Shown here: positions 1-64,000 of the stretch, piece after piece
How the letters are laid out: the number at the start of each line of letters is the position of its first letter
Numbering within the stretch: position 1 is the first letter of the stretch
Source: Tetraselmis striata
Taxonomy: Eukaryota; Chlorophyta; Chlorodendrophyceae; Chlorodendrales; Chlorodendraceae
NCBI GenBank assembly: GCA_006384855.1
Contig: VCJN01002610.1
Span: 1 to 64,000 of the forward strand
Direction of reading: 5' to 3'
DNA length: 64,000 nt
Program-made: the position numbers and the translations under genes
The notes under the pieces: generated by a model
Seen by the model: the letters and a program-made list of their open reading frames with translations, nothing else
What the model was told of the DNA's origin: nothing
Databases searched by the model: none

Positions 1-553
1 TCAGCGGTGCCCCGGGCCACGGCTGTGGATCGATTTGAGCGCTCCATGTTGGGCGACAAGCAACAAGCGTGGCATAACACGGAGCCGGGAGCTAAAAACA
101 TGCGCCCATTCTGAGACACCCTGGACATGTTTGAGTACACGTGACGGTCTTTGGCAAATTTGTGACGGCAAACACGTGACGGTCTTTCACCCACTTTAAA
201 GTGGGTGAGGCGAGCGTGGGGTGGCGCCGCACGGTGCGTGCTTTCCCATGCTTGACCCCCGGTCAAGACGCCCTCTCATCGCGGGGCACTCAGTGCAGCA
301 CCCGAGCTCACCATGAGGTCTTACTAACAAGAGATTTCCTTGGAGTTATGAGCTTGATGGCATCTGGATAGCGTGCGCTCGCTGCGTCGTCATACGGCGC
401 AGATTCGTCCGCCATATTTTTTGCCGAAGCTGCACTGCGCATCCGTTGTGGAGCACCCGTGCACACAACGTGCCCGCGCGTGGCCCGGACCCTGAACCGT
501 GCGCGGATCACTCATCCATCCCACGCCTCGACGTGCGGGATGCGCGTGCTGCC
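1..553 (+). repeat. Dispersed repeat R1, copy 1
   Basis: This stretch is similar to 13230-13757 (opposite strand), and its 268-445 part also matches 42108-42300 (same strand). Shared landmarks are the block beginning GTGCCCCGGGCCACGG, the phrase CTCTCATCGCGGGGCACTC and the string ACTCATCCATCCC near the end. The copies differ by many substitutions and small gaps, so the family is old or was copied repeatedly. No conserved reading frame is evident and no terminal repeats were found. The left end is cut by the window edge. It is probably a non-autonomous interspersed repeat of unknown class. Confidence 0.7.
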
Positions 554-1271
554 GCTTGTGTTGTTCTCTCAGTAATTGTACTGGTTTTGCGGTGAATTTG
601 TTACCGCTTGCCTTTTTGCAATTCAAACATGCATGTATACATGTAGTATTCCACATGCTGATAATTATCATGATATGATGATACCGTACCTGCTGCGCCC
701 CAATACAAGGATTACATGTGCTAGCCTGCTAGCTGCAACATTCCAGAAAATCATATAATAATTCCATAAGGAAATCCAACTATGGGCCGCCAAAGGTGGG
801 AACCGTGGGAACCGCCATGGCAGCCACCGACCGGGCATCGCCACCCACCAGCCGCCGCTCCACGCAGTAGGGACGCTCTCCCCAACACACAATATTGGGC
901 CACTCCAATATCGGCACTAAGCCAAATAATGTGAGGTGGAGGGGCCGACAAGAAAGGAGCTTCGAAGAGGTCTCGCTACAAGGAGTGGAAGTGTGGGGTT
1001 CAACCCATAACGGGTGGCCATGGGCGGGACGGTAACTAACCGACGCAGGCCTTCCATCGCCAAATCTGCCGCCAGCTCGGTCGCGTCCCCTTCCGCCGAA
1101 CGTAGAGCCACCTCCCCAACACAACATCCCGGGCCACTCCAGTAGCGGCGCTAGGCCGACTGTGAGGCGGAGGCGCCGACATGGCATGAAGGGAGAGGGT
1201 GCTCAACGATGAGCAACGAACGGGGAGTTGACCGGACTAGCAACAACATATGACGCCGGTGTCCAGCTTGC
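554..1271. other. Non-coding stretch with a degenerate direct repeat
   Basis: No convincing gene. A block of about 80 bp at 877-958 recurs in diverged form at 1111-1195. Both begin CTCCCCAACACA and continue through a GGGCCACTCCA core to a GAGG.GGAGG.GCCGACA end. The open frames here carry no recognisable domain. Confidence 0.5.
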
Positions 1272-1275
1272 AATG

Positions 1276-1802
1276 TGCGACAGTCTAGGGTGCCTCACGC
1301 AGGTCAAGCAGACAAGGCTGTCGTAAACACAAAGAAGGCAGCAGAGAGAGAAAGAAACAATGGTTACAACGTTGTCACCACCCGCCGCTAGTTATGCGTA
1401 TGGCTAGCTCACAGCTAGCCACCACCAAGCGGCACGCGCACTGCTAAGCGCGTCACCGTGGAGAGTCGTGCCTTGAAGTGTCGAACAGGAGGTCGTCGCT
1501 AAGAGACCTCCGCACATGTAGTTGACACATCAGTTTATACACAAGTATACAACTGATGTTACAGAGGCAGGTGCATTATACATATATGCCCGCTACGGGT
1601 ACGCACATGCGTATTATCCCGTAACTACTACTGAACAGTGTACCGGTACCAGTAGGACTCATCTCATGATTCATCATCCACCAGTACTCGTATTGTGGCG
1701 CGTGACACACGCGCTCACACATACGATACAGCAGCAGGTACTCGTACATGAATGATGCTACGATCATACAGTACCCGTACAGAGTATGCCATTATTGTCA
1801 CA
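1276..1802 (-). repeat. 3' LTR of the gypsy element
   Basis: 527 bp, starting TGCGACAGTC and ending TTGTCACA on the plus strand. It is almost identical to 7635-8161. The open frames inside both copies (for example 1522-1755 and 7881-8114) are duplicated LTR sequence, not genes. Confidence 0.95.
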
Positions 1803-1822
1803 CTACATCTCTCCCCCCTTGA
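1803..1822 (-). other. Polypurine tract of the gypsy element
   Basis: On the minus strand a purine-rich run (AAGGGGGGAGAGATGTAG) lies directly upstream of the 3' LTR, the usual site for plus-strand priming in reverse transcription. Confidence 0.75.
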
Positions 1823-1856
1823 CAATAGTGTGAAATAGCATTCCACAGGCAGTTTA

Positions 1857-3300
1857 ATTTGCAGTCGGCACACGTGCCGGGTATTTATGCATATGCTCCA
1901 CAAATTCAGGTGACTTTACAAAGTCCAACCATTTGGGAGTAGCCATAAAATCCTGCAATGCTATTGTCCTTTTAACATCAAACAAACGATGCCAAACAGG
2001 GGCAATAGACTCATCCGCAAAGTGAACAAGAAATTGCAACTGAGTACCACGTAAACCGGGCATGGAACCGATCTTAACGCTGGTAATCTTGTCAATCTCA
2101 TACTCATCATCAGAGTCGTCACCGGTACCAACAACAAGAGGTACATGCGGGCGCAACGGCGCAGTGGGACAGGGTCTCAAGTTATTAACATGAAATACTG
2201 GGTGCAACTTAACACCAGCAGGTAATTTCAGTCGATAACTATGACCGCCAATTCTCTCTACAATAGAAAATGGGCCAAGCTGCTTGTCCATCACCTTTTT
2301 GCAAGGCTGACCTTTGACCTTAAGCAGACGGGTATCCACAAATACTCTATCTCCAACATTGAAGATAGGAGGATTGCGCTGTTGCCTAACACTAGGTCGA
2401 ACAGTCAATTCATCTTTATGGACAGCCAACACTGACCGAACCAACTCGTGAATCTCCTTCATATCTTGGATACGTTGCTGAGCATCACGAGAGAATGCTA
2501 TTGTTGGTCTCATACCAAACAATACATCCGGAGGCGTTTCAGGATTGAAACCATACATAACCTCAAATGGTGCATGCTCAATGCCAAGTGCTTTGTTGGA
2601 ATTATACGCAAATTCCATCAATGGTAACTGGTCTACCCAGTTTGAACCATCGAAACAACAAAACGCACGAGCCAACTCAGTGACTATGGCATTAATGCGT
2701 TCGGTCAAACCATCTGTTTCAGGATGTTGGCCACTAGACATGTTCAATTTAGTGCCAAGTCTCCGCCACAGAGTGTGCCAGAATGCAGACAAGAACCGTG
2801 GATCTCTATCAGAGACGATCACACGAGGTATTCCATGCAGCCTGAATACTTCCTTCAGAAATAATTCAGCTGCCTGTCCACCAGTCACGTTGACTGTGGT
2901 TGGAATAAAATGTGCTTGCCGGGACAGATGGCAACACACAACCAACATAGTATTATAACCATTACTCTCAGGTAACTCGGTTATAAAATCCAAACCAACC
3001 GTATGCCATGGACGTGGCGGTACTGGTAAGGGCTGTGTTGGTGCAGGTGGCTGCGGACGTGCACGAACACGCCGGCACACCGAACATTGTTCACAATAGG
3101 TTTTCACGTCATGTCGTATGCGTGTCCACCAAAAACGGTCCAAGGCACGTGCCAAGGTGCTTGCATAAGCACGGTGACCAACAGAATCATGTAGCTCATA
3201 CAATATCTTATTGATGATGTCACGATTGGTTGGTATGCAAAGACGTCCATGTCTCCAAAAATAACCATCGTGCTCTACCACATGACCGGACTGCTTCCAC
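1857..3300 (-). CDS. Integrase and chromodomain-like tail (pol 3' part)
   Basis: The frame carries an HHCC zinc-binding head (ELHDSVGHRAY... then CEQCSVC). A DDE core follows: D in VGLDFITELP, D in VSDRDPRF and E in DGLTERIN, so the catalytic triad is present. A GPFSIVERIGGHSYRLKLP segment is the usual C-terminal integrase module. The last ~90 residues (YEIDKITSVKIG... to VWHRLFDVKRTIALQDFM) resemble a degenerate chromodomain of the kind that targets chromoviruses to chromatin. The upstream edge is a break: RNase H lies in another frame and the switch falls at the C homopolymer near 3300. A one-base length change there would explain it. The terminal stop is just inside the 3' LTR boundary region. 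Confidence 0.9.
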
Positions 3301-3829
3301 CCCCCCCCATAAGGAGTAGAACGCGTCCTCTGCATATCCAGCCTTAATAAGGTGGAGAATATTGTCATCAAGGCTAAGTGACGACGCACTTACAGCCGAC
3401 AATACCGCAGTACATGGGCGATGTTCACTCACGAGTGATTCAGCCGCGTCCGGCACATCCCCGGTCCAATATAAGCAACCGAAACCAATCGGCTTAAAAT
3501 CCGGTCTACGCGACAGCGGATCGGCTTCATTCCATTTGCCCTTTCGGTATGCAAGAGATATGGACCCAACAAACGGCTGCAAGTCGCGTACATAGCGCAC
3601 TTGTCGCCGGTTCAACCTTTCTGCCGGTTGCCTGAGCAGATGACGCAGGGTGTCATGATCTGAGACAACAAGGAATCGACAGCACCCTTCAAGGTAACAA
3701 CGCCAGTGCTTAATTGATTCACAGACAGCCAAAGCTTCCAAATCATAAGCACTGTAGGTATTACCACGCTCAGCTGCATTCAGCTTTCGCGCCCAGTAAC
3801 TCACTGGTTGAGGACCTCCTCCTTGGTCC
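3301..3829 (-). pseudogene. RNase H C-terminal part and linker, frame-shifted
   Basis: Contains VSYWARKLNAAERG, YDLEALAVCESIKHW and FLVVSDHDTLRHLL, the middle of a gypsy RNase H, followed by NEADPLSRRPD, which holds the last catalytic Asp. It is out of frame with the upstream piece because the 7-bp string TTGGTCC is present in three tandem copies near 3820-3840. Removing two copies (14 bp) would restore the expected Leu-Asp-Gln-Gly-Gly-Gly-Pro junction. It is also out of frame with integrase at the downstream C run. Confidence 0.85.
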
Positions 3830-4354
3830 TTGGTCCTTGGTCCAGTAGCACTGCAGCAAGCCCTACGTTGGACGCATCTGTCGCTACGGTGAACGTCGCA
3901 TCCGCCCCCATGGAAGGAATGGAAAGACACGGAGCGGAAATCAGTCGCAGACGAAGGGTCTCAAAGGCTTCCTGACACGCCGGTGACCAGTCAACATGAA
4001 CTGGTTTAGACTTACGCAATAAGTCAGTCAATGGTGCAGTTAAATAACTGAAATGATGAATAAACTTAGAGTAGAAATTGCAGAATTGTACAAAACTTCT
4101 GACTTCACTCTGAGTTTTAGGGACAGGCCAATCCCTAACTGCAGCCACTTTGGCCTCTGAAACAGACAATTTACCATCAGCGACGGTATACCCCAAATAA
4201 TCCATAGATTGCATGCCAAAGAAACATTTCTTTAATTGCAACCTCAGATTATATTCATTCATTTTCTCAAAACTAAACGAAGGTGCTTTATGTGGTCATC
4301 ATAATTATCTGAATATATACATATATCATCCAGATACACCACCACAAAGTCACG
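3830..4354 (-). pseudogene. Reverse transcriptase palm end, connection and RNase H start
   Basis: Starts in the frame that encodes the VVVYLDD catalytic box of reverse transcriptase, which is shifted relative to the upstream fingers and palm. It continues through LRLQLKKCFFGMQSMDYLGY and VRSFVQFCNFYSKFI (thumb and connection) and the RNase H start TVATDASNVGLAAVLL. Only the frame break near 4355 and the 7-bp repeat expansion at 3820-3840 separate it from its neighbours, so it is part of one former pol frame. Confidence 0.85.
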
Positions 4355-5295
4355 CAAAATGGTCTCAAGATGTCATTCATCATGCGCTGGAAAGTGGCTG
4401 GGGCATTGCACAAACCAAATGGCATTGCAGTCCACTCCCATAGACCATCAGGTGTCTGAAACGCTGTCTTGTGGATGTCCTCCTCTGCAATGGCAACCTG
4501 CCAATAACCTGATGCTAAATCCAGATGGGTATAGCAACGGGCATTGCGGAGAGAATCCAACGTTTCATCAATTCGCGGCAAAGGATACATATCCTTTCGA
4601 GTGACCTCGTTCAGCCCTCGAAAATCGACACACAACCGAAGGGATCCATCTGCCTTCTTAACAAAAAGAATAGGCGAATCAAACTCAGATTGACTAGGAC
4701 GAACAAGTCCAGCGGCAATCGCATCTTTGAGTTGGCGATCCAATTCAGCACGTTCAGCGGGAGACAAACGATTAAGTCTTTGGCGTTTCATTTTGCCAGT
4801 TAACTCAATTTTGTGATCCCATGGCCGATGAACAGGCGGCCTGTTGACTGGACGCAAAATTTCAGGAAACTCGTCATACAACAAATGACGAATAGCATCC
4901 TTTTGCTCTGGTGTCATAGCATTGTCTAAATGCAGGTCAGGATCATCCTTTATAACCGACATTTCAACGACATAGAATTCAGCCAAAGAATAATGCTTAG
5001 ACGCACGAGCAGTTTTGCGCATCAATTTTTGTACCCTAGTGGAAGTAATCATGCTACATGCAGGAGTACGACCCACTATTACAACAGGTACATGGGTTCC
5101 ATCCATTAGAGTCATGATACGTTCCGTACCATACTTAATGGTAACTTGCGCTTCATCAAGCCAAGTTAAACCCAATACAATGTCGGAGACTTTGAGCTCA
5201 CGCAGTATATAAAATACTCGATTCTCAAATACATGTCCTCCAACAGACAGAGACACAACAGTTGTATGGCAACATGAAACTAACACGTTGACCAT
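4355..5295 (-). pseudogene. Protease C-terminal part and reverse transcriptase N-terminal part
   Basis: The first ~60 residues (VFYILRELKVSDIVLGLTWL) are the flap and C-terminal half of a gypsy retropepsin. A linker leads to LRLCVDFRGLNEVTRKDMYP, HLDLASGYWQVAI and PFGLCNAPATFQRMM, which are RT blocks 1-4. The YLDD box follows in another frame, marking a frameshift near 4355. The start of the protease lies in yet another frame upstream, so a further break sits near 5270-5295. Confidence 0.9.
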
Positions 5296-5533
5296 TAGCC
5301 AAACGGACAGGTGTTCTGGATTTCAACTTTTGTATCTGCAAGTTGTTTCTGCGCACAAAGTCCTCAGATATAAAATCTAAAGATGCCGCATTATCAACCA
5401 GTGCATCCACAACGGCGTCATCGTTAATTGTCACATTAACTTTCAACAATGGCCTGGGGTCATCCCAACGAGTCAAAGAAGCAATCTGAGGCAAACTTTG
5501 CCTTTGCATACTCCAAAATGATGGATCAGTCAC
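5270..5533 (-). pseudogene. Retropepsin active-site region
   Basis: The sequence VNVTINDDAVVDALVDNAAS then LDFISEDFVRR matches the active-site loop of Ty3/gypsy proteases. The usual D-[ST]-G is replaced by D-N-A, a variant to note because the Gly/Ala after the Asp is normally small and conserved. The rest of the fold continues in a different frame below 5295. Confidence 0.75.
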
Positions 5534-5745
5534 ATTGACAGCATCACACTCATTTTAGACTCAGATGCACGTTCACCAATACCAACGCTAGAATCTGCAA
5601 CTTTTGCAGAGTCCACGTTAAAACTCACATTTGGACTTGTGACAGTTTTAGGTACAAAGTCATCAGGAAAAGCACAGTTAGTATCAACTAACCAAATGTT
5701 AACCCCATACTTTGGCGGTCTAACATCTTCCTGGACTGTGGCATT
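5534..5745 (-). other. Gypsy internal linker, no domain seen
   Basis: This ~210-bp stretch between the methyltransferase-like and protease pieces shows no recognisable domain and no single long frame. It is probably degenerate coding linker. Confidence 0.4.
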
Positions 5746-6375
5746 TTAATGAGACCACCTGGTGAACAAAGGTGTCTTTGCCGGGTATTGCTGCAATAGT
5801 TTCCAATGCTTTGTCAAAGCACTGAATCTATCAAATGCAGGCAATACAAACACTCCTACAGTATGTTCTTTAGCCCTACTGCGGCATTGCTCAAAATGCC
5901 TCGCAATAGACTCAGTCATATGCCATGGAGGGTGAATAAACACACGTTCATTCGACAAGTCGCGCGATAATATCGAATCTTGTTCTGAACAGAACGGCAA
6001 GTTTCGATGGGTATTCAGACCCTCATTATCCGCACAGCCCTCCAGCGTAAACTGGAACATCTCATGTAAGGGATCGAAGACTCTATCGACCAGTCGCCAC
6101 TCGGCACTAACTGCAGTCTTTCTAGGCATACGACGCCTCAGAGCCTTTACGCGACGATGAGTCGAAACTTTCCGAGCACCCATTACACAGGCTACTGGCA
6201 AAGTCGTACCAGACTCGCGTACACTATTCGAGTTCTCATCAGTAGGCGACTCAACATAGTCGTTACTACTCTCAGAGATGACGACATCGTCACTCGAACA
6301 TGTACTCGTCACAGGTATATCGTCATTCAGACGTGCATTAGACAATAATGCGGATACCTCAGGTGCCAATGACAT
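5746..6375 (-). CDS. Methyltransferase-like domain inside the gypsy polyprotein
   Basis: A 209-residue frame. Residues ~90-209 read WRLVDRVFDPLHEMFQFTLE, GCADNEGLNTH, LPFCSEQDSILSRDLSNERV, FIHPPWHMTESIARHFEQ and, near the end, KTPLFTRW. This pattern (a D/E-GCADN box, a PPW box, then a hydrophobic strand ending LP) resembles Dam-like DNA N6-adenine methyltransferase domains that I recall in some algal and oomycete retroelement polyproteins. The usual [DNS]-PP-[WFY] catalytic box is HPPW here, so activity is doubtful. It sits between the zinc knuckle and the protease. Activity and function are inference; the domain resemblance is moderate. Confidence 0.6.
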   Translation of the reverse strand: MSLAPEVSALLSNARLNDDIPVTSTCSSDDVVISESSNDYVESPTDENSNSVRESGTTLPVACVMGARKVSTHRRVKALRRRMPRKTAVSAEWRLVDRVFDPLHEMFQFTLEGCADNEGLNTHRNLPFCSEQDSILSRDLSNERVFIHPPWHMTESIARHFEQCRSRAKEHTVGVFVLPAFDRFSALTKHWKLLQQYPAKTPLFTRWSH

Positions 6376-6492
6376 ATCGGCAACAGTAACTTCGCAGTCA
6401 TGCGACTCGACAGTTACTGGACAGCATGATGTAACACAAACATCACTTACATCCCTATCTACTGAGCTGTCAGCAGCAGAATAAGGGCACCC

Positions 6493-6972
6493 CTATTTCA
6501 TCTTAGGGCAGTCTTTCAGAAGGTGAGCCTCACCACACTTAAAGCATGTTTTAGCAGCCAGATGCTTAGCATACTTCTCAGGCTCATGCATTTTTGTGCC
6601 GAGGCGACTTACCGAGAGAACGGGCGCCACTAAAAGACCATAGCAAAGGTCGCCGAACAGCGTGTCGACTCGTTGCTTATCTCCTGTCGAGATATCGCCG
6701 GTATGTCGACATATTCTTGACGCGTACTCAGCGGAAGTTACCGGCACTCCATCAGCACGTCCTGCTGTCATCTGTAGTAACAAACTTACCTGCATGCAAA
6801 CTATAGATGCAAATGCAGGTGCAGATGCTACTATAGATGCAAATGCAGGTGCAAATGCTACTATAGATGCAGATGCAGGTGCAGATGATACTATAGATGC
6901 AGATGCATATGCAAATGCTGCTATAGATGATGCAAGCTTCTCGTTGAGGATCTTGTACTTGAGCCGAAACAT
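6493..6972 (-). CDS. Gag-like segment with CCHC zinc knuckle
   Basis: 159-residue frame ending in a nucleocapsid-type knuckle, CFKCGEAHLLKDC. The spacing is C-x2-C-x3-H-x4-C, one residue shorter before the His than the usual knuckle. The N-terminal half is a low-complexity ASIVASAPAF repeat encoded by the minisatellite at 6805-6925. It should bind element RNA if functional. It is separated from the Nudix-like frame upstream by about 140 bp without a clear continuous frame. Confidence 0.7.
   Translation of the reverse strand: MFRLKYKILNEKLASSIAAFAYASASIVSSAPASASIVAFAPAFASIVASAPAFASIVCMQVSLLLQMTAGRADGVPVTSAEYASRICRHTGDISTGDKQRVDTLFGDLCYGLLVAPVLSVSRLGTKMHEPEKYAKHLAAKTCFKCGEAHLLKDCPKMK
6805..6925. 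repeat. 30-bp minisatellite in gag
   Basis: About four degenerate units built from GATGCAAATGCAGGTGCA plus a GCTACTATA spacer. They encode the Ala/Ser/Ile-rich repeats of the gag-like frame on the minus strand. The unit is a multiple of three, so copy-number change keeps the frame. Confidence 0.8.
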
Positions 6973-7111
6973 GAACGGCTATACGACGAGCTCCCAGGTC
7001 GCAGTCACAGCAGGTCGTTTATCAGCATGTGCAAGTCCGGCAGTAGTCGTCGACTTCAGTCCCACTGTACCGAGCTGCTCCGGCAGTCCAGTACAGCAGC
7101 TACTGGTGCAG

Positions 7112-7555
7112 CTAGGTGCGATATATGACTGGAGCGTGCGACCTTCCTGGCGCGCTCATTTCAGGCGTGCGCATTTCAGGCGTGCGCATCTCACTGACTA
7201 TCTTTCTGGATGATAGCCTAGATGCATATAAGAAACATTTCATGCCATCTATGATGAGAACGTCAAACAGTTCTAAGTCGTCCTCAGAGACAAGGAGACC
7301 AGTTTCCTCGCGGAGTTTCCGCACAGCCGTGCCGCGCACAGTAATGTCAGATGCTGTCGACTTTCCGACTGGTATGAAAAGAGTCGATCTAGCATTTGGC
7401 TCAGTCGTCAAGATCACTTGACGTTCGACAGAGTGACCTTTACCATAAGTGACCACTACGGCAGCACAAACCTTAGTAGTCGACAGGTCGACAGAACTTT
7501 CCTCGTTGAGCAGCAGCTCTCGGCTCTTGCCAGCAGAATTCATCGACTCGGACAT
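7112..7555 (-). CDS. Nudix-like domain at the start of the gypsy gag region
   Basis: A 147-residue frame starting 80 bp inside the 5' LTR. Residues 29-115 have the Nudix order: strand VCAAVVVTYGKG, a strand VILTT, FIPVGKSTASD, the helix AVRKLREETGLLV, then strands ELFDVLIIDG and KCFLYASRL. The signature G-x5-E-x7-R-E-U-x-E-E-x-G-U is approximated at residues 64-87. The catalytic EE pair (REETG) is present, while E at the first position is D and RE is RK. Nudix hydrolases cleave nucleoside diphosphates linked to another group. A role inside a retroelement, such as nucleotide or cap processing, is inference. The C-terminus ends in a short tandem SEMRTPEMRTPEM repeat. Confidence 0.6.
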   Translation of the reverse strand: MSESMNSAGKSRELLLNEESSVDLSTTKVCAAVVVTYGKGHSVERQVILTTEPNARSTLFIPVGKSTASDITVRGTAVRKLREETGLLVSEDDLELFDVLIIDGMKCFLYASRLSSRKIVSEMRTPEMRTPEMSAPGRSHAPVIYRT

Positions 7556-7617
7556 GTCGAACTGTTCAGTCGAGTTATCTCAGATAAAGCAGTGGAAGCT
7601 AGGATAAGGAGCGCAAC

Positions 7618-7633
7618 AGTCGCTCCGAAACCA
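7618..7633 (-). other. Primer-binding site
   Basis: On the minus strand TGGTTTCGGAGCG lies one base inside the 5' LTR. Its complement ends GCTCCGAAACCA, the form of a tRNA 3' end with CCA. It resembles, but does not equal, the initiator-Met type TGGTATCAGAGC. Confidence 0.7.
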
Positions 7634-7634
7634 G

Positions 7635-8161
7635 TGCGACAGTCTAGGGTGCCTCACGCAGGTCAAGCAGACAAGGCTGTCGTAAACACAAAGAAGGCAG
7701 CAGAGAGAGAAAGAAACAATGGTTACAACGTTGTCACCACCCGCCGCTATTTATGCGTATGGCTAGCTCACAGCTAGCCACCACCAAGCGGCACGCGCAC
7801 TGCTAAGCGCGTCACCGTGGAGAGTCGTGCCTTGAAGTGTCGAACAGGAGGTCGTCGCTAAGAGACCTCCGCACATGTAGTTGACACATCAGTTTATACA
7901 CAAGTATACAACTGATGTTACAGAGGCAGGTGCATTATACATATATGCCCGCTACGGGTACGCACATGCGTATTATCCCGTAACTACTACTGAACAGTGT
8001 ACCGGTACCAGTAGGACTCATCTCATGATTCATCATCCACCAGTACTCGTATTGTGGCGCGTGACACACGCGCTCACACATACGATACAGCAGCAGGTAC
8101 TCGTACATGAATGATGCTACGATCATACAGTACCCGTACAGAGTATGCCATTATTGTCACA
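7635..8161 (-). repeat. 5' LTR of the gypsy element
   Basis: Nearly identical partner of 1276-1802. It begins TG and ends CA, and is followed by the target duplication AATG at 8162-8165. Confidence 0.95.
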
Positions 8162-8708
8162 AATGCTCCTCTGCGGCAGCAGCAGCACTTGCGGGGCCAA
8201 GGCTACCAAGGTGCCACCGCACGTGCCCCACCCCCATTCCCGGCCGGGGGTGGAGGCGGTGGGAGGGCCGCGGACTGTCGCCGGGTCCACCCTAGCAGCG
8301 GGTGGGTGAGGGACCCCAATGAAAGGATTAAATGAGATACATACATCCGGATAGTTGTAATTGTTAGTGGCCAATGAGCGAACGGCATCATCGATTCATC
8401 GTGGAGTACTCCGGGTGGTGCGGCGGGCGTAAATTGTCCCCGCGTGCTTAGATTTATGACCAAGTGTGTTTGATGGTTTCGGAGCAATGCGGTCTATCGC
8501 TTTATACGACTGTTCCAACTATAATATACGGCAATGGGGACGACGCCTACTAGATATCGGATAATTACCGCGCAATGCTAGCAACTGTGTCCTCTATGGA
8601 GCTCGACATGATCCGCACGCTCCACGAGCGGCAGCTTCTTATAACGCGAGTAGAGCCTACCGCTTCCCCCGATCCCCTAGGCATATCATTTATTAGCTTG
8701 CCCAAGGT

Positions 8709-9336
8709 GACTGTGTGCGTTGGGGCGTCATGGTCACCGCTTCACCGGCAGAATTCGAACATGCGCCCATTGCGCACGAGGCAAGTGTCTTACACTCGCC
8801 CCTATCCGTACCCGTAGGCGGGAAAGCGCCCCACACACCCACATGTTTCAAATTTAGCGACTATATCTTATCCGAATCGGTGCGGCCTCTGCCGTGTGGC
8901 ACGCTAATAATCGTGTGCGAACATATAGAGCATGCAGTGAGCAGATCCGCACAATGCCTTGTTTTTGACGACTGCTAAACCGGGTTTTCCATAGTACATT
9001 CGTACATGTATGAATTCCAGTCGGTATTGCGACCATTTTAGCGCCGTTTTGACCCCCCAAGAATGGGTCTTTCCCGAGTAGCGTATATTTGGACCAATTT
9101 CACTGGATATTGCACCATGTCCCGGGACGCTCTATATAGTCGAACACGATTAGTCGCCAAGCGGCAGAGGCCGCACCGATTGAGATAAGATATAAATTTT
9201 AAACATGTGAGTGTGTGGCGCTTTCCCGCCTACGGGTAGGGGCGAGTGTAAGACACTTGCTTCGTGCGCAATGGGCGCATATTTGAAATATGCCGGTGAG
9301 GGAGTGACCATGACGCCCCAACGCACACAGTCGTCC
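8709..9336. mobile_element. Fold-back (MITE-like) element with ~190-bp inverted arms
   Basis: The sequence from 8709 to about 8905 reappears inverted at about 9145-9336, with roughly 230 bp between. Outer ends read GACTGTGTGCGTTGGGGCGT and its complement. Arms share CGGGAAAGCGCC and GGTGCGGCCTCTGCCG. There is no coding capacity, and a clear target duplication was not found. It is probably a non-autonomous DNA transposon or fold-back element. Confidence 0.7.
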
Positions 9337-9589
9337 CTGTTAGTTTGCGGACTGTAATTAGTACGCGGTATGACGACGACACGAAATTTAAAATAAAATT
9401 GAACTTTCTTACAATCAATTTTATTCCCGCTTAGCCTTCGGTGCTAAACATGCCACCCCAACGTTTTTACGGCCCGGCGGCACGAACTCACATAAGGATT
9501 TATAAGGTCCACTAATTCAACACAGCATAGTGCAGCCCCCATGAAGGCCATATTCCTCATCTAGCCGTTTAGACGGCTCTGGCGCCTCT

Positions 9590-9870
9590 GGCTGCCATGA
9601 CGCCTATGGCTGCCTTAGCGTGCCCGTTGAGCTCCGGATGGGATGGGTCGGACAGAGGTAGGGACGGCAAGGGGCGTTGTTGTCTTAGGTGTAGTCCGCT
9701 GGACTACGGAGGAGGGCCTAGGAAACATAGCAGGTTGGCCGATAGCTTGAGCTGTGATAACGCTTCGTGTTCCCCACTGTGGTTAGAGATAGTTGATCCT
9801 CAAAACAACTCTGCCTGAGCGAATGGATGCAGCAGACTAGCGGTTGTACTCAATTTCAATTTCATCTAGC
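9590..9870 (+). mobile_element. 5'-truncated LINE-like 3' end
   Basis: This stretch matches, in opposite orientation, the 3' end of the nested element at 56756-57040. Shared pieces include the CTGTGGTTAGAGATAG block, GATGGGTCGGACAGAGG versus its diverged partner, and a terminal CAATTTCAATTTC tail. Truncation at the 5' side with a preserved 3' tail is the normal product of target-primed reverse transcription. Confidence 0.65.
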
Positions 9871-10741
9871 CGTCTCTTTTGTATTTTTCTTTTTGATTTT
9901 TTGTAAACCCCTTTCCCGCCCCGACCCGTCCCCTAGTCCACTCTGGCCGGGCATACCTCGTGCTTTTTACGGCCCCATATAAGCCCCGCCAGTCTCCTTC
10001 CTATCGATAGCTGCCACCCACTGTCCCGGCGAGTGCATCTAGGACGCCCCTGCGGACGCCCTCCCCCCTCATCCCTCCCCTTCCCGCTACGCAACACAAC
10101 CGCAACGCTCCGGCTGAGGCAGCCGAGGCGTCCCGCCGCCAGGCAGGGCGGAAGATGTTGGGCTTGGGGGCAGTCGGGGGCGTTGCGGTGATGGCCTAGC
10201 ACAGCGCGCGATGTGCCTCGGCCGGGAAGGGGCGAGGGCTTTGGTGTGTCCCACGGATCTGTTGCGCGGGTGAAGAGGGGGGGCGAAGTCCGGCAGTGGT
10301 CCATGGGCCGGCCCAATGTGCGTCGCGCGCGAAAAATGTCCGCAATCGGGCTGATGTATACCCCTCGAGCCGGGTAGCAAGGTCGCAGCGCATTGTGATT
10401 ATTAGCCGCGGGTCTCGTGAAGAACGACCCAACGGCTTTTGAACGGGCGCTCGATGCGGGCGCTGTATAACGGCTTGCGGTGGTTGATGTGGCGGGTTGG
10501 CCGCCGCTCTTTGGGGGCGGAGGGGGGGGGGGGGGATTGATGTGACGTTGGAAGCCGGGCCTTGCACTGCGGCCGGCTACTCGGGATTCGTGGGAGAGTG
10601 AAGCGGGGTCGTCGGCAGATCGGGGGCTGGTGCTTGGGCGGCTGCGGCCGGTATGCGAGCTGCCGGGGCTGCCTAGTTAGATCACCGGGGCGGCCGGTGG
10701 GGGGGGGGGGGGCGAGGGGGAGGTATCGACAAGCCCCTCCG

Positions 10742-10773
<32 letters not shown>

Positions 10774-11417
10774 CGCCCCGTTGCTAGGGCTGGGACAACC
10801 GACTACTGCTCGGTTGCGGTCTCGGTGTCGATCTCGATCTCGGTGTCCGGTAGCGGATAGATAGGGCTCGCTATCATGTGGGGGTGCCGCGGTACCTGCC
10901 GGAGGTGGGCAGCCCGCGCGCCAGGCCGGCTACGCCCGCTGGAGGCGGCGCACATGCCGGCATATCGGAGCCGGAGCCGGGTTGCGAAAAAGCGAAGTAC
11001 ATGTGTTGATCACGAGGGCCGAAATTGCGCGCCGATGGCGCTGCAAAATCAGCATATTTGGCGGAGCCGGGACTGGCTCCGTCGGGGCATCGGGCCGGCA
11101 GCAAGGCGTCGACGGCGCGCAGTGAATCGTAGCTGGGGGCGGGCGGGCGGTCGTCGGCCGCTGCAACGAAAACAGTTAAATCGCGAAAAAGCACGTGATC
11201 TCGCCGAAAGCACGCGGGGGGGCGCGCGTGGCTCGGTGGTCTGGCATGCCAGTTTTGTAGGGTCTGCACATCTCGGGGATTGAATTCGCGAGGCGAAGGT
11301 TTGGAGTTGGGTTGCGGCGGCTCGATGCCGACGGCTGAAGGGGGTTGGGGTGGGGAGGTCATGGTGGCGGCGGGCACTGCGGCGGAGAGGCCAAACTCTG
11401 CCGACCTTATCCTCTCG
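9871..11417. other. GC-rich stretch with long G and C runs, no gene supported
   Basis: Contains G runs near 10515 and 10690 and a C run of about 30 at 10741-10772. A CGATCTCGATCTCGGTGTC microsatellite lies near 10830. Long frames exist on both strands but show no domain or convincing splice signals. Confidence 0.5.
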
Positions 11418-12563
11418 TCGTTGTTAAGTATTAACTGAGGTTAGAAAACGACAACGGAGTGATGCCCCAGTCCTATAGCGGTGCCAGCCCTAGTCGGCGG
11501 TGTGCAATCGGCGCCACGATGCTCCGGAAATTTCCGGAATCTTCCTGCGCCGATTCGTATATCGGCCGCCGGCATCCCCGGCACCGGAGGGTTGGTGGCA
11601 GCAGCTCTAGACCCTTCAACAGCACTGGCTATTTAGGCGGGACACGGACTCGGCACAGTCCATCCCTTTTGTTGTTGCTTGCGCAACAGACAATCGCACG
11701 GTGCTCTGCGCCGTGAGGGACCGTGTGCTCGGCATCATCGGTGCACGTTAAACCTCCGCAGCGATGGCGTTCCGCTGCTAGGTTGTTCATGGGCCGCCCA
11801 ATCGCGCAGAGCGGGCGTGCCAGCCGCGCCGGCCCGTATGGCGTGGCACGCCGGCGCTTTTCCCATCGCGCGCCGGCCCCGCGTTGCTCGCCCGCCAGCG
11901 TGACGTCCGACACTCCTGTGGTATCAGCCGTCCATGGTGCTTGCAGCCCGGATCCCTCCGACCTCTGCTTGCCTTCGGCGTGGCGGGAGTCCGTCACCCT
12001 TGCGCGAGACGACACCCGAGTTGTTACCCTGCTGACATCCCGGCGCGTCGTGCGCTGACCTGCCGGGTTTTTTACTACTGCTTCCGACGTGTGGCGCCGC
12101 CGGAGCTTTCTTCTAAAATTACTGGCCACCTTATCGCGCGCGACGTGTCACTGGAGCGCTACTCGAGCGCCTCGTGGTGGAAACGTTGGAGAGGGGGCCG
12201 AATCGCATCTTCTTGCGCGTGTCGTCGCGACACTACGGTCCCTGCGTGAGCCTGGCGTCCCGCGTTCGCCTGCACGATCGGCTCCGCGGCGCTTCCGATG
12301 CGTCGCGCGAGCCGTGCTCGTTGTTCGGCAAGTGGAGCGTCCGCAGCTTGCGCACAAGCGATGGACGGGGAGCGTGGAGACAGCCGCCGCTCATGTGGCC
12401 GGCCCGCGCATCCGTCGGTGTGTTGTTTGTTCTCAAACACCGGCCTAGCGGGCACGTGGGAAGCGCGCGCCGCTAGGCCGCTGTTGCCTTCGGCTTCCTT
12501 GGCAAAACTGGCTGTGCCTCCCTCTGCCCAGTGCCTACATGCCTGCTCATGGAAGTAGTTTAA
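11418..12563 (+). repeat. Direct repeat unit 1 (A1 - insert - B1)
   Basis: A block of 271 bp (11418-11688) recurs almost exactly at 12564-12834. A second block (12502-12564) recurs at 12908-12970. In this first unit the two blocks are separated by about 810 bp of unrelated GC-rich sequence, and in the second by about 73 bp. The units are head to tail with no spacer (…TTTAAT|CGTTG…). Either unit 1 holds an insertion or unit 2 a deletion. Confidence 0.8.
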
Positions 12564-12970
12564 TCGTTGTTAAGTATTAACTGAGGTTAGAAAACGACAA
12601 CGGAGTGATGCCCCAGTCCTATAGCGGTGCCAGCCCTAGTTGGCGGTGTGCAATCGGCGCCACGATGCTCCGGAAATTTCCGGAATCTTCCTGCGCCGAT
12701 TCGTATATCGGCCGCCGGCATCCCCGGCACCGGAGGGTTGGTGGCAGCAGCTCTAGACCCTTCAACAGCACTGGCTGTTTAGGCGGGACACGGACTCGGC
12801 ACAGTCCATCCCTTTTGCTGTTGCTTGCGCAACACCCACCCTCCACTCCCATCCTGGTTGTCTTGCCAGGCCTCAGCGCCGATGTGATTCACCGACACTG
12901 GTCCTTTGCAAAACTGGCTGTGCCTCCCTCTGCCCAGTGCCTACCTGCCTGCTCATGGAAGTAGTTTAAT
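12564..12970 (+). repeat. Direct repeat unit 2 (A2-B2)
   Basis: 407-bp compact copy of the unit at 11418-12563. It could be a tandem solo-LTR-like repeat, but no TG...CA ends are obvious. Confidence 0.75.
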
Positions 12971-13229
12971 GCTCTCGTGCTACAAAATTGGGTGAAGTAC
13001 TACTTTTCTTTTAAACTCCGTAAAAAGCGGCGGAAAGTATGAATCCGACGACGGGACTACGGGTACTTTGATCCGCTTATTGCCGCTGCTGCTGTTCTAT
13101 ACTGTTGCGCATGAACGGCATGATGCCGATGAGCGCGCAATGCTCGTATGACTTAACACGACCAGTAGCGAGTCCACCGCTAGAAGCAGTACTACCGGTA
13201 CCAGGAGTACTACGACAACATGAGCAGAA

Positions 13230-13757
13230 CGCGTAACATCGGCTCGGACGCAACGACCCGCACGAAACGGGATGGATGAGTGTTGCGCGACCAATTGAGG
13301 GCTCGGGCCACGCGTGCAAGTGTGTGCGAGGACGATCCATAGACGCGCTATGCGGCTTCGGCACCGGAATGGCGGACTTGTCTACTCCGTCTGATGAGGC
13401 AGCGTGCGGCACGCTCTCAAGCCGCCACCAAGCTCATGACCCCGAGGAAGTCTCTTGCGAATAAGGCATGCTCATGGTGAGCCCGGGTGGTGCACTGAAG
13501 GCCCCACGATGAGAGGTCGCCCCGCGATCCGCGGCCAAGCATGTCACAGCGCGCACTGTGCGCCGCACCACCCTCTTGCCCACCTTACCCACTGATGTGC
13601 CGCGCACTCCGACATGTCAAGAATGTCTCGAAATGTGCCCTTCCGTCCGGGCTCCGTGTTGTGCCATGATGTATCCCGCACTACTTCCGGCCCCCGTTGC
13701 ATGTGAGTCGCCCGACAGGGAGCGCTCATACCGATTCACTGCCGTGGCCCGGGGCAC
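13230..13757 (-). repeat. Dispersed repeat R1, copy 2
   Basis: Reverse-complement relative of 1-553, covering nearly its full visible length. This copy is intact from the GTGCCCCGGGCCACGG end to ACTCATCCATCCC. No coding frame is conserved between the copies. Confidence 0.7.
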
Positions 13758-15033
13758 TGCAGTGTACTTGACCCCGTACCCATGATGGTCTTGAACTCGG
13801 AGCAGCGTGGGCTTCAAGCCCCTGAAATACTCAGAGTCGGTGGCTCCCGGACACATGACGCCACGTGCCACATGACGAAGGCCGAGACAACCCCCGTCAT
13901 TGGACAACCCCCTTCCTGCCCTGTAGTACCATGTTGTACTTGTACGAGGTACTGGTATTCCTACATCCCGCCGCACCGCCGTTGTGCTGATAACATTTGT
14001 CCATGCTTCAGTATCATGTGGTCACAAATGCAAATATTTACCGGTATATTTCGCTACCAACCATCCACCGTCACGTACATATGTGAGACAGTAGGACCTG
14101 GTGGGACGGACGAAAATAACGACTATGTCGCTATCGTCCGTGCGTGCAGCATGTAATCCTATAATATGCGATTATTTGTAGTACTCGTACTGTCGACCCC
14201 CGGTGCAGCAGCCGCCGGCCCTCCCGCGCGGCCGGTTTTTTGTCTTCAAACGAGGACGGCATGCCGCGACAATCATCATGCCGCCGTCGCTAGCGGACCA
14301 CCCTAAACTGTCGTTCTATTTGTGACTGCGGCAGACAGGACAATACAGCCAGCGTCGCGTTGCCACATACACAGACACAGGCATAAGCGCCGCAGCGAAC
14401 CCCCGCACAACCGCCGGGAGACTATTTCGAATAAGGGAACGCGGTTGCGTCTCCCCCCCCCTTTCCCCGCGCCCGCGAGCACTGGCCTCCAGGAGCGTCC
14501 GGCGCTGTTTCCCGACGAGGCGCACCTGCTGCATCCGACGCCGAATTCAAAGCTGTACAGGGATACGGATAGCTGATATTTGCAGTTGTGTCTGGGATCC
14601 ACCGAGCTCGACAGCGTGCCGTCCCGCTGCCACGGTGAATAGAGTGCGGGGTCGAGCTTGTCGTAAAGTGCTGCTTCATGCGGTGCTACTGAGAGGCGTC
14701 GGACAACACGCAACATGGGTGTCGCACGCGAAGAGGTAATCGCTGTCATCATGAACCTCCTAGCAGCCACGCACTCATGCCTGCCTGCCGGGCAGTGTAT
14801 TCTGTCACGATATCGTCGCTGGGTCGCACTCATACGCGCTGACGCGACGGCGCTCGGCCGCTCGCCCGCAGGTCTGCGTCTCGAAGGCTGATTTCCTCCA
14901 AGTCGTGAAGCAGTTGCAGCTGCAGGTCCGCCTCATTTACTTGCGCAGCGCCGCGGACCGAAGAGAATAAAAAGAAATAAGTATTTTTAATTTCGATTCT
15001 TATTGAATTTTGGTCTGGTCACTGTGGCGGCAG
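13758..15033. other. No gene supported
   Basis: Mixed-composition sequence with several long but unremarkable frames on both strands. I see no domain, repeat or clear splice pattern here. An AT-rich stretch at 14965-15010 precedes the first exon of the next gene. Confidence 0.4.
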
Positions 15034-18000
15034 GGCATCAAGGTCGAGTTGCCTGATGGGCTGCAGAGCGCAGTCAGCACACCGGACGAGGCTCTGCAGG
15101 TGCGATGTCGCGAGCTGGCGTATACATCGATTACTCCTTGGCGCCACTTCTGCATGTTCCATATGATTCCTTACAGCCGGCTGCGCCACCTGCTGCATTG
15201 CGTCAGGAGCGCGATAGCGTTGACAGCGCCGCGCAAAATCACCTGGAGCACGAGGTGGCCGAGCTGCAGCGCGGCCTGGCGGAGGTCGACACCCGGCTGA
15301 AGCAGATGGGGAAGGCGCTGGTGGAGCTGGCGCGAGTAGGGCAGGAGACCGTGGAGCGGGGGCCGGCGGCGCGGCAGGTGGACCAGACCGCACTGCGGGA
15401 CTGGGTGGCGCAGGAACTGACGAAGCTACGCGGGCAGGGCAAGGTGCGGCAACCCACCTGCCCCGGCTCCAATGCCCCCCCCCCCCCCCCCCACCGGGGC
15501 GCATTGTCACATGTTTAATGCCGTCCGGAAATTAACACCATCCTCATATCTGTGACCACCCTTCGGGTTCGCTATATATTACTGTTTTTCTGCCCCCTCC
15601 CCCCAAAAGTAAGAATATTTAACGTATCCCAACATCTATTAGAATACTCCCTGAAAGCTGCACTGATATTCCAACTCGATGGAGACCCGCAATTACTTTT
15701 TGGACCTGCAAACCCACTTAGATGGTACGGGCTTGTGGGTGCGCCTCGGCAGGCCACCCACGCGGCGTGCCTCGAGAACACCCGGCAGCTTGACTCCGCG
15801 CGAGAGGCGGTCCTGCATCTCCAGCACCAGCTGGTTGACGAGCAGGAGGAGGCTCTGCGGCAGCAAGACGCGGCCATGGAGCGGGTGGAGCGGCAGGTGG
15901 GTCACGTAACGGTGGCTTTGGGGGTGGACCGCACCGCAGCACGAGATATGTATTCGTTGCATCACTGCCTGGGCTGCCACGTGGCGTGCGAACCATGCAA
16001 AGGGCGTCGATGATGGATGGGGGCTCGTTCAGTGATGAATGCAGCGGTGTCGTAGATGGCACTCACTGCTTGGCGTGGCTGTGAATGTGGCCGCTCCGAA
16101 ACCATGCATGGATTCGGAGGGGGAGGGGGGGGGGGGGGGGTCATTGCCAGCTGGGCGGGTTGATGGCTGGCACTCCAAATCAAACACTGCCTCTCCCCTC
16201 AAGCCAAAGCAGCTTTCATGCAATGCACAGGTGCCCCATTGCGCAGTTGACATTCTCTTGACCTTGCCGTTCTGCTCGATTTGACTCGCCCTATTTGCTG
16301 CATAGCTCCCAATTAACCCGCCCCTCTCGTGGACACTCCCCTGTCTCCTCTCTCCTTGTGTGTGTGTGTGTGTGTGTGTGTGTTTGTGTTGTGCTAGCTA
16401 GGCATTGGTCACTGGGCTGCACTTGAGGTTGCCCAAGGAGGTAGCGTGAGGAGCGAGTTGCGCCAGTAAGCAGGGGTAAGGACAATAGTGAGCTGGATGC
16501 CGGCTTCCCATGGGTGACTCAGGGGCAGCGCATGATGGAAGACATGGAACAAACGGTGCGGAGATCTGTTCACGAGGCGCTGCAGCAGGTGCGATGTGAC
16601 CACCAGGCATCAGCCAGGGCCACGAGCCAAGGAGACTCAGCGTGCCTACCATGCCGTGCCACGTTCGCCTCTCTCACGAGCCTCCCCCGCTGTGCGCACC
16701 CAAAGGACTCCAAGCTGGAGCATCGCATGCAGGCGCTCGCACGCGGGCAGGAGCACCTGAAGGATGACATCAACCGTGCGCTGCCCCCCTTGCTGCAGGG
16801 CATTGGAAATGCGGATTGTGGGACAAGGGCTGTAAAGAATCATTACCCCCCCCCCCCCCCCCTTTCCAAAAAGAAACGCAAAAACTCCTATGATAATTGT
16901 ACGTTTTTTTCGGATTGTTGCTCTGCCTCTTACTTACTAGCGTAATTACCGCACAATCTACACACGATCCGCGGGGCCAAAAATGAAGCATTGTTTTGCA
17001 ACATTGCCTCGGAACCTTCGTTTTGTATTCGTGGTATGTTCGGCATTATTCTTTGTATCTAACATTTTTTCATCTTGGAGAGGGAGGAAGGGTCAAAAAC
17101 GTTATTAATCCGCAGACCGTTTATGTATATAGGTGGTATGAAGTGAATACATACATACATATGTACGTACAAACATCATACACACATACAAAGAAACATC
17201 CATAGACACACATACAGACATACGTACAAACATACATATATGTTAGCTTACAACCTTGCGGTAGTAATTAATCTGGGCGGTGCTTAGTCGGGCCGACGGC
17301 CTCCTATGCGTATTCCGCGGCTCTCGATTGATGTCACGCTTGAGAGGGGGAGGTTTGCCGGTCCAAGTGACGCGGACGTTGCCTTGATGCATGGCAGGGC
17401 TGAGAGCGGAGGTCCGCGTCCCCGGAATGCTCACCAACGGCAAGGCCGCCTCCGTGGCGCAGCGCCACTCCGTGCCAGGCGGGCAGCCTGGCGGCATCAT
17501 TTGGACCTCCGCAGGCGCTTTGACAACGGCCCAGCCGGTGGCGTATCCGTTGCCAGGAGCAAAGTCCAAGATGAACGTTGTATGCCCTCCCCCCCCCCCC
17601 CCCCCCCCCGCGCCGGGCCCTGCCCCATCTTCCGCCCGCCCTGCATGATGCAAGTGTATATTGCAGCGTGGCATGCAGTGTAGTCCTCCCAGCGCCACAC
17701 ATGAAAATCATATTGTCAGGTAGACAGGCACTGCTTCTGACAGGTCTGGGAAATCCACGGATAATGGGCCATGTACAGGAATCCACGGATAATGCGCACG
17801 GAGTCACAGCGACTTGAAACCCTCCCTTGGCAGCGCATTCTACATATCGGTATGCTCGTGTAGACGGATGCTTAAGTTTAAGAACGCAAGCACAATGGAC
17901 GGCCGTGATATTGACGTAGTGCCGTAGTCGCTGAAACCAACTGCCTCCTGTCAAACCCCCGTAGGCGTCCGAATGCATGTCCGGGAGCCGCATTTATCCA

Positions 18001-18761
18001 CCTTCCAGACAGTCCCTACATCCAAGGGAAGCGCGGGAGGTGGGGGGGGGGGGGGGGGGGTCAAATACGGGTGGACGTCTGTTTGTGTTTGCGACACCCC
18101 TTGTCTGCCCCAGCCACCGATGTCCTGCTTATTCGCCGATGCCCTGTTTTAGACAGGCGGCAAATCTTCTCTAACACGCCTCATCCGCACCCTCCCCCTT
18201 GCCCCACACTTGCAGGCTGGCCAGCGGATCAAACCAAAAGCGGCATCGAGTAAGGATATAACGTCAAAGCAGGTGAGCAACGCCCCCTGCACGGCGGCGA
18301 GTCAGTGACACCACCTGCGTCCGGTTAGCATATTATGGAGCTGTATGCTTCCGATAGTACGGCATTCGTTTTTCTGGAATGAATAACAGTATTGGCATTA
18401 TGCCGATACACAGCCACGCTGCTACAGGCGGGCACCTCCCAGAGAACACATGCAGTTACCACGTTGTGTATCGATGCGGAATCACGTATGTTTCCGCATT
18501 TGACACTCCGCTACAGAGTCTTTCCTGGGACATAAACACGGCGCTTTTGCACAGGGGAGTGTGGAAGTTTGGCGTTGGGCAGGAGCCGGAGTTGGCATGG
18601 GAAAGACCCCGAGAGGGCATGTTTATCCTCTGTGCAGATACACAGATAAATGATATGAAACCAGATGTATCCGCATGCCCTGTCTTTTTCCTTCACGCCT
18701 TCCATCTCCATATCTTGATTCTATCAAGGGACATATAAATGTAAATTTATACATATATATG

Positions 18762-18813
<52 letters not shown>

Positions 18814-19117
18814 CCAGAAACGGGACGGGCTGTTTGCTGCCTGGGAAGAATGGGCGGCCCGCAACCCACCTGCTGTTGAGTTTAGGCGTCAATGTGAAAC
18901 CCATCGACTGCTGCAGGATGGCGATGAGTGGAGGTCCTTCGATGCCAACTCACCCAGCCCCAAGGATCTGAAGCGCTTCCTCAGCAACCAAGGCGTCCCT
19001 TTAGAGAGCCCGAGGTCTAGCGCACCCGGCGTCTTAGCACCCCCAGGCCAAGAGCCAAAGACCGGCTTTTCTCTGCCACAACTGGCTGGCGTTGTCGGGC
19101 ACACCGCCCGCAAATGA
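15034..19117 (+). CDS. Spliced coiled-coil protein gene (partial model)
   Basis: Several exons with in-phase GT/AG borders chain into one frame: 15034-15099, 15207-15443, 15753-15896, 16523-16588, one starting at 16706, possibly 18216-18249, and a terminal exon 18818-19117 with a TGA stop. The first four are multiples of three in phase 0. They encode strongly helical sequence (HEVAELQRGLAEVDTRLKQM, AREAVLHLQHQLVDEQEEAL, RMMEDMEQTVRRSVHEALQQ). The last exon reads GDEWRSFDANSPSPKDLKRF... and ends VGHTARK. Introns hold C, G, TG, TA and GA microsatellites. No known domain was recognised. The true start and some middle exons were not found. It is probably a host structural or cytoskeletal protein. 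Confidence 0.5.
17243..17640 (-). CDS. Possible coding stretch of unknown function
   Basis: A minus-strand frame of natural-looking composition (LDFAPGNGYATGWAVVKAPA..., MMPPGCPPGTEWRCATEAAL, VRVTWTGKPPPLKRD). It lies inside the region assigned to the plus-strand coiled-coil gene and begins at a G-run (C-run on the plus strand). It could be an exon of an unrelated gene or chance. No domain was recognised. Confidence 0.25.
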
Positions 19118-19191
19118 GTTCCAATGAGCATAATATGGACTACTGGCTGCCGATCAAGCGCTGACGCGACTGCCAATGCCTCAAGTTGCAG

Positions 19192-19532
19192 TCCCGGCAG
19201 GTCAGCGGGATGGCCACGCTTTTGGAGGGCTGCATCCTGGAGGGCCACCCGCTGGGTGAAATCGCCGGCTGCATGCCGGAACTTGCTTTGGTCGTGCGGA
19301 TATCATCATCCATCCTTCAATTTACAAGCAGAACAATTTGTCCATCTCATCTTTGTGAAGAATGGATATGGTGTGTGTGTTGGGGGGGGGGGGGGGGGGG
19401 GGGGCGGAGGGGCTACATGCGGGAGAGGATATGGACGGTGTGTACGGGGGCGGTCATCAGCAGTGTCTCTCAAGCTGTTGCAGCGCAAACTTTCAAACTC
19501 ATCCGGGGGCAGAGGCCCTGCCTCACGAAGGT
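19192..19532 (+). CDS. Possible exons upstream of the transposon insertion
   Basis: Two stretches look exonic. From 19192 an AG-preceded frame reads SGMATLLEGCILEGHPLGEI then AGCMPELALVVR. At 19483-19532 a short exon lies between a CTGTTGCAG acceptor and a GTGAAAG donor. If that donor is used, the 12.4-kb transposon that starts at 19552 sits in an intron of a host gene. A 22-bp G run lies between the two stretches. Confidence 0.3.
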
Positions 19533-19551
19533 GAAAGTTAAACTGAAGACA

Positions 19552-19585
19552 ACGTAACAGTAATGTAACCTATTTTGCCCCGAGG
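19552..19585 (+). repeat. Left terminal inverted repeat of the transposon
   Basis: Begins ACGTAACAGTAATGTAACCT and pairs with 31957-31990 with mismatches at positions 14, 28 and 32 of 34. Confidence 0.9.
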
Positions 19586-19659
19586 CACGCGGTGCATTGT
19601 GGTTAGGTCTAAATTAGGGTTTGGGGGCAGCAGTGGGATTGAAAGCTAATATGAATGCC

Positions 19660-19880
19660 GGTTGGTTCATTTTGTGCCAAGTCGGGGAAACCAATTCCGT
19701 CCAAGCAGGGACAAATCAAAAGAGTGAAGGAAACGGGATGGTTACAAGTAGTTTGCGCCGTCGGGGGCTGAAACTCTGTCCAAACTGGGACAAAAATAAG
19801 GGCGGGGGCCGTGATGGCTACAAGCAGTTTGTGCCGTCCGGGGCTGAAACTCTGTCAACGCCCGGACAAAACATATGAGC
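19660..19880 (+). repeat. Left subterminal repeats with GTCC...GGGACAAA palindromes
   Basis: Two diverged units of about 78 bp (around 19738-19800 and 19813-19875) share TACAAG.AGTTTG, GGGGCTGAAACTCTGTC and a GGACAAAA end. A third related stretch lies at 19660-19720. Each contains an inverted GTCC/GGAC pair (for example CTGTCCAAACTGGGACAAAA near 19776). These match the motif at the other end and are likely transposase-binding sites. Confidence 0.7.
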
Positions 19881-19901
19881 GGCTAATTTTGCGGAATTGT
19901 A

Positions 19902-22900
19902 CTACATATCATCATCTTCGATCACATAATCCCCTCGGCGCTCTGCCGCCTGTTGCCTCCTCTTCTCCGCCGCTGCACGCTCTTCCCGCTCCTCTAACTC
20001 GGTCATTGGAAGGGGTAGACCCGGCCACTTCTCGAAGTCACTTGGACGCAGTCTTTGAGTCTCGTCCCATGGCTTCTCTTTGAGCCATGAGGTCATCCTG
20101 GACTTCATCCCAGCGATTTGCGTCTTCTGGTTGTCAATGAGGATAATCTTCAAGTTCCTGTGCGTGAACGAGTAGGTAGATTCCATATGGTCCCACCACA
20201 CGGAAAAGGCCGCAGCGACCTGGAAAAGGCGTGGCAAACCGCACAAGGCGTTAATTTGTTTATGCTGACCCCATTAAGACACTCACCCGGGTTGCACCCC
20301 TCACGCACCGCGGTTGTCCCGGTTCCGGCTGTGACGTCGACGATTGTTGTCCCGTCTGTTGCCGCCATCTTAAGGTGCTTGGCGAAGAGAGCGATAGGCT
20401 TTTGGTACTTGTTCACCGTCTGTCTGTTCTCGTCCTTCAATTTCGAACTGTCTTTGAAGTGACCCAACATGATGGATGTAGAGAACCTGGAAAGGCACAA
20501 CCGGCTTAGCGAGTAGAATATACAAGCCGGCTATTTTCCACGGATCAAATCTCACCTTCGGGGATCATTGAAACGGATGTTGTCAGCTATGATGCTTGGC
20601 GGGGGCTTCCTGACGTAGAGGTAGTACTCAGCGTCGTGACGCAGAGAGCTGCCCATCTTCATCCCGCAATCCTTGGCCCAAGTCAGGACGTGATAGATGA
20701 GGTCCTCAGCTTGTTTTTGAACGGCTGTGATTGCGGATCCAAGTTGCTGGTCCGAGAGGTGAATGAAGAAATGGCACCCATCCAGAGCAGTGTGGACGTC
20801 AGAAGATCCAGTCAGGATATTCAACTGCCTGCGCGGGGGTAAATCGGGAATGAGATAAATGAAAGCACAGTCATCTAGTACGCACCGGGGTTGTTGGGGT
20901 TGTCTTGCCTGGCGAAAGCAAACACGTCGTTGAAGTCGTCCGTACCCCACGCAGCATCCTTCGAGTCCCATGTGTGCGAACCAGCTCCGAAAAGCGCGTC
21001 GGCAATGAAGACTGTTGCCTTTTTGGCACGAACTGCCGACATGGCGTCCGCGGCGAATTGTTTTGTCGCGGGAGCCTTGAAGTTCCCCTCCACAATGCAA
21101 GTCTTGCAAAACTCCGTGTTCAACCACACCTTGTCATCCTTGTCGACCTCAAAGCCCTTGGGCATCACCGGAAGTGCCGCGGCCTGTGTGTGGTAGGAAA
21201 CAGATTCGGGTTAATAGCTCACAACGAAAATTTAGAAGAGCATTTGTGCTTGCACAAGATCTTAGTTACCTTCATCGATATCCACAGCTCATTAGAAACA
21301 TTCGGAGCGGAAACCGCGATAAGCTCCGGCGCACATGCCAGAAGAGCAAACTCTATGAAGAAGGAGATGACCAAGTCCGGCATCTCATTCTTGATGCGAT
21401 ACGCCTCACTCCTTATGGTGGTGTTGGTGGCCGCGATATGCTCTCGAACCGGTAGTGGTGTGAGACAATCGGCGGATTTCATGTCCCCCCATCTGGCAGG
21501 AGGGGTCAGCAAGACCATCAACGGACCGGAGCGATGAGCACCTTTGAACAAATCCTGGAACCTTCTAGGGAAGCCTGTTGGGCCGAGGTCATCAACCTTG
21601 GCTCGGAACTTGGTGATGGCGTCAAGGCGAGCGGCCGCTTGCTCATCCGACACTTTGTCATCCACATCCATTTCGATGATGTGGTCCGAGAGATATTTCC
21701 CCCAGTTCCTGGCCGGTTCGTCTGGCGTCAGCAGTTGGAGTTCCTGTCCGTGTCCCTTTGCCGTGCCAATAGCATTCATGAGCTTGATGCTTGCTCGACG
21801 CAAGAGATCGCGAAACCGCCAGGTCTCAATCATCGCGAGCCACTCCGCGTTGGTGTGCGTAGCAGCCATGGGTCCATTGTCGCCGGCATGCTTAATGTCA
21901 TCCACCAGCTCGTAGAGGCAAGGGGTCACACTGTGCTCGCCTTGGATGAGCAGTCCAACCACCAGGTACATCTGGCCCACAGGGAGATCCGCGCTGTCGC
22001 TCTGCTTGGCAAGAGACGGCTCGTCTAGCCAGGGCGCATGGGGTCCAAAGCCGACATCCTGGGTCGAAAAACAAACTTCAGTACGGAGAAAGGAATGATA
22101 GTATTCCATGTGATAAAGACACTGGGGTCGGTCACAACTTACCTCCATGAGTGCGACTCGGAAGTGAGCTCTGTCTTTGCCGAAGCCGTACTTCTTATTA
22201 TCGAGGATTGCATTGATAGGCTTCCGAATTGCTTCGTAAACCTTGCTCACTTCCTTCTGGGTGAGTTGCCTGCCGGAATTGAGGCGCTTGACTCTATTGA
22301 GTTCTTGCTCGTAGTACACAAACAAGTCTCCGAGTTTGGTTCTGGCTTCGTCCCATCCTCGAACCCCGAGGTCCACATGCCGGTAGGCTTCAGAAATCTG
22401 CTCAAGGGGCTCAAAAACACTGCGCAAATCATTTGTCAGAATCTAGCAGCATTAACAACACGATAAATCTTCATCATGTACGCAGCTCACCGTTGTGGGC
22501 GCGAGCACAGGTCAATCAAATTTGAGAACTCGCCGCTCTTCTCATCTTTGATGCCGATCTTCTCAAGTTCAACTTGAAGAACTTCAGACTTCTTGAACTC
22601 CTTCACTACCCTGATTTGCGGAAGTGCCCTAAAGCCGGGGCGATTTGCATCCTGTTCTGCATACCAGCTCTCGAAACATCTGCGAAGGTTCTGCAGAAAC
22701 AATTGCACCGATTTCAAAATTCCTAACGCTTGTACCTCGATGACAAACCGTTTCGTCCCGCTGATGACAGAACATTTCGTCCCGCTGATGACAGAATGGT
22801 TCGTCCCACTGATGACAGACCGTTTCGTCCCACTGATGACAGAACGTTTCGTCCAGCTGATGACAGACCGTTTCGTCCCGCTGATGACAAACCGTTTCGT

Positions 22901-25900
22901 CCCACTAATGACAAACCGTTTCGTCCCACTGAGGACAGACCGTTTCGTCCCACTGATGACAGACCGTTTTGTCCCACGGATGACAAACCGTTTTGTCCCG
23001 CTGATGACAAATCGTTTTGTCCCGCTGATGACAAACCGTTTTGTCCCACTGATGACAAACCGTTTTGTCCCGCTGATGACAGACCGTTTCGTCCCGCTGT
23101 GACATATTTTTAACCCGCTAACGACAGAACGACTTTTGTCACACTTTACGCCTATTTGCTGCCACGGTTAGCTAAATAGTAATTTGGGAGAATGGGTCAC
23201 TCACCAGGAGTTTGTGCATCGACGTGTCTCCCACGACGGTGTGACCCGCCTCGTTGAGCTTCATAGACATGTAGCGGCAGACTTCCGGCGAGAGGCCGAT
23301 GTACATCTTTGTCGACGTGAGGTGGATGCCTTTGTTGGCGTTGTAGATTTCCGGGTAGTTTTCTTTCACCATGCGCTTCGCCTCCCGTCTGTGGCTGCCG
23401 TCGATGTTGGCTTGACGCGCGCCGTGGGCGCCAAGAAACTCGACGATGACGTCGATCTCTGGCTTGTAGGAACTTGAATCCGCCAACCTCGGGTTCTCCC
23501 CGCCTTGGTCAGCTGCGACTAGCTCCTTGAAGTTGGCCATGGTCTGAGCGAGGGGCTCGTACTCATCGGAGAAAAAATCTTGTTTAGGGACTACTGGAAA
23601 GGACACCGAGAAATTCTCGGCGGACAGGGAAGGATTTCTCTGAATAACAAATGCAAGAAATGGATGTCAGTAAGTTGCATCGTGTATTGATTTATATGTA
23701 ACTACACATATCTGATCCGGATAGGTACAACAGGTCGCGATAGGCTTTTACCTTGTAGCTTTGCGCCACCATATTGCAGTCTTGCAGCTTTGGGGAACGG
23801 AATTCAAATTCCGGCGGCGGAGCGACGAACTTATCGGATATGAAGCTGAAAATGTAAGGCAGCCCCGTATCCTTGTTGACCACGAGGTTGACTCTGTCGG
23901 CGTATAACGTGTTGATGTCGCCACCGTGAGATGTCTTCACCTCTGGATCATCAATCTCGACTCTGAGGTGGCCGTAAGAGATCCAGTCGACGGCACCGGT
24001 GTTGTGGAAGCCATTCAAGGCCGGCGGGACGGCCAACGTGTTGACGTATGGAAGCGCGTTCTTAAAATCCTTGTCAATGTTGGCCAAGTCATCGATGTCA
24101 ATCTGACCCGACGCGAAACCTGTCAGCGCCTGCGCCAGCACATTGCGCTCGACCAAAGTCCATGCGTAGTAAGACTGGAACCGCGGTTGGAAGGAGAGTG
24201 GCGGCTGGATCGCGTGGAGTAGCAACCTCTCAAAGCTGACATCGATCCTGTACTCCTTGTGCACTGTCAAGCGATAAGGTTCAAGAGATATCTGCGGTAA
24301 CAAGCACAAGAATATTAATACTTATTGAAACACATTGACACGAATTCAGACATCATATAAGCTTTACTCACCTCGTAGTTTCCGGCCGAGTCCAGCTCGA
24401 CGTCCTTGATCTTTCCGATACACGCGAGAAGTGGCCCCTTCGGATCATCGAAAAAGTCCTTGCCAGTCAGCAGGCTCGCCTTGTGCAATTCGATGTACAA
24501 ATAGATCTCGACCTCAGCACTTGCGTTCTTGAACCAGTGGATAGTCCAGCTCCTTGAGGTAAAGTCGCTGTAGGAGTCATGTTCTTGGGACCCGTCCCTC
24601 TCGTCAAAGAAGTCGTCGTAAGAAACGACCGTCATCAGCTTTGTCTTCCTCTCGGGTCCGGGAGTGCCGGTGATGTCGAGAGCTTGCTTACGCTTCTCCG
24701 CCGCCCGTTGCCTCTGTTCTTCCTCTGTGCCGAAGACCTCTTCATCCGTGCACATACAGAGGAATTCAGGAACCCTTCTCGGAGCCTCGGCAACAGGGGC
24801 TCGAGAACCAGAGGCTCCAGAACCAGACGCTTGCCCGGTAGTCGGCGCTGGAGTCTCGAGCTCGGTCTCTGGCTCCGGGTCAAGCCGGGTGGGCTCTGGC
24901 TCCGGCTCGGGCTCCGGCTCGGGCTCCATCTGAGCGGGCTCAGTTTCAGGCTCATGCCGAGGCTCTGGCTCGGGCTCATTGGGCTCTGTTTCAGGCTCAG
25001 GCTCAGTGTGCTCTATTTCAGGCTCAGGCTCTGTTTCCGGTACTTGAGGCGGGCCTTTAGACAAAGAAGAGCCTTGATTCGGGGAACCTGTAAAGAATGA
25101 GTAGAGAGTACTCAACACACCTGCGGTGGGCGTCACGATTAACTACTGAACGGTATCGCCATACACCATCAAAGCCAAGCGTAATTTTTCTTACCTGGGG
25201 ATCCCGATTTACCAGCTGCTTCCGACGCGGTTGCCTGAGCCAATTTACGACCTGTTGGAACGTCAGATAACTCATTGACGAGAAAGTAATCGAAGGGAGT
25301 GAGAAGGCAGGGATTGATACTTTCAGTCACAATTACCTGGAGTCACAATCGTCTCTGAAACCTTCTCTTTTCCCTTGGATTCCTTTGAAGCTTGGGTCGC
25401 TACTGGCTCATGTGCACGTCCTTTCGAACCTGTCAACACACATGATTTTAATCAATGTCAATGTGACACAGTGCACTCACAAAGGGAGGGATTGATACTT
25501 TCAGTCACAATTACCTGGAGTCACAATTGTCTCTGAAACCTTTTCTTTCCCCTTGGATTCCTTTGAAGCTTTAGTCGCTACTGGATCTTGTGCGCGTCCT
25601 TTCGAACCTGTCAACACACATGATTTCAAACAATGTCAATATGACACAGTGCACACACAAAAATCATATGATTGGAGAGGCAAGGACCTGATTGATAGTA
25701 AGCTTGCATGAGCTTTTCGTAATCCATTAGCCTTCGCGCTGTCTGCATTTGAGCATCTGAGAGGACCTGACCGCTCTTGATTCGGTCCCTCAAAAGCAAG
25801 GCGGCCGATCTTTCTCCTTGCGAGTGCGTGCCGTAAGCCGTCACCCTACCTCCTAAAAGGCTCGGTTTCCAGGGGTTACCTGATGCCTCAGCGCCGGCTC

Positions 25901-27283
25901 TAGCTGCAGAAGCTGAGGCTGCACGGCTCTTCTTCGCCGCCGGCTGCTCTGGCACAGAAGATGACGCCTTGTGTTTTCTCCCTACTAGCGCTCCGAGCGC
26001 ATCGAATTCTTTTGCTTTCTCGGTAGGTTTTGATGTCCGCTTGGACCTTCGGCCTACAAATATCATACCCTGTCAGATCGTTTCGTCCCGCTGATGACAG
26101 ACCGTTTCGTCCCACTAATGACAGACCGTTTCGTCCCACTGATGACAGACCGTTTCGTCCCACTGATGACAAACCGTTTCGTCCCGCTGATGACAAACCG
26201 TTTCGTCCCACTGATGACAAACCGTTTCGTCCCACTGATGACAAACCGTTTCGTCCCACTGATGACAAACCGTTTTGTCCCACTGATGACAAATCCTTTC
26301 GTCCCACTGATGACAAACCGTTTCGTCCCACTGATGACAAACCGTTTCGTCCCGCTGATGACAAACCGTTTCGTCCCACTGATGACAAACCGTTTCGTCC
26401 CGCTGATGACAAACCGTTTCGTCCCACTGATGACAAACCGTTTCGTCCCACTGATGACAAACCGTTTTGTCCCACTGATGACAAACCCTTTCGTCCCACT
26501 GATGACAAACCGTTTTGTCCCACTGATGACAAACCCTTTCGTCCCACTGATGACAAACCGTTTCGTCCCACTTATGACAAACCGTTTCGTCCCACTGATG
26601 ACAAAACTATTTTCAATACATTATGTACTGCGGTTTAATAATGTAATGTCTTTAAGTACTGCGCTTCACACTTATATTAAACCAATCCTTACGGCGGAGT
26701 ACAGGCAGAGGTTCCCCCTGGCCGCTCTTCAACCCCACCCGCTCCCACCACCAATTAGCATCCTTACTGCTTGCCGCAGCTGCCTCGACGGGACGTAATA
26801 CTACCCTGCAGGACCATGATGCCGCTCGTCTCGTTTGGGTTTCTATTCCCACTCGTCTGCCTACACCTCGAGCGGTCCTAGTTTACACTGCTTCTACAGG
26901 GAACCCTAACCGAACTCGCTAGATCTGGCCGCATCACGCGTCGAGCAGGCAGGCGGCTACTATACGCTGCCACTCGTCTGCCTACACCTCGAGAGGTCCT
27001 AGATTACACCGCTTCTACAGTGAACCCTAACCGAACTCGCTAGATCTGGCCGCATCACGCGTCGAGCAGGCAGGCGGCTACTGTACGCTGCCACTCGTCT
27101 GCCTACACCTCGAGTGGTCCTAGATTACACCGCTTCTACAGTGAACCCTAACCGAACTCGCTAGATCTGGCCGTATCACGCGTCGAGCAGGCAGGCAGCT
27201 ACTGCACGCGCGCGCAACTCACCTGGGGTGGCGTCGTCCTTGTCTTCCTTGTCCTTGGCAGGCTCGTTCTTCTTCGGCGCCAT
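19902..27283 (-). CDS. Transposon partner protein with C-terminal beta-class methyltransferase fold
   Basis: Fifteen exons, about 1565 residues. Borders: 27283-27223, 26053-25688, 25607-25515, 25429-25337, 25251-25195, 25087-24372, 24291-23752, 23639-23205, 22690-22491, 22419-22143, 22058-21270, 21183-20882, 20828-20556, 20486-20309 and 20219-19902. All phases agree, but the exon 12 donor (GTACTA) is weak; the better GTGCGT site four bases earlier breaks the frame. The N-terminus is basic and low complexity, then a long Glu-Pro repeat (exon 6), then unassigned globular sequence. Residues ~1260-1510 follow permuted N4/N6 methyltransferases: a motif IV-like strand (TVFIADALF), WD...W, EYYLYVRK, QKPIALFAKHL (motif X) and VDVTAGTGTTAVAA (motif I, residues 1450-1463), then LKIILIDN (motif II). 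DPPY is replaced by ADALF, so catalysis is doubtful. It may bind DNA or assist the transposase. Confidence 0.8.
22737..23103. repeat. 24-bp minisatellite array 1 (intron 8 of the partner gene)
   Basis: About 15 tandem units whose core is TTTCGTCCCACTGATGACAA or the TTTTGTCCC variant. The array lies wholly between the donor at 23204 and the acceptor before 22690, so it is intronic. It is read antisense by its gene. The unit is a multiple of three and lacks stops in several frames, which creates long spurious ORFs such as FVPLMTNR repeats. Confidence 0.95.
25337..25607 (-). repeat. Tandem exon duplication in the partner gene
   Basis: Exons 3 (25607-25515) and 4 (25429-25337) are each 93 bp, phase 1 at both ends, and nearly identical in sequence together with flanking intron. 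The copy distance is 178 bp. Each encodes about 31 residues (SKGRA...ATKASKESKGKEKVSETIVT). Because the exon is symmetric in phase, duplication lengthens the basic linker without breaking the frame. Confidence 0.85.
26070..26608. repeat. 24-bp minisatellite array 2 (intron 1 of the partner gene)
   Basis: About 22 units of the same 24-bp repeat as at 22737-23103 and in the same genomic orientation. It sits inside the 1.17-kb first intron (27222-26054). Many units are identical, with a C/T switch in TTTCGTCC and an A/G switch in CCCACTG/CCCGCTG. Homogeneity suggests recent amplification. Confidence 0.95.
26848..27205. repeat. Three tandem 121-bp repeats near the divergent promoter
   Basis: Units begin CACTCGTCTGCCTACACCTC at about 26849, 26971 and 27092. 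They are almost identical; each contains GAACCCTAACCGAACTCGCT and GTCGAGCAGGCAGGC. They lie in intron 1 of the partner gene, 20-380 bp downstream of exon 1, next to the shared intergenic region. Confidence 0.9.
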
Positions 27284-27824
27284 TCTGGCGGTAGGTAGGT
27301 TGACGCGGTAGATGAGCGGGTTTCTTGGTGGGAAGCGGTGAGGGAGAGGTGGAAATGACGTGGTTTCTGTCTGCCGCCGCTCTGACCCCTGCTGGACAAA
27401 CGGCGCGCGTGCGCACACTATAGTGTACCTCGTCGTCGTCATCAGGTTCATGTATTTTGCACCGCGACGAATATACAAGGCTAACTACTGCGACTATATA
27501 TTACTATTACTGGAAGATAAAATATTCCCTACTCGAGAGTCATAACGGTACGAGAGTACAGTGGCGTGGCAATAATATTCCTTCATGGGATGATATATTC
27601 CTTGGATTGGATTCGGGTGTACTTACTAGTATAGAACTATTTCCGACATACGAAAGAAGCACGAAATAACACGGTATTTGAGTCATCAATTATTTTGACC
27701 AGTACCTGGATATTATGCACCCCGGTCAACGGCCCGTCCGAGAACGGTCATCGGCCGTCACTCTTCCTCACCACAGATCACAGTCCTTCACCCCCCCACC
27801 CCCCACCCACTCGCCCCGCGCTGC
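27284..27824. promoter_or_regulatory. Divergent intergenic region between the two transposon genes
   Basis: The 541 bp between the start codons of the minus-strand partner gene and the plus-strand transposase must hold both promoters. It includes an AT-rich segment with CTATATATTACTATTACTGG near 27494, a possible TATA-type element. No 24-bp repeats occur here. Confidence 0.5.
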
Positions 27825-30800
27825 ATGGCGGCGGTCGAAAGCATGGCCTCTTCTCCAGGATCCGGCGCGTCGGACACAACAGTTACATTACCGCTGTGTT
27901 CGTGCCGCAGTGGGTACTCGTGTGATTGCGACGCGCGTGCGAGTGATCGTAAGGAGCCTGAGAAAAGGAAGTACACGTGGGGCAAGGGCTGCGATGAGGT
28001 CGCCGAAAGCGGTAATGGCAAGGTCTCGTCTCTGATCAGCAAGCGCACCTCTCGCGATTGTATCCGCCTCATGCTCGCCAAGGAGGCTAGCGAGCAGTCG
28101 CCATGCTGTTCGCGCAAGTGCGTGCACAAGCTATACACACAGTGCGGAGAGGCCCTCGTTGATGCCGTGTTGGACCGTGCGTTGACCGTATACTCTGGCA
28201 ATCAGAACCGCTCCTTTGACCGGCTCGCTCAGGTTCTCAGGGGTGGCTACGAGTCGGCATCCGACAAGTTCGATTACATGTTCGATCACGGTGGCTACTT
28301 GCGATCTTTCGATCATCGCGGCCCCATCTACACGTGTGGGCGTGCGTGGGAGGTCTTGCATCAGGTCTCGAAACACAGACGTCTCGTGGTCCAGCGGTCG
28401 GTGGTGGATAACGAACCCACGTACATCAGGCAGCGCAAGCAATACGAGAGCAGACAGACCGGACCGAGGGAGCATGTGCGCATGTTTCTCGAGCACTTCT
28501 TCTCGGATGACCTCGGTCACGTCGAGATCATGCCTTTTCATGACGGAAACAGCGAGACCTTCAAGAAGCACCTACCTCCCTGGATGACCAAGATTTGCGT
28601 CTACTACTACTACAAGTCGTGGGCCGAGGACGACAACGCCATTCTCCGTGGTGAGGCCCATTTTGTCCCACTGATGACATACCGTTTCGTCCCGCTGATG
28701 ACAAACCGTTTCGTCCCGCTGATGACAAACCGTTTTGTCCCGCTGATGACAGACCGTTTTGTCCCGCTGATGACAGACCGTTTCGTCCCGCTAATTACAT
28801 ACCGTTTTTGTCCCGCTGATGACAAACCGTTTCGTCCCACTGATGACAAACCGTTTCGTCCCACTGATGACAAACCGTTTCGTCCCGCTGATGACAAATC
28901 GTTTTGTCCCGCTGATGACAAACCGTTTTGTCCCACTGATGACAAACCGTTTTGTCCCGCTGATGACAGACCGTTTTGTCCCGCTGATGACGAACCGTTT
29001 CGTCCCACTGATGACAAACCGTTTTGTCCCGCTGATGACAAACCGTTTCGTCCCGCTTTCGCCCGAACGTTTAGTCCCACCGACGCCGGACCGATTTCGT
29101 CCCACTGATGACAGAACGTTTCGCACCGCTCGTGGCATACCGTTTCGTCCCACCGACCACAAAAGTATTTCTCCCACATAATTAGCCGATATCGTCCCAC
29201 TGCAGAGAGAACGTCTCGTCCCACTGCTGAGAGACGGTTTTGTCCCACTACTGACATACCGTTTCGTCACACTGATGACAGATTGTTTCGCCAAGCTGAT
29301 TACAGAATTATTCACCCACTACCGATATAATTATTTCGACCCACTTTAGACCGAACTTTTCTGTCTCGCATTATGAGACCTTATTTGTATACCGACCTAT
29401 CATGCCCCTGCCCCTTTGTAGAGTTGGCTGCCGAGAGCGAAGTGAAGCTCGTATCGTTCGACACTTTCCGCCGGACTTGGAAGGAAGACTTCCCGGATGT
29501 CACCACGCCGAAGGTGAAGCGATTCAGCCACTGTCCAATATGCGCGGCGGGCAAAGCACTCAGAGACCAAGCTCGCGAGATTTGCACAAAGGACATGACG
29601 CCAGAGGAACGTCAAGTGCACCGTCAACATCAGCAGCTGGTGAGGCGTCAGGTCAGAGCTGAGCAGAAGGTACACCTCGAGAGAGTGCGCCAGGAACGAA
29701 GGGATCTGAACAACGCCGTCTTCCAGTCGCGCCTTGGCCATGGAAACTTCTTCTTCTTCGAAATTGATAGCATGGACTCCGCGAAGACCCTTCTGCCTCA
29801 CTGGGTTCGCATCCCCAAGACTGTGAAGCCCGACATGCTCCTCAAGTACCACCTCACCTGTGTGAAGTACGACGGATACCGCCCGGACGACATCTACTAC
29901 TACACCAACACCATCCCCCACGATTCGTCCACGACGTGCACTCTGATATGGATCACGATCATGAAGGTGAGCTCATTAGCCTCCCGATAGGTTCGCCGTG
30001 GTTGTCCGGTAGCCATGGACTGATGAAATCTGGTCTGCGATGCAGGAAATTCAACACCGTGGTAGAAAGATTCCGTACATCAGAATCCAGATGGACAACA
30101 CCGTCAGGGAGAACAAGAATAGGAACGTGGCGGCCCTCTGCAATTGGCTTGTGTCTATCGGCATCTGCGACGTCATTCATTTGGTCTTCTTGCCTGTCGG
30201 GCACACTCACGAACGGGTTGACCAGATCTTCAGCCGCATCAGTCTTGCGCTATCTCGCAGCTCCGCCTACACAATCGAGGCCTTTCTTGACTTGGTGGCG
30301 AAGGCATTCTCGCCCACTCCGGAGATTGTTGAGCTCTCATTCTCCCTCGACTTCTCTGAGTGGTTAAGGCCCCATTTCCAAGACCACATTCAGGACATCA
30401 GTAAGCCGCACAAATTCGAGTTCACCCGTGACGACGACGCCGCGTCTGGCGGCTCGTTGCGCACCGCCTTGTGGTCCAACACACCGCTTTCTGAGCCCGT
30501 GCAGATCTTGAAGAGCGCGCCAACTGGGACGCCCGAGATTCGTGCGGGCCGGCCCCTTTTGTACGCTCTCTGCGACAAAAAGAAGCCCGACGCGGTGAAG
30601 GTCCATAGGTACTTGGATGATTTCAAGAAGGTCAGGTCGTACATCACGGACCTGGCGGTCCAGTGGCACTTCTCCCCAGTCGAGCGCGAGAGCTGGAAGA
30701 ATCTGCTGGACGACTTGGATGAGATGCAAACTGCTCCTTCGGCAGCTTTCTCCGGGTTCTGGCCGCAACGGAAAGAGGAAGTTGACGATTTCTTGCGCGA

Positions 30801-31693
30801 GCACGGGCAGACCGCGCCTGCTGAGGCACGTCACACGATGGCTACCAACGCAGACCTCAACAATGCCGAAGCCGCTCGCGTTGAAGCCGAGGTTCGTGCT
30901 CAAGTGCTTCAAGATGACAGCGCCTTCCGGGGAGTTCACGCCGGCGCCAAGGAGAGGCTTCATGACAACACATCGCCTAGCGATGCAAAGGGCTCGAACC
31001 TCGTTGTCATCGACGTCTCCGATGTGAGTCCCATTGTTTGTCGTTTTTGTCCTTTACGGGACAAAACAATTTGGTTCTTCTACCTTGCTTGTTATTTTGT
31101 CCCAGCTGGGACAAAAACGGCGTGGCGTCTCGCTCGGGACTAACATAGCTCGCGGTCTTGGTCATCGTTAGGTGCATGAGGAAGACAAGTGTCCTGAAAC
31201 TCTTGGTGATTGGGAGTCGAGATTTGTCATCGGGCTTGTGAAGTCGCGCGAGACTACCGAAGACACGTTGACCGTGGCCGTATACGAGCCCTTCCATGCC
31301 GATGCAAAGGGCAAACCCCTCATGCCCCTATGGTTGTACGCGCAGACAAAAGGAGGGAAGAAGCCAGTTGACACAAGCTGGGAGAAGTGCCTGACGCTTC
31401 CTTGGAAGCTTGTTGAAGCCGTCCCCCTATCGTACGCGAAGGCCATCCACGACGCGTCGGGAAGTCGAGAGGTGTTCAACGAGGACGGCACCATGGTCAG
31501 AAAGAAGTGGTACGGTAAAAGCGTCCAAGTCGTGAAGACATATGCGCAAACTGGGTGGCAAATCAGCCAGCCACGAAACAACTGCGTCCACGTCATGTCA
31601 ACCACCCCAGCGCAACGCAAACCCGGCGGAGTCGTCAAGTTTAACGCAGCCACGAAGAAGGACTTGCTTGAGTTGGGGATGCTCAACGAATAA
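27825..31693 (+). CDS. DUF7869-like transposase of the 12.4-kb transposon
   Basis: Four exons (27825-28650, 29422-29966, 30046-31023, 31172-31693) join in phase to about 956 residues with a TAA stop. The N-terminal part has cysteine pairs and CCSRKC (94-99), a zinc-like head. C-x2-C at 313-316 (SHCPICAAGK) follows. The RNase H-like core shows three acidic boxes: FEIDSMDSAKTLLPHW (D391), IQMDNTVRENKNRN (D474) and FLPVGHTHERVDQIFSRIS (H510, H512, D516). The DN...ENKN and GHTHE..DQ boxes are characteristic of the domain of unknown function DUF7869, widespread in protist and invertebrate repeats. I infer that it cuts and joins the element ends. No break was found. Intron 1 carries the 24-bp array; intron 3 carries TTTTGTCC palindromes. 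Confidence 0.85.
28651..29421. repeat. 24-bp minisatellite array 3 (intron 1 of the transposase gene)
   Basis: Starts 10 bp after the GTGAGG donor at 28651 and runs as about 18-19 good units to about 29110. It then decays through degenerate units to about 29360, before the CCCCTTTGTAG acceptor at 29421. It has the same genomic orientation as arrays 1 and 2, and is sense relative to this gene. Confidence 0.95.
31044..31116. repeat. Two TTTTGTCC palindromes in transposase intron 3
   Basis: At 31095-31116 two TTTTGTCCCA half-sites face each other around a GC centre, a perfect 22-bp palindrome. At 31044-31067 a looser pair (TTTTTGTCC and GGGACAAAA) flanks 5 bp. A third pair lies outside the gene at about 31769-31789 (TTGTCCCA then TGGACAAAA). 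Confidence 0.85.
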
Positions 31694-31956
31694 ACTATCA
31701 GCAACGTCTTGTGGCTAGCTAGCCGCTGGATGTAATAATCATAATAAATATTGATTTCATTGCCTCATCTTGTCCCATTTTGGACAAAATGCTCCAAAAC
31801 CAACATTGGATATACGTCGCGGCTGGCCTTCATGCTGTTGAATGCTGCACTGCACCCAAGGTCTACAAACCCAAGCTACATCACCAGTAAGTCTTAAGTA
31901 CTGATAGTAAACCCGGGAACTAGGGTATAAACAAACCCTACGGTGCAAAATGAATT
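31694..31956. other. Right subterminal region of the transposon
   Basis: Non-coding. Holds one GTCC/GGAC inverted pair near 31769-31789 and, next to the TIR, a repeat of the TIR's own ATTTTGC.CCGT motif in TACGGTGCAAAAT at about 31939-31951. Confidence 0.6.
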
Positions 31957-31990
31957 CCACGGCGCAAAATAGGTTAAATTACTGTTACGT
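31957..31990 (-). repeat. Right terminal inverted repeat of the transposon
   Basis: On the minus strand it starts ACGTAACAGTAATTTAACCT and pairs with 19552-19585 at 31 of 34 positions. Confidence 0.9.
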
Positions 31991-32261
31991 GCTGACTTAC
32001 TGCTCTCGTCCACCGAAGCGGAGCTGCTCTTACACCTTTGAGTACTTTCCGGACGGGATGCGGCTCTGACGCACAGTCCCGTTTTTGCTCCGTTGCACCG
32101 ATCAGCCTACTTCCCTTTTAAACGTCTACGTGACGGTGTAGCGATTCATCGGCATCATGCCGCCTTTCATCCGCTTGGAGGAAGCTCCGGCTGAGAAGCC
32201 CCCGGCCCATGGAAACGCGGTCCATAGCGGGCCCTACCTCCGCAACCCGGAGTAGGGCGAG
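31991..32261. other. No gene supported
   Basis: Host flank of the transposon. No domain or repeat seen. Confidence 0.4.
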
Positions 32262-32394
32262 GCGGCGGCGGCCTGCTGGGCGTACGGGTTGGCAGCTTTG
32301 TGCGCCATCGCCGCGGAGCCTGCCGGCGGGGCCATGTAGGCAGGCGGGCCTGCGGGGCACGGCATTCCCATGCGGCAGCTCAGTGCAACCGCCC
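32262..32394 (-). CDS. Possible terminal exon, Pro/Ala-rich
   Basis: A minus-strand frame reads MGMPCPAGPPAYMAPPAGSA, then AMAHKAANPYAQQAAAASPY and ends SGLRR with a TAG stop. Composition resembles the low-complexity C-terminus of an RNA-binding or similar host protein. There is no domain and the upstream exon was not identified. Confidence 0.3.
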
Positions 32395-33051
32395 ACAGCA
32401 CCCCCCTCAGCGTGTGGTCCAGTGGCGCGCTAACAGCAGTTAATGCTTCACATTTAGAACCGACCAGTGAGCAAGATCAGATGCATGATGTGGACCGCAA
32501 TGACTAATCATCATGAGCTTGACACTAAAAAATAAGGGACGCTCGCTTCAGTGCCAGCAAAGCTCCGTATATACATGTATACATATAGCTGTTAAATATA
32601 TATGCTATATATACACATATATATATGTTATATATATGTATGTACGTGCATAAGTATTTATATATGTATATATATGTTTATGTGTGTATGTGTGTGTTCA
32701 CCTCAAGCAGGTTGAGCATCTTCTTACTACATGCAGTGCTCTTCGTACTAGTTAGTACCGCATTGGCACCCGTGACCAGATGAAACAGTACCTATATGAC
32801 ACTGACTTGGGCCTACTTTCGGCCGACGCCTCACAGGAGTTGGCCTTGACTCCTAAACGTGTCAAGCATAACACTATAAATGATTGGGCTCAGATCGCGA
32901 TGCTGTCAATCACACTCCGAACAGAATAAGCTTGGGTAAGATTTGATATGTCCCAATTCAATGAGCTGCTCGGTACGTACTTGTACACTCCAAACTTGAT
33001 GCAAACCCTTTCTACCAAAAGGGCACTGCCTTCGGACGTTACGTGCGTCAT
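32395..33051. other. No gene; AT/GT microsatellites
   Basis: Contains TATATG-type microsatellite sequence at about 32570-32700. Otherwise nothing recognisable. Confidence 0.5.
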
Positions 33052-33217
33052 GTCATTGCTGGACCGGCATTGTGAGCATGGGCGCACCTGACATGTACAC
33101 TGCCGCAGCGGGATGGCCGCTGGGATGATGGCCAGGCGGTTGAGAGCCGGGCATGTGACCGGCGTACCCGGGGCCCGCAGGCGCGGCCAGCTGCGGCGCT
33201 TGCACGGACCGCCAGCT
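33052..33217 (-). CDS. Possible terminal exon, Pro/Gly/His-rich
   Basis: After a TTGTCCACAG acceptor, the minus strand reads WRSVQAPQLAAPAGPGYAGH, then MPGSQPPGHHPSGHPAA, and ends in TMPVQQ with TGA. Plausible C-terminal low-complexity exon. It is similar in flavour to the exon at 32262 but with no shared sequence. Function unknown. Confidence 0.35.
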
Positions 33218-33903
33218 GTGGACAACATCGACCGTCGCCCTGCGCGCAGAGGCACCCCACCGGTCCTGTCAGCTCGGCTTGGTAGCTTCGGATTGGCGGC
33301 ACTGCTGCCATGCCGTTTCCCGCCATACACGGGCGACCCTCTGCCCTGGCAGCACGCGCCCCCTCGGCGAAGCAGGGTGCTACTGCTACGGGGAGACGGT
33401 TGTTACTTTACTTTCCGCCTCTGATGGCGCTTAGGGCTCAAGGGTTTGATTGCACTTTAGGGATTAGCTTTTCCCCGATTCCCCGAGCAAGCCTCATCCT
33501 ACGGTATAGATTGCATTGTTGACAGAGTAGAATAGACGCTGCGCACAAAGGAGAGGTTATTTGTTCAATCGACACACCGATTTTTCAAAGATGTAACATG
33601 ACATTCTTCGAGGCCCACTTTACAATACTTCGCACTATGCGAACACAATTATGGTATATATTTACGACAGTGTACCGTTTATGTACGTAGTTGAAAACAT
33701 ATTAGCTTGAGTCATCCAAAGTTTCTGCAGGAAGCAACGTACCAGGATGTTGATGAGTTTCAATGAGAATATACTGTCAAGTCGTTTCAGCATTGTGGTT
33801 TGATTTGCTGTCAGTATATTTCTTGGTTGTGAGTTCAAGGGAGTCGTCATCGCCGAGAAAGCCATAATATGACTGGATTCGAAACCCTCGCGCAGCACAT
33901 CCC
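33218..33903. other. No gene supported
   Basis: The half near 33218-33420 is GC-rich and the remainder AT-rich. No domain or repeat seen. Confidence 0.4.
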
Positions 33904-35408
33904 TCACTTCATTTTTGTTCCCCGGAGCACGACGCTGTTGGCGAGCTCCCACCGGTACCCTCTATAGGCAGCGTCGTTCCGCAGGTATGGTTCCGGGCAG
34001 GGTGATGCAACAACAGCATGCATGCCCCACCTGATGACCAGGGTGTCATGCAGGAGGTACCGCCGCGCGTGCTCCTCCAGCCGCCTGGCCTTGACAAAGC
34101 AGGGGTAGGCCGCCACCACGCCGCTCATGGCGAGCATCGGCTCGATGCGGCGCTTGCTGGCCCGCGTGATGTGCTTCCCCTTGCCGCTCTGCAGCGCAGC
34201 GACGGGCACATGCACTCAGCTGCCGCCGCTGGGCACACTCGGGGAGCGCATTCATGGCGGAGAGCGGCGCGCGCACCTGGTCGGTGACGGAGACCTCGTG
34301 GAGGATGGGGCTTCCGGCGGGCGTGGGCGTGGTGAGGTAGACCGAGACGTACTTCTGCAGGTCGATGGTGTATCCTGCAGGGTACACCTCCAGGCGGAAG
34401 TATTGCCCCGCTACCTCAAAGTAGTCACTGCAAATGCGGCTGCCGCAGCCCATGCTCCGAGCGAGCTCAAACCTGGCAAGCAGACAGCAGGAGTGAGTGG
34501 GGCACATATGCATCATTGATTGAGTATGATGAACGGTATCCTCTTTTGTTCCAGGAGCTTCGGTACATAGACCTTGCCCTCCGATGTATTGAGGCTGACA
34601 GTAAGTCCATGCGCTTGTACACTACACAGTGACCTACATCCCCATGTGAGGACCCCCCCCCCCCCCCCCGCCTCTGCCTCTCATACATAAACAATCATAC
34701 TTATATCCCAAGGCTATTGTTATGGGGTGCCTTCATTTATCTGAAGTGACTTTAGTAGGAACCTCTGAGTAAGGACCCCTTTATCTCATGTAATAATTGT
34801 GGCTCAATGTGATGCCCTTTAGCTCCACGACCTGTAGTCACGACCTACGTACATCTGCACTTAGGACGAGTCCTCTCTGTCTCTACAGGCTCTAGACGGC
34901 GCCGGTATTAGGTCTGCCCTCACTGCACTCCGCGGCATGCTCACCCGCTGATGGTGTACTGGTGCGTGCTGCTGAGGGTGTCCAGCTGACGGTAGGAAGC
35001 AGTCACCCGGCAGCCGGGCTGCCCCCAGTGGTGGTACGCGCCGCGGTGGCGCCGGCCGCTGTGCCGCGCCAATCGGCGCGGAAGGCCGCCCTCGCCGGAG
35101 CCGGATGACTCGCTCCCCGAGTCCGCCGAGGACGAAGAGCTAGACTCAGAAGGCTGCCGGCGGTCGCGCTTGTCCCTTTGCTCTGCCTTGCGTGACGACC
35201 GGCGCTGGCCGCGGCGGTTGTGTTGATGGTGGTGGTGTGTCGGCGGGGGATCCCCCGCGCGGGCCGTCTCCAACTGGTTGGTCGGCGGAGGCTCCGGGGC
35301 GCCGAGTGCCATGTCTCGCAGAGGCGGGAGGCGCGAGGTCGGGTGCTCATCGGCGCCGGAGCCACCGCCGGCAGCGTCCGCACTCAACCTCGCGCTCTTT
35401 CCCGACAT
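33904..35408 (-). CDS. MATH-domain protein
   Basis: Exon 1 (35408-34945) encodes an N-terminal low-complexity region with His, Arg and Ser/Gly runs, then the start of a MATH (meprin and TRAF homology) fold, ending STHQYTISG. Exon 2 starts at 34472 in the matching phase with FELARSMGCGSRICSDYFEV, then GQYFRLEVYPAGYT and YVSVYLTTP. This is the classic MATH pattern ...SD.F.v.G..[WF].l.vYP.G...... MATH domains bind short peptide motifs, often for ubiquitin ligases or signalling. The end of the domain (ARRYLLHDTLVIRW) is in another frame. A shift near 34215 implies a one-base change, a missed tiny intron or decay. No BTB or protease partner domain was seen. Confidence 0.75.
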
Positions 35409-36991
35409 TGTCCGCTGGCCACGCGATGCCGTACACGGCCGGCAGCTGGCGCCGCCCCAAGAGTATGGTAAGGACGCGCGCTCGCGAGCCGCCACGACAA
35501 GAGTAGCTGGCCAAGACGCGACGGCGTGAGCAGGTAGGCGGGCCGACCCACTCGCCCACGTGCGCCCAGGAGAATGTCCGCGCGTAGCGCTTGGCTCGAC
35601 AGCGCAGCGGCAGCCCTCCTTCACAGATGCACTGCGCAAGAAGGAGAGGGGGGGGGGGGGGGGGGGGGGGGCGGGGAGGAGGGGGGGCGCTCAAGCAAGC
35701 TTGCCTGCCCCGGCTGAAATGGTCGCGCGTGCTGCTGTCAGTTGGAAGACTCGGCGCGTCGCACGAATGGTGCGGTGCGGACGGCCAGGATGTCCACAAG
35801 CTGCTCGTCGCCTGGTGACACGGCGGCAAGGGGGGGGGGGGGGGGTCCAAAGGTGGGGATGAGCGCGTAAGGGAGTTGGAAAGTCGGCAAGATGTCCTTG
35901 GACAGTTCAAGTCAGGTGTATGCCGCTAGGAGTGGCAGTAGGAGTAAGCGCTGGATGTCACCAGACGATGTTGCAGCAGACAACGCGACCAGCTCATGTC
36001 AAGGATTATTCGTCATCAGGATCCTGCTGGGACTGATCGGATAAAGGTGAGGGTTCAGCAACCGAGTTAAAAGAGGTGAGATTTTTTCTTCCCTGTTCTG
36101 GGGGCGAAAAAAAACTAAAAAAAGCAGCGGTTGTACCGGTCGTGTCGTTGTGCGTAGATTAATACCGAAATGACTGTACACCATTCCACATAAATATTTT
36201 CACAGAGAAATCCGCGCGTATCTTCGCCTTGGTGCCCAAGCCATGGGGCGGCCATGGAGCCTTGCAAGCTAGTGTATGCAAGCCTCCCACGCCAAGGAGG
36301 CAGCCATTTCTCCCGGTTATTGAACTTTTATAATTGTTCTTCGGCAATGGCATGGTTTGGCACATGGCTAAAACCATAGAAAAAACGAGCGATAATTAGG
36401 GGGCAACTTGTTGGCGGCGTCGCTACCATCCGTTGCATATGCCCGCGCGCTGTCGGTGGTGGGTGGACGTATGCATGCGCTGTAAGACGACCGAGCTTGA
36501 GCCCAATCCATGCACGCTACCGATGCAATGCATGGCATTTCCTTGAGAGTGCCAGTGCCAATAATGGCGTCGTCGTGATGGGGCCAATCATCCCACATTT
36601 TTCCAAGTTAGCTGCAAGATAAGCGCCGTTGGCCGCGCCTTGCTGGGTGAAAGTAGCACACTGCATGAAGTTCCTTCGATATCATAGGTGCATGCTTATA
36701 TCGCCCGCACCGTAGGCTAATCGCGGGCTGCCCCCCTCGACATCACTGGCACCACCGATGCGCACGGGTCTGTGCGCATGTTGTAACACGTGCCACCCAT
36801 CATCCAAGCAAAGGTGGCAAAAGGCAAAACGATGACGGGGTCCGCGCGATGTGGAGACCTATCCAATGGGTCCTTGCGCATGGGAGCTTGCGTGGAAGGG
36901 CACATAACATGCCCCCGTCATGCATCATGCGTCCCCACCCACAGTGGGTGGGCTAGCTGGGATACCATAACATGGGCTAATTTTGACAGGC
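35409..36991. other. No gene supported; G-runs
   Basis: G runs of about 24 (35648-35671) and 17 (35831-35847) lie just upstream of the MATH gene. The rest holds no recognisable domain. Some short inverted or palindromic words occur (36240-36256 GGGGCGGCCATGG) without larger structure. Confidence 0.4.
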
Positions 36992-37110
36992 CGTAACATT
37001 TCGGCGTTTTGTCAGATTGGGCTGAAAATTTGTGCGCTAGAAAGCGCAGGTCACGAGCTTTCCACCGCACTAATTTACATCCCAATCTGATAAAACGCCG
37101 AAATGTTATG
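36992..37110. repeat. Short inverted-repeat element (hairpin)
   Basis: The arm GTAACATTTCGGCGTTTTGT...GATTGGG at 36992-37020 returns inverted at 37081-37109 with one mismatch or so. The 60-bp loop contains a small inner inversion (GCGC.AGAAAGCGC). It could be a tiny MITE or a structured RNA; there is no evidence of transcription. Confidence 0.7.
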
Positions 37111-39743
37111 AATTAAAACGTGATTGCAAAATTACTGCTTCTTGCAGAGCAAATAGCCACACACCGGTTCCCGGGGTACTCGCCAAATAAAATCTTCCCG
37201 GGGTTAAAGCTATGTATAGCGGGGTCACAATCCTGAGATTCAACGACCGAAATGAGTACGAGTAATGATTAGTAATTATCCGGTTGATACAGTCAAATAT
37301 AATAACGTCCCCAGATCAAAACTCAGAGGCCAAGTGACCACCCGTCTCGCCATCCTATCCCGCCCCGCCGATGCCAATCGGAAACACCGGCCGGCACCAT
37401 CACGCGCATACTGCGGTAGCAGCGCGCTAACGTAGGCCTATGGTGGCCTTCAGGTGCCTCGTCTTGTGTGTCGCGGGCAGGGATGGGGCTGACGGCGGGA
37501 TGACGAGGGAGGAGCGCGAGCGGTCACGTGCTAATATTACGCACGTAGCGAGTGCCACGTAGCCAAAAAGCGTTGCCAGCTACACATCTCGGATTTGAGA
37601 CCCGTTCGCGGTCTTCAGAAACGAGTACCTGCGCGAACCGGTGTGCCAATTTGCGAGTGTCGCATGCAACCTGCTTGCTGACCATAGACTCCAAACCATG
37701 CGCCGCGCGGCATGGGGTAGGTGGCCAACACATGTATCTCGGCGACCATGGGAGAAAAGCACGGTTCGTCCTTTTGTCCAAATGTCGGCGTGCCGTGCGC
37801 TCAAACAATCAAACTGTTCACAGCCCACCTGTGCTACACTTGACACACATAACATGCGCCGCGCGCGCCGTGCGCGCCTGTGGCATTGGCCCTTGCACAC
37901 CATGTGCACGCTCTTTCATGTTCATCCTCGCAATGGCTGCAACGGCGTAGACTATGCGTGGGTTTACCGACTAGAAGCGACCAAACCCAAATCATACGCC
38001 TAAAACATGCCGATATTTTGTGGGCTGCTGTAGTATAAGTTACCTGATATCATTATTATTTCAATCCTTTATAATGGTCGTCCGTTCATCGGCGTAAGTA
38101 TACAGCGCGACTACAAGTGCCGTATGTGCACGGCGGCGGTGGCGGCCCATCATTGGCGCATCACCGCATCACGACGTCGACGGCACGACCGCGATGATAA
38201 TGCTGACAGCGATATCGGCGCGGACAGTGGAGCCGCGTCTAAGGCATGATGTATGGAGATACTTATTTCCTGGTTAGTCGCTACTAATCTTGAAATATTA
38301 GGTACCATAAACATTACAGAACCCGCGTTCGAGTTCAAAATACCGATGATTAACATTTGCAAAGGTTACGATTTGACTTGCCATTTACATAATGCGACAA
38401 AATTGTGCCGTAAGAAAACTACGCGCACCCTGGCGTGCAAAATGCCACGGGCCGATTACACCCTGGTTTTTGAGCACCCTGGAGTGTAAATTGCCAAATA
38501 CCATATTCTACAAATTCTACCGTTGTACCCTGGGCTGCTAATAAACAGCGACTAAAGCCACATCGTACCCTGGTTTGCAATTTTCCTTGCTTTATCCATT
38601 TACCAAATTTATGGGGACGGAGGATACGCGCGGTAGTACTGCAGCTGCGCGCAAATTTACGATGGTACGGGGTGTCTATATAAATCCTGCTACAAATCTT
38701 TAATTCCCCGCAAATTTCGAGTCAGTAGTAGTACATGGAGTTTCCCGTTAAAAATAACACGAATCTGTCCGCGGAAGTTCAAATACCGTGCGGAGGTGTT
38801 GGGGCGAGGCGCCCGAACCTGAGCAGGGGCAGGTAGGGGATCGCTAACTGCGAGGTGGGAACAGGTGCTTGGACAGTAGATCGAATGCATACAGGTAGTA
38901 CTGGGCATTCTAAATGAATATGCCCGCTGCACAGCCAAATAGTACCACACCAGTTTATGTCAATCCCCAATGACGGTTTCCTGGGATACTGGAGTGTCCT
39001 GGTGCCGTCATCGCGCCGGTGCTTACACCCTTGCATGTCACATTCTGCTATCATTCACGCTGCTTAAGTATGGTATATTGGTATAGAATGGAGTCCCGTG
39101 CAGGTTGCCCATTTAGTCCTGTGTGACAAGCAACACTGGCAACGATCCATGTTGCCAGCCCTCCAAGTGCAGGTAGCCAGCATCTTGTTTCATGTCATGA
39201 CATGGTACGCAGCGATCCGTATAATGGCCACATGGTTGTCCTTGCACGTGCCCTGGATGATACTCGTGGATGCTCCTGCTGCGTGGCCTATCGTGATGCC
39301 AATGGATTGAAGCCGGTGGGGTTAGCACAGACGGCAGCCAGGCGCACGCTTTGGGAGGATTAGGGTCCGCGCACAAATATATAAATCCATATTCAACATA
39401 GATGTTCGGGGTTGCTATGCGCCACCTTCTTGGTTTCAGTGCAGGGTCGTTATAATTGTTAATCAAGTTGTTAATCAAGTCGGAAAACGGCGGTCGTTTT
39501 CCTATGCACATCGATTTCTTGAAGCTGCACCGGCACCCGTACAGCTTTGAAGTACAGGTCGCATCCGCCTACGCCGTATCCGCCCATTGCGTAGCTTGGC
39601 ACATCCCTTGACAGATTGGGGCCGGCATGGCATGCCGATCGGTTACTCTCACTCCACCTGCTCGGCGGCCCCTGGCTCCTTTGCTGCCTCTGCCGCCGCT
39701 GCCCGGTGTCGCAGATTTGTGTTGTCCTGTCCCAAACGTAATC
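37111..39743. other. No gene supported
   Basis: Contains the spaced ACCCTGG motifs described under findings (38420-38590). No coding exon is convincing, and no TIR or LTR pair was found. Confidence 0.4.
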
Positions 39744-40309
39744 TCAGCAGACGCGCCCAATACTGATCACGTCCTCATGCGCATGGCACACCCCGGTGCG
39801 GACTACCTCACGGAAGCTAGACGCCAATGCACCCCTCCCACCCCCCCACCCGCCACTGCGCACCTTCTCCAACGTCCCACTCGACACCACCTGCGTTTCC
39901 ACCGTTCCATTCGCATCACCCACAGGAGCCACAGGGGTGGCGTCACCGCCAGGCGGCTGCACTTCCGGCCCATTCCACCACCTGCGCCAGCCAAAGCGCA
40001 GCGTCGCCCAAGTGAAGCACGCCCCGATCAGCGCCAGAGGGTTCCGTACAAGACATCACGGCGGGGGACATCGGGCTCTTGTCGTGATACTTGTTGCAGG
40101 GCATGGCGGACCTGGGCAAGCAAGCACAATTGGCCTACGCGCCAGCTGATGCTGGCATGGCTGGGCACACACCTCGTGATCTTGCGCCGCCAGAAGCGGA
40201 ATGTCACCCACTCCTTCTTTATCCACTCAAACCAGCCGTAGCTGTGCAGCACCCCCAGCAGGAAAGGCAGGAACATGTTGAGCGGCACGCACACGGGGCC
40301 GATACATAT
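39744..40309 (-). CDS. Possible membrane-protein exons
   Basis: An exon at 40309-40173 is framed by a GTGACAG acceptor and a GTGTGT donor. It encodes a hydrophobic segment (CVPLNMFLPFLLGVLHSYGW) followed by FEWIKKEWVTFRFWRRK. Lower on the same strand a frame down to 39744 reads NPLALIGACFTWATLRFGW then RRWWNGPEVQPPGG. I could not join the two with a clean acceptor, so this may be decayed. No family recognised. Confidence 0.3.
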
Positions 40310-41300
40310 CTGTCACAGCGGGTACATTTGGGTTCAGCTGCCTGTAGGCGCCAGGCCGCCAACTCTGTGTCGAGGGCGGAGCGTGCCCGCCCCCCTCCCC
40401 CCCCTCCCCCCGCGCCACCGGCGAGAGGACTTGTCATGTACTCTTCAGCTGGTACCGCCGTAATCACGCAGCAGCTACTCACCACAGGCATGACGGAGCT
40501 TCGGCCTTGCTGCTGCGCTCCGGATAGTGATGGCCGTCTGTATAGCGCCGGCCGCGGACCAGCGCAGCGGTGCTGCTGCTAGACCGGCGGTGGCCTGCCA
40601 CCCGTCCTGCCGGTCTCTGCGGGCGGCACAATCGCAACGGGCGCTCGCACAGGGCGCGCTGGCGACGAGGAGGTAGCAGAGCCAGGTACGGGAGGCCCGA
40701 GCCTTCAGCTGAGCAGTGTTGCCTGGTCGGGAGCTTACTTTATTGCGCGGTGTCGCTCTTTTACTACTCGCGTGCTGCGCCATATGGTCGCTTACAGGCG
40801 GTACTTTTTGGTTACAGGTGCTTGGGGGGATGAGGCACCAACTAATATATCCCCTGTACATGTACGTACTCGTACCCGTATACACGAATCCTTACCGACC
40901 GTAGCCCAGTAGAACTACGGTACCACTCGGAGATGTACGTAACACAACGTGATCCATTTGTAATTGTAGCGAATATACTACGAGACAATACTCGCGCACC
41001 GGGATGGTTTCCGAGGTCCGCCGCGCGCCAGAAGCGTAGCGCAAGCGGCAGTTTGGCTCAGCAATGCGCTGATAAACGCCGCATCACCGCTACCATGTAC
41101 CCGTAGCTCGACACTGTTCTGAACGCAATTTGGACGAGCTGACAGCACGCGCGCGCCAGGGCCAGCGCGCAGAGCACTAGGTGCCGCTTGCCAAAGCCAG
41201 CGCCACGGAGCGGCGCAGCGGGGCAGCGTCGCTACCGTGACCGCACCTCCGCCGATCCGAGCACTCGTCGCGGCCAACCCACCGTCACCGCTATCCCATC
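40310..41300. other. No gene supported
   Basis: GC-rich, with overlapping frames on both strands that lack domains. Confidence 0.4.
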
Positions 41301-41851
41301 CTGGGCGTCCCGCAGCTCAGGCAGCTGCTAGCGCCGCTGGAAAGGCCGGTTTGCTTGTGGGAGGAGTGTTGTGGACAAACTGTGGCCGTGGATGGGCATT
41401 GTCAATGTGTGGTTACACCGCTTATTGTTGCCGCGCTTCTGCGTGCAAATCGAGGAGCAGGGCGACTACGTCCCTCTAGCGAGTCAGCTCGCAGGTCGCG
41501 GTGTCTATCCTCTCATTGTCTTCGACGGCGCGGCGATGGAGGAAAAGGACAGCACAGCGGAGACTCGACAGGAGAGGCGGGCGGCTGCGCAGCAGCGCTT
41601 GGACGCTGAGCTCGCCATTTGCGACATCAGCGACATGTCGCGAAACACCGTTGCAGCTACTGTGTTGGGCATGGAAGCCATAGTGGCTGTAATCAGGGGG
41701 CTACGCGATACCTGTGCCGTACGTCGTCGCCCCCTACGAGGCAGACGCGCAGCTTGCTTAGCTCGCAAAAAATCGCGACAACGTGAAAGGCGTCCTCACT
41801 GTCGATGGCGACATCGTGCTGCACGAGGCGCCCTCCGTGTACCTCGACTGA
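41301..41851 (+). pseudogene. XPG/FEN1/EXO1-family nuclease pseudogene
   Basis: Three frames together spell an XPG-family nuclease. First GVPQLRQLLAPLERPV... and TVAVDGH, the N-terminal XPG block with its metal-binding Asp. Then WLHR and VYPLIVFDGAAMEEKDSTAE, the second block. Then PYVVAPYEADAQLA and GVLTVDGDIVLHEA, the internal block with EAD and DGD acidic residues. The family's initial Met is a Leu codon (CTG, 41301). There are frameshifts near 41395 and 41708, and an in-frame TAG at 41759-41761 where Tyr is expected after ADAQLA. These nucleases trim flaps or ends in DNA repair, and also occur in some transposons. This copy is dead. The helical arch region is short. Confidence 0.8.
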
Positions 41852-42107
41852 GCAGGTACAAATTATTGTCAAATTGACTTCGACGGCGACACAGGGACAT
41901 GCAGATGCACTGCTGCCATATCTTGGGGCGAGCTCTCTCATTGTTGTGGAAGCATGCGGAGGAGTCTGAGGGGGAGCTTGTTATTAGACTGATTCGTCAT
42001 TTTTGATCCTGAGGCTTTGAGGTACTACAGCATATGTGTCGGCTGCGACTATACGGAAATAAGACTGCAAAAGTTGGGACCAGAACCGCCCTTGATGCGC
42101 TGTGGGG

Positions 42108-42300
42108 CGCCCTCTCATCGCGGGGCACTCGGTGTACCACCCGCGGGCTCACTAGGAGGCCTTACTCGCAAGATATTTCCTCGGGGTCCTGACAGGGGTA
42201 AGCTTGGTGGCGGCTCGAGAGCGAGCTTTGTGCCTAATCGGACGGCGCAGATTCGTCCACCATTATCCCGAAGCTGCACAACACGTCCGTGGATCGCCAT
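42108..42300 (+). repeat. Dispersed repeat R1, copy 3 (partial)
   Basis: Matches 268-445 and the corresponding part of 13230-13757. Shared strings include CTCTCATCGCGGGGCACTCG, the GGCTCAC..AG.CTTACT block and GGCGCAGATTCGTCC. Confidence 0.75.
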
Positions 42301-42419
42301 CACTCACACGTAGGACCCGCTCGACCGCCGTGCGGACGGCGGCATCCACCGCCTCCGCGAATGCCTCCACCTCGGACGCGAAGCAGTTGCGGAGCCATCA
42401 GTACTCCGCCATGATGTGG

Positions 42420-43200
42420 TGTGAACATGCAATGCTTGAGCAAGGTCCATGCGTGGCGTTGCAGGGCGTGGGTGTACCGACGGCTGAACTTGGCAGATAT
42501 AATAAGCTTGCCCATGCTGGCGTCCACCTCCGCTTGTAGCTCCTCCGCCTTGCCGCGCCTGCATGCATGCACATACCCAGGCGATCCAAGCGGCACGTTG
42601 AGGACCGCCGGGATGCCGTGGTGGCAATCCAGCTCGGCCCACTCGATGTCGGCCGGGGCCTCACGCCGCGCAGCCTCCGGCATATTCGCATTGTACGCGT
42701 GCATCTTGTCGAAGCGCACCAGCCTCAAGCCCCGCGGACGCCTTGAGGGACGTGCGGAAGGCGTCAAGGGCCGGCCATTAAATGTGCTCCGGCAGGCCCA
42801 CCAAATATCCATCGTCGGCTTTGAATATAAGTGCGCCGCCGATGTCCGTCGTGCTTTCGCATTCCTCCGCAGACTCCGACGCCGGGGCGTGTTCGCCCAC
42901 CAAGCAACCAAGATACTCGTTGCGTATGCCCGAGGGCCACGCCGCAACGTGCTGCTTGACAAGTTATTGGTACGGCACGCGCATGCTCGCCCACCATCAG
43001 AGCGGCCTCGTCGACTTGAACATCGGAATACGCGGCGTTTAGGATCGGATGGCCACGGGACGGGTGTTTGTCGCGCAGCTGAGCGAGGATAGCATGATCG
43101 GATAGGTCGTCCATACCCTTGGAAGATAGGCGGCCCGCCGCTTGGGAGAGCTCTCCGTCCTCCACCAACGCCACCCCTACGCTGTCCGCGGTGCCCACGA
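42420..43200 (-). pseudogene. Degenerate LINE reverse-transcriptase fragments
   Basis: Three minus-strand pieces in different frames belong to a non-LTR retrotransposon ORF2. First VEDGELSQAAGRLSSKGMDD and LRDKHP, the pre-RT region. Then LIFKADDGYLVGLPEHI, the RT catalytic box in its ADDG form. Then FDKMHAYNANMPEAARREAP, with GIPAVLNVPLGSPGYV, a segment seen downstream of RT in many algal elements. The RT middle between the first two is missing, so an internal deletion accompanies the frameshifts. Confidence 0.7.
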
Positions 43201-43559
43201 ATCCACAATGTAAGCTTTAGACGAGGGGCTTCATCGTAGACAAGGAAAAGGTTTGCAATAAAGGAAATCGTCACAGTGTACCGGAGCGTACATGGCTCTG
43301 TGCAACTGTTGGCTTGGCAGCAGCCGGTTGCAAGCAGGGGCTGGGCTTGGAGATGCAGTTTAGTCTTGAAGCCATCGACTGTTGCGGGGATTGTTGGGGA
43401 CAGACTTGGGCATTGGGCAAATGATACGGGCGTACTATAGTCTTTCGCTAGTGTGCCATGTAACATGTACGAGTGGCGTACAAGCATGAGTAGATGAGCA
43501 GCACCGGTATGAGTACTATAGATATACGAGTAATTATGAGCATGCAGGTAGGGTTATGG
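43201..43559. other. No gene supported
   Basis: Flank of the LINE fragment and of the gypsy remnant. The part next to 43560 is probably LTR sequence of the second gypsy family. Confidence 0.4.
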
Positions 43560-43960
43560 TGGCAACTCTAACATTCCACCCCGGCTCCAAAACTAGACCT
43601 ACGGGATGCGCAGAGGGAAGCTGACAGGATATTTAGCGGACTGGGCACAATAATCAGTTTTTGCGAGCATTTGTCGGAGGGAAGGGCTTTACGGGCAAAA
43701 CTGTGCAACAACAGGCGTTTCAGGTTAACATATGGCTCCCATGAACTATGGACAACGGGATGGCAGTCCATAGCAGGAGGCAGTCGGAGTTGGCAGGGCT
43801 GCGAGAATATTTCGTGACGATGGGATAAGGGCCAATGTAACGGAAATTTCGAACATGACGCTTGCAAAGCATTATGTGTTCGCGTTGGCATTCAGACTTT
43901 CTTGCCGTCATGGAATCTATAGGGGCGACGAGGTCTACGGTTGGCATATGCTACTTGGCA
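43560..43960 (-). pseudogene. Gypsy family 2 remnant: integrase end, chromodomain, LTR edge
   Basis: Minus-strand fragments read FRYIGPYPIVTKYSRSPAN (integrase C-terminal module) and SWEPYVNLKRLLLHSFARKA (chromodomain end). A GCCGGGGTGGAATGTTAGAG purine tract and LTR start follow. The same words recur at 53155-53730 in better condition, so both are copies of one family. This copy has lost the segment between the two modules. Confidence 0.7.
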
Positions 43961-44470
43961 GGCATTGGCGAGCTTTAACTTTCATCCCTTGACTAAGGCG
44001 TGAGCATCCAGTATTTCTATACGGTGTCAATGCGATTCCCGGGGTTGACAGGTTGATGGCATAAGAACTTAGCGGGTGTGAGCGGGTTCCTGTCGTGGCG
44101 GGATTTAAATGGAGTGCATTTAATTGCGGAGTGGTTTTCATTGCTATAACTAAAATCGGCGAAGGGTAAGTTCTTGGGCGAGTCGCCATTACATAACGAG
44201 CCGAACAAGCGGAATCGATTTTGCCAAACCGAGGTGAAGCGGGGATCGTGGTCTTATGTTATTGTGGTGGCAGAGAATATTATCAATGAAGCGCGGCAGC
44301 AGGTGCTGTTAATGAACACTGTTGGCCAATCAGCGACCCCCCCCCCCCCCCCCTGTATCGACTGTTTCCTCGACGATTCTGTTTGAAAACCGCTATTGCC
44401 ACCTGCCAATTGTCAAGCAGCACTGTAAGCGGGCAACGTTTTCTCTTGCAGTTGTGCCTATGCATGCCTA
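43961..44470. other. No gene supported
   Basis: Contains a C run at about 44338-44353. No domain seen. Confidence 0.4.
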
Positions 44471-44477
44471 ATTTCAG

Positions 44478-45465
44478 ACGCTGGCGTGCTGGCGGGAAGG
44501 CTGGTGAAGCAGCAGCTGTCCGCCTCTGGGTACACGGCTGCGCTGCTCAGTGTGAACCACATGCTGCCAGTGCCAATGAATCCCGGCTCTGCTGACGCAT
44601 CCACTCTGTGTGTGTTTCGCCAACTTCGATAGGCGTTGGCGGCCTGATGGCCCTGACGCTCTGGTTCTCGCTGAATCACGACTTCTTGGCAGGGTCCGGA
44701 CAGCTTGGCCGTTGGCAAGTTCTGACCAACCCTGATAATGTTGCATCACACCCCGGAGTCCACCGTCAAGCGTGGCATGATGCGGTGCTTGGGCGCCCTG
44801 GCCCAAGACATATGGGCCAGCCAAGGCGTCGTCTCCTTTGCCATCTGCTTAATCCCCAGCCAGCTAGCGTGGCTCCGGGTGGTCCGCATTGGTGCGGCTA
44901 GCGGGACCGGCTGCTGGGTCATCCCAGTCCCCAGACGCCGTACAGCATAGACATTGTTGATCTGGACCACTTCATTCATCAGGCCGGGCTCACGATGCAA
45001 ATCATATCGATAAACCAGAGCGTCACGTCCGCGACGCTGCTCAACTTTGTCGCGGCTTGAGTACTGGCCTATGTCATCGGCGCCGTTGCGGCCATCATCA
45101 TCGCGACTCTGATATTCCCCGACAGCGGGTTTGTGGCTGCAGAGAGTAAGTGGAGTCCTGCTTTGCATCAGACCACGCACCCGTGTCGGCTGTGTGCCCC
45201 AGTCTCCCGCCCAATGACTGCGCTGTCTGCACCTGCCTGATGCGGCTGCTCAGCTGCCATGTTGTTTGACCGCGTCATCAGCCAACTGGGCGAGTTACAA
45301 ATGGCGGTGGCAATATTACCACTGGCTTTGTGCGTGGTGTGGGCGGGGAGAGTGCTCGCATCGATGTGGTGCCTGCACGAGCAATGGCAAGATTTGATGC
45401 CGCGGTGGCAGTCCGCAAATATGCATATACCTATACACATTTTCCCCTACCTCTTGGGTTGAGCG
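44478..45465 (+). CDS. Possible spliced membrane-protein gene, perhaps decayed
   Basis: An exon after CTAATTTCAG (44478) reads DAGVLAGRLVKQQLSASGYT then AALLSVNHMLPVPM. A second stretch up to a GTAAGT donor at 45148 reads TMQIISINQSVTSATLLNFV followed, after an in-frame TGA, by VLAYVIGAVAAIIIATLIFP, a clear membrane helix. The pattern is faintly like FUSC/ALMT-type transporters (helix ending in a [LI]FP box). The TGA near 45058 and frame changes suggest a pseudogene or a wrong exon model. Confidence 0.3.
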
Positions 45466-45590
45466 GAGGAAAAGGAGAGCCGCGTCCGAAATGACCTGGA
45501 ATACGCGAGAATCAATACCGGTTGCAATACGGTTCTATCACGGATTTTTAGGCGTCCGTCCTCCGTCCTCCGTCCTCCGTCCGTCCTCCA

Positions 45591-45818
45591 GTGCTGCGTC
45601 TTCGCGTATGAACCGTCATACGTTCGATCTGTGCTCGTTTGATTTCTAGGCACTCCTACCACAGTCCGTAAAAATCCTGCGACTAAGACGAATCTATCGT
45701 GAATTATACCGGAAACATACTGCAAAAATCACGAATGTCCGTCCTTCGTCCTCCTGTGCTGCGTCTTCGCGTATGAACCGTCATACGTTCGATCTGTGCT
45801 CGTTTGATTTCTAGGCAC
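45591..45818. repeat. Exact 63-bp direct repeat with GTCCTCC minisatellite
   Basis: The sequence from GTGCTGCGTCTTCGCGTATG to TTTCTAGGCAC at 45591-45653 recurs at 45756-45818. A GTCCTCC short tandem repeat precedes the first copy (45553-45590) and a shorter one precedes the second. Confidence 0.85.
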
Positions 45819-46736
45819 ACCTCCGAAGACGGCGAGATTCTGAATGGATGCGCGTGTATTCTAGCCCAGGCACGTCATGTATTCGTCTGAAACGCCAAAA
45901 TAACGCGGTACCGCAGCGCGTTTTTACTGCTGAATCGGCAAGCGAGACTCGCCCTCTATATTTATACAGCGACTATATACACGGTGGTCCGAGGATATGC
46001 TGCAACATGATGGTGTAAAAAGGGGTCGCCGCGGTGCGGGGGCAGTCCGCCGACCCGGGGCCCGGCGTCCGTCGACGGACGGGCGACGGTCGAGCGGCGG
46101 CGTCCGGCGTCCGGTGCCGGTACAGGCGGCGGGCGTGGCGATTCGCGCCGTGCCCGCCCCGTAGACCTGACGACCGGCCCGACCTGCGCGGCCTCGTGCG
46201 GGATGCGGGCCGCCCGTAGGCGGCTTGTACTGTATTGCTGATCTTGCAGTGCTACCTTTTTTTTTTTTTTTGGGTAATACCACTTTTAGCGGTGGGTTGT
46301 GTACCGGCCTTTTTGTAATGCACACCAGTGGTCGGCGGCCCGCTTTTACGCGGCTTGCAGATTTAATCTGTGTTACAAAATAATACGTCTCTGTTGAAAA
46401 ACAATAAATTACTGACGAAAAAAAATAAATTACTGGCGAAAAAAAAATACTGACAAATCTAACGCTAATAAAAGCATTATTACCCGGAAACAACAGTAGT
46501 ACAAGATCAACAGTCCGAGCCGGCTAAAAGCGGCCCGCATCCCGCACCACGCTCAACCCAAGAGGTAGGGGCACCTCCACAAATCCCCGGCGCGAAGCGC
46601 CGCTTAGTACATATATACATATGAATATATGCATGTGACCCCCCCCCCCCCCGCCTCCTTCTTCCCTTCCTTGCCCTTGTGATGTTTCCAGTGTTGACTT
46701 TGCTGACTATATATGCTGGCAATGCGATGTCCGCAG
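45819..46736. other. No gene supported; A-rich and C-run stretches
   Basis: Holds A-rich segments near 46400-46450, a T run near 46258-46271 and a C run near 46639-46652. No domain seen. Confidence 0.4.
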
Positions 46737-47496
46737 GTAGTCCCGACGGATGACACGGCTGCTGCACTTCAACCCGCAAGTCGCGCCAAGTCGGAGCTGT
46801 CGGCATGTGCATGGCTCCTGGATGCAGCCAGCCGGCACTTGGCTCAGGCGCAGCAGGACAGCATCAGGTGGGTGCTGGTGGGATTCTCGCGCTCGATCCA
46901 CCTCATCTCATGAAGCCTTGAAGCCGCATAAAGCCAACGCCCTTCCACACAAAATTGCAAATGGGCATCCCTTTATCCGCAGCCTTGCAGCCCTGGCCAA
47001 TGCCGCTGAAGCAACGCGCGAGGTGCGCGGCCTTACAGCAAGCCACAAACTCCACAAGATGATTCCCCCTTCTGGATGTCAAGGGCTCTCACGGCCGCTG
47101 TGTGTTTGTATGATGTTACCACGGGGGTTTCTGTCCCGGGCAAACCGCATTCACGATCTATCACTTATACTGGCACGCGAGGTACGCATGCGTGCAAGCC
47201 TGTATGCACAGTGACCATCCACAGCATCCATTGTACAGGGCACGCTTCTCTTACAAATGCGTGGTTGTAAGTGCGGCTCCATCCGCTGCCGGCGCTTTGT
47301 TGCGCACACAGCGACTGCGTGACAACCGACGAGTGGAGCGGCATGCGGCCACTCTCCACGACCAGACCGGCAACCTGCGATCCAGCATGGTGTTCTACAG
47401 GTGCTGCAGGCCTCCGCAGACCAGCAGATTCGCGAAGACGACATGCAGCGGTTGCTGGCCAGCCACTCACCTCCGGGCTTTCTGAAGCGATGCTGA
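46737..47496 (+). CDS. Spliced helical protein, partial model
   Basis: Exon 46737-46867 (VVPTDDTAAALQPASRAKSE..., AWLLDAASRHLAQAQQDSI) joins in phase to 46983-47022 (SLAALANAAEATRE), with good GT and AG borders. Further down, a terminal stretch ends VLQASADQQIREDDMQRLLA then SHSPPGFLKRC with TGA at 47494-47496. Its link to the earlier exons is unclear in phase. The protein is Ala/Gln-rich and helical. No family recognised. Confidence 0.4.
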
Positions 47497-48276
47497 AAAT
47501 ACTGACTGTTGTGAGAAGCAGCCCAGGCTGTCCCCCTAGTTCCTAACAAACACATCACCCACACGGCATACTCCCTCATCCGTGCCGTTATCGAGCTTGC
47601 ACACTAAAGAGCCCCCTCCCCAAAACATCATCGTGCCGCCTGCATCGCCCGCAAACATGGGAGGTATGCAACCATGCCGTTGCCTGTGATGTGCCAATCT
47701 TCTGTCGACTCAGTCCCGCCTGGCTGCTTGAGCTACCCTCGCTGCGCCGTCTCACAGCTCGAAAGTGAGAATGTTTCTAGCGTTGCAACAATTCACGGCA
47801 ACGCATGGTGGCTGGCTTCCAACCCAAACACGCATCATATGTCTACTCCTTCCGCATATAGCTGGTTCCACACAATGGGGGAGACCGGTGCTCGCCTGTG
47901 TCTATAATAAGGAAGTGAGAAATGGATGAAAAGGGAGTATACCATGGCCACATGCTGTGCGGGAAAAGGTCGGTTTGCTACAGTTCCCACAGTGACATTA
48001 AGTCTGCAGTGAACCCCCTAATAATGAGCTCATCCCTATAGTGAACAAGGGGGAGGGGACCATAAACAAGCGGGTCAGTACTCACTCCGTACCCTTTGAT
48101 GAACCTATAGTGAACAGAGGAGAGAGGCTCAAAATGTTCATCATAGAGGCAGTGTTACTGTATTACCAGTCACAGCGTTTCTGTTATGACGACACCGTAC
48201 TGCTTGACGTCGCTGATAGAGTAGTCGCCGTCCATGTATGCCGCATTCCTTACCGCACCATCCACACTCCAGCACG
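47497..48276. other. No gene supported
   Basis: No recognisable domain. It lies between convergent plus- and minus-strand genes and probably contains both 3' ends. Confidence 0.4.
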
Positions 48277-50492
48277 CTAGCTCAGACCAGTAAGTGTCAT
48301 TGGCGGCGGGTTGCTTTGCGTAGCAGGGGCTGCCCATGCCAGTTTCCTGAGGGTCGACGGGTTTGCAGGGATGGCACCTTCTGCTGCTGCGCTATTGAAC
48401 ATGGCAGCAGCACACTTGAAATCCGCCAAGTGCACGTCCCTTAACGCGGTGCTTGCTGTAGGAGACGATGCATTCCCAATTTCCTCCAGTTCCAAGGCCC
48501 GTCTCAGTCTTGCTTGACCGTCGGGTGCTTGCAATGTAGGTGAAGAAGGCAGCGGTACGATCGGATTAGTGATGCTAGCACTTGCAAGCTGCACCGGGCC
48601 ATTCTCAATGGCAATGCGCTGCGAGATTCTTGTGTCCCGGCTTGCTTCCAGGAGCTGAGCCGCCGCATCCGAGGCAAGCATCTGCGTGACTAGGCGTGGC
48701 CGCATCCCGTCGTCATCATTCGCTTTGCAGCTGAAGCTCTTCCCGCTGCCCAGGATTGCTGGTACCACGTCGTATCGGAAGTGTGCCAACCAAGTAGTGT
48801 GGAAATAGTACCCTCCGGGGGTCCAGGCTCCTTGTGGAACTGCACCTCGGTGGTTAATCTCGTCATTATTTGCCACATAGATGGTGGATACCCCCATGCC
48901 AGCCAATCGCCCTGCACTGTGATCGTAGAGAACTAGCTTGAAATATCGGCGGCGTAAGCAGAAGCGGAGGCGGGTCCATCCGTGACCAGTGATGGCATCC
49001 ACGTAGATGTTTGTCCCCTCCTGCCGCACCAGCTCGCCTTGCGGGATGGCCTGACAAGCGTACCTAAAGCTGGAGCGAGCCGCCAAGCTTGGCAGCTGAT
49101 GTTCAGCCATTTCCCGAGCGAGAGCCGAATCGACCCAGCTTCTCCATCTGTTTGGTGCGTCCAGTAGTGGGTGTGCCTGTCCCGTTTCCAAAAGTCCAGA
49201 CGTGAATTGATGATGGGTGCTACTTGGTGGTGATGGCAGGTCAATCGTAGCTGGACATGCTACAATCAGCGCGAAGACAAGGGTTTGTTCCTGTATCATA
49301 TGGGGAGAGCAGTGAGTGGTGGTCGAGGGCCCACCGTCATTGTTCTATATGTCACGCACCTGGAGACGTTTCACAAGTTGCGGTGTCCTGAAGCACGGTA
49401 GATTGACAATGTCCATCGGCAACATGAATGAAGGGTCCCCGAAGAACACACCAGCCTGTTGGGTTGGCAGGCGGTAGTCAGTTGCCCCACACTTACACAA
49501 CGATGACGAACATGGCGATTGTGCCGGACGCGCGATTGCCACAGCGTATTACATCATGATGCACCATCACCTCCTTCAGGGCATGTGCTACAAACTTCGA
49601 ACAAAACATTCTTGGATGTTCCACATCGCTCTGCCCTTCCTCGTCACTTACTCCCGGGGAAGCGCTCCCTGCATCAAGTCCTCGGCGGGCAGCGTGCAGT
49701 GCCGGATTCTTCAGGTAGTCCATGCCGGCACGATATGCCCCGGCAAACGTCCAGCCTGATCGCGCAGTGGCATGTGTGTGCAGAAAGGTACACAGCGCCG
49801 CCTCGTTCCCCTGCCGCAGGTGCCGCTTCAGCCGCAAAATCCACACGTCGCCCGTGAACTCCATCACTCGCTGCTCCAGGTCAAAGCAGTGCGTGCCAAC
49901 ATAGTTGTCACTGCCGTGCAGCAGGTCGACTGTGCCGTCGGTATTCTGCGGGAGCGAACCCGGCGCCGTTCCATTTAGTTGCCAGTCGCAGTTGTGCCGG
50001 CAAGGATGCGATGTCCCCAACACCCAGCGTGTCCGGATTTACCCGGTTGATGCGTTAGCCCCTCGGGTGAATGAGGCAATGGTCTAAGGGCTATGCCAGG
50101 CCTACGACTGCAGTTGGCGCTCGAGGCCAATTGCTGGGGCGGCTTCGGCCGATGTCCCGGGGCGAACTTATACCCTGTTCGCAAAAGGTGGGCCGTGCAA
50201 TGATATTTTTTAAATAGGAACCGCATGTAGGGTTTCGACTGCTGCCACTCACCTTGGTGGACTCATAGAGCACCGGCTGGCCGTAACTCATGGGCAGTGG
50301 ACCCACGATTCCCACATGAGAGAAGGAGGATTCTGTCATGATCTTGGTGAAAGCGCTTGCGTTTGTCCTCGCACTGAAGACGATGCAGTCGCCTGCTTTC
50401 GCGAGCTGTAGGCGGGCCAAGCGGTGGAATGCGCCGTTGCCCTGCGACCTGCTCGGGGAGCGTAACGCAACTCCCAGCTTTTGTAACGCCAT
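48277..50492 (-). CDS. Permuted papain-fold (NlpC/P60-like) cysteine hydrolase
   Basis: Four exons join in phase to about 598 residues: 50492-50253, 49945-49499, 49455-49360 and 49290-48277. The second donor is the GTGTAAG site; the neighbouring GTAAGT would break phase. Residues 31-80 read AKAGDCIVFSARTN..., SSFSHVGIVG and VLYEST, the start of permuted papain-like hydrolases, with His59 in SHVGI. Residues 190-206 (HPRMFCSKFVAHALKEV) hold the likely nucleophile Cys195 in an F-C-S-K-F-V helix. FGDPSFMLPMDIVNLPC follows. The C-terminal ~340 residues contain FKLVLYDHSAGRLAGMGVST and GGYYFHTTWLAHFRYDV; I do not recognise that part. Related enzymes act on lipids or peptide bonds; the substrate is unknown. 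No breaks seen. Confidence 0.7.
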
Positions 50493-51963
50493 ATTTGTGC
50501 TCACGACGACCCTTGCATATCGGCTAAACGGAAGGCATTATATGTATGCGCGGCCGGCTATGGGCGAAATTATCGATGTGCAGCACTAGCATCCTTGATG
50601 GATGGGGAGTCAGTTGAATGACCGTCGCATGCAGCTGCTGCCGGCACGCTGTTGCCAACGATGTCTACTACATCAACGCGTGGCGAGTACGTGTAGTCTG
50701 TAAGGATTGATGCCGTGACGAACTTTACATGCGTGAGGATACCCTCACTGCTAGCCCTAATCATCAAAGCACACTAGGCGCGTAGCGCGCGCCCGTCTGA
50801 TGACGGGCTGCGCCCGCGCCCTGTCTGCCACATCGCGCCTTCTGATATCTCATATAGTCGTTATCTTCTGATATATCGGGCACGGCGCCTGTCGGCCTGT
50901 AACCATAATATACTCCACCATCACATCAGTGGAATAGCACTCACTCTCTCCACCACGCGCACCTTCCCTCACATGTGGTGCTTCTACCTACTCGATCGCT
51001 CTCTCGCGAGCTTGAACCAACCATACCATACGCGCTTGTAGCGTAGTTACCGCGGGCGCCGGCAATTACCCCGCCGCATACTATACCAAGCTTCTTCGGA
51101 AGCCACCGTTTCAAGACTTCCCTGCCAAGAGGCAGCACTGTATACCATAACATGCTCGACTTCACAGTCGACCACAATACAACTCCACCCTCTCGTAAGG
51201 TGGACGCTCAGTCGCTCACGACATATCTTACGTTCTCGGCGACACTCTGGTGTCACTACTACGCCCAGAGCTTATTTCAGATTACCGAGGCGCGACGCTA
51301 TCAACCAGTGGAACTCGGAGCGTCAGTCTTCTTCTCCTTGTATGAGCCGAGTCGAGGTTAGTGGCCTATCAGGTAAGCCATCACCACCCCAAACCCATTT
51401 CATCCCCTACCGTCACATATCGACAACATAGCGACTATAGAACGTCAGCATACTATTCGGAAGCTGTACATTGTTGCGTCGGCTACGATAACCCAAACCG
51501 TATTGAGCCCATTGAGGCCTGAAATTAAAACTATATCTTGCAGGTCGAACCCTGACTGTGTCAACTATATCTTGAACAATATCGTTGCCTGAATGGCAGT
51601 TGCGGACGAAATGATACACAATCAGCCCACTAGGGTTGAATACGGTAGCTCCTCAATGAGTGGGGATGAACAATCACCATCATATGTATGTTGCTATCGT
51701 GTTGCATAATACGCCAGCCGACAATATTGACAAGCAACTTGATGTTGCTATCGTACCACATGTCCATCTGGGCCGTTCATTTTGTTTTGTTACCATATGC
51801 TCGGTCGAACCCACAGGGAACGATAATCGATACAGCAATCGATGATGTCTGTCTGGCACAACTGAATTTAGTGGTATTAGAACATCATCTGTGCCTCAGT
51901 CATTGTTGGTCAGATGGTTGACATAACAAATTATGATATACCCCAGCATGACAAAAACCGTAA
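50493..51963. other. No firm gene
   Basis: A short minus-strand frame at 50580-50764 (FVTASILTDYTYSPRVDVVD, IVGNSVPAAAACD) looks coding and could be an upstream exon of the peptidase gene. The junction is unclear. The rest, increasingly AT-rich, shows nothing recognisable. Confidence 0.35.
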
Positions 51964-52107
51964 CCCATGGCCTGACAAGTTTCTCATTGCAATATATGGC
52001 CCGAAGCTACCATTCAAATTGTTTTATCAGTTGGTAACCCATGGCCTGACAAGTTTCTCATTGCAATATATGGCCCGAAGCTACCATCCAAATTGTTTTA
52101 TTAATTG
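51962..52107 (+). repeat. Tandem duplication, ~73-bp unit
   Basis: Two adjacent copies begin TAACCCATGGCCTGACAAGT and end near TTTTAT.A.TTGG, with only a few differences. Confidence 0.85.
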
Positions 52108-52470
52108 GTCCCAGATGGGCCGACGCGAACTACCCTCCGATCGCGTCGACTCGAACACGAGAGCCGACCTCTACTATACGTTACCATATATCATGGCGGA
52201 AATTGTTTCACACTGTGTTCCATCATTACGATAATGAAATTTACTTTAATGGTGAACTGCACCAAAGATATGATCGGATCATAGAAAGCTTTGCAAACTA
52301 TATTTACAAAATCGATCAATACTTTTTTATAACTATATGCCTTTTCTTTAGGCTAACTGCTCAGCCTACTGGCAATACCTGCTAAATGTGCAAGATGAAA
52401 CATAATCCAATTGAACATATTCCGCAGGAACAGCAAATCCCTGAGGTATCACAAATAGGTCACGCTCTGC

Positions 52471-53055
52471 TTGACCTGCATGTTTTGCAATATCATAATG
52501 CATGCCAACCCGAGGGTCTATCTGGCGAGCGTAGGCTGCCTGCCAGAAGGGGGGGAAGAAGTAATGTCACAACCTCCCCAGGATCGATATAATGAGCAGG
52601 CTAGTGAGACAGAGCATGGCGAGCAAATCATAAATACTAACGATATGTTCCCATATGGATACTTAACATATTACAATATGCTGCGAGATGACAGCGACCA
52701 TATCCAAAACATTATCCTGGGTTTTCAATTCAGTGAATCAAATGATAACATATTTAAACTCAGACAAGCGGGCGGACTAGTCCTCCCTTATGTGGACTCA
52801 GACCTTGCACCGCATAAAGATATGGCGTTGAGTATTGAACATAACCAGGGTTGGAATGCCGGCCTTGTGGACATGCTGGCTGACTTTGTTAAAGTATGGT
52901 CAGATAATATCTTGACACAGTTTCATGGGCTAAACAAGCATGCAGTCGCAGAAGATCCTCAGCAAAGAATATTGTTGCAGTTGCAGTACATCGATAGTGT
53001 GCTTGCAATTGCACCACCAAAGCCAGCCAATACTGCTATCATAATGTTCCACTAA
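52471..53055 (+). CDS. Unidentified ORF upstream of the gypsy remnant
   Basis: A 194-residue open frame; the first good Met is at 52564 (MSQPPQDRYNEQASE), giving 164 residues. It is acidic, with aromatic-rich segments (DMFPYGYLTYYNMLRDDSDH, IILGFQFSESNDNIF) and a helical end (MLADFVKVWSDNILTQFHG). No known domain seen. It lies 100 bp before the gypsy family 2 integrase end on the same strand, so it may be that element's gag-like product joined to the pol end by a large internal deletion. It could also be a host gene. Confidence 0.45.
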   Translation: MTCMFCNIIMHANPRVYLASVGCLPEGGEEVMSQPPQDRYNEQASETEHGEQIINTNDMFPYGYLTYYNMLRDDSDHIQNIILGFQFSESNDNIFKLRQAGGLVLPYVDSDLAPHKDMALSIEHNQGWNAGLVDMLADFVKVWSDNILTQFHGLNKHAVAEDPQQRILLQLQYIDSVLAIAPPKPANTAIIMFH

Positions 53056-53154
53056 CGAATAACGAATACAAGTAAGACACCCACGCCATGATATTTCGGA
53101 AAACTAAAACTCGCCGACGCGTGTCACATCGCTTACGCCAACCGTAAACACGCC

Positions 53155-53685
53155 CCGATGAATTTCACAAAGGCGACCGGGTGTGGATGTTCACACAACA
53201 CCTTTGCTCCGCAATCCACCCGTTCGGAAATTTCGTCAACGCTATATCGGCCCATACCCAATCGTCCGCAAAATTTCCTGACAAGCCTACCAACTTCGCA
53301 TGCCTCCCGCTGTGGACTGCCATCCCGTATCCCACATCTCTCACCTTCGCCGTTGTAAATCCCCCAACATCCCCGCTGATATCATCCTTGGCCGAGTCGA
53401 GCGCCCGCAAGACGAAATTATCGTCGACGCCATCCGCGACCATAGCATAGACCAACAATCCATGCATCATGTCCGCGGCCATACCTCAGTCTTCTTAGTC
53501 TACGACGACTCCCACGACTCTTGGGAGCCGTTCGCCAATCTTAAGAAAATCGATATACTACACGATTACGCCCGCAAAACCGTTTCCCTCCGGCAAATGT
53601 TTTCTACAACCGATTATCGTGCCATGTCGTCCGCGAAACATCCTATCCGCGTTTCCCTTTATTTGCGTATCCCCTAGGACTACTC
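53155..53685 (+). pseudogene. Gypsy family 2 remnant: integrase end and chromodomain
   Basis: Contains a frame-shifted integrase C-terminal module (FHKGDRVWMFTQHLC; RYIGPYPIVRK; RMPPAVDCHPVSHISHLRR). A recognisable chromodomain follows (DEIIVDAIRDHSIDQQSM, FLVYDDSHDSWEPFANLKKI). No upstream integrase core, RT or protease is present. It is followed by a GGGATGGA purine tract and a TGTTAGGGTTAC LTR start. It is the same family as 43560-43960. Confidence 0.8.
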
Positions 53686-53709
53686 TTTAGGGCCGGGATG
53701 GAATGTTAG

Positions 53710-53772
53710 GGTTACCGCTATAACCCTACATGCATACTCATGCACATCATATTCGTAGACACATGCATGATC

Positions 53773-53824
<52 letters not shown>

Positions 53825-53846
53825 GAAGTAACTTGACAGTTGAATC
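53710..53846 (+). repeat. Partial LTR start of gypsy family 2 with AT microsatellite
   Basis: Starts TGTTAGGGTTACC after the purine tract and shares TGTTAG..TT.CC...TAACCCTAC.TGCAT.CTCAT with the copy near 43545-43575. An (AT)n run of about 40 bp follows at 53777-53817. Confidence 0.6.
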
Positions 53847-54389
53847 AGCGATGCGTCGATTTTTCAGAGAAAATTTCAAAAGAGCGAGTTCTATATCACT
53901 GGCCTACAGTTCCATGAATTGCATTGCAAGCGCTTTGAAGAACCGGCAACGAGCGTTTGCATTGCCAGCGCTCTGAAGTACCCGAGTTTTTTTTCCATTA
54001 CCAGCAGTGAGTAGCGAGTACTTGTACCAATACCAGCAGTACCAGCAATACTAGCAGCGAGTAGCGAGTACCAGTACCAGCAGCGAGCGTTCGCATTGCC
54101 AGCGCTTTGAAGTACTAGAGTTTTTTTTTCATTACCAGCAGCAAGTAGCGAGTACCGGTACTCATAGCCTCCCAACCGTGAGATTGTAATCGGACGGCTG
54201 TGTAATTAAGGACCGTGGGCAAGCGGGTGGGTGGGCGGGTGGGCGGGTGGGTGGGTGGATTATAGTACTTAGTAGTACATTCCAGTAGATAAGCGCTTTA
54301 GTCATGCATCTATAGGCCCGATCCGCTGCACTATACGGGTACCCGTACGGCAATAAAGCTCACCGCCGAAAAATCGACGCTTCGCTGGA
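53847..54389. mobile_element. Small inverted-repeat element (MITE-like)
   Basis: Ends read CAGCGATGCGTCGATTTTTC and, inverted, CAGCGAAGCGTCGATTTTTC, about 543 bp apart. Inside are tandem-like GCATTGCCAGCGCTTTGAAG and AGCGAGTACCAGTACCAGCA repeats and a GGGCGGGTGG run. No coding capacity. Confidence 0.65.
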
Positions 54390-54685
54390 TTATATATTAT
54401 ATTGTGTATTGTGTATATGCTATGTACATACTATGTATTTGCTTTGAAAAATAAAAACAAAAAACGAAAACAAAAAATGAAAATGAAAAAATAAATCGCA
54501 ACGATTTGATTGCATCGAAGATTCTACATTCAGTTGAAGCAATGGCGATTTAATATCAGCGACGGCTACTCCGGAAACGATCACATCGGAGACAATTACT
54601 TCGGAAACTAATATTTTATTACACTATTTCGCCGTCAAAATCTGTCGTGTCTGCTGAAAACATCGTGTAGCATACTCCCGTCGCC
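54390..54685. other. A/T-rich stretch, no gene
   Basis: Includes an A-rich segment with AAAACAAAAAACGAAAAC near 54450-54500 and short TCGGAGAC/TCGGAAAC repeats near 54570-54610. The left edge of the viral insertion probably lies here; I could not define a terminal repeat. Confidence 0.4.
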
Positions 54686-54958
54686 TTAAAGCTTTTGTAA
54701 GGCATACTCGTCCGGATACTCCTCCTTCGCCTTCTCGTGATTGAACTTGTTGCATTCTCTCCATGAGGCCATCGCAAAGCTATCACCGTCTCCGCTCATG
54801 AACTTTTTCACGTTTGGATGCTACTTGAAGTAGGCCGCAACTGTCTCCTTCGCTTTCACAAATGGCTTCAGTTCGTTCTCTAGCTTCTTCATCTTCGCGC
54901 GGTTTGCGTTCACCTTTGCAATCTCCTTCTTCACAAGCGACAGCGGTGGCGACGGCAT
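54686..54958 (-). pseudogene. Small basic protein of the integrated virus, split by one TAG
   Basis: A 90-residue frame (MPSPPLSLVKKEIAKVNANR..., LENELKPFVKAKETVAAYFK, then after TAG HPNVKKFMSGDGDSFAMASW and HEKAKEEYPDEYALQKL). One in-frame TAG at 54821-54823 interrupts an otherwise continuous, charged, helical protein. The frame on both sides of the stop looks coding. No family name is known to me; position and style fit a small gene of a Polinton-like virus. Confidence 0.55.
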
Positions 54959-55327
54959 GTTGCTTGTTTGTCGGGCAGTGGGCGAGTACTTTGGTGTGCG
55001 CTTGGTGGAAATGATGCTACACCTAGCTCCCCGCACAGCTTTTATGGAAATGCGCGCGCTCCGCACGCCCCAAATGTGAGCCACGGGCGGGGGTCACACA
55101 GGAAGATAATAGGCAATCCCACTGGGACCCCCGCCCGAAGCTCACTTTTGCCAAATCATCGTGGTGTTCTCTCGCTCGCTCGCTCGCTCGCTCTCTCGCC
55201 CGCCCGCCCGCCCTCGGTACTTTAGCAGAAGACCGTGTGACTCGGTACAGTACTTAGGCAGAACACACCGAGACTCTCGAACGCACCGAGACACTCAAAC
55301 GCACCGCGCGAGACTCTCAAACGCACC
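54959..55327. other. Intergenic spacer of the virus remnant
   Basis: Includes an inverted GTGAGCC/GAGC...TCAC-type structure around CCCGCCCGAAGCTCAC and GAGCCACGGGCGGGGGTC (about 55076-55145), which could be a terminator-like hairpin between minus-strand genes. A CTCGCTCG short repeat and CGCACCGAGACTCTC repeats follow. Confidence 0.4.
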
Positions 55328-56607
55328 TCAAAGCAACACAAACTCCGATAATACAGAGGTAAACGTGTCATTGACATATGTTATGGTAAGCATGTAGCGG
55401 TTGTACGATCCCGGGCTCGTGATGTTCCCTTGAAACACTTTCGCATATTCCCGGGCTTTGTATCGGTTTCGAAATCGGATTGGAAAACGGGGTTGGTCGC
55501 TTTAGTCGCGGAGGTGATCGTTATGTATGCTGTCATGTTTGTATACTACGCCGCCATTTGTGTCAAGTTGGTGCCGTCGTTGCTACCATCCAAAATTATT
55601 GCCGTGGGTAGCTTCTTATCCCAGCCCCCGCTACTCCATAATCGGAACGACGTTACAGTTGCGGCAGTTGGCTGAAATATGTCCACGAAATGAGGCGAAG
55701 CGGTTTCACTCGACGCCCCACCTGCTTGAAAAGAGCCGTGGTTGAGATCCAAAAGTGATACCCTTCGTAGTCGCGTGAGACAGAGCTCGAGGTAAGAACC
55801 CCATACCGTTGGTCGAAGTTCGCCGTAAGGTTGTATTGGAAGGGGAAACAGGGGGGGGGGGGGGGGGGCAACAACACAATCTCATCTGTTGTCGCCATGG
55901 AGTTCTCTTGATCCGTCACATAGAATCGGTAGTGTATATATGCCCCCGGGTTTGTGATAGAACCCTGAAAAAATAACTATCTTCATCGCTTTTGCAATCG
56001 CTATCAAAGTCGGCTTGGTAACACACGTTAGTGGCTTTATCCGCCGCGGGAACGGTTGTATACTCCATGTCGGTGAATGTTGATAGGACCGTCCAAGTTG
56101 TGCCGTCGTTGCTGCCTTCGATGTTGCATGACAAAACCTTGAACATGTCCCATTACCGGGTGCTCCAAATTCGTACGGCGTTTGCGGTTACAGCCGTTGG
56201 CATTTGAAGAGCAATATAATGGGGCGGATAAGTGTCCAATGCTGCGGACCACCCCCCTTTGTAAAATCCGCCAGCCCGACTGAAAGCGTACCATCCCTGA
56301 TAGAACTCGCTTAATACGGAAGATTCCGTGACGGTGTGTAGCCTTGATCGGAGGCGGCTGTGAGGGCGGGAACCGGAAGGAAGACGCCACCCGGCGTTGT
56401 TATGCTCCCGAGCGGCAGGATGGTGGACTCATTCCCCTCGACATCATGCACCTCCACCCAGCCAGAGCCAAGTCCCCTCTTCATGAGGCTGCCGGTGTCG
56501 CTCGTTGACCCGACGGTGACTTGCGAGGTGATATCGTCATACACTCCCACGGGAATGAAGTTGACCGTATTGTGGTAGAGCCGCACTTTGCCGATCCCGG
56601 ACGGCAT
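55328..56607 (-). pseudogene. Virus-encoded minor protein with two discoidin-like domains
   Basis: Reading the minus strand from the ATG at 56607: residues 1-100 (MPSGIGKVRLYHNTVNF..., GVYDDITSQVTVGSTSDTGS, GWVEVHDVEG) form an N-terminal module. Two tandem copies of a discoidin (F5/8 C)-like fold follow. Copy 1 has WYAFSRAGGFYKGGWSAALD, IEGSNDGTTWTVL and FQGSITNPGAYIHYRFYVT. Copy 2 has FRLWSSGGWDKKLPTAIILD, GSNDGTN and FQGNITSPGSYNRYMLTIT, ending before TGA at 55328. Discoidin folds bind glycans or lipids, so a host-attachment role is inferred. Frameshifts near 56345 and others, a stop near 56155 and a G-run at 55850-55868 break the gene. Confidence 0.65.
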
Positions 56608-56742
56608 TTTATGTTTCGTAAGATCTAATATCAATGTCATATGATGATGAGTTGGCTTGTCAAGACCCTCCAAGCGATCGGAATAGCGAGCTATCTGACG
56701 ACGGTTTGAAAATACCGCAAAAGCATGTTGTCGCTAAGCGAT

Positions 56743-56755
56743 GAGTTCCGAGAAA
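56743..56755. repeat. Target-site duplication, left
   Basis: GAGTTCCGAGAAA, identical to 61299-61311. It marks the 3' end of the nested LINE-like element. Confidence 0.95.
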
Positions 56756-57327
56756 TTGAAATTGAAATTGAAATTAGTTACAACGTCTAGTCTGTTGCAT
56801 CCGCTCGCTCAGAGTGGGTTGTTCTCATGACTTGCTATCTCTAACCACAGTGGGGAACACGATGTGATATCACAGTTCAAGCTGCCGGCCATCCTCCAAT
56901 GTTTCCTAGCCCCTCCTCCTTCCAGTGGGCTATAGCTAAGAGAGCAGCGCCCCCATGTTGTCCCTACCTAAGTCAGGCCTATCCCATCCAGAGCTCAGCA
57001 GGCAAGCTTAAGCAGCCGAAGCGTCCCGCCTACAGCTACCAAGGTATGATGGGGGAAGGGGGCTGACCGGAATAGCTATGTGGTGCTCAGTATTTATGCA
57101 CCGCTGAGCCGGCTAATATGATTGGTGGGGGCTGCGATGCCCTCCAACATGGAATAGGGTGGGTGTTGCTTGTGGTGGTGGTGGGAGTCAGACTGTGTGC
57201 TCGGGGTGTGTTGTGAGTTCCGGGTGTGTGTTGGTGAGTGAGCTGCACCGGGCACAAGGTTAGTGGTGGGCGGTGTTCTTGAGTCAGCTGGCTGGGTTGT
57301 TGCTGTATTGGCTCGCTCAGCAGCTTA

Positions 57328-58383
57328 CTAGTGTGAGCTGTTGGCCGGTTGGTCTGCTTCATCGTCTGTTTCCCAATCGTTGTCCGAGCCGCGTGTGCCA
57401 GAGAGGCGTGGCTTGCTCCTGCTGCGGTTGCGGGTGGCGCCGTCTGAGCGGCTGCGGCCCCTAGGCTGCTTCTTCTTAAGTTGAACTGCTGTGGCTGTCT
57501 TGCCCTTGCTTGCTGGGGTGGGCTGGCTGGGGTGGTGCTCCAGCTGGATGGAGATGCGCTGTGGTTTGCTCAGTTGGTGGGACTCCGCTGTGAGGCTGGC
57601 CAGGTTGGCGGCTATTGTGGGTTTGCTGACAGGATAGGATTGGGCGAGCAGCTCTGTGGCTGCGGTGATGAGGTGGTGTAGTTCTTTAAGTCTCTCTGTT
57701 GTGCCATTGGGTGTGCCCTCCCGGAATGTGCGGTGCACTGTTGAGCGCTGGGGGGAATCGAGGAATATGCCTGCCGGACCTGGTGTCTCTGCTGCCTCGC
57801 CCTTGGTCGTGTCCACCTCCATGGCGCTGTCGTCCTCCTCGTAGTTGAGCTCCAGTTCCTCCTCGTCGTCCGCATGTGCTCCATTCGTGGCAGTGGCCGC
57901 CGGGGCTGTGGCTGTAGGCGCAGGGGCTGGGGGGGTTGCTCCGGGGGCTCGCTCCGTTACAGCTGCTCTCTGGTCGATGGCTGCCACTACGTCCGCAACC
58001 GCTCCGCGCCTCGGTGGGACGTGCTCTAACCCTGGGGGGGGAGCGTCGCGGACCAGGGGTGCGGTCTGTGCTGCTTGGATCGCTGGAAGAGGTGGTGCGA
58101 TTGGGCCTGCCGGTGGCGGGGCTGGTGATGTGTCGGCAGGGCGCCTCTCGACTGGTGCCGGAATTGGCGCGGCCTTAATCTTCCCGCACGCTATCGACAC
58201 TGTCTTGCGCCATTGCTCAGTTTTGTCGGTGCTGCGGGTGCCACCAATTATGCTGTAGTGGTGGGCGGTCAGCCGCAGGGTGAGGGTGTAGATGGGGCGT
58301 CCGGTGGCTCGTAGGGCGAGGGACGCTGGGGCGGTCTTTTGGGCCTTCTTACGCATGCCTATCGCAGCCACATCGCATCCCAA
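57328..58383 (-). CDS. ORF1-like protein B of the nested element
   Basis: 351 residues, intact. The N-terminal ~55 residues are globular and basic (TGRPIYTLTLRLTAHHYSII). A long Pro/Ala-rich linker follows, then an acidic patch (DDEEELELNYEEDDSAMEVD), a helical region (TTERLKELHHLITAATELLA) and a basic RS-like tail (PRGRSRSDGATRNRSRSKPR). A basic RS-like tail suggests RNA binding. No known domain is evident. Length and composition fit LINE ORF1 or gag-like proteins. Confidence 0.5.
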   Translation of the reverse strand: MGCDVAAIGMRKKAQKTAPASLALRATGRPIYTLTLRLTAHHYSIIGGTRSTDKTEQWRKTVSIACGKIKAAPIPAPVERRPADTSPAPPPAGPIAPPLPAIQAAQTAPLVRDAPPPGLEHVPPRRGAVADVVAAIDQRAAVTERAPGATPPAPAPTATAPAATATNGAHADDEEELELNYEEDDSAMEVDTTKGEAAETPGPAGIFLDSPQRSTVHRTFREGTPNGTTERLKELHHLITAATELLAQSYPVSKPTIAANLASLTAESHQLSKPQRISIQLEHHPSQPTPASKGKTATAVQLKKKQPRGRSRSDGATRNRSRSKPRLSGTRGSDNDWETDDEADQPANSSH

Positions 58384-58525
58384 ACTAACCCGTACGATAG
58401 TGCGAAAACTACACGAAACTGTTATACCGTTTTGCGGTTTTTACCGTTGGTACACACGGCAACTGCGGCGCAGCGAGACGCGCGACATGCTCATCCAGTA
58501 GCATCGCACACGAGCCCCCTGCCGT

Positions 58526-59220
58526 GCCATATCTGACTTGTTCACGGTGCGACCGCCCGTCGGCCCAAGAGGTATGCCTCTTGCGGCTATGGTGGGCGCG
58601 TCGCGGCTACCCTTGCCCTGACGGCGGCTTGATGCAGGATCTCGGTAGCGATCCTCCAACATCAGATAGCCCCCGCCGCTGCCCAATCCCATCACCCAAA
58701 AGCCACGGATAACCCTAACTCCACCGAGCAAAATAGCTCACAACGTACATTATCTAGACCATCTTCATGGTGTAAACTAAAGTTTGACAGAGAGGTTTAG
58801 ACTCTACTGGCGTGTGCGGTCGGGAAAACGTGTTTCCGTGGGGATGGGTCAAACAGGCGCGTGACCCAAACACCCGATAGCATCTATCGCTTCCGACGCC
58901 CCGCCCACGTCGTCCCATATCTACATCTTTTTATGTGCGACCACCCGTAGCCCCAAGAGATATGCCTCTTGCAGCTATGGTGTGATTTTCACGGCTACCC
59001 TTGCCCCGAAGGTTGCGTGCTGCAAGATCTTGGTGGGGACCCTGCATCAGCCAATTAACGAAAAAAGGCGCCCATGTCGCCGACTCGGTCGTGCACGGTT
59101 TTTGAAGCTGTAAACGCCCTAGGCCATCTACTTGACTTAAACTAGCGTTCTATCCTAGCACTTTTGGCTCTAATGCCGTGTATCGTCGGGAAAACGTGTT
59201 AACGTGGGAATGGATTGAGA
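58526..59220. repeat. Tandem duplication (~390-bp period) inside the nested element
   Basis: 58526-58850 and 58915-59220 align with moderate divergence. Shared words include CCCAAGAG.TATGCCTCTTGC, CGGCTACCCTTGCCC and GTCGGGAAAACGTGTT. The repeats lie upstream of ORF B, where promoter monomers would sit. Confidence 0.75.
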
Positions 59221-59506
59221 AGTCGCGAGGATTAGCGGAGCGGCCACATCCTCAGGACCCTCACACGCCCCTGGTCAACCAAAACCCCACAACCATCCCG
59301 CATCTCCGAGGAATGGGTGTTGGTAGCCTACCGAGAGGGTCACGGCTCCTTGTCTCACGCTAGCGTGTGACAAGAAGGTGCGGACGTGTTGGTGGGTAGA
59401 TGCGCTGGTGCGGGCTCTGTAGGCGGGCGGGCGGGCGAGGGGGTGAGCGCGCAGGCGCGCGCGGCGGTGATTTGTACCTATGTCCGGGGTTTTTTCGGAG
59501 CGCGAA

Positions 59507-61161
59507 CTACAGTACGGGTTGTATCGGGAAGCGATGTGGCTCGTCGGATCTGGTTGTGGCCAGTGTTGCCACCCAGTTCTCCCGCCTCGCGGATCGTCTG
59601 GCTGAAGGGGTGGATGAGGGGTCGAACTCGGACTCTGTGAGGTAGATGACGATCCAGCGGAGGCGCATTGCCCGCAGTAGTGCGACGGGTGAGGTGAGGG
59701 CCACTGCCAGGCGCAGGGTGTCCGCGAATTCCTCGTCTTCTTGGCCGAGGGAGATGGCGCAGAGGTTGTTGTCCCCCACGCGCAACAGTGTCGGCTCGGT
59801 GTGGTAGTGGTGCATCTCGACGCCAGCAGTTGTCATGGTGTATGTCAGCCATTGTGCGTGGTGCAGCTCCGGGGGTGTGTTGGTGCGATGACTGATGGTG
59901 GCCGCGATGGCCTCCGCTAGCTGCTCCACCGTCGGCAGCTCCAGGTTGGCCAGGGGGGCGGTGCAGATCGCCTTGGCTGTCAACGCGCATCGGAAGAACT
60001 GTTTGGACAGCGCCGGGGGCAGTACTCTTGGGAGCGGGGTGGTGGGCTGGTCCTCGCGGTCCTCGCTGTGTTCGACAGCGACTTGGATCACTGCTCGGCC
60101 CTGCGACTGGTCGCCAAACGGCAGCGCCAGTACCGCGTCGCGGCACACATCATGTAGTAGCCGCGCCGCTTCGGGATCGAGGAGTTCGAGGCGAACCGAG
60201 TCTGCCGAGCGGCAGGCTTTCCACATCTCTCGGACTTCCAGGAGGGCCAGAAGTGTGCGGGTCGGGGGGGCAGATGACGGCGTCGTCTGCGTCTGTGTCG
60301 GCCTCGTATTCGGCCCAGGCTCTCATTCCGGCGAGTGCCAGGACGTCCGCCGGTGTCGCCGTTGGTCTGCCGCCGCTTCGCATGGCTGGGGTTGGTCGTA
60401 TGCTGGGAGAAGGCCCTCCGCCAGGCGCAGCCACATGTCGGCATCCGTGAGGCCTCTGAACGAAGGGGAGCGAAGCCACACCTGGTGTACCGGGCGTTCG
60501 ATGTCGTCGAGGTGTGGTGCTCTGAGCATGCGGGTGGAGCAGCGGCGGCCCTGGCGGTCGAGGATCGCTGTGCTTTCTCCTGTCCATGGGTCTGTAGAAC
60601 GCTCTCGGCTGTGTCTCTGCGGGCCAGTCGCAGGATGACTGACCCTGTGGTGGTGGGGAGCCTAGTGCCAATCGGTCCAGCGGTGTCAGCGGCGGCGGCT
60701 GGCTTGGGGGGGCGGCGGATCACCACCCTGACGTCAGCTGGTAGGATTTGAACGCCGATTTTGGGGCTGAGGGTGCGGATCAGGTTCGTCACAGTCCGGC
60801 TGCGCGACTCCTTGTCCATGGCTTGGTGCTGGGCCACTAGATCGCCAAACAGCAGGGCCACATGGGGGGCGTCGTCCGTACCGGCGGGGAGGCCGGTCAA
60901 AAGTAGGTGAGATAGGCGCTGCGACACGCGTATGTGGCGGCGGGTTGTTAGTGGGAGTTGGGTGCCTGCGATTTTTTTTGCGATGGCGACCGTTCGGATC
61001 GCTAGTTGTCGCACTCTGCCGCCTCGGAGTGCGGCCAGGAAGGTGACGGCCCCGGCGTCCTGTTGCTCCTCAGGGCTGTCTATTTCCATGCGGGCTGTTG
61101 TGGTGTCCTCCGGGAAGGCCTGATCTTCGCGCCGCTGTGGGCGCAAGCCGTTTGTTGGCAT
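59507..61161 (-). CDS. ORF1-like protein A of the nested element (frame-shifted)
   Basis: From the ATG at 61161, an Arg/Thr-rich helical region (LRGGRVRQLAIRTVAIAKKI, RLSHLLLTGLPAGTDDAPHV) is followed by a mixed region (ADVRVVIRRPPKP, TTGSVILRLARRDTAESVL). Continuation needs frame changes near 60590, 60330 and 60240. The last 239 residues run in one frame (LELLDPEAARLLHDVCRDAV..., GVEMHHYHTEPTLLRVGDNN, ALLRAMRLRWIVIYLTESEF). The VILRL...ESVL segment is faintly RRM-like. No RT, endonuclease or protease motif. Probably a nucleic-acid-binding ORF1 in decay. Confidence 0.45.
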
Positions 61162-61298
61162 GGTGGTGGGTCGTCCGGTCGTCGGACGATCCGCCGTTTC
61201 ACAGGAGGATCACGCTACCAGTACCAGTAGCCTCGCCCGCTCGCCCGGATTCAGTACACACGCAGTACTTCGCCCGGTGTTAAGGGCCGGCTGGAAAA

Positions 61299-61311
61299 GA
61301 GTTCCGAGAAA
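61299..61311. repeat. Target-site duplication, right
   Basis: GAGTTCCGAGAAA, matching 56743-56755. Confidence 0.95.
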
Positions 61312-61654
61312 GAGAAGCGGAGCTCCAGCAAGCAAAGGTGGAGCTTCAGCATGCGAGGGAGACCAGCAGATGGCAACTGGGGCTTCTGGAACGCCTTAGG
61401 TTGGCCTAAGCGCAATAGACGAGTTCATCGAGTCCGAGTTTTTCAAGAGCGGGGCGTGGAAGAACAAGGCCGAGGAGCCCACTCCCGAGCCCCCCCCCCC
61501 CCCCCCCCCCCCCCCCGCGCCAAGCGGAAGCCGCTCGGGCGACGCCTAGGGCTAGAAAGCAGCCGAAGCAAGCGGACGAGCCGGCGCCGCGGTATGAAGA
61601 GCGAGCTGACTTTTACGACTCAGTGATAATCGTTTGATTAAACTAAAATCAGGC

Positions 61655-62353
61655 ATGCACATCGACAAACGGTCAAAGATTGTAATGAAATCCCCCAAAG
61701 TTCAAGTGCGACATTAAGATCCACCCTCAAATCCAGAGCCCCTTGCCCGACAAGTCGTTCTTCATGACGCTCATCGGGAGCGCGGGGAGCGGGAAGACGT
61801 CGTTGATGCATGGTCAACATGCTGCGGAGCCCGCAGATGTACTTCCATGCGTTCAAGCACGTGCACCTGGTCATGCCGCCGCATTCCCTCGCCTCGCTCG
61901 ATGTCAAAATATTCAAAAAGCACGACAAGTGCTACCACGAGCTGGATTGGTCCACCCTCGACGGCATTCACGAGAAACCGAAGACGGCTTCGGACGATCG
62001 AGAATTCTCGCTTCTAGTGATAGACGACCAGACGGCGGCGCTCAAAGATACGGACGTTCGGCGGCTCAAAAAGCTGATAATATACAATCGTCCCCACCTT
62101 CGCACTTCGATATTGATGCTCGTACAGAGCTTTAACGCCATTCCGATGTCCGTGCGAAAAACCATCTCGCACTTTGCGATGCTGAAACCATGTAACAAGC
62201 GCGAGTACGAAGCCAAATTCAAGGAGCTAATATCCCTCGACCCTCACACCGAGGATAGCCTCATGCGCTTTGTGTTCATGGAAAGTAACGACTTCCTGTT
62301 CTGCGATGTCGAGAAAAGCTTATACTACAAAAAAAATGATCGTATCACCGTAA
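61655..62353 (+). pseudogene. Packaging ATPase of a Polinton-like virus (FtsK/HerA type)
   Basis: The start MHIDKRSKIVMKSPK and the following KCDIKIHPQIQSPLPDKSF lie in different frames; the shift is at the CCCCC near 61700. Walker A is FMTLIGSAGSGKTSLM. Right after it a 4-bp CATG duplication (about 61810) shifts the frame again. The rest follows: HVHLVMPPHS, Walker B FSLLVIDDQTA, LKKLIIYNRPH and SILMLVQSFNAIPMSVRKTI, the arginine-finger region of this family. These ATPases pump genomes into capsids in virophages, Polintons and Polinton-like viruses. The open frame overlaps the next gene; the true stop was probably lost. Confidence 0.85.
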
Positions 62354-63560
62354 ATGCCGAGGAAGACAACGAAGTCCAGCAATCGCAAAGCGGAGCCGAA
62401 GAAGAAGGCGGCGGCGCGGGGAGGTATACGCAAGCCGGGATCCAAGGCCGACGGCAGGAAGAACCAAAACGCGACTCAGAATGTCACCGTGCGCGTGTCG
62501 GGCGGCCGAGGCGGACCCAGCGGGGGCGACGGTGCGGCGGGGGGCGGCAGCGGTGCGGGGGGAGGGAGCGGCGCGAGGGGCGCGACGCATCACAGCTTTG
62601 CCACTTACTCGATGGGACAACCCATTCGCGTTAATCACATGCCGGACGGGTCATTCATTCAAAGCGACTTTGGGGGCGGGGTCACAAGGCCGCCAAGCAT
62701 GAGAGCCGGATCAACTCAAACGGATGCACCTCCGGTAATGGATAGGATGACGGAGGTAAAGGGGCTCGCCGCGGTGTCGATTCCACCCAACGCTGTCGCG
62801 ACTATATCAAAAGCGTCATCGTCCGCGGCCTATGGCATGGACGAGGGCTACGCCCGATCGACCCATGCGCTCCAGGCAACCCCCGTGCGCCAGGCTTTCC
62901 CCGCCTCCGTGAGCCAGGCCGTTCCGATGTTGTACATGCCGGCGCGTGTTGAGGCGGGGCACCGGCATGGCGTTGCGATTGAAGCGAGGCCGCGAGCCAG
63001 AGGCACGAGCGTTGCTGAACGGGTTCGTCAATTTGACGGAAGGCATGGCAGCAGGTCGCAAATTGAATCAATTGGGGAGGTTCCCGAAGCTGTGTTTGGT
63101 CGCAGGGTACCCGAGGTAGAAATGTTTCGAGATTTGCCTGCCCTTGGACTGGGGCACGAGGGACCTCAAACGCAGTTCGATCCGATCGGCGTGTTTCCTC
63201 GTCCTCAAGACGTGCCAGTGTTGGACAGAAATTCCTTTCAGGCATTGACCCGGGGGCGCAAAACATGCCCGGGACAAAGCAAAATCCCCGTACGACTACT
63301 GCGCCAAGTGCGGCCTCGCTGGCTCTGCGAGAGAGCATCGCTCTTGGGAACAAGAGAGAGGATATCAGAAAGGGGAAACGGCCGGTTAGCGGCTTCGCAT
63401 CAGGCGATGAAGAAATAGTGCCGTACGACTCTCAAGCCAATTTTATTTCTGGGCGGAATGACGGCGCGTCGACAAGCACGGCGGCCGAAAACGCCAAACA
63501 TCGTGCCCCGGCCGAGAAGGTCGCGACGATAATTTTGCGCGCATGTAAATTTCTGCACTG
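62354..63560 (+). pseudogene. Basic, Gly-rich viral protein with C-terminal CxxC segment
   Basis: From ATG 62354: a Lys/Arg-rich head (MPRKTTKSSNRKAEPKKKAA), a Gly/Ser/Ala linker, then a longer region (THHSFATYSMGQPIRVNHMP, AVSIPPNAVATISKASSSAA, GEVPEAVFGRRVPEVEMFRD). After about 63285 the better frame reads PYDYCAKCGLAGSAREHRSW, a small zinc-binding-like motif. A third frame continues to 63560. A DNA-binding or core-protein role is inferred from the basic head and the location next to the packaging ATPase. Confidence 0.55.
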
Positions 63561-63573
63561 ATCGTATATACAA

Positions 63574-63894
63574 ATGACGATCTTTGGCAAAATTGGACAC
63601 ACTTTCAAAGCCATCGGGAGCTGGCGCGGCCTCCTACTTGGGGCACAAGGTGGGCCACGGGCTCATGACTCTTGCGCCCGTGGTCTCGGTGCTCAGCCCA
63701 AGTGTCGAGGCCGGGTTTGCGGCGGCGGGGGCGGCGGCGCATGGCATTGGCGTGCTCGGCGGTGTCGGCAAGGAGGCCCTTTCCGGCGGGGGCGTGGACT
63801 TCGGCCAAGCGAAAGCGGCTTACGGTCAAGTCAAAGGAGGCATGCACAGCGTCAAAGCGGCGTGCCAAAGCGGGTCAAATCGTAGCGGATTAGA
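63574..63894 (+). pseudogene. Small Gly/Ala-rich viral membrane-type protein
   Basis: Starts MTIFGKIGHTFKAIG and, after a frame shift near 63620, continues AASYLGHKVGHGLMTLAPVV, SVLSPSVEAGFAAAGAAAHG and IGVLGGVGKEALSGGG to SGLERR with a stop near 63893. A hydrophobic, glycine-rich stretch like this is common in small virion proteins of Polinton-like viruses. The exact family is unknown. Confidence 0.5.
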
Positions 63895-63951
63895 GCGGCG
63901 GGGTAAGCGCCTAGGGGCATCGCAAAAAATAAAGTTCTCAGCATTTTTTAA

Positions 63952-64000
63952 AATGCCACTCAGCGATTCCCTTGTCTTCAAGCCCAAACCTGCCTCTATC
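63952..64000 (+). CDS. Start of the next viral gene, cut by window end
   Basis: ATG at 63952 opens MPLSDSLVFKPKPAS. Position after the ATPase and small virion genes makes a capsid protein a reasonable expectation, but 16 codons cannot show it. Confidence 0.4.

Follow-up and report, generated by a model that had tools for sequence, protein, structure and literature searches.

The 64,000-nucleotide stretch of Tetraselmis striata DNA analyzed here (the window) contains a complete DNA transposon of 12,431 bp (positions 19556 to 31986), which we read, with a probability of about 0.72, as a two-gene cut-and-paste element, probably of the Sola-1 type, that would combine a DUF7869 transposase with a palindrome-binding, methyltransferase-like partner. 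A sequence-only reading had proposed a complete transposon of about 12.4 kb with defined termini, and this proposal was supported by other copies, by empty sites, and by a second family of the same layout. The inverted pair at 19552 to 19585 and 31957 to 31990 (34 nucleotides, 91%) came top of the 75 pairs listed over 14 kb; the sole longer pair among those listed (37 nucleotides, 70%) is located in AT-rich DNA outside the element. When the outer 320 bases of the left end and the outer 300 bases of the right end were compared with the genome, matches began at query base 5 in 25 of 40 and 18 of 40 scored ends, respectively, and at query bases 1 to 4 in the remaining ends, except for one match that began at base 16. 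Query base 5 is the first base past ACGT. Because of these end matches, the flank comparison, and the empty sites described below, we placed the element at 19556 to 31986 and consider ACGT (left copy, 19552 to 19555; right copy, 31987 to 31990) to be the target site duplication (TSD). The 34-bp inverted repeat described earlier is therefore present as a pair of ends, but only 30 bp of it constitutes a terminal inverted repeat (TIR); a TIR of 34 bp was rejected, since on the same evidence the four outer bases belong to the target. The left TIR (19556 to 19585, plus strand), beginning AACAGTAATG, and the right TIR (31957 to 31986, minus strand) match at 27 of 30 positions and start with 5'-AACA.

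An exact terminal motif was found 416 times (222 + 194) in the 224-Mb genome, versus 0 occurrences of a control pattern. In 13 of the 21 copies tested from the window-type family (family 1), the element is flanked by a perfect 4-bp duplication, the sequence of which varies between copies, with no evident base bias; for the eight copies without a 4-bp match, mixed-up ends, recombination, and assembly are possible causes. This sample was hand-picked and included 20 of the 39 left ends outside the window, chosen because their other end could be located. Furthermore, an empty site with one ACGT was present in all four relatives of the target repeat that were examined (out of eight listed). The search for further copies with both TIRs that had been suggested from sequence alone, together with one for empty sites, thus yielded many copies, and alignment of their flanks, along with the empty sites, bore out the candidate ACGT duplication and fixed its length at 4 bp. 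Inverted repeats at both ends that are common to dispersed copies, empty sites, and a target duplication whose length does not vary are all characteristic of cut-and-paste TIR transposons, and we infer this mode of movement here.

Between the termini are two divergently transcribed genes. Gene 1 (plus strand) was reassembled from four exons with GT/AG borders into a protein of exactly 956 amino acids (aa): exon 1 (27825 to 28650; intron 1 splice sites kept in 7/7 aligned copies), exon 2 (29422 to 29966; following donor kept in 6/7 copies), exon 3 (30046 to 31023), and exon 4, including the stop codon (31172 to 31693; placed by the reassembly itself). The three acidic residues claimed previously were found where they had been predicted, with D391 encoded in exon 2 (29766 to 29768) and D474 (30094 to 30096) and D516 (30220 to 30222) in exon 3, which also holds most of the DUF7869 domain. 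This domain (PF25273) was recognized at 149 bits, against a Pfam gathering cutoff of 26, and the aspartate triad (D385, D468, and D510 in P0003 numbering, to which 6 is added for the window protein) is at least 90% conserved in 13 aligned proteins. A cut-and-paste TIR transposase would be expected to combine an acidic triad with an RNase H-like fold, and the conserved aspartates are candidates for the former. Gene 1 has a pN/pS ratio of 0.37 (21 nonindependent pairs from seven copies). The Pfam model description of PF25273 gives no function, and no paper using the word DUF7869 was found in the literature searched; profile searches of solved structures with DUF7869 returned only chance-level matches and no transposase, and 14 pattern stretches in viral contigs included no relatives. 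Because gene 1 carries DUF7869 in a defined transposon, with exact ends, a 4-bp duplication, copies, empty sites, and a kept partner gene, the mobile-element context suggested for this domain is supported and DUF7869 looks like a transposase domain, for which we infer catalysis by the DDD triad.

Gene 2, the partner gene (19902 to 27283, minus strand), was modeled from sequence alone as 15 exons encoding 1565 aa: exons 1 to 5 at 27283-27223, 26053-25688, 25607-25515, 25429-25337, and 25251-25195; exons 6 to 10 at 25087-24372, 24291-23752, 23639-23205, 22690-22491, and 22419-22143; and exons 11 to 15 at 22058-21270, 21183-20882, 20828-20556, 20486-20309, and 20219-19902. Its splice sites are kept in five to seven of seven copies, with a weak exon 12 donor (at 20881) that was picked to hold the frame. 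In the window copy, neither gene frame contains an internal stop, in agreement with the earlier description of two divergent, apparently intact multi-exon genes. Exons 12 to 14 (20309 to 21183) encode an N6_N4_Mtase-like domain (PF01555; 31.6 bits, against a gathering cutoff of 26.7), which also scored above the cutoff in the partner from a second Tetraselmis family (family 2) and in L121. The catalytic motif of N6/N4 DNA methyltransferases is DPPY, NPPY, or SPPY; gene 2 has DALF at this place (IADALFG, aa 1269 to 1275, at the motif IV position; VDVTAGTGTT, aa 1450 to 1459, at the motif I position) and family 2 has DSNY. Exon 8 (23205 to 23639) encodes a short, weak ParB-like motif (about aa 720 to 768), based on an hhalign match to the partner of a MAG element (E value, 8.5e-4; probability, 24; 45 columns); the ParB models of Pfam and NCBIfam gave no match. 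In a shortened copy, C1534, exons 12 to 15 were unmatched in the 2.2 kb past the last exon found. In copy C972, the end of the contig may have truncated the sequence.

The divergent gene pair was seen at 34 of 59 window-type methyltransferase matches and recurs, with 5'-AACA termini, in several family 2 contigs and in five of eight plant-like contigs of a cyanobacterial MAG. The partner is thus kept with the transposase, as had been claimed, and we rejected the idea of a passenger picked up by the window copy alone, since numerous copies, and other families too, have the partner. Gene 2 and the family 2 partner share 29% identity (E value, 3e-18), and the head-to-head arrangement is found in lineages with about 30 to 40% transposase identity. 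The MAG elements, with DIPY at motif IV (five elements) and DLFSGTG at motif I, are nearer the active form; when the MAG partner was used as the profile query against solved structures, nothing matched. A 4-bp duplication was found in four of seven family 2 copies and in one of three MAG copies, the others (three and two, respectively) having no 4-bp match; the family 2 count leaves out C2707 (transposase-side end not located), C586 (transposase side rearranged), C1735, and C1134. Family 2 copy C541, scored as a miss, has an 11-bp direct repeat, GGCACTCCACC, in place of 4 bp. In one MAG copy, the element interrupts a Gypsy pol frame; of the lengths tried (0, 3, 4, and 5 bp), only excision of the element plus one 4-bp copy yields an open frame.

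The element also contains imperfect palindromes of the type TTTGTC-N8-GACAAA, with all 47 such sites of the window falling within its borders (0.16 expected). On the plus strand, they form arrays in gene 2 intron 8 (22872 to 23083; 24-bp period), gene 2 intron 1 (26154 to 26605), and gene 1 intron 1 (28662 to 29258), in addition to two subterminal copies located 220 and 296 bp inward of the left terminus (19775 to 19870) and two single copies in gene 1 intron 3 (31046 to 31115), one of which is enclosed by a perfect 22-bp palindrome (31095 to 31116). Another subterminal palindrome (31769 to 31788, plus strand) lies 218 bp from the right end, and in 7/7 copies, subterminal palindromes occupy the same positions close to either end. 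Other, different palindromes are repeated in the MAG elements and in L113, such that three lineages each have their own; the window-type palindrome was found 0 times in nine family 2 stretches, which covered element ends only.

We propose that the gene 1 transposase, through D391, D474, and D516 in its DUF7869 region, would act on the 30-bp TIRs beginning 5'-AACA and insert the element at a staggered 4-bp cut. The gene 2 partner, with its weak ParB-like motif and methyltransferase-like domain, would bind the palindromes of its own element, candidate sites being the intron arrays and the single sites lying some 220 bp inside either terminus, and might mark or shelter the element or aid assembly of its ends. 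With DALF in place of DPPY in the catalytic motif, binding may outweigh methylation in Tetraselmis. That the palindromic arrays are ordinary minisatellites without a tie to the partner seems doubtful to us: the 24-bp arrays are tandem, differ in copy number between copies, and, like tandem arrays in general, could expand by slippage, and a strict palindrome test (arms of 8, loop of ≤8) found the window element to be no richer than its shuffles (2 versus 1.3) and gave no excess in L117 and L121 either, but the same half-sites are present as single, nontandem sites near both ends of all seven copies, and the repeated palindrome differs in each of the three lineages. We think it less likely still that the partner plays no part in transposition, being either a passenger or a relic in decay. 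Although its catalytic motif is changed in both Tetraselmis families, its methyltransferase part is weakly constrained (pN/pS, 0.74, in the same seven-copy set), and C1534 has exons 12 to 15 unmatched, the pairing persists at the transposase divergence given above, gene 2 as a whole has a pN/pS ratio of 0.49 (21 nonindependent pairs from seven copies), and the MAG elements have DIPY and DLFSGTG.

Sola-1 elements duplicate 4 bp of target, as the window element does. KDZ/Zisupton elements duplicate 8 bp, and that assignment was rejected because the Tetraselmis element duplicates 4 bp. A DUF7869 link to a Dictyostelium Sola2 protein was also dropped; the protein search with diverse alignment A1 gave 81 proteins, 80 of them from Tetraselmis and one unnamed. 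As described in a 2025 paper (PMC12477816), Sola1-1_Ec32 of Ectocarpus is likewise a giant DNA transposon with an accessory gene, encoding N4C/N6A methyltransferase and ParB-like domains, on the strand opposite the transposase; it is larger than the Tetraselmis element (21.5 versus 12.4 kb), with a smaller partner (1104 versus 1565 aa), and, unlike in Sola1-1_Ec32, the ParB part is only weakly detectable in gene 2, the two systems being likened by description. The element is probably of the Sola-1 type; this tie, offered as a guess in the sequence-only reading, is indirectly supported by the matching kind of partner gene described for Ectocarpus. An alternative that we hold to be possible but improbable is that DUF7869 marks a superfamily of its own and that several giant algal transposons acquired the ParB-methyltransferase partner separately. 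The Sola-1 likeness, after all, does not come from a transposase alignment; however, both elements are giant, with the partner opposite the transposase, the duplication in the window element is 4 bp, and DUF7869 has this partner beside it in the MAG elements as well as in two Tetraselmis families. Sola2 elements with Fanzor1 from Dictyostelium fasciculatum and Polysphondylium pallidum, in the account given in PMC3627910, have 4-bp TSDs, short TIRs, a large transposase, and an accessory gene in common with the Tetraselmis element; in this comparison of descriptions, their TSDs are AT rich, whereas the 13 Tetraselmis ones show no evident bias, and their accessory protein is Fanzor rather than methyltransferase-like. 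Transposon-borne DNA methyltransferases are also on record from retrotransposons (PMC5890265), which, as reported there, carry cytosine-5 enzymes, in contrast to the N6/N4-type domain of a DNA transposon in Tetraselmis.

New here are the DUF7869 link, the altered catalytic motif, and the differing palindromic repeats in three element lineages. A so far unexplained Pfam domain would thereby be given a specific role, together with precisely placed ends, empty sites, and the length of the target duplication. The methyltransferase-type partner, in print from giant algal transposons, is found with a DUF7869 transposase both in plant-like contigs and in two Tetraselmis families that have diverged from each other. 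Tentatively, we speculate that DUF7869 is the transposase domain of an old eukaryotic transposon group routinely paired with a ParB-like, partly catalytically altered DNA methyltransferase recognizing the element's own palindromic arrays, a parS-like self-recognition in which, the palindrome being specific to each lineage, partner and array would coevolve. The lineage-specific palindromes provide candidate binding sites for an accessory protein whose job has only been suggested in print.

The inverted repeat at 19552 to 19585 and 31957 to 31990 (34 nt, 91% complementary) was listed first among 75 inverted pairs in the 14 kb scanned; a longer pair (37 nt, 70%) was located in AT-rich sequence outside the element. 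When the outer 320 (left) and 300 (right) bases were searched against the organism's own genome (224 Mb, 2903 contigs) and the best 40 of 402 candidates were scored for each end, the alignment started at query base 5, past ACGT, for 25/40 left and 18/40 right ends, the remaining scored ends starting at bases 1 to 4, except for one at base 16. On the basis of these alignments, the flank comparison and the empty sites described below, the element comprises positions 19556 to 31986 (12,431 bp), with 30-bp terminal inverted repeats (TIRs; 27/30 matching) and a duplicated target, ACGT. The inverted-repeat termini proposed in the sequence-only reading are therefore real, but the proposed length of 34 bp is not, since the outer 4 bases belong to the target. 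The exact pattern AACAGTAATNNAACCTATTTTGC has 222 + 194 occurrences in the genome, compared with 0 for its reversed control, and, judged by eye, many of the listed matches form pairs approximately 12 to 13 kb apart. At one locus (L037, contig C2423), a further partial end (ACAGTAATGT) immediately precedes the left end of a window-type (family 1) copy, possibly representing an insertion into or beside another copy.

Flanks were compared at both ends of the window element and of 20 further copies, hand-picked from 39 other left ends. An identical 4-bp word was found directly outside the TIRs in 13 of these 21 copies (ACGT, CCTA, CCCG, GTAC, ATGC, AACT, GTAC, CCAC, TAAC, CCTG, TCAA, GCCC and CTGC), with a chance match expected in about 1 in 256 per copy, and was absent in the other eight; no target motif was evident among the 13 words. 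A query in which the two window flanks were fused with a single ACGT aligned through the junction at eight sites besides the window itself (query positions 103 to 168, 79 to 81% identity), the match left of the junction spanning only ~24, partly low-complexity, bases. Four of the eight sites were fetched, and all four contained an uninterrupted ACAACGTGCTGACTT. Because these relatives read through without interruption, the element is seen to have inserted into a copy of a repeat, with one ACGT in the relatives lacking it and two here; the element has moved in the past. ACGT had been put forward as a candidate duplication, and both the flanks of copies sharing the two ends and the empty sites bear this out.

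Gene 1 (plus strand) encodes 956 amino acids in 4 exons and matches DUF7869 (PF25273) with 149 bits (cut-off, 26), in agreement with the apparently intact multi-exon gene previously read from the sequence, including its three acidic boxes (FEIDSMD, starting at residue 388; QMDN..RENKN, at 472; GHTHERVDQ, at 509). In a 13-protein alignment (add 6 for window numbering), D385 was invariant, and D468, N469, N474, K475, N476, H504, T505, H506, D510 and Q511 were at least 90% kept; the spacing, D-83-D-42-D, would suit a putatively catalytic DDD triad. The nearest proteins are JGI Tetstr1 models, a name taken here to mean Tetraselmis striata, a chlorophyte; related sequences were also seen in metagenomes (proteins without a name) and in a sea cucumber, whose protein (P0057) bears the name DUF7869. 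Three JGI models (P0004, P0005 and P0010) in which DUF7869 is fused to PF00443, PF00069/PF07714 or PF02348 domains are likely annotation fusions with adjacent genes.

The divergent gene 2 was modeled as 15 exons encoding 1565 amino acids, with a weak donor after exon 12 picked to preserve the frame; among the seven copies aligned, 5 to 7 retain its splice sites. Six of the 14 gene 2 models found have a JGI number consecutive with the number of one of the listed transposase models, and in a seventh case the difference is two. The C-terminal part matches N6_N4_Mtase (PF01555; 31.6 bits, cut-off 26.7), with VDVTAGTGTT at SAM-binding motif I and IADALFG at the motif IV position, where DPPYG is the usual sequence. 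In Tetraselmis, motif IV takes the forms DALF and DSNY; in related gene pairs on contigs of metagenome-assembled genomes (MAGs), it is DIPY. The ParB-like part, so labeled largely on the basis of a paper on Ectocarpus (PMC12477816), reads NIDGSHRREAKRMVK...MYIGLSPEVCRYMSM in gene 2 and VIGGSHSAEARRQLV...IYVGLTVDEAKLLAW in the MAG partner; profile comparison of the two gave an E value of 8.5e-4 (probability 24, 45 columns), and Pfam and NCBIfam profiles yielded no ParB match. Other PF01555 methyltransferases were seen at L085 to L088 (contigs C1010, C2009, C1597 and C803): by eye, L085 has DPPY and is a bacterial-looking enzyme, perhaps contamination, while L087 and L088 read CDLPYG and may be part of virus-like elements. 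Two shortened relatives of the element with frame shifts (L079 and L084, contigs C972 and C1534; L079 terminates at its contig end) have a gene 2 that is, piece by piece, ~62 to 90% identical at the protein level; the first two transposase exons and gene 2 exons 12 to 15 had no match there at the threshold used.

Among seven copies (21 pairs, not independent), pN/pS values were 0.37 (gene 1), 0.49 (gene 2) and 0.74 (methyltransferase part of gene 2). Relative to the window frame, in-frame stops were absent from the window, C2782 and C1547 copies and numbered at least one in C2604, C2352, C1775 and C1497; C2604, C2782, C1547 and C1775 had frame shifts in at least one exon. Between the window and the six other full copies, synonymous divergence of gene 2 was 2.6 times that of gene 1 (pooled pS, 0.052 versus 0.020), as though copies had swapped one of the two halves or the halves had differing histories.

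The proposed fixed partner is supported by recurrence of the pair beyond the window. At least 34 of the 59 window-type methyltransferase matches (selected by profile range; 25 without) have a DUF7869 match no more than 15 kb away on the other strand, in divergent layout, a lower bound because the comparison covered 48 of 150 DUF7869 places, selected for relevant contigs, and only the best 150 of 548 candidates were scored. The same pair occurs in a second Tetraselmis family, whose transposase (P0052; 39% identity over 44% of the searched stretch; 73 matches) is found at a distance of ~7 to 14 kb from another group of methyltransferase matches on C2707, C401, C2248, C1697, C1740, C1479 and C1134. 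The partner fragment on C2707 matches gene 2 (29% identity, E value 3e-18) and PF01555 (38.6 bits), with ADSNYG as motif IV and LDVTCGTGTT as motif I. Family 2 termini begin with AACATT, and perfect 4-bp duplications (CATC, CACT, GTTA and TATT) flank four of the seven copies with both ends, a count omitting C2707 and C586 (one end lost or rearranged), and are absent from three. One family 2 copy (L105/L106, contig C541) has an 11-bp direct repeat, GGCACTCCACC, in place of the 4-bp duplication.

In the prokaryote collection, a DUF7869 relative is encoded at nine loci, eight on contigs of a MAG labeled "uncultured Trichormus" and one, L113, in an "Arcticimaribacter" MAG, all of which look eukaryotic; because L118 carries a plant-like Gypsy element and the MAG is labeled Trichormus, our guess is a fern host such as Azolla. 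Transposase and divergent partner ORF were found on all five of the eight Trichormus contigs that were read for ORFs (L114, L115, L118, L120 and L121, the transposase being broken in L121); the other three are shorter than 4.2 kb. After the partner ORF (566 to 594 aa; 278 aa in L121) comes a methyltransferase exon containing IADIPYGF, and VLDLFSGT is present in L114, L118 and L121; the L121 motif I exon matches PF01555 (30.4 bits), and the L114 and L118 motif IV exons alone do not. The whole L118 element (391 to 8114, termini AACACG.../...CGTGTT) lies within a Gypsy pol frame, and of the excision lengths tried (the element plus 0, 3, 4 or 5 bp), only removal with one 4-bp copy (AACA) leaves this frame open; L114 and L121 have no matching 4 bp at their ends. 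In the window, minus-strand ORFs at 1854 to 3389 and 4288 to 5322 resemble, by eye, Gypsy-type integrase and reverse transcriptase parts.

The palindrome TTTGTC-N8-GACAAA (at most 1 mismatch) has 47 sites in the window, all within 19775 to 31788, versus 0.16 expected; most are in three tandem intron arrays and hence not independent. Individual sites also occur, on the left 220 and 296 bp inside the end of the element and on the right 218, 891 and 941 bp inside it, these groups being constant in position within 4 bp in 7/7 copies; nine family 2 end stretches contained no site of this kind. MAG elements carry GTCGAT-N7-ATCGAC (13 in L115, 10 in L120, 4 in L118, 2 in L119, 1 in L114 and 0 in L121), between the two ORFs wherever both genes are present, and L113 has a third palindrome, CTCGATTACGCGTAATCGAG, with six exact copies among nine sites that differ at no more than 4 positions, whereas 30 shuffles yielded none. 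When palindromes were searched for strictly (8-bp arms, loop of at most 8), L114, L115, L118, L119 and L120 exceeded all 20 shuffles, but L117, L121 and the window element showed no excess (2 in the window element, against an average of 1.3 and a maximum of 3 in its shuffles), which counts against a special role there. The palindromes are candidate sites for binding by the partner; binding by the transposase is less likely.

A partner of this kind is already known from published work (PMC12477816), and 4-bp duplications are described for Sola2 (PMC3627910); the element is probably of the Sola-1 type. The word DUF7869 had no occurrence in the literature searched. The gene 1 product would then be a DDD transposase making a staggered 4-bp cut, the element would move by cut-and-paste, and the partner may bind the palindromes of the element.
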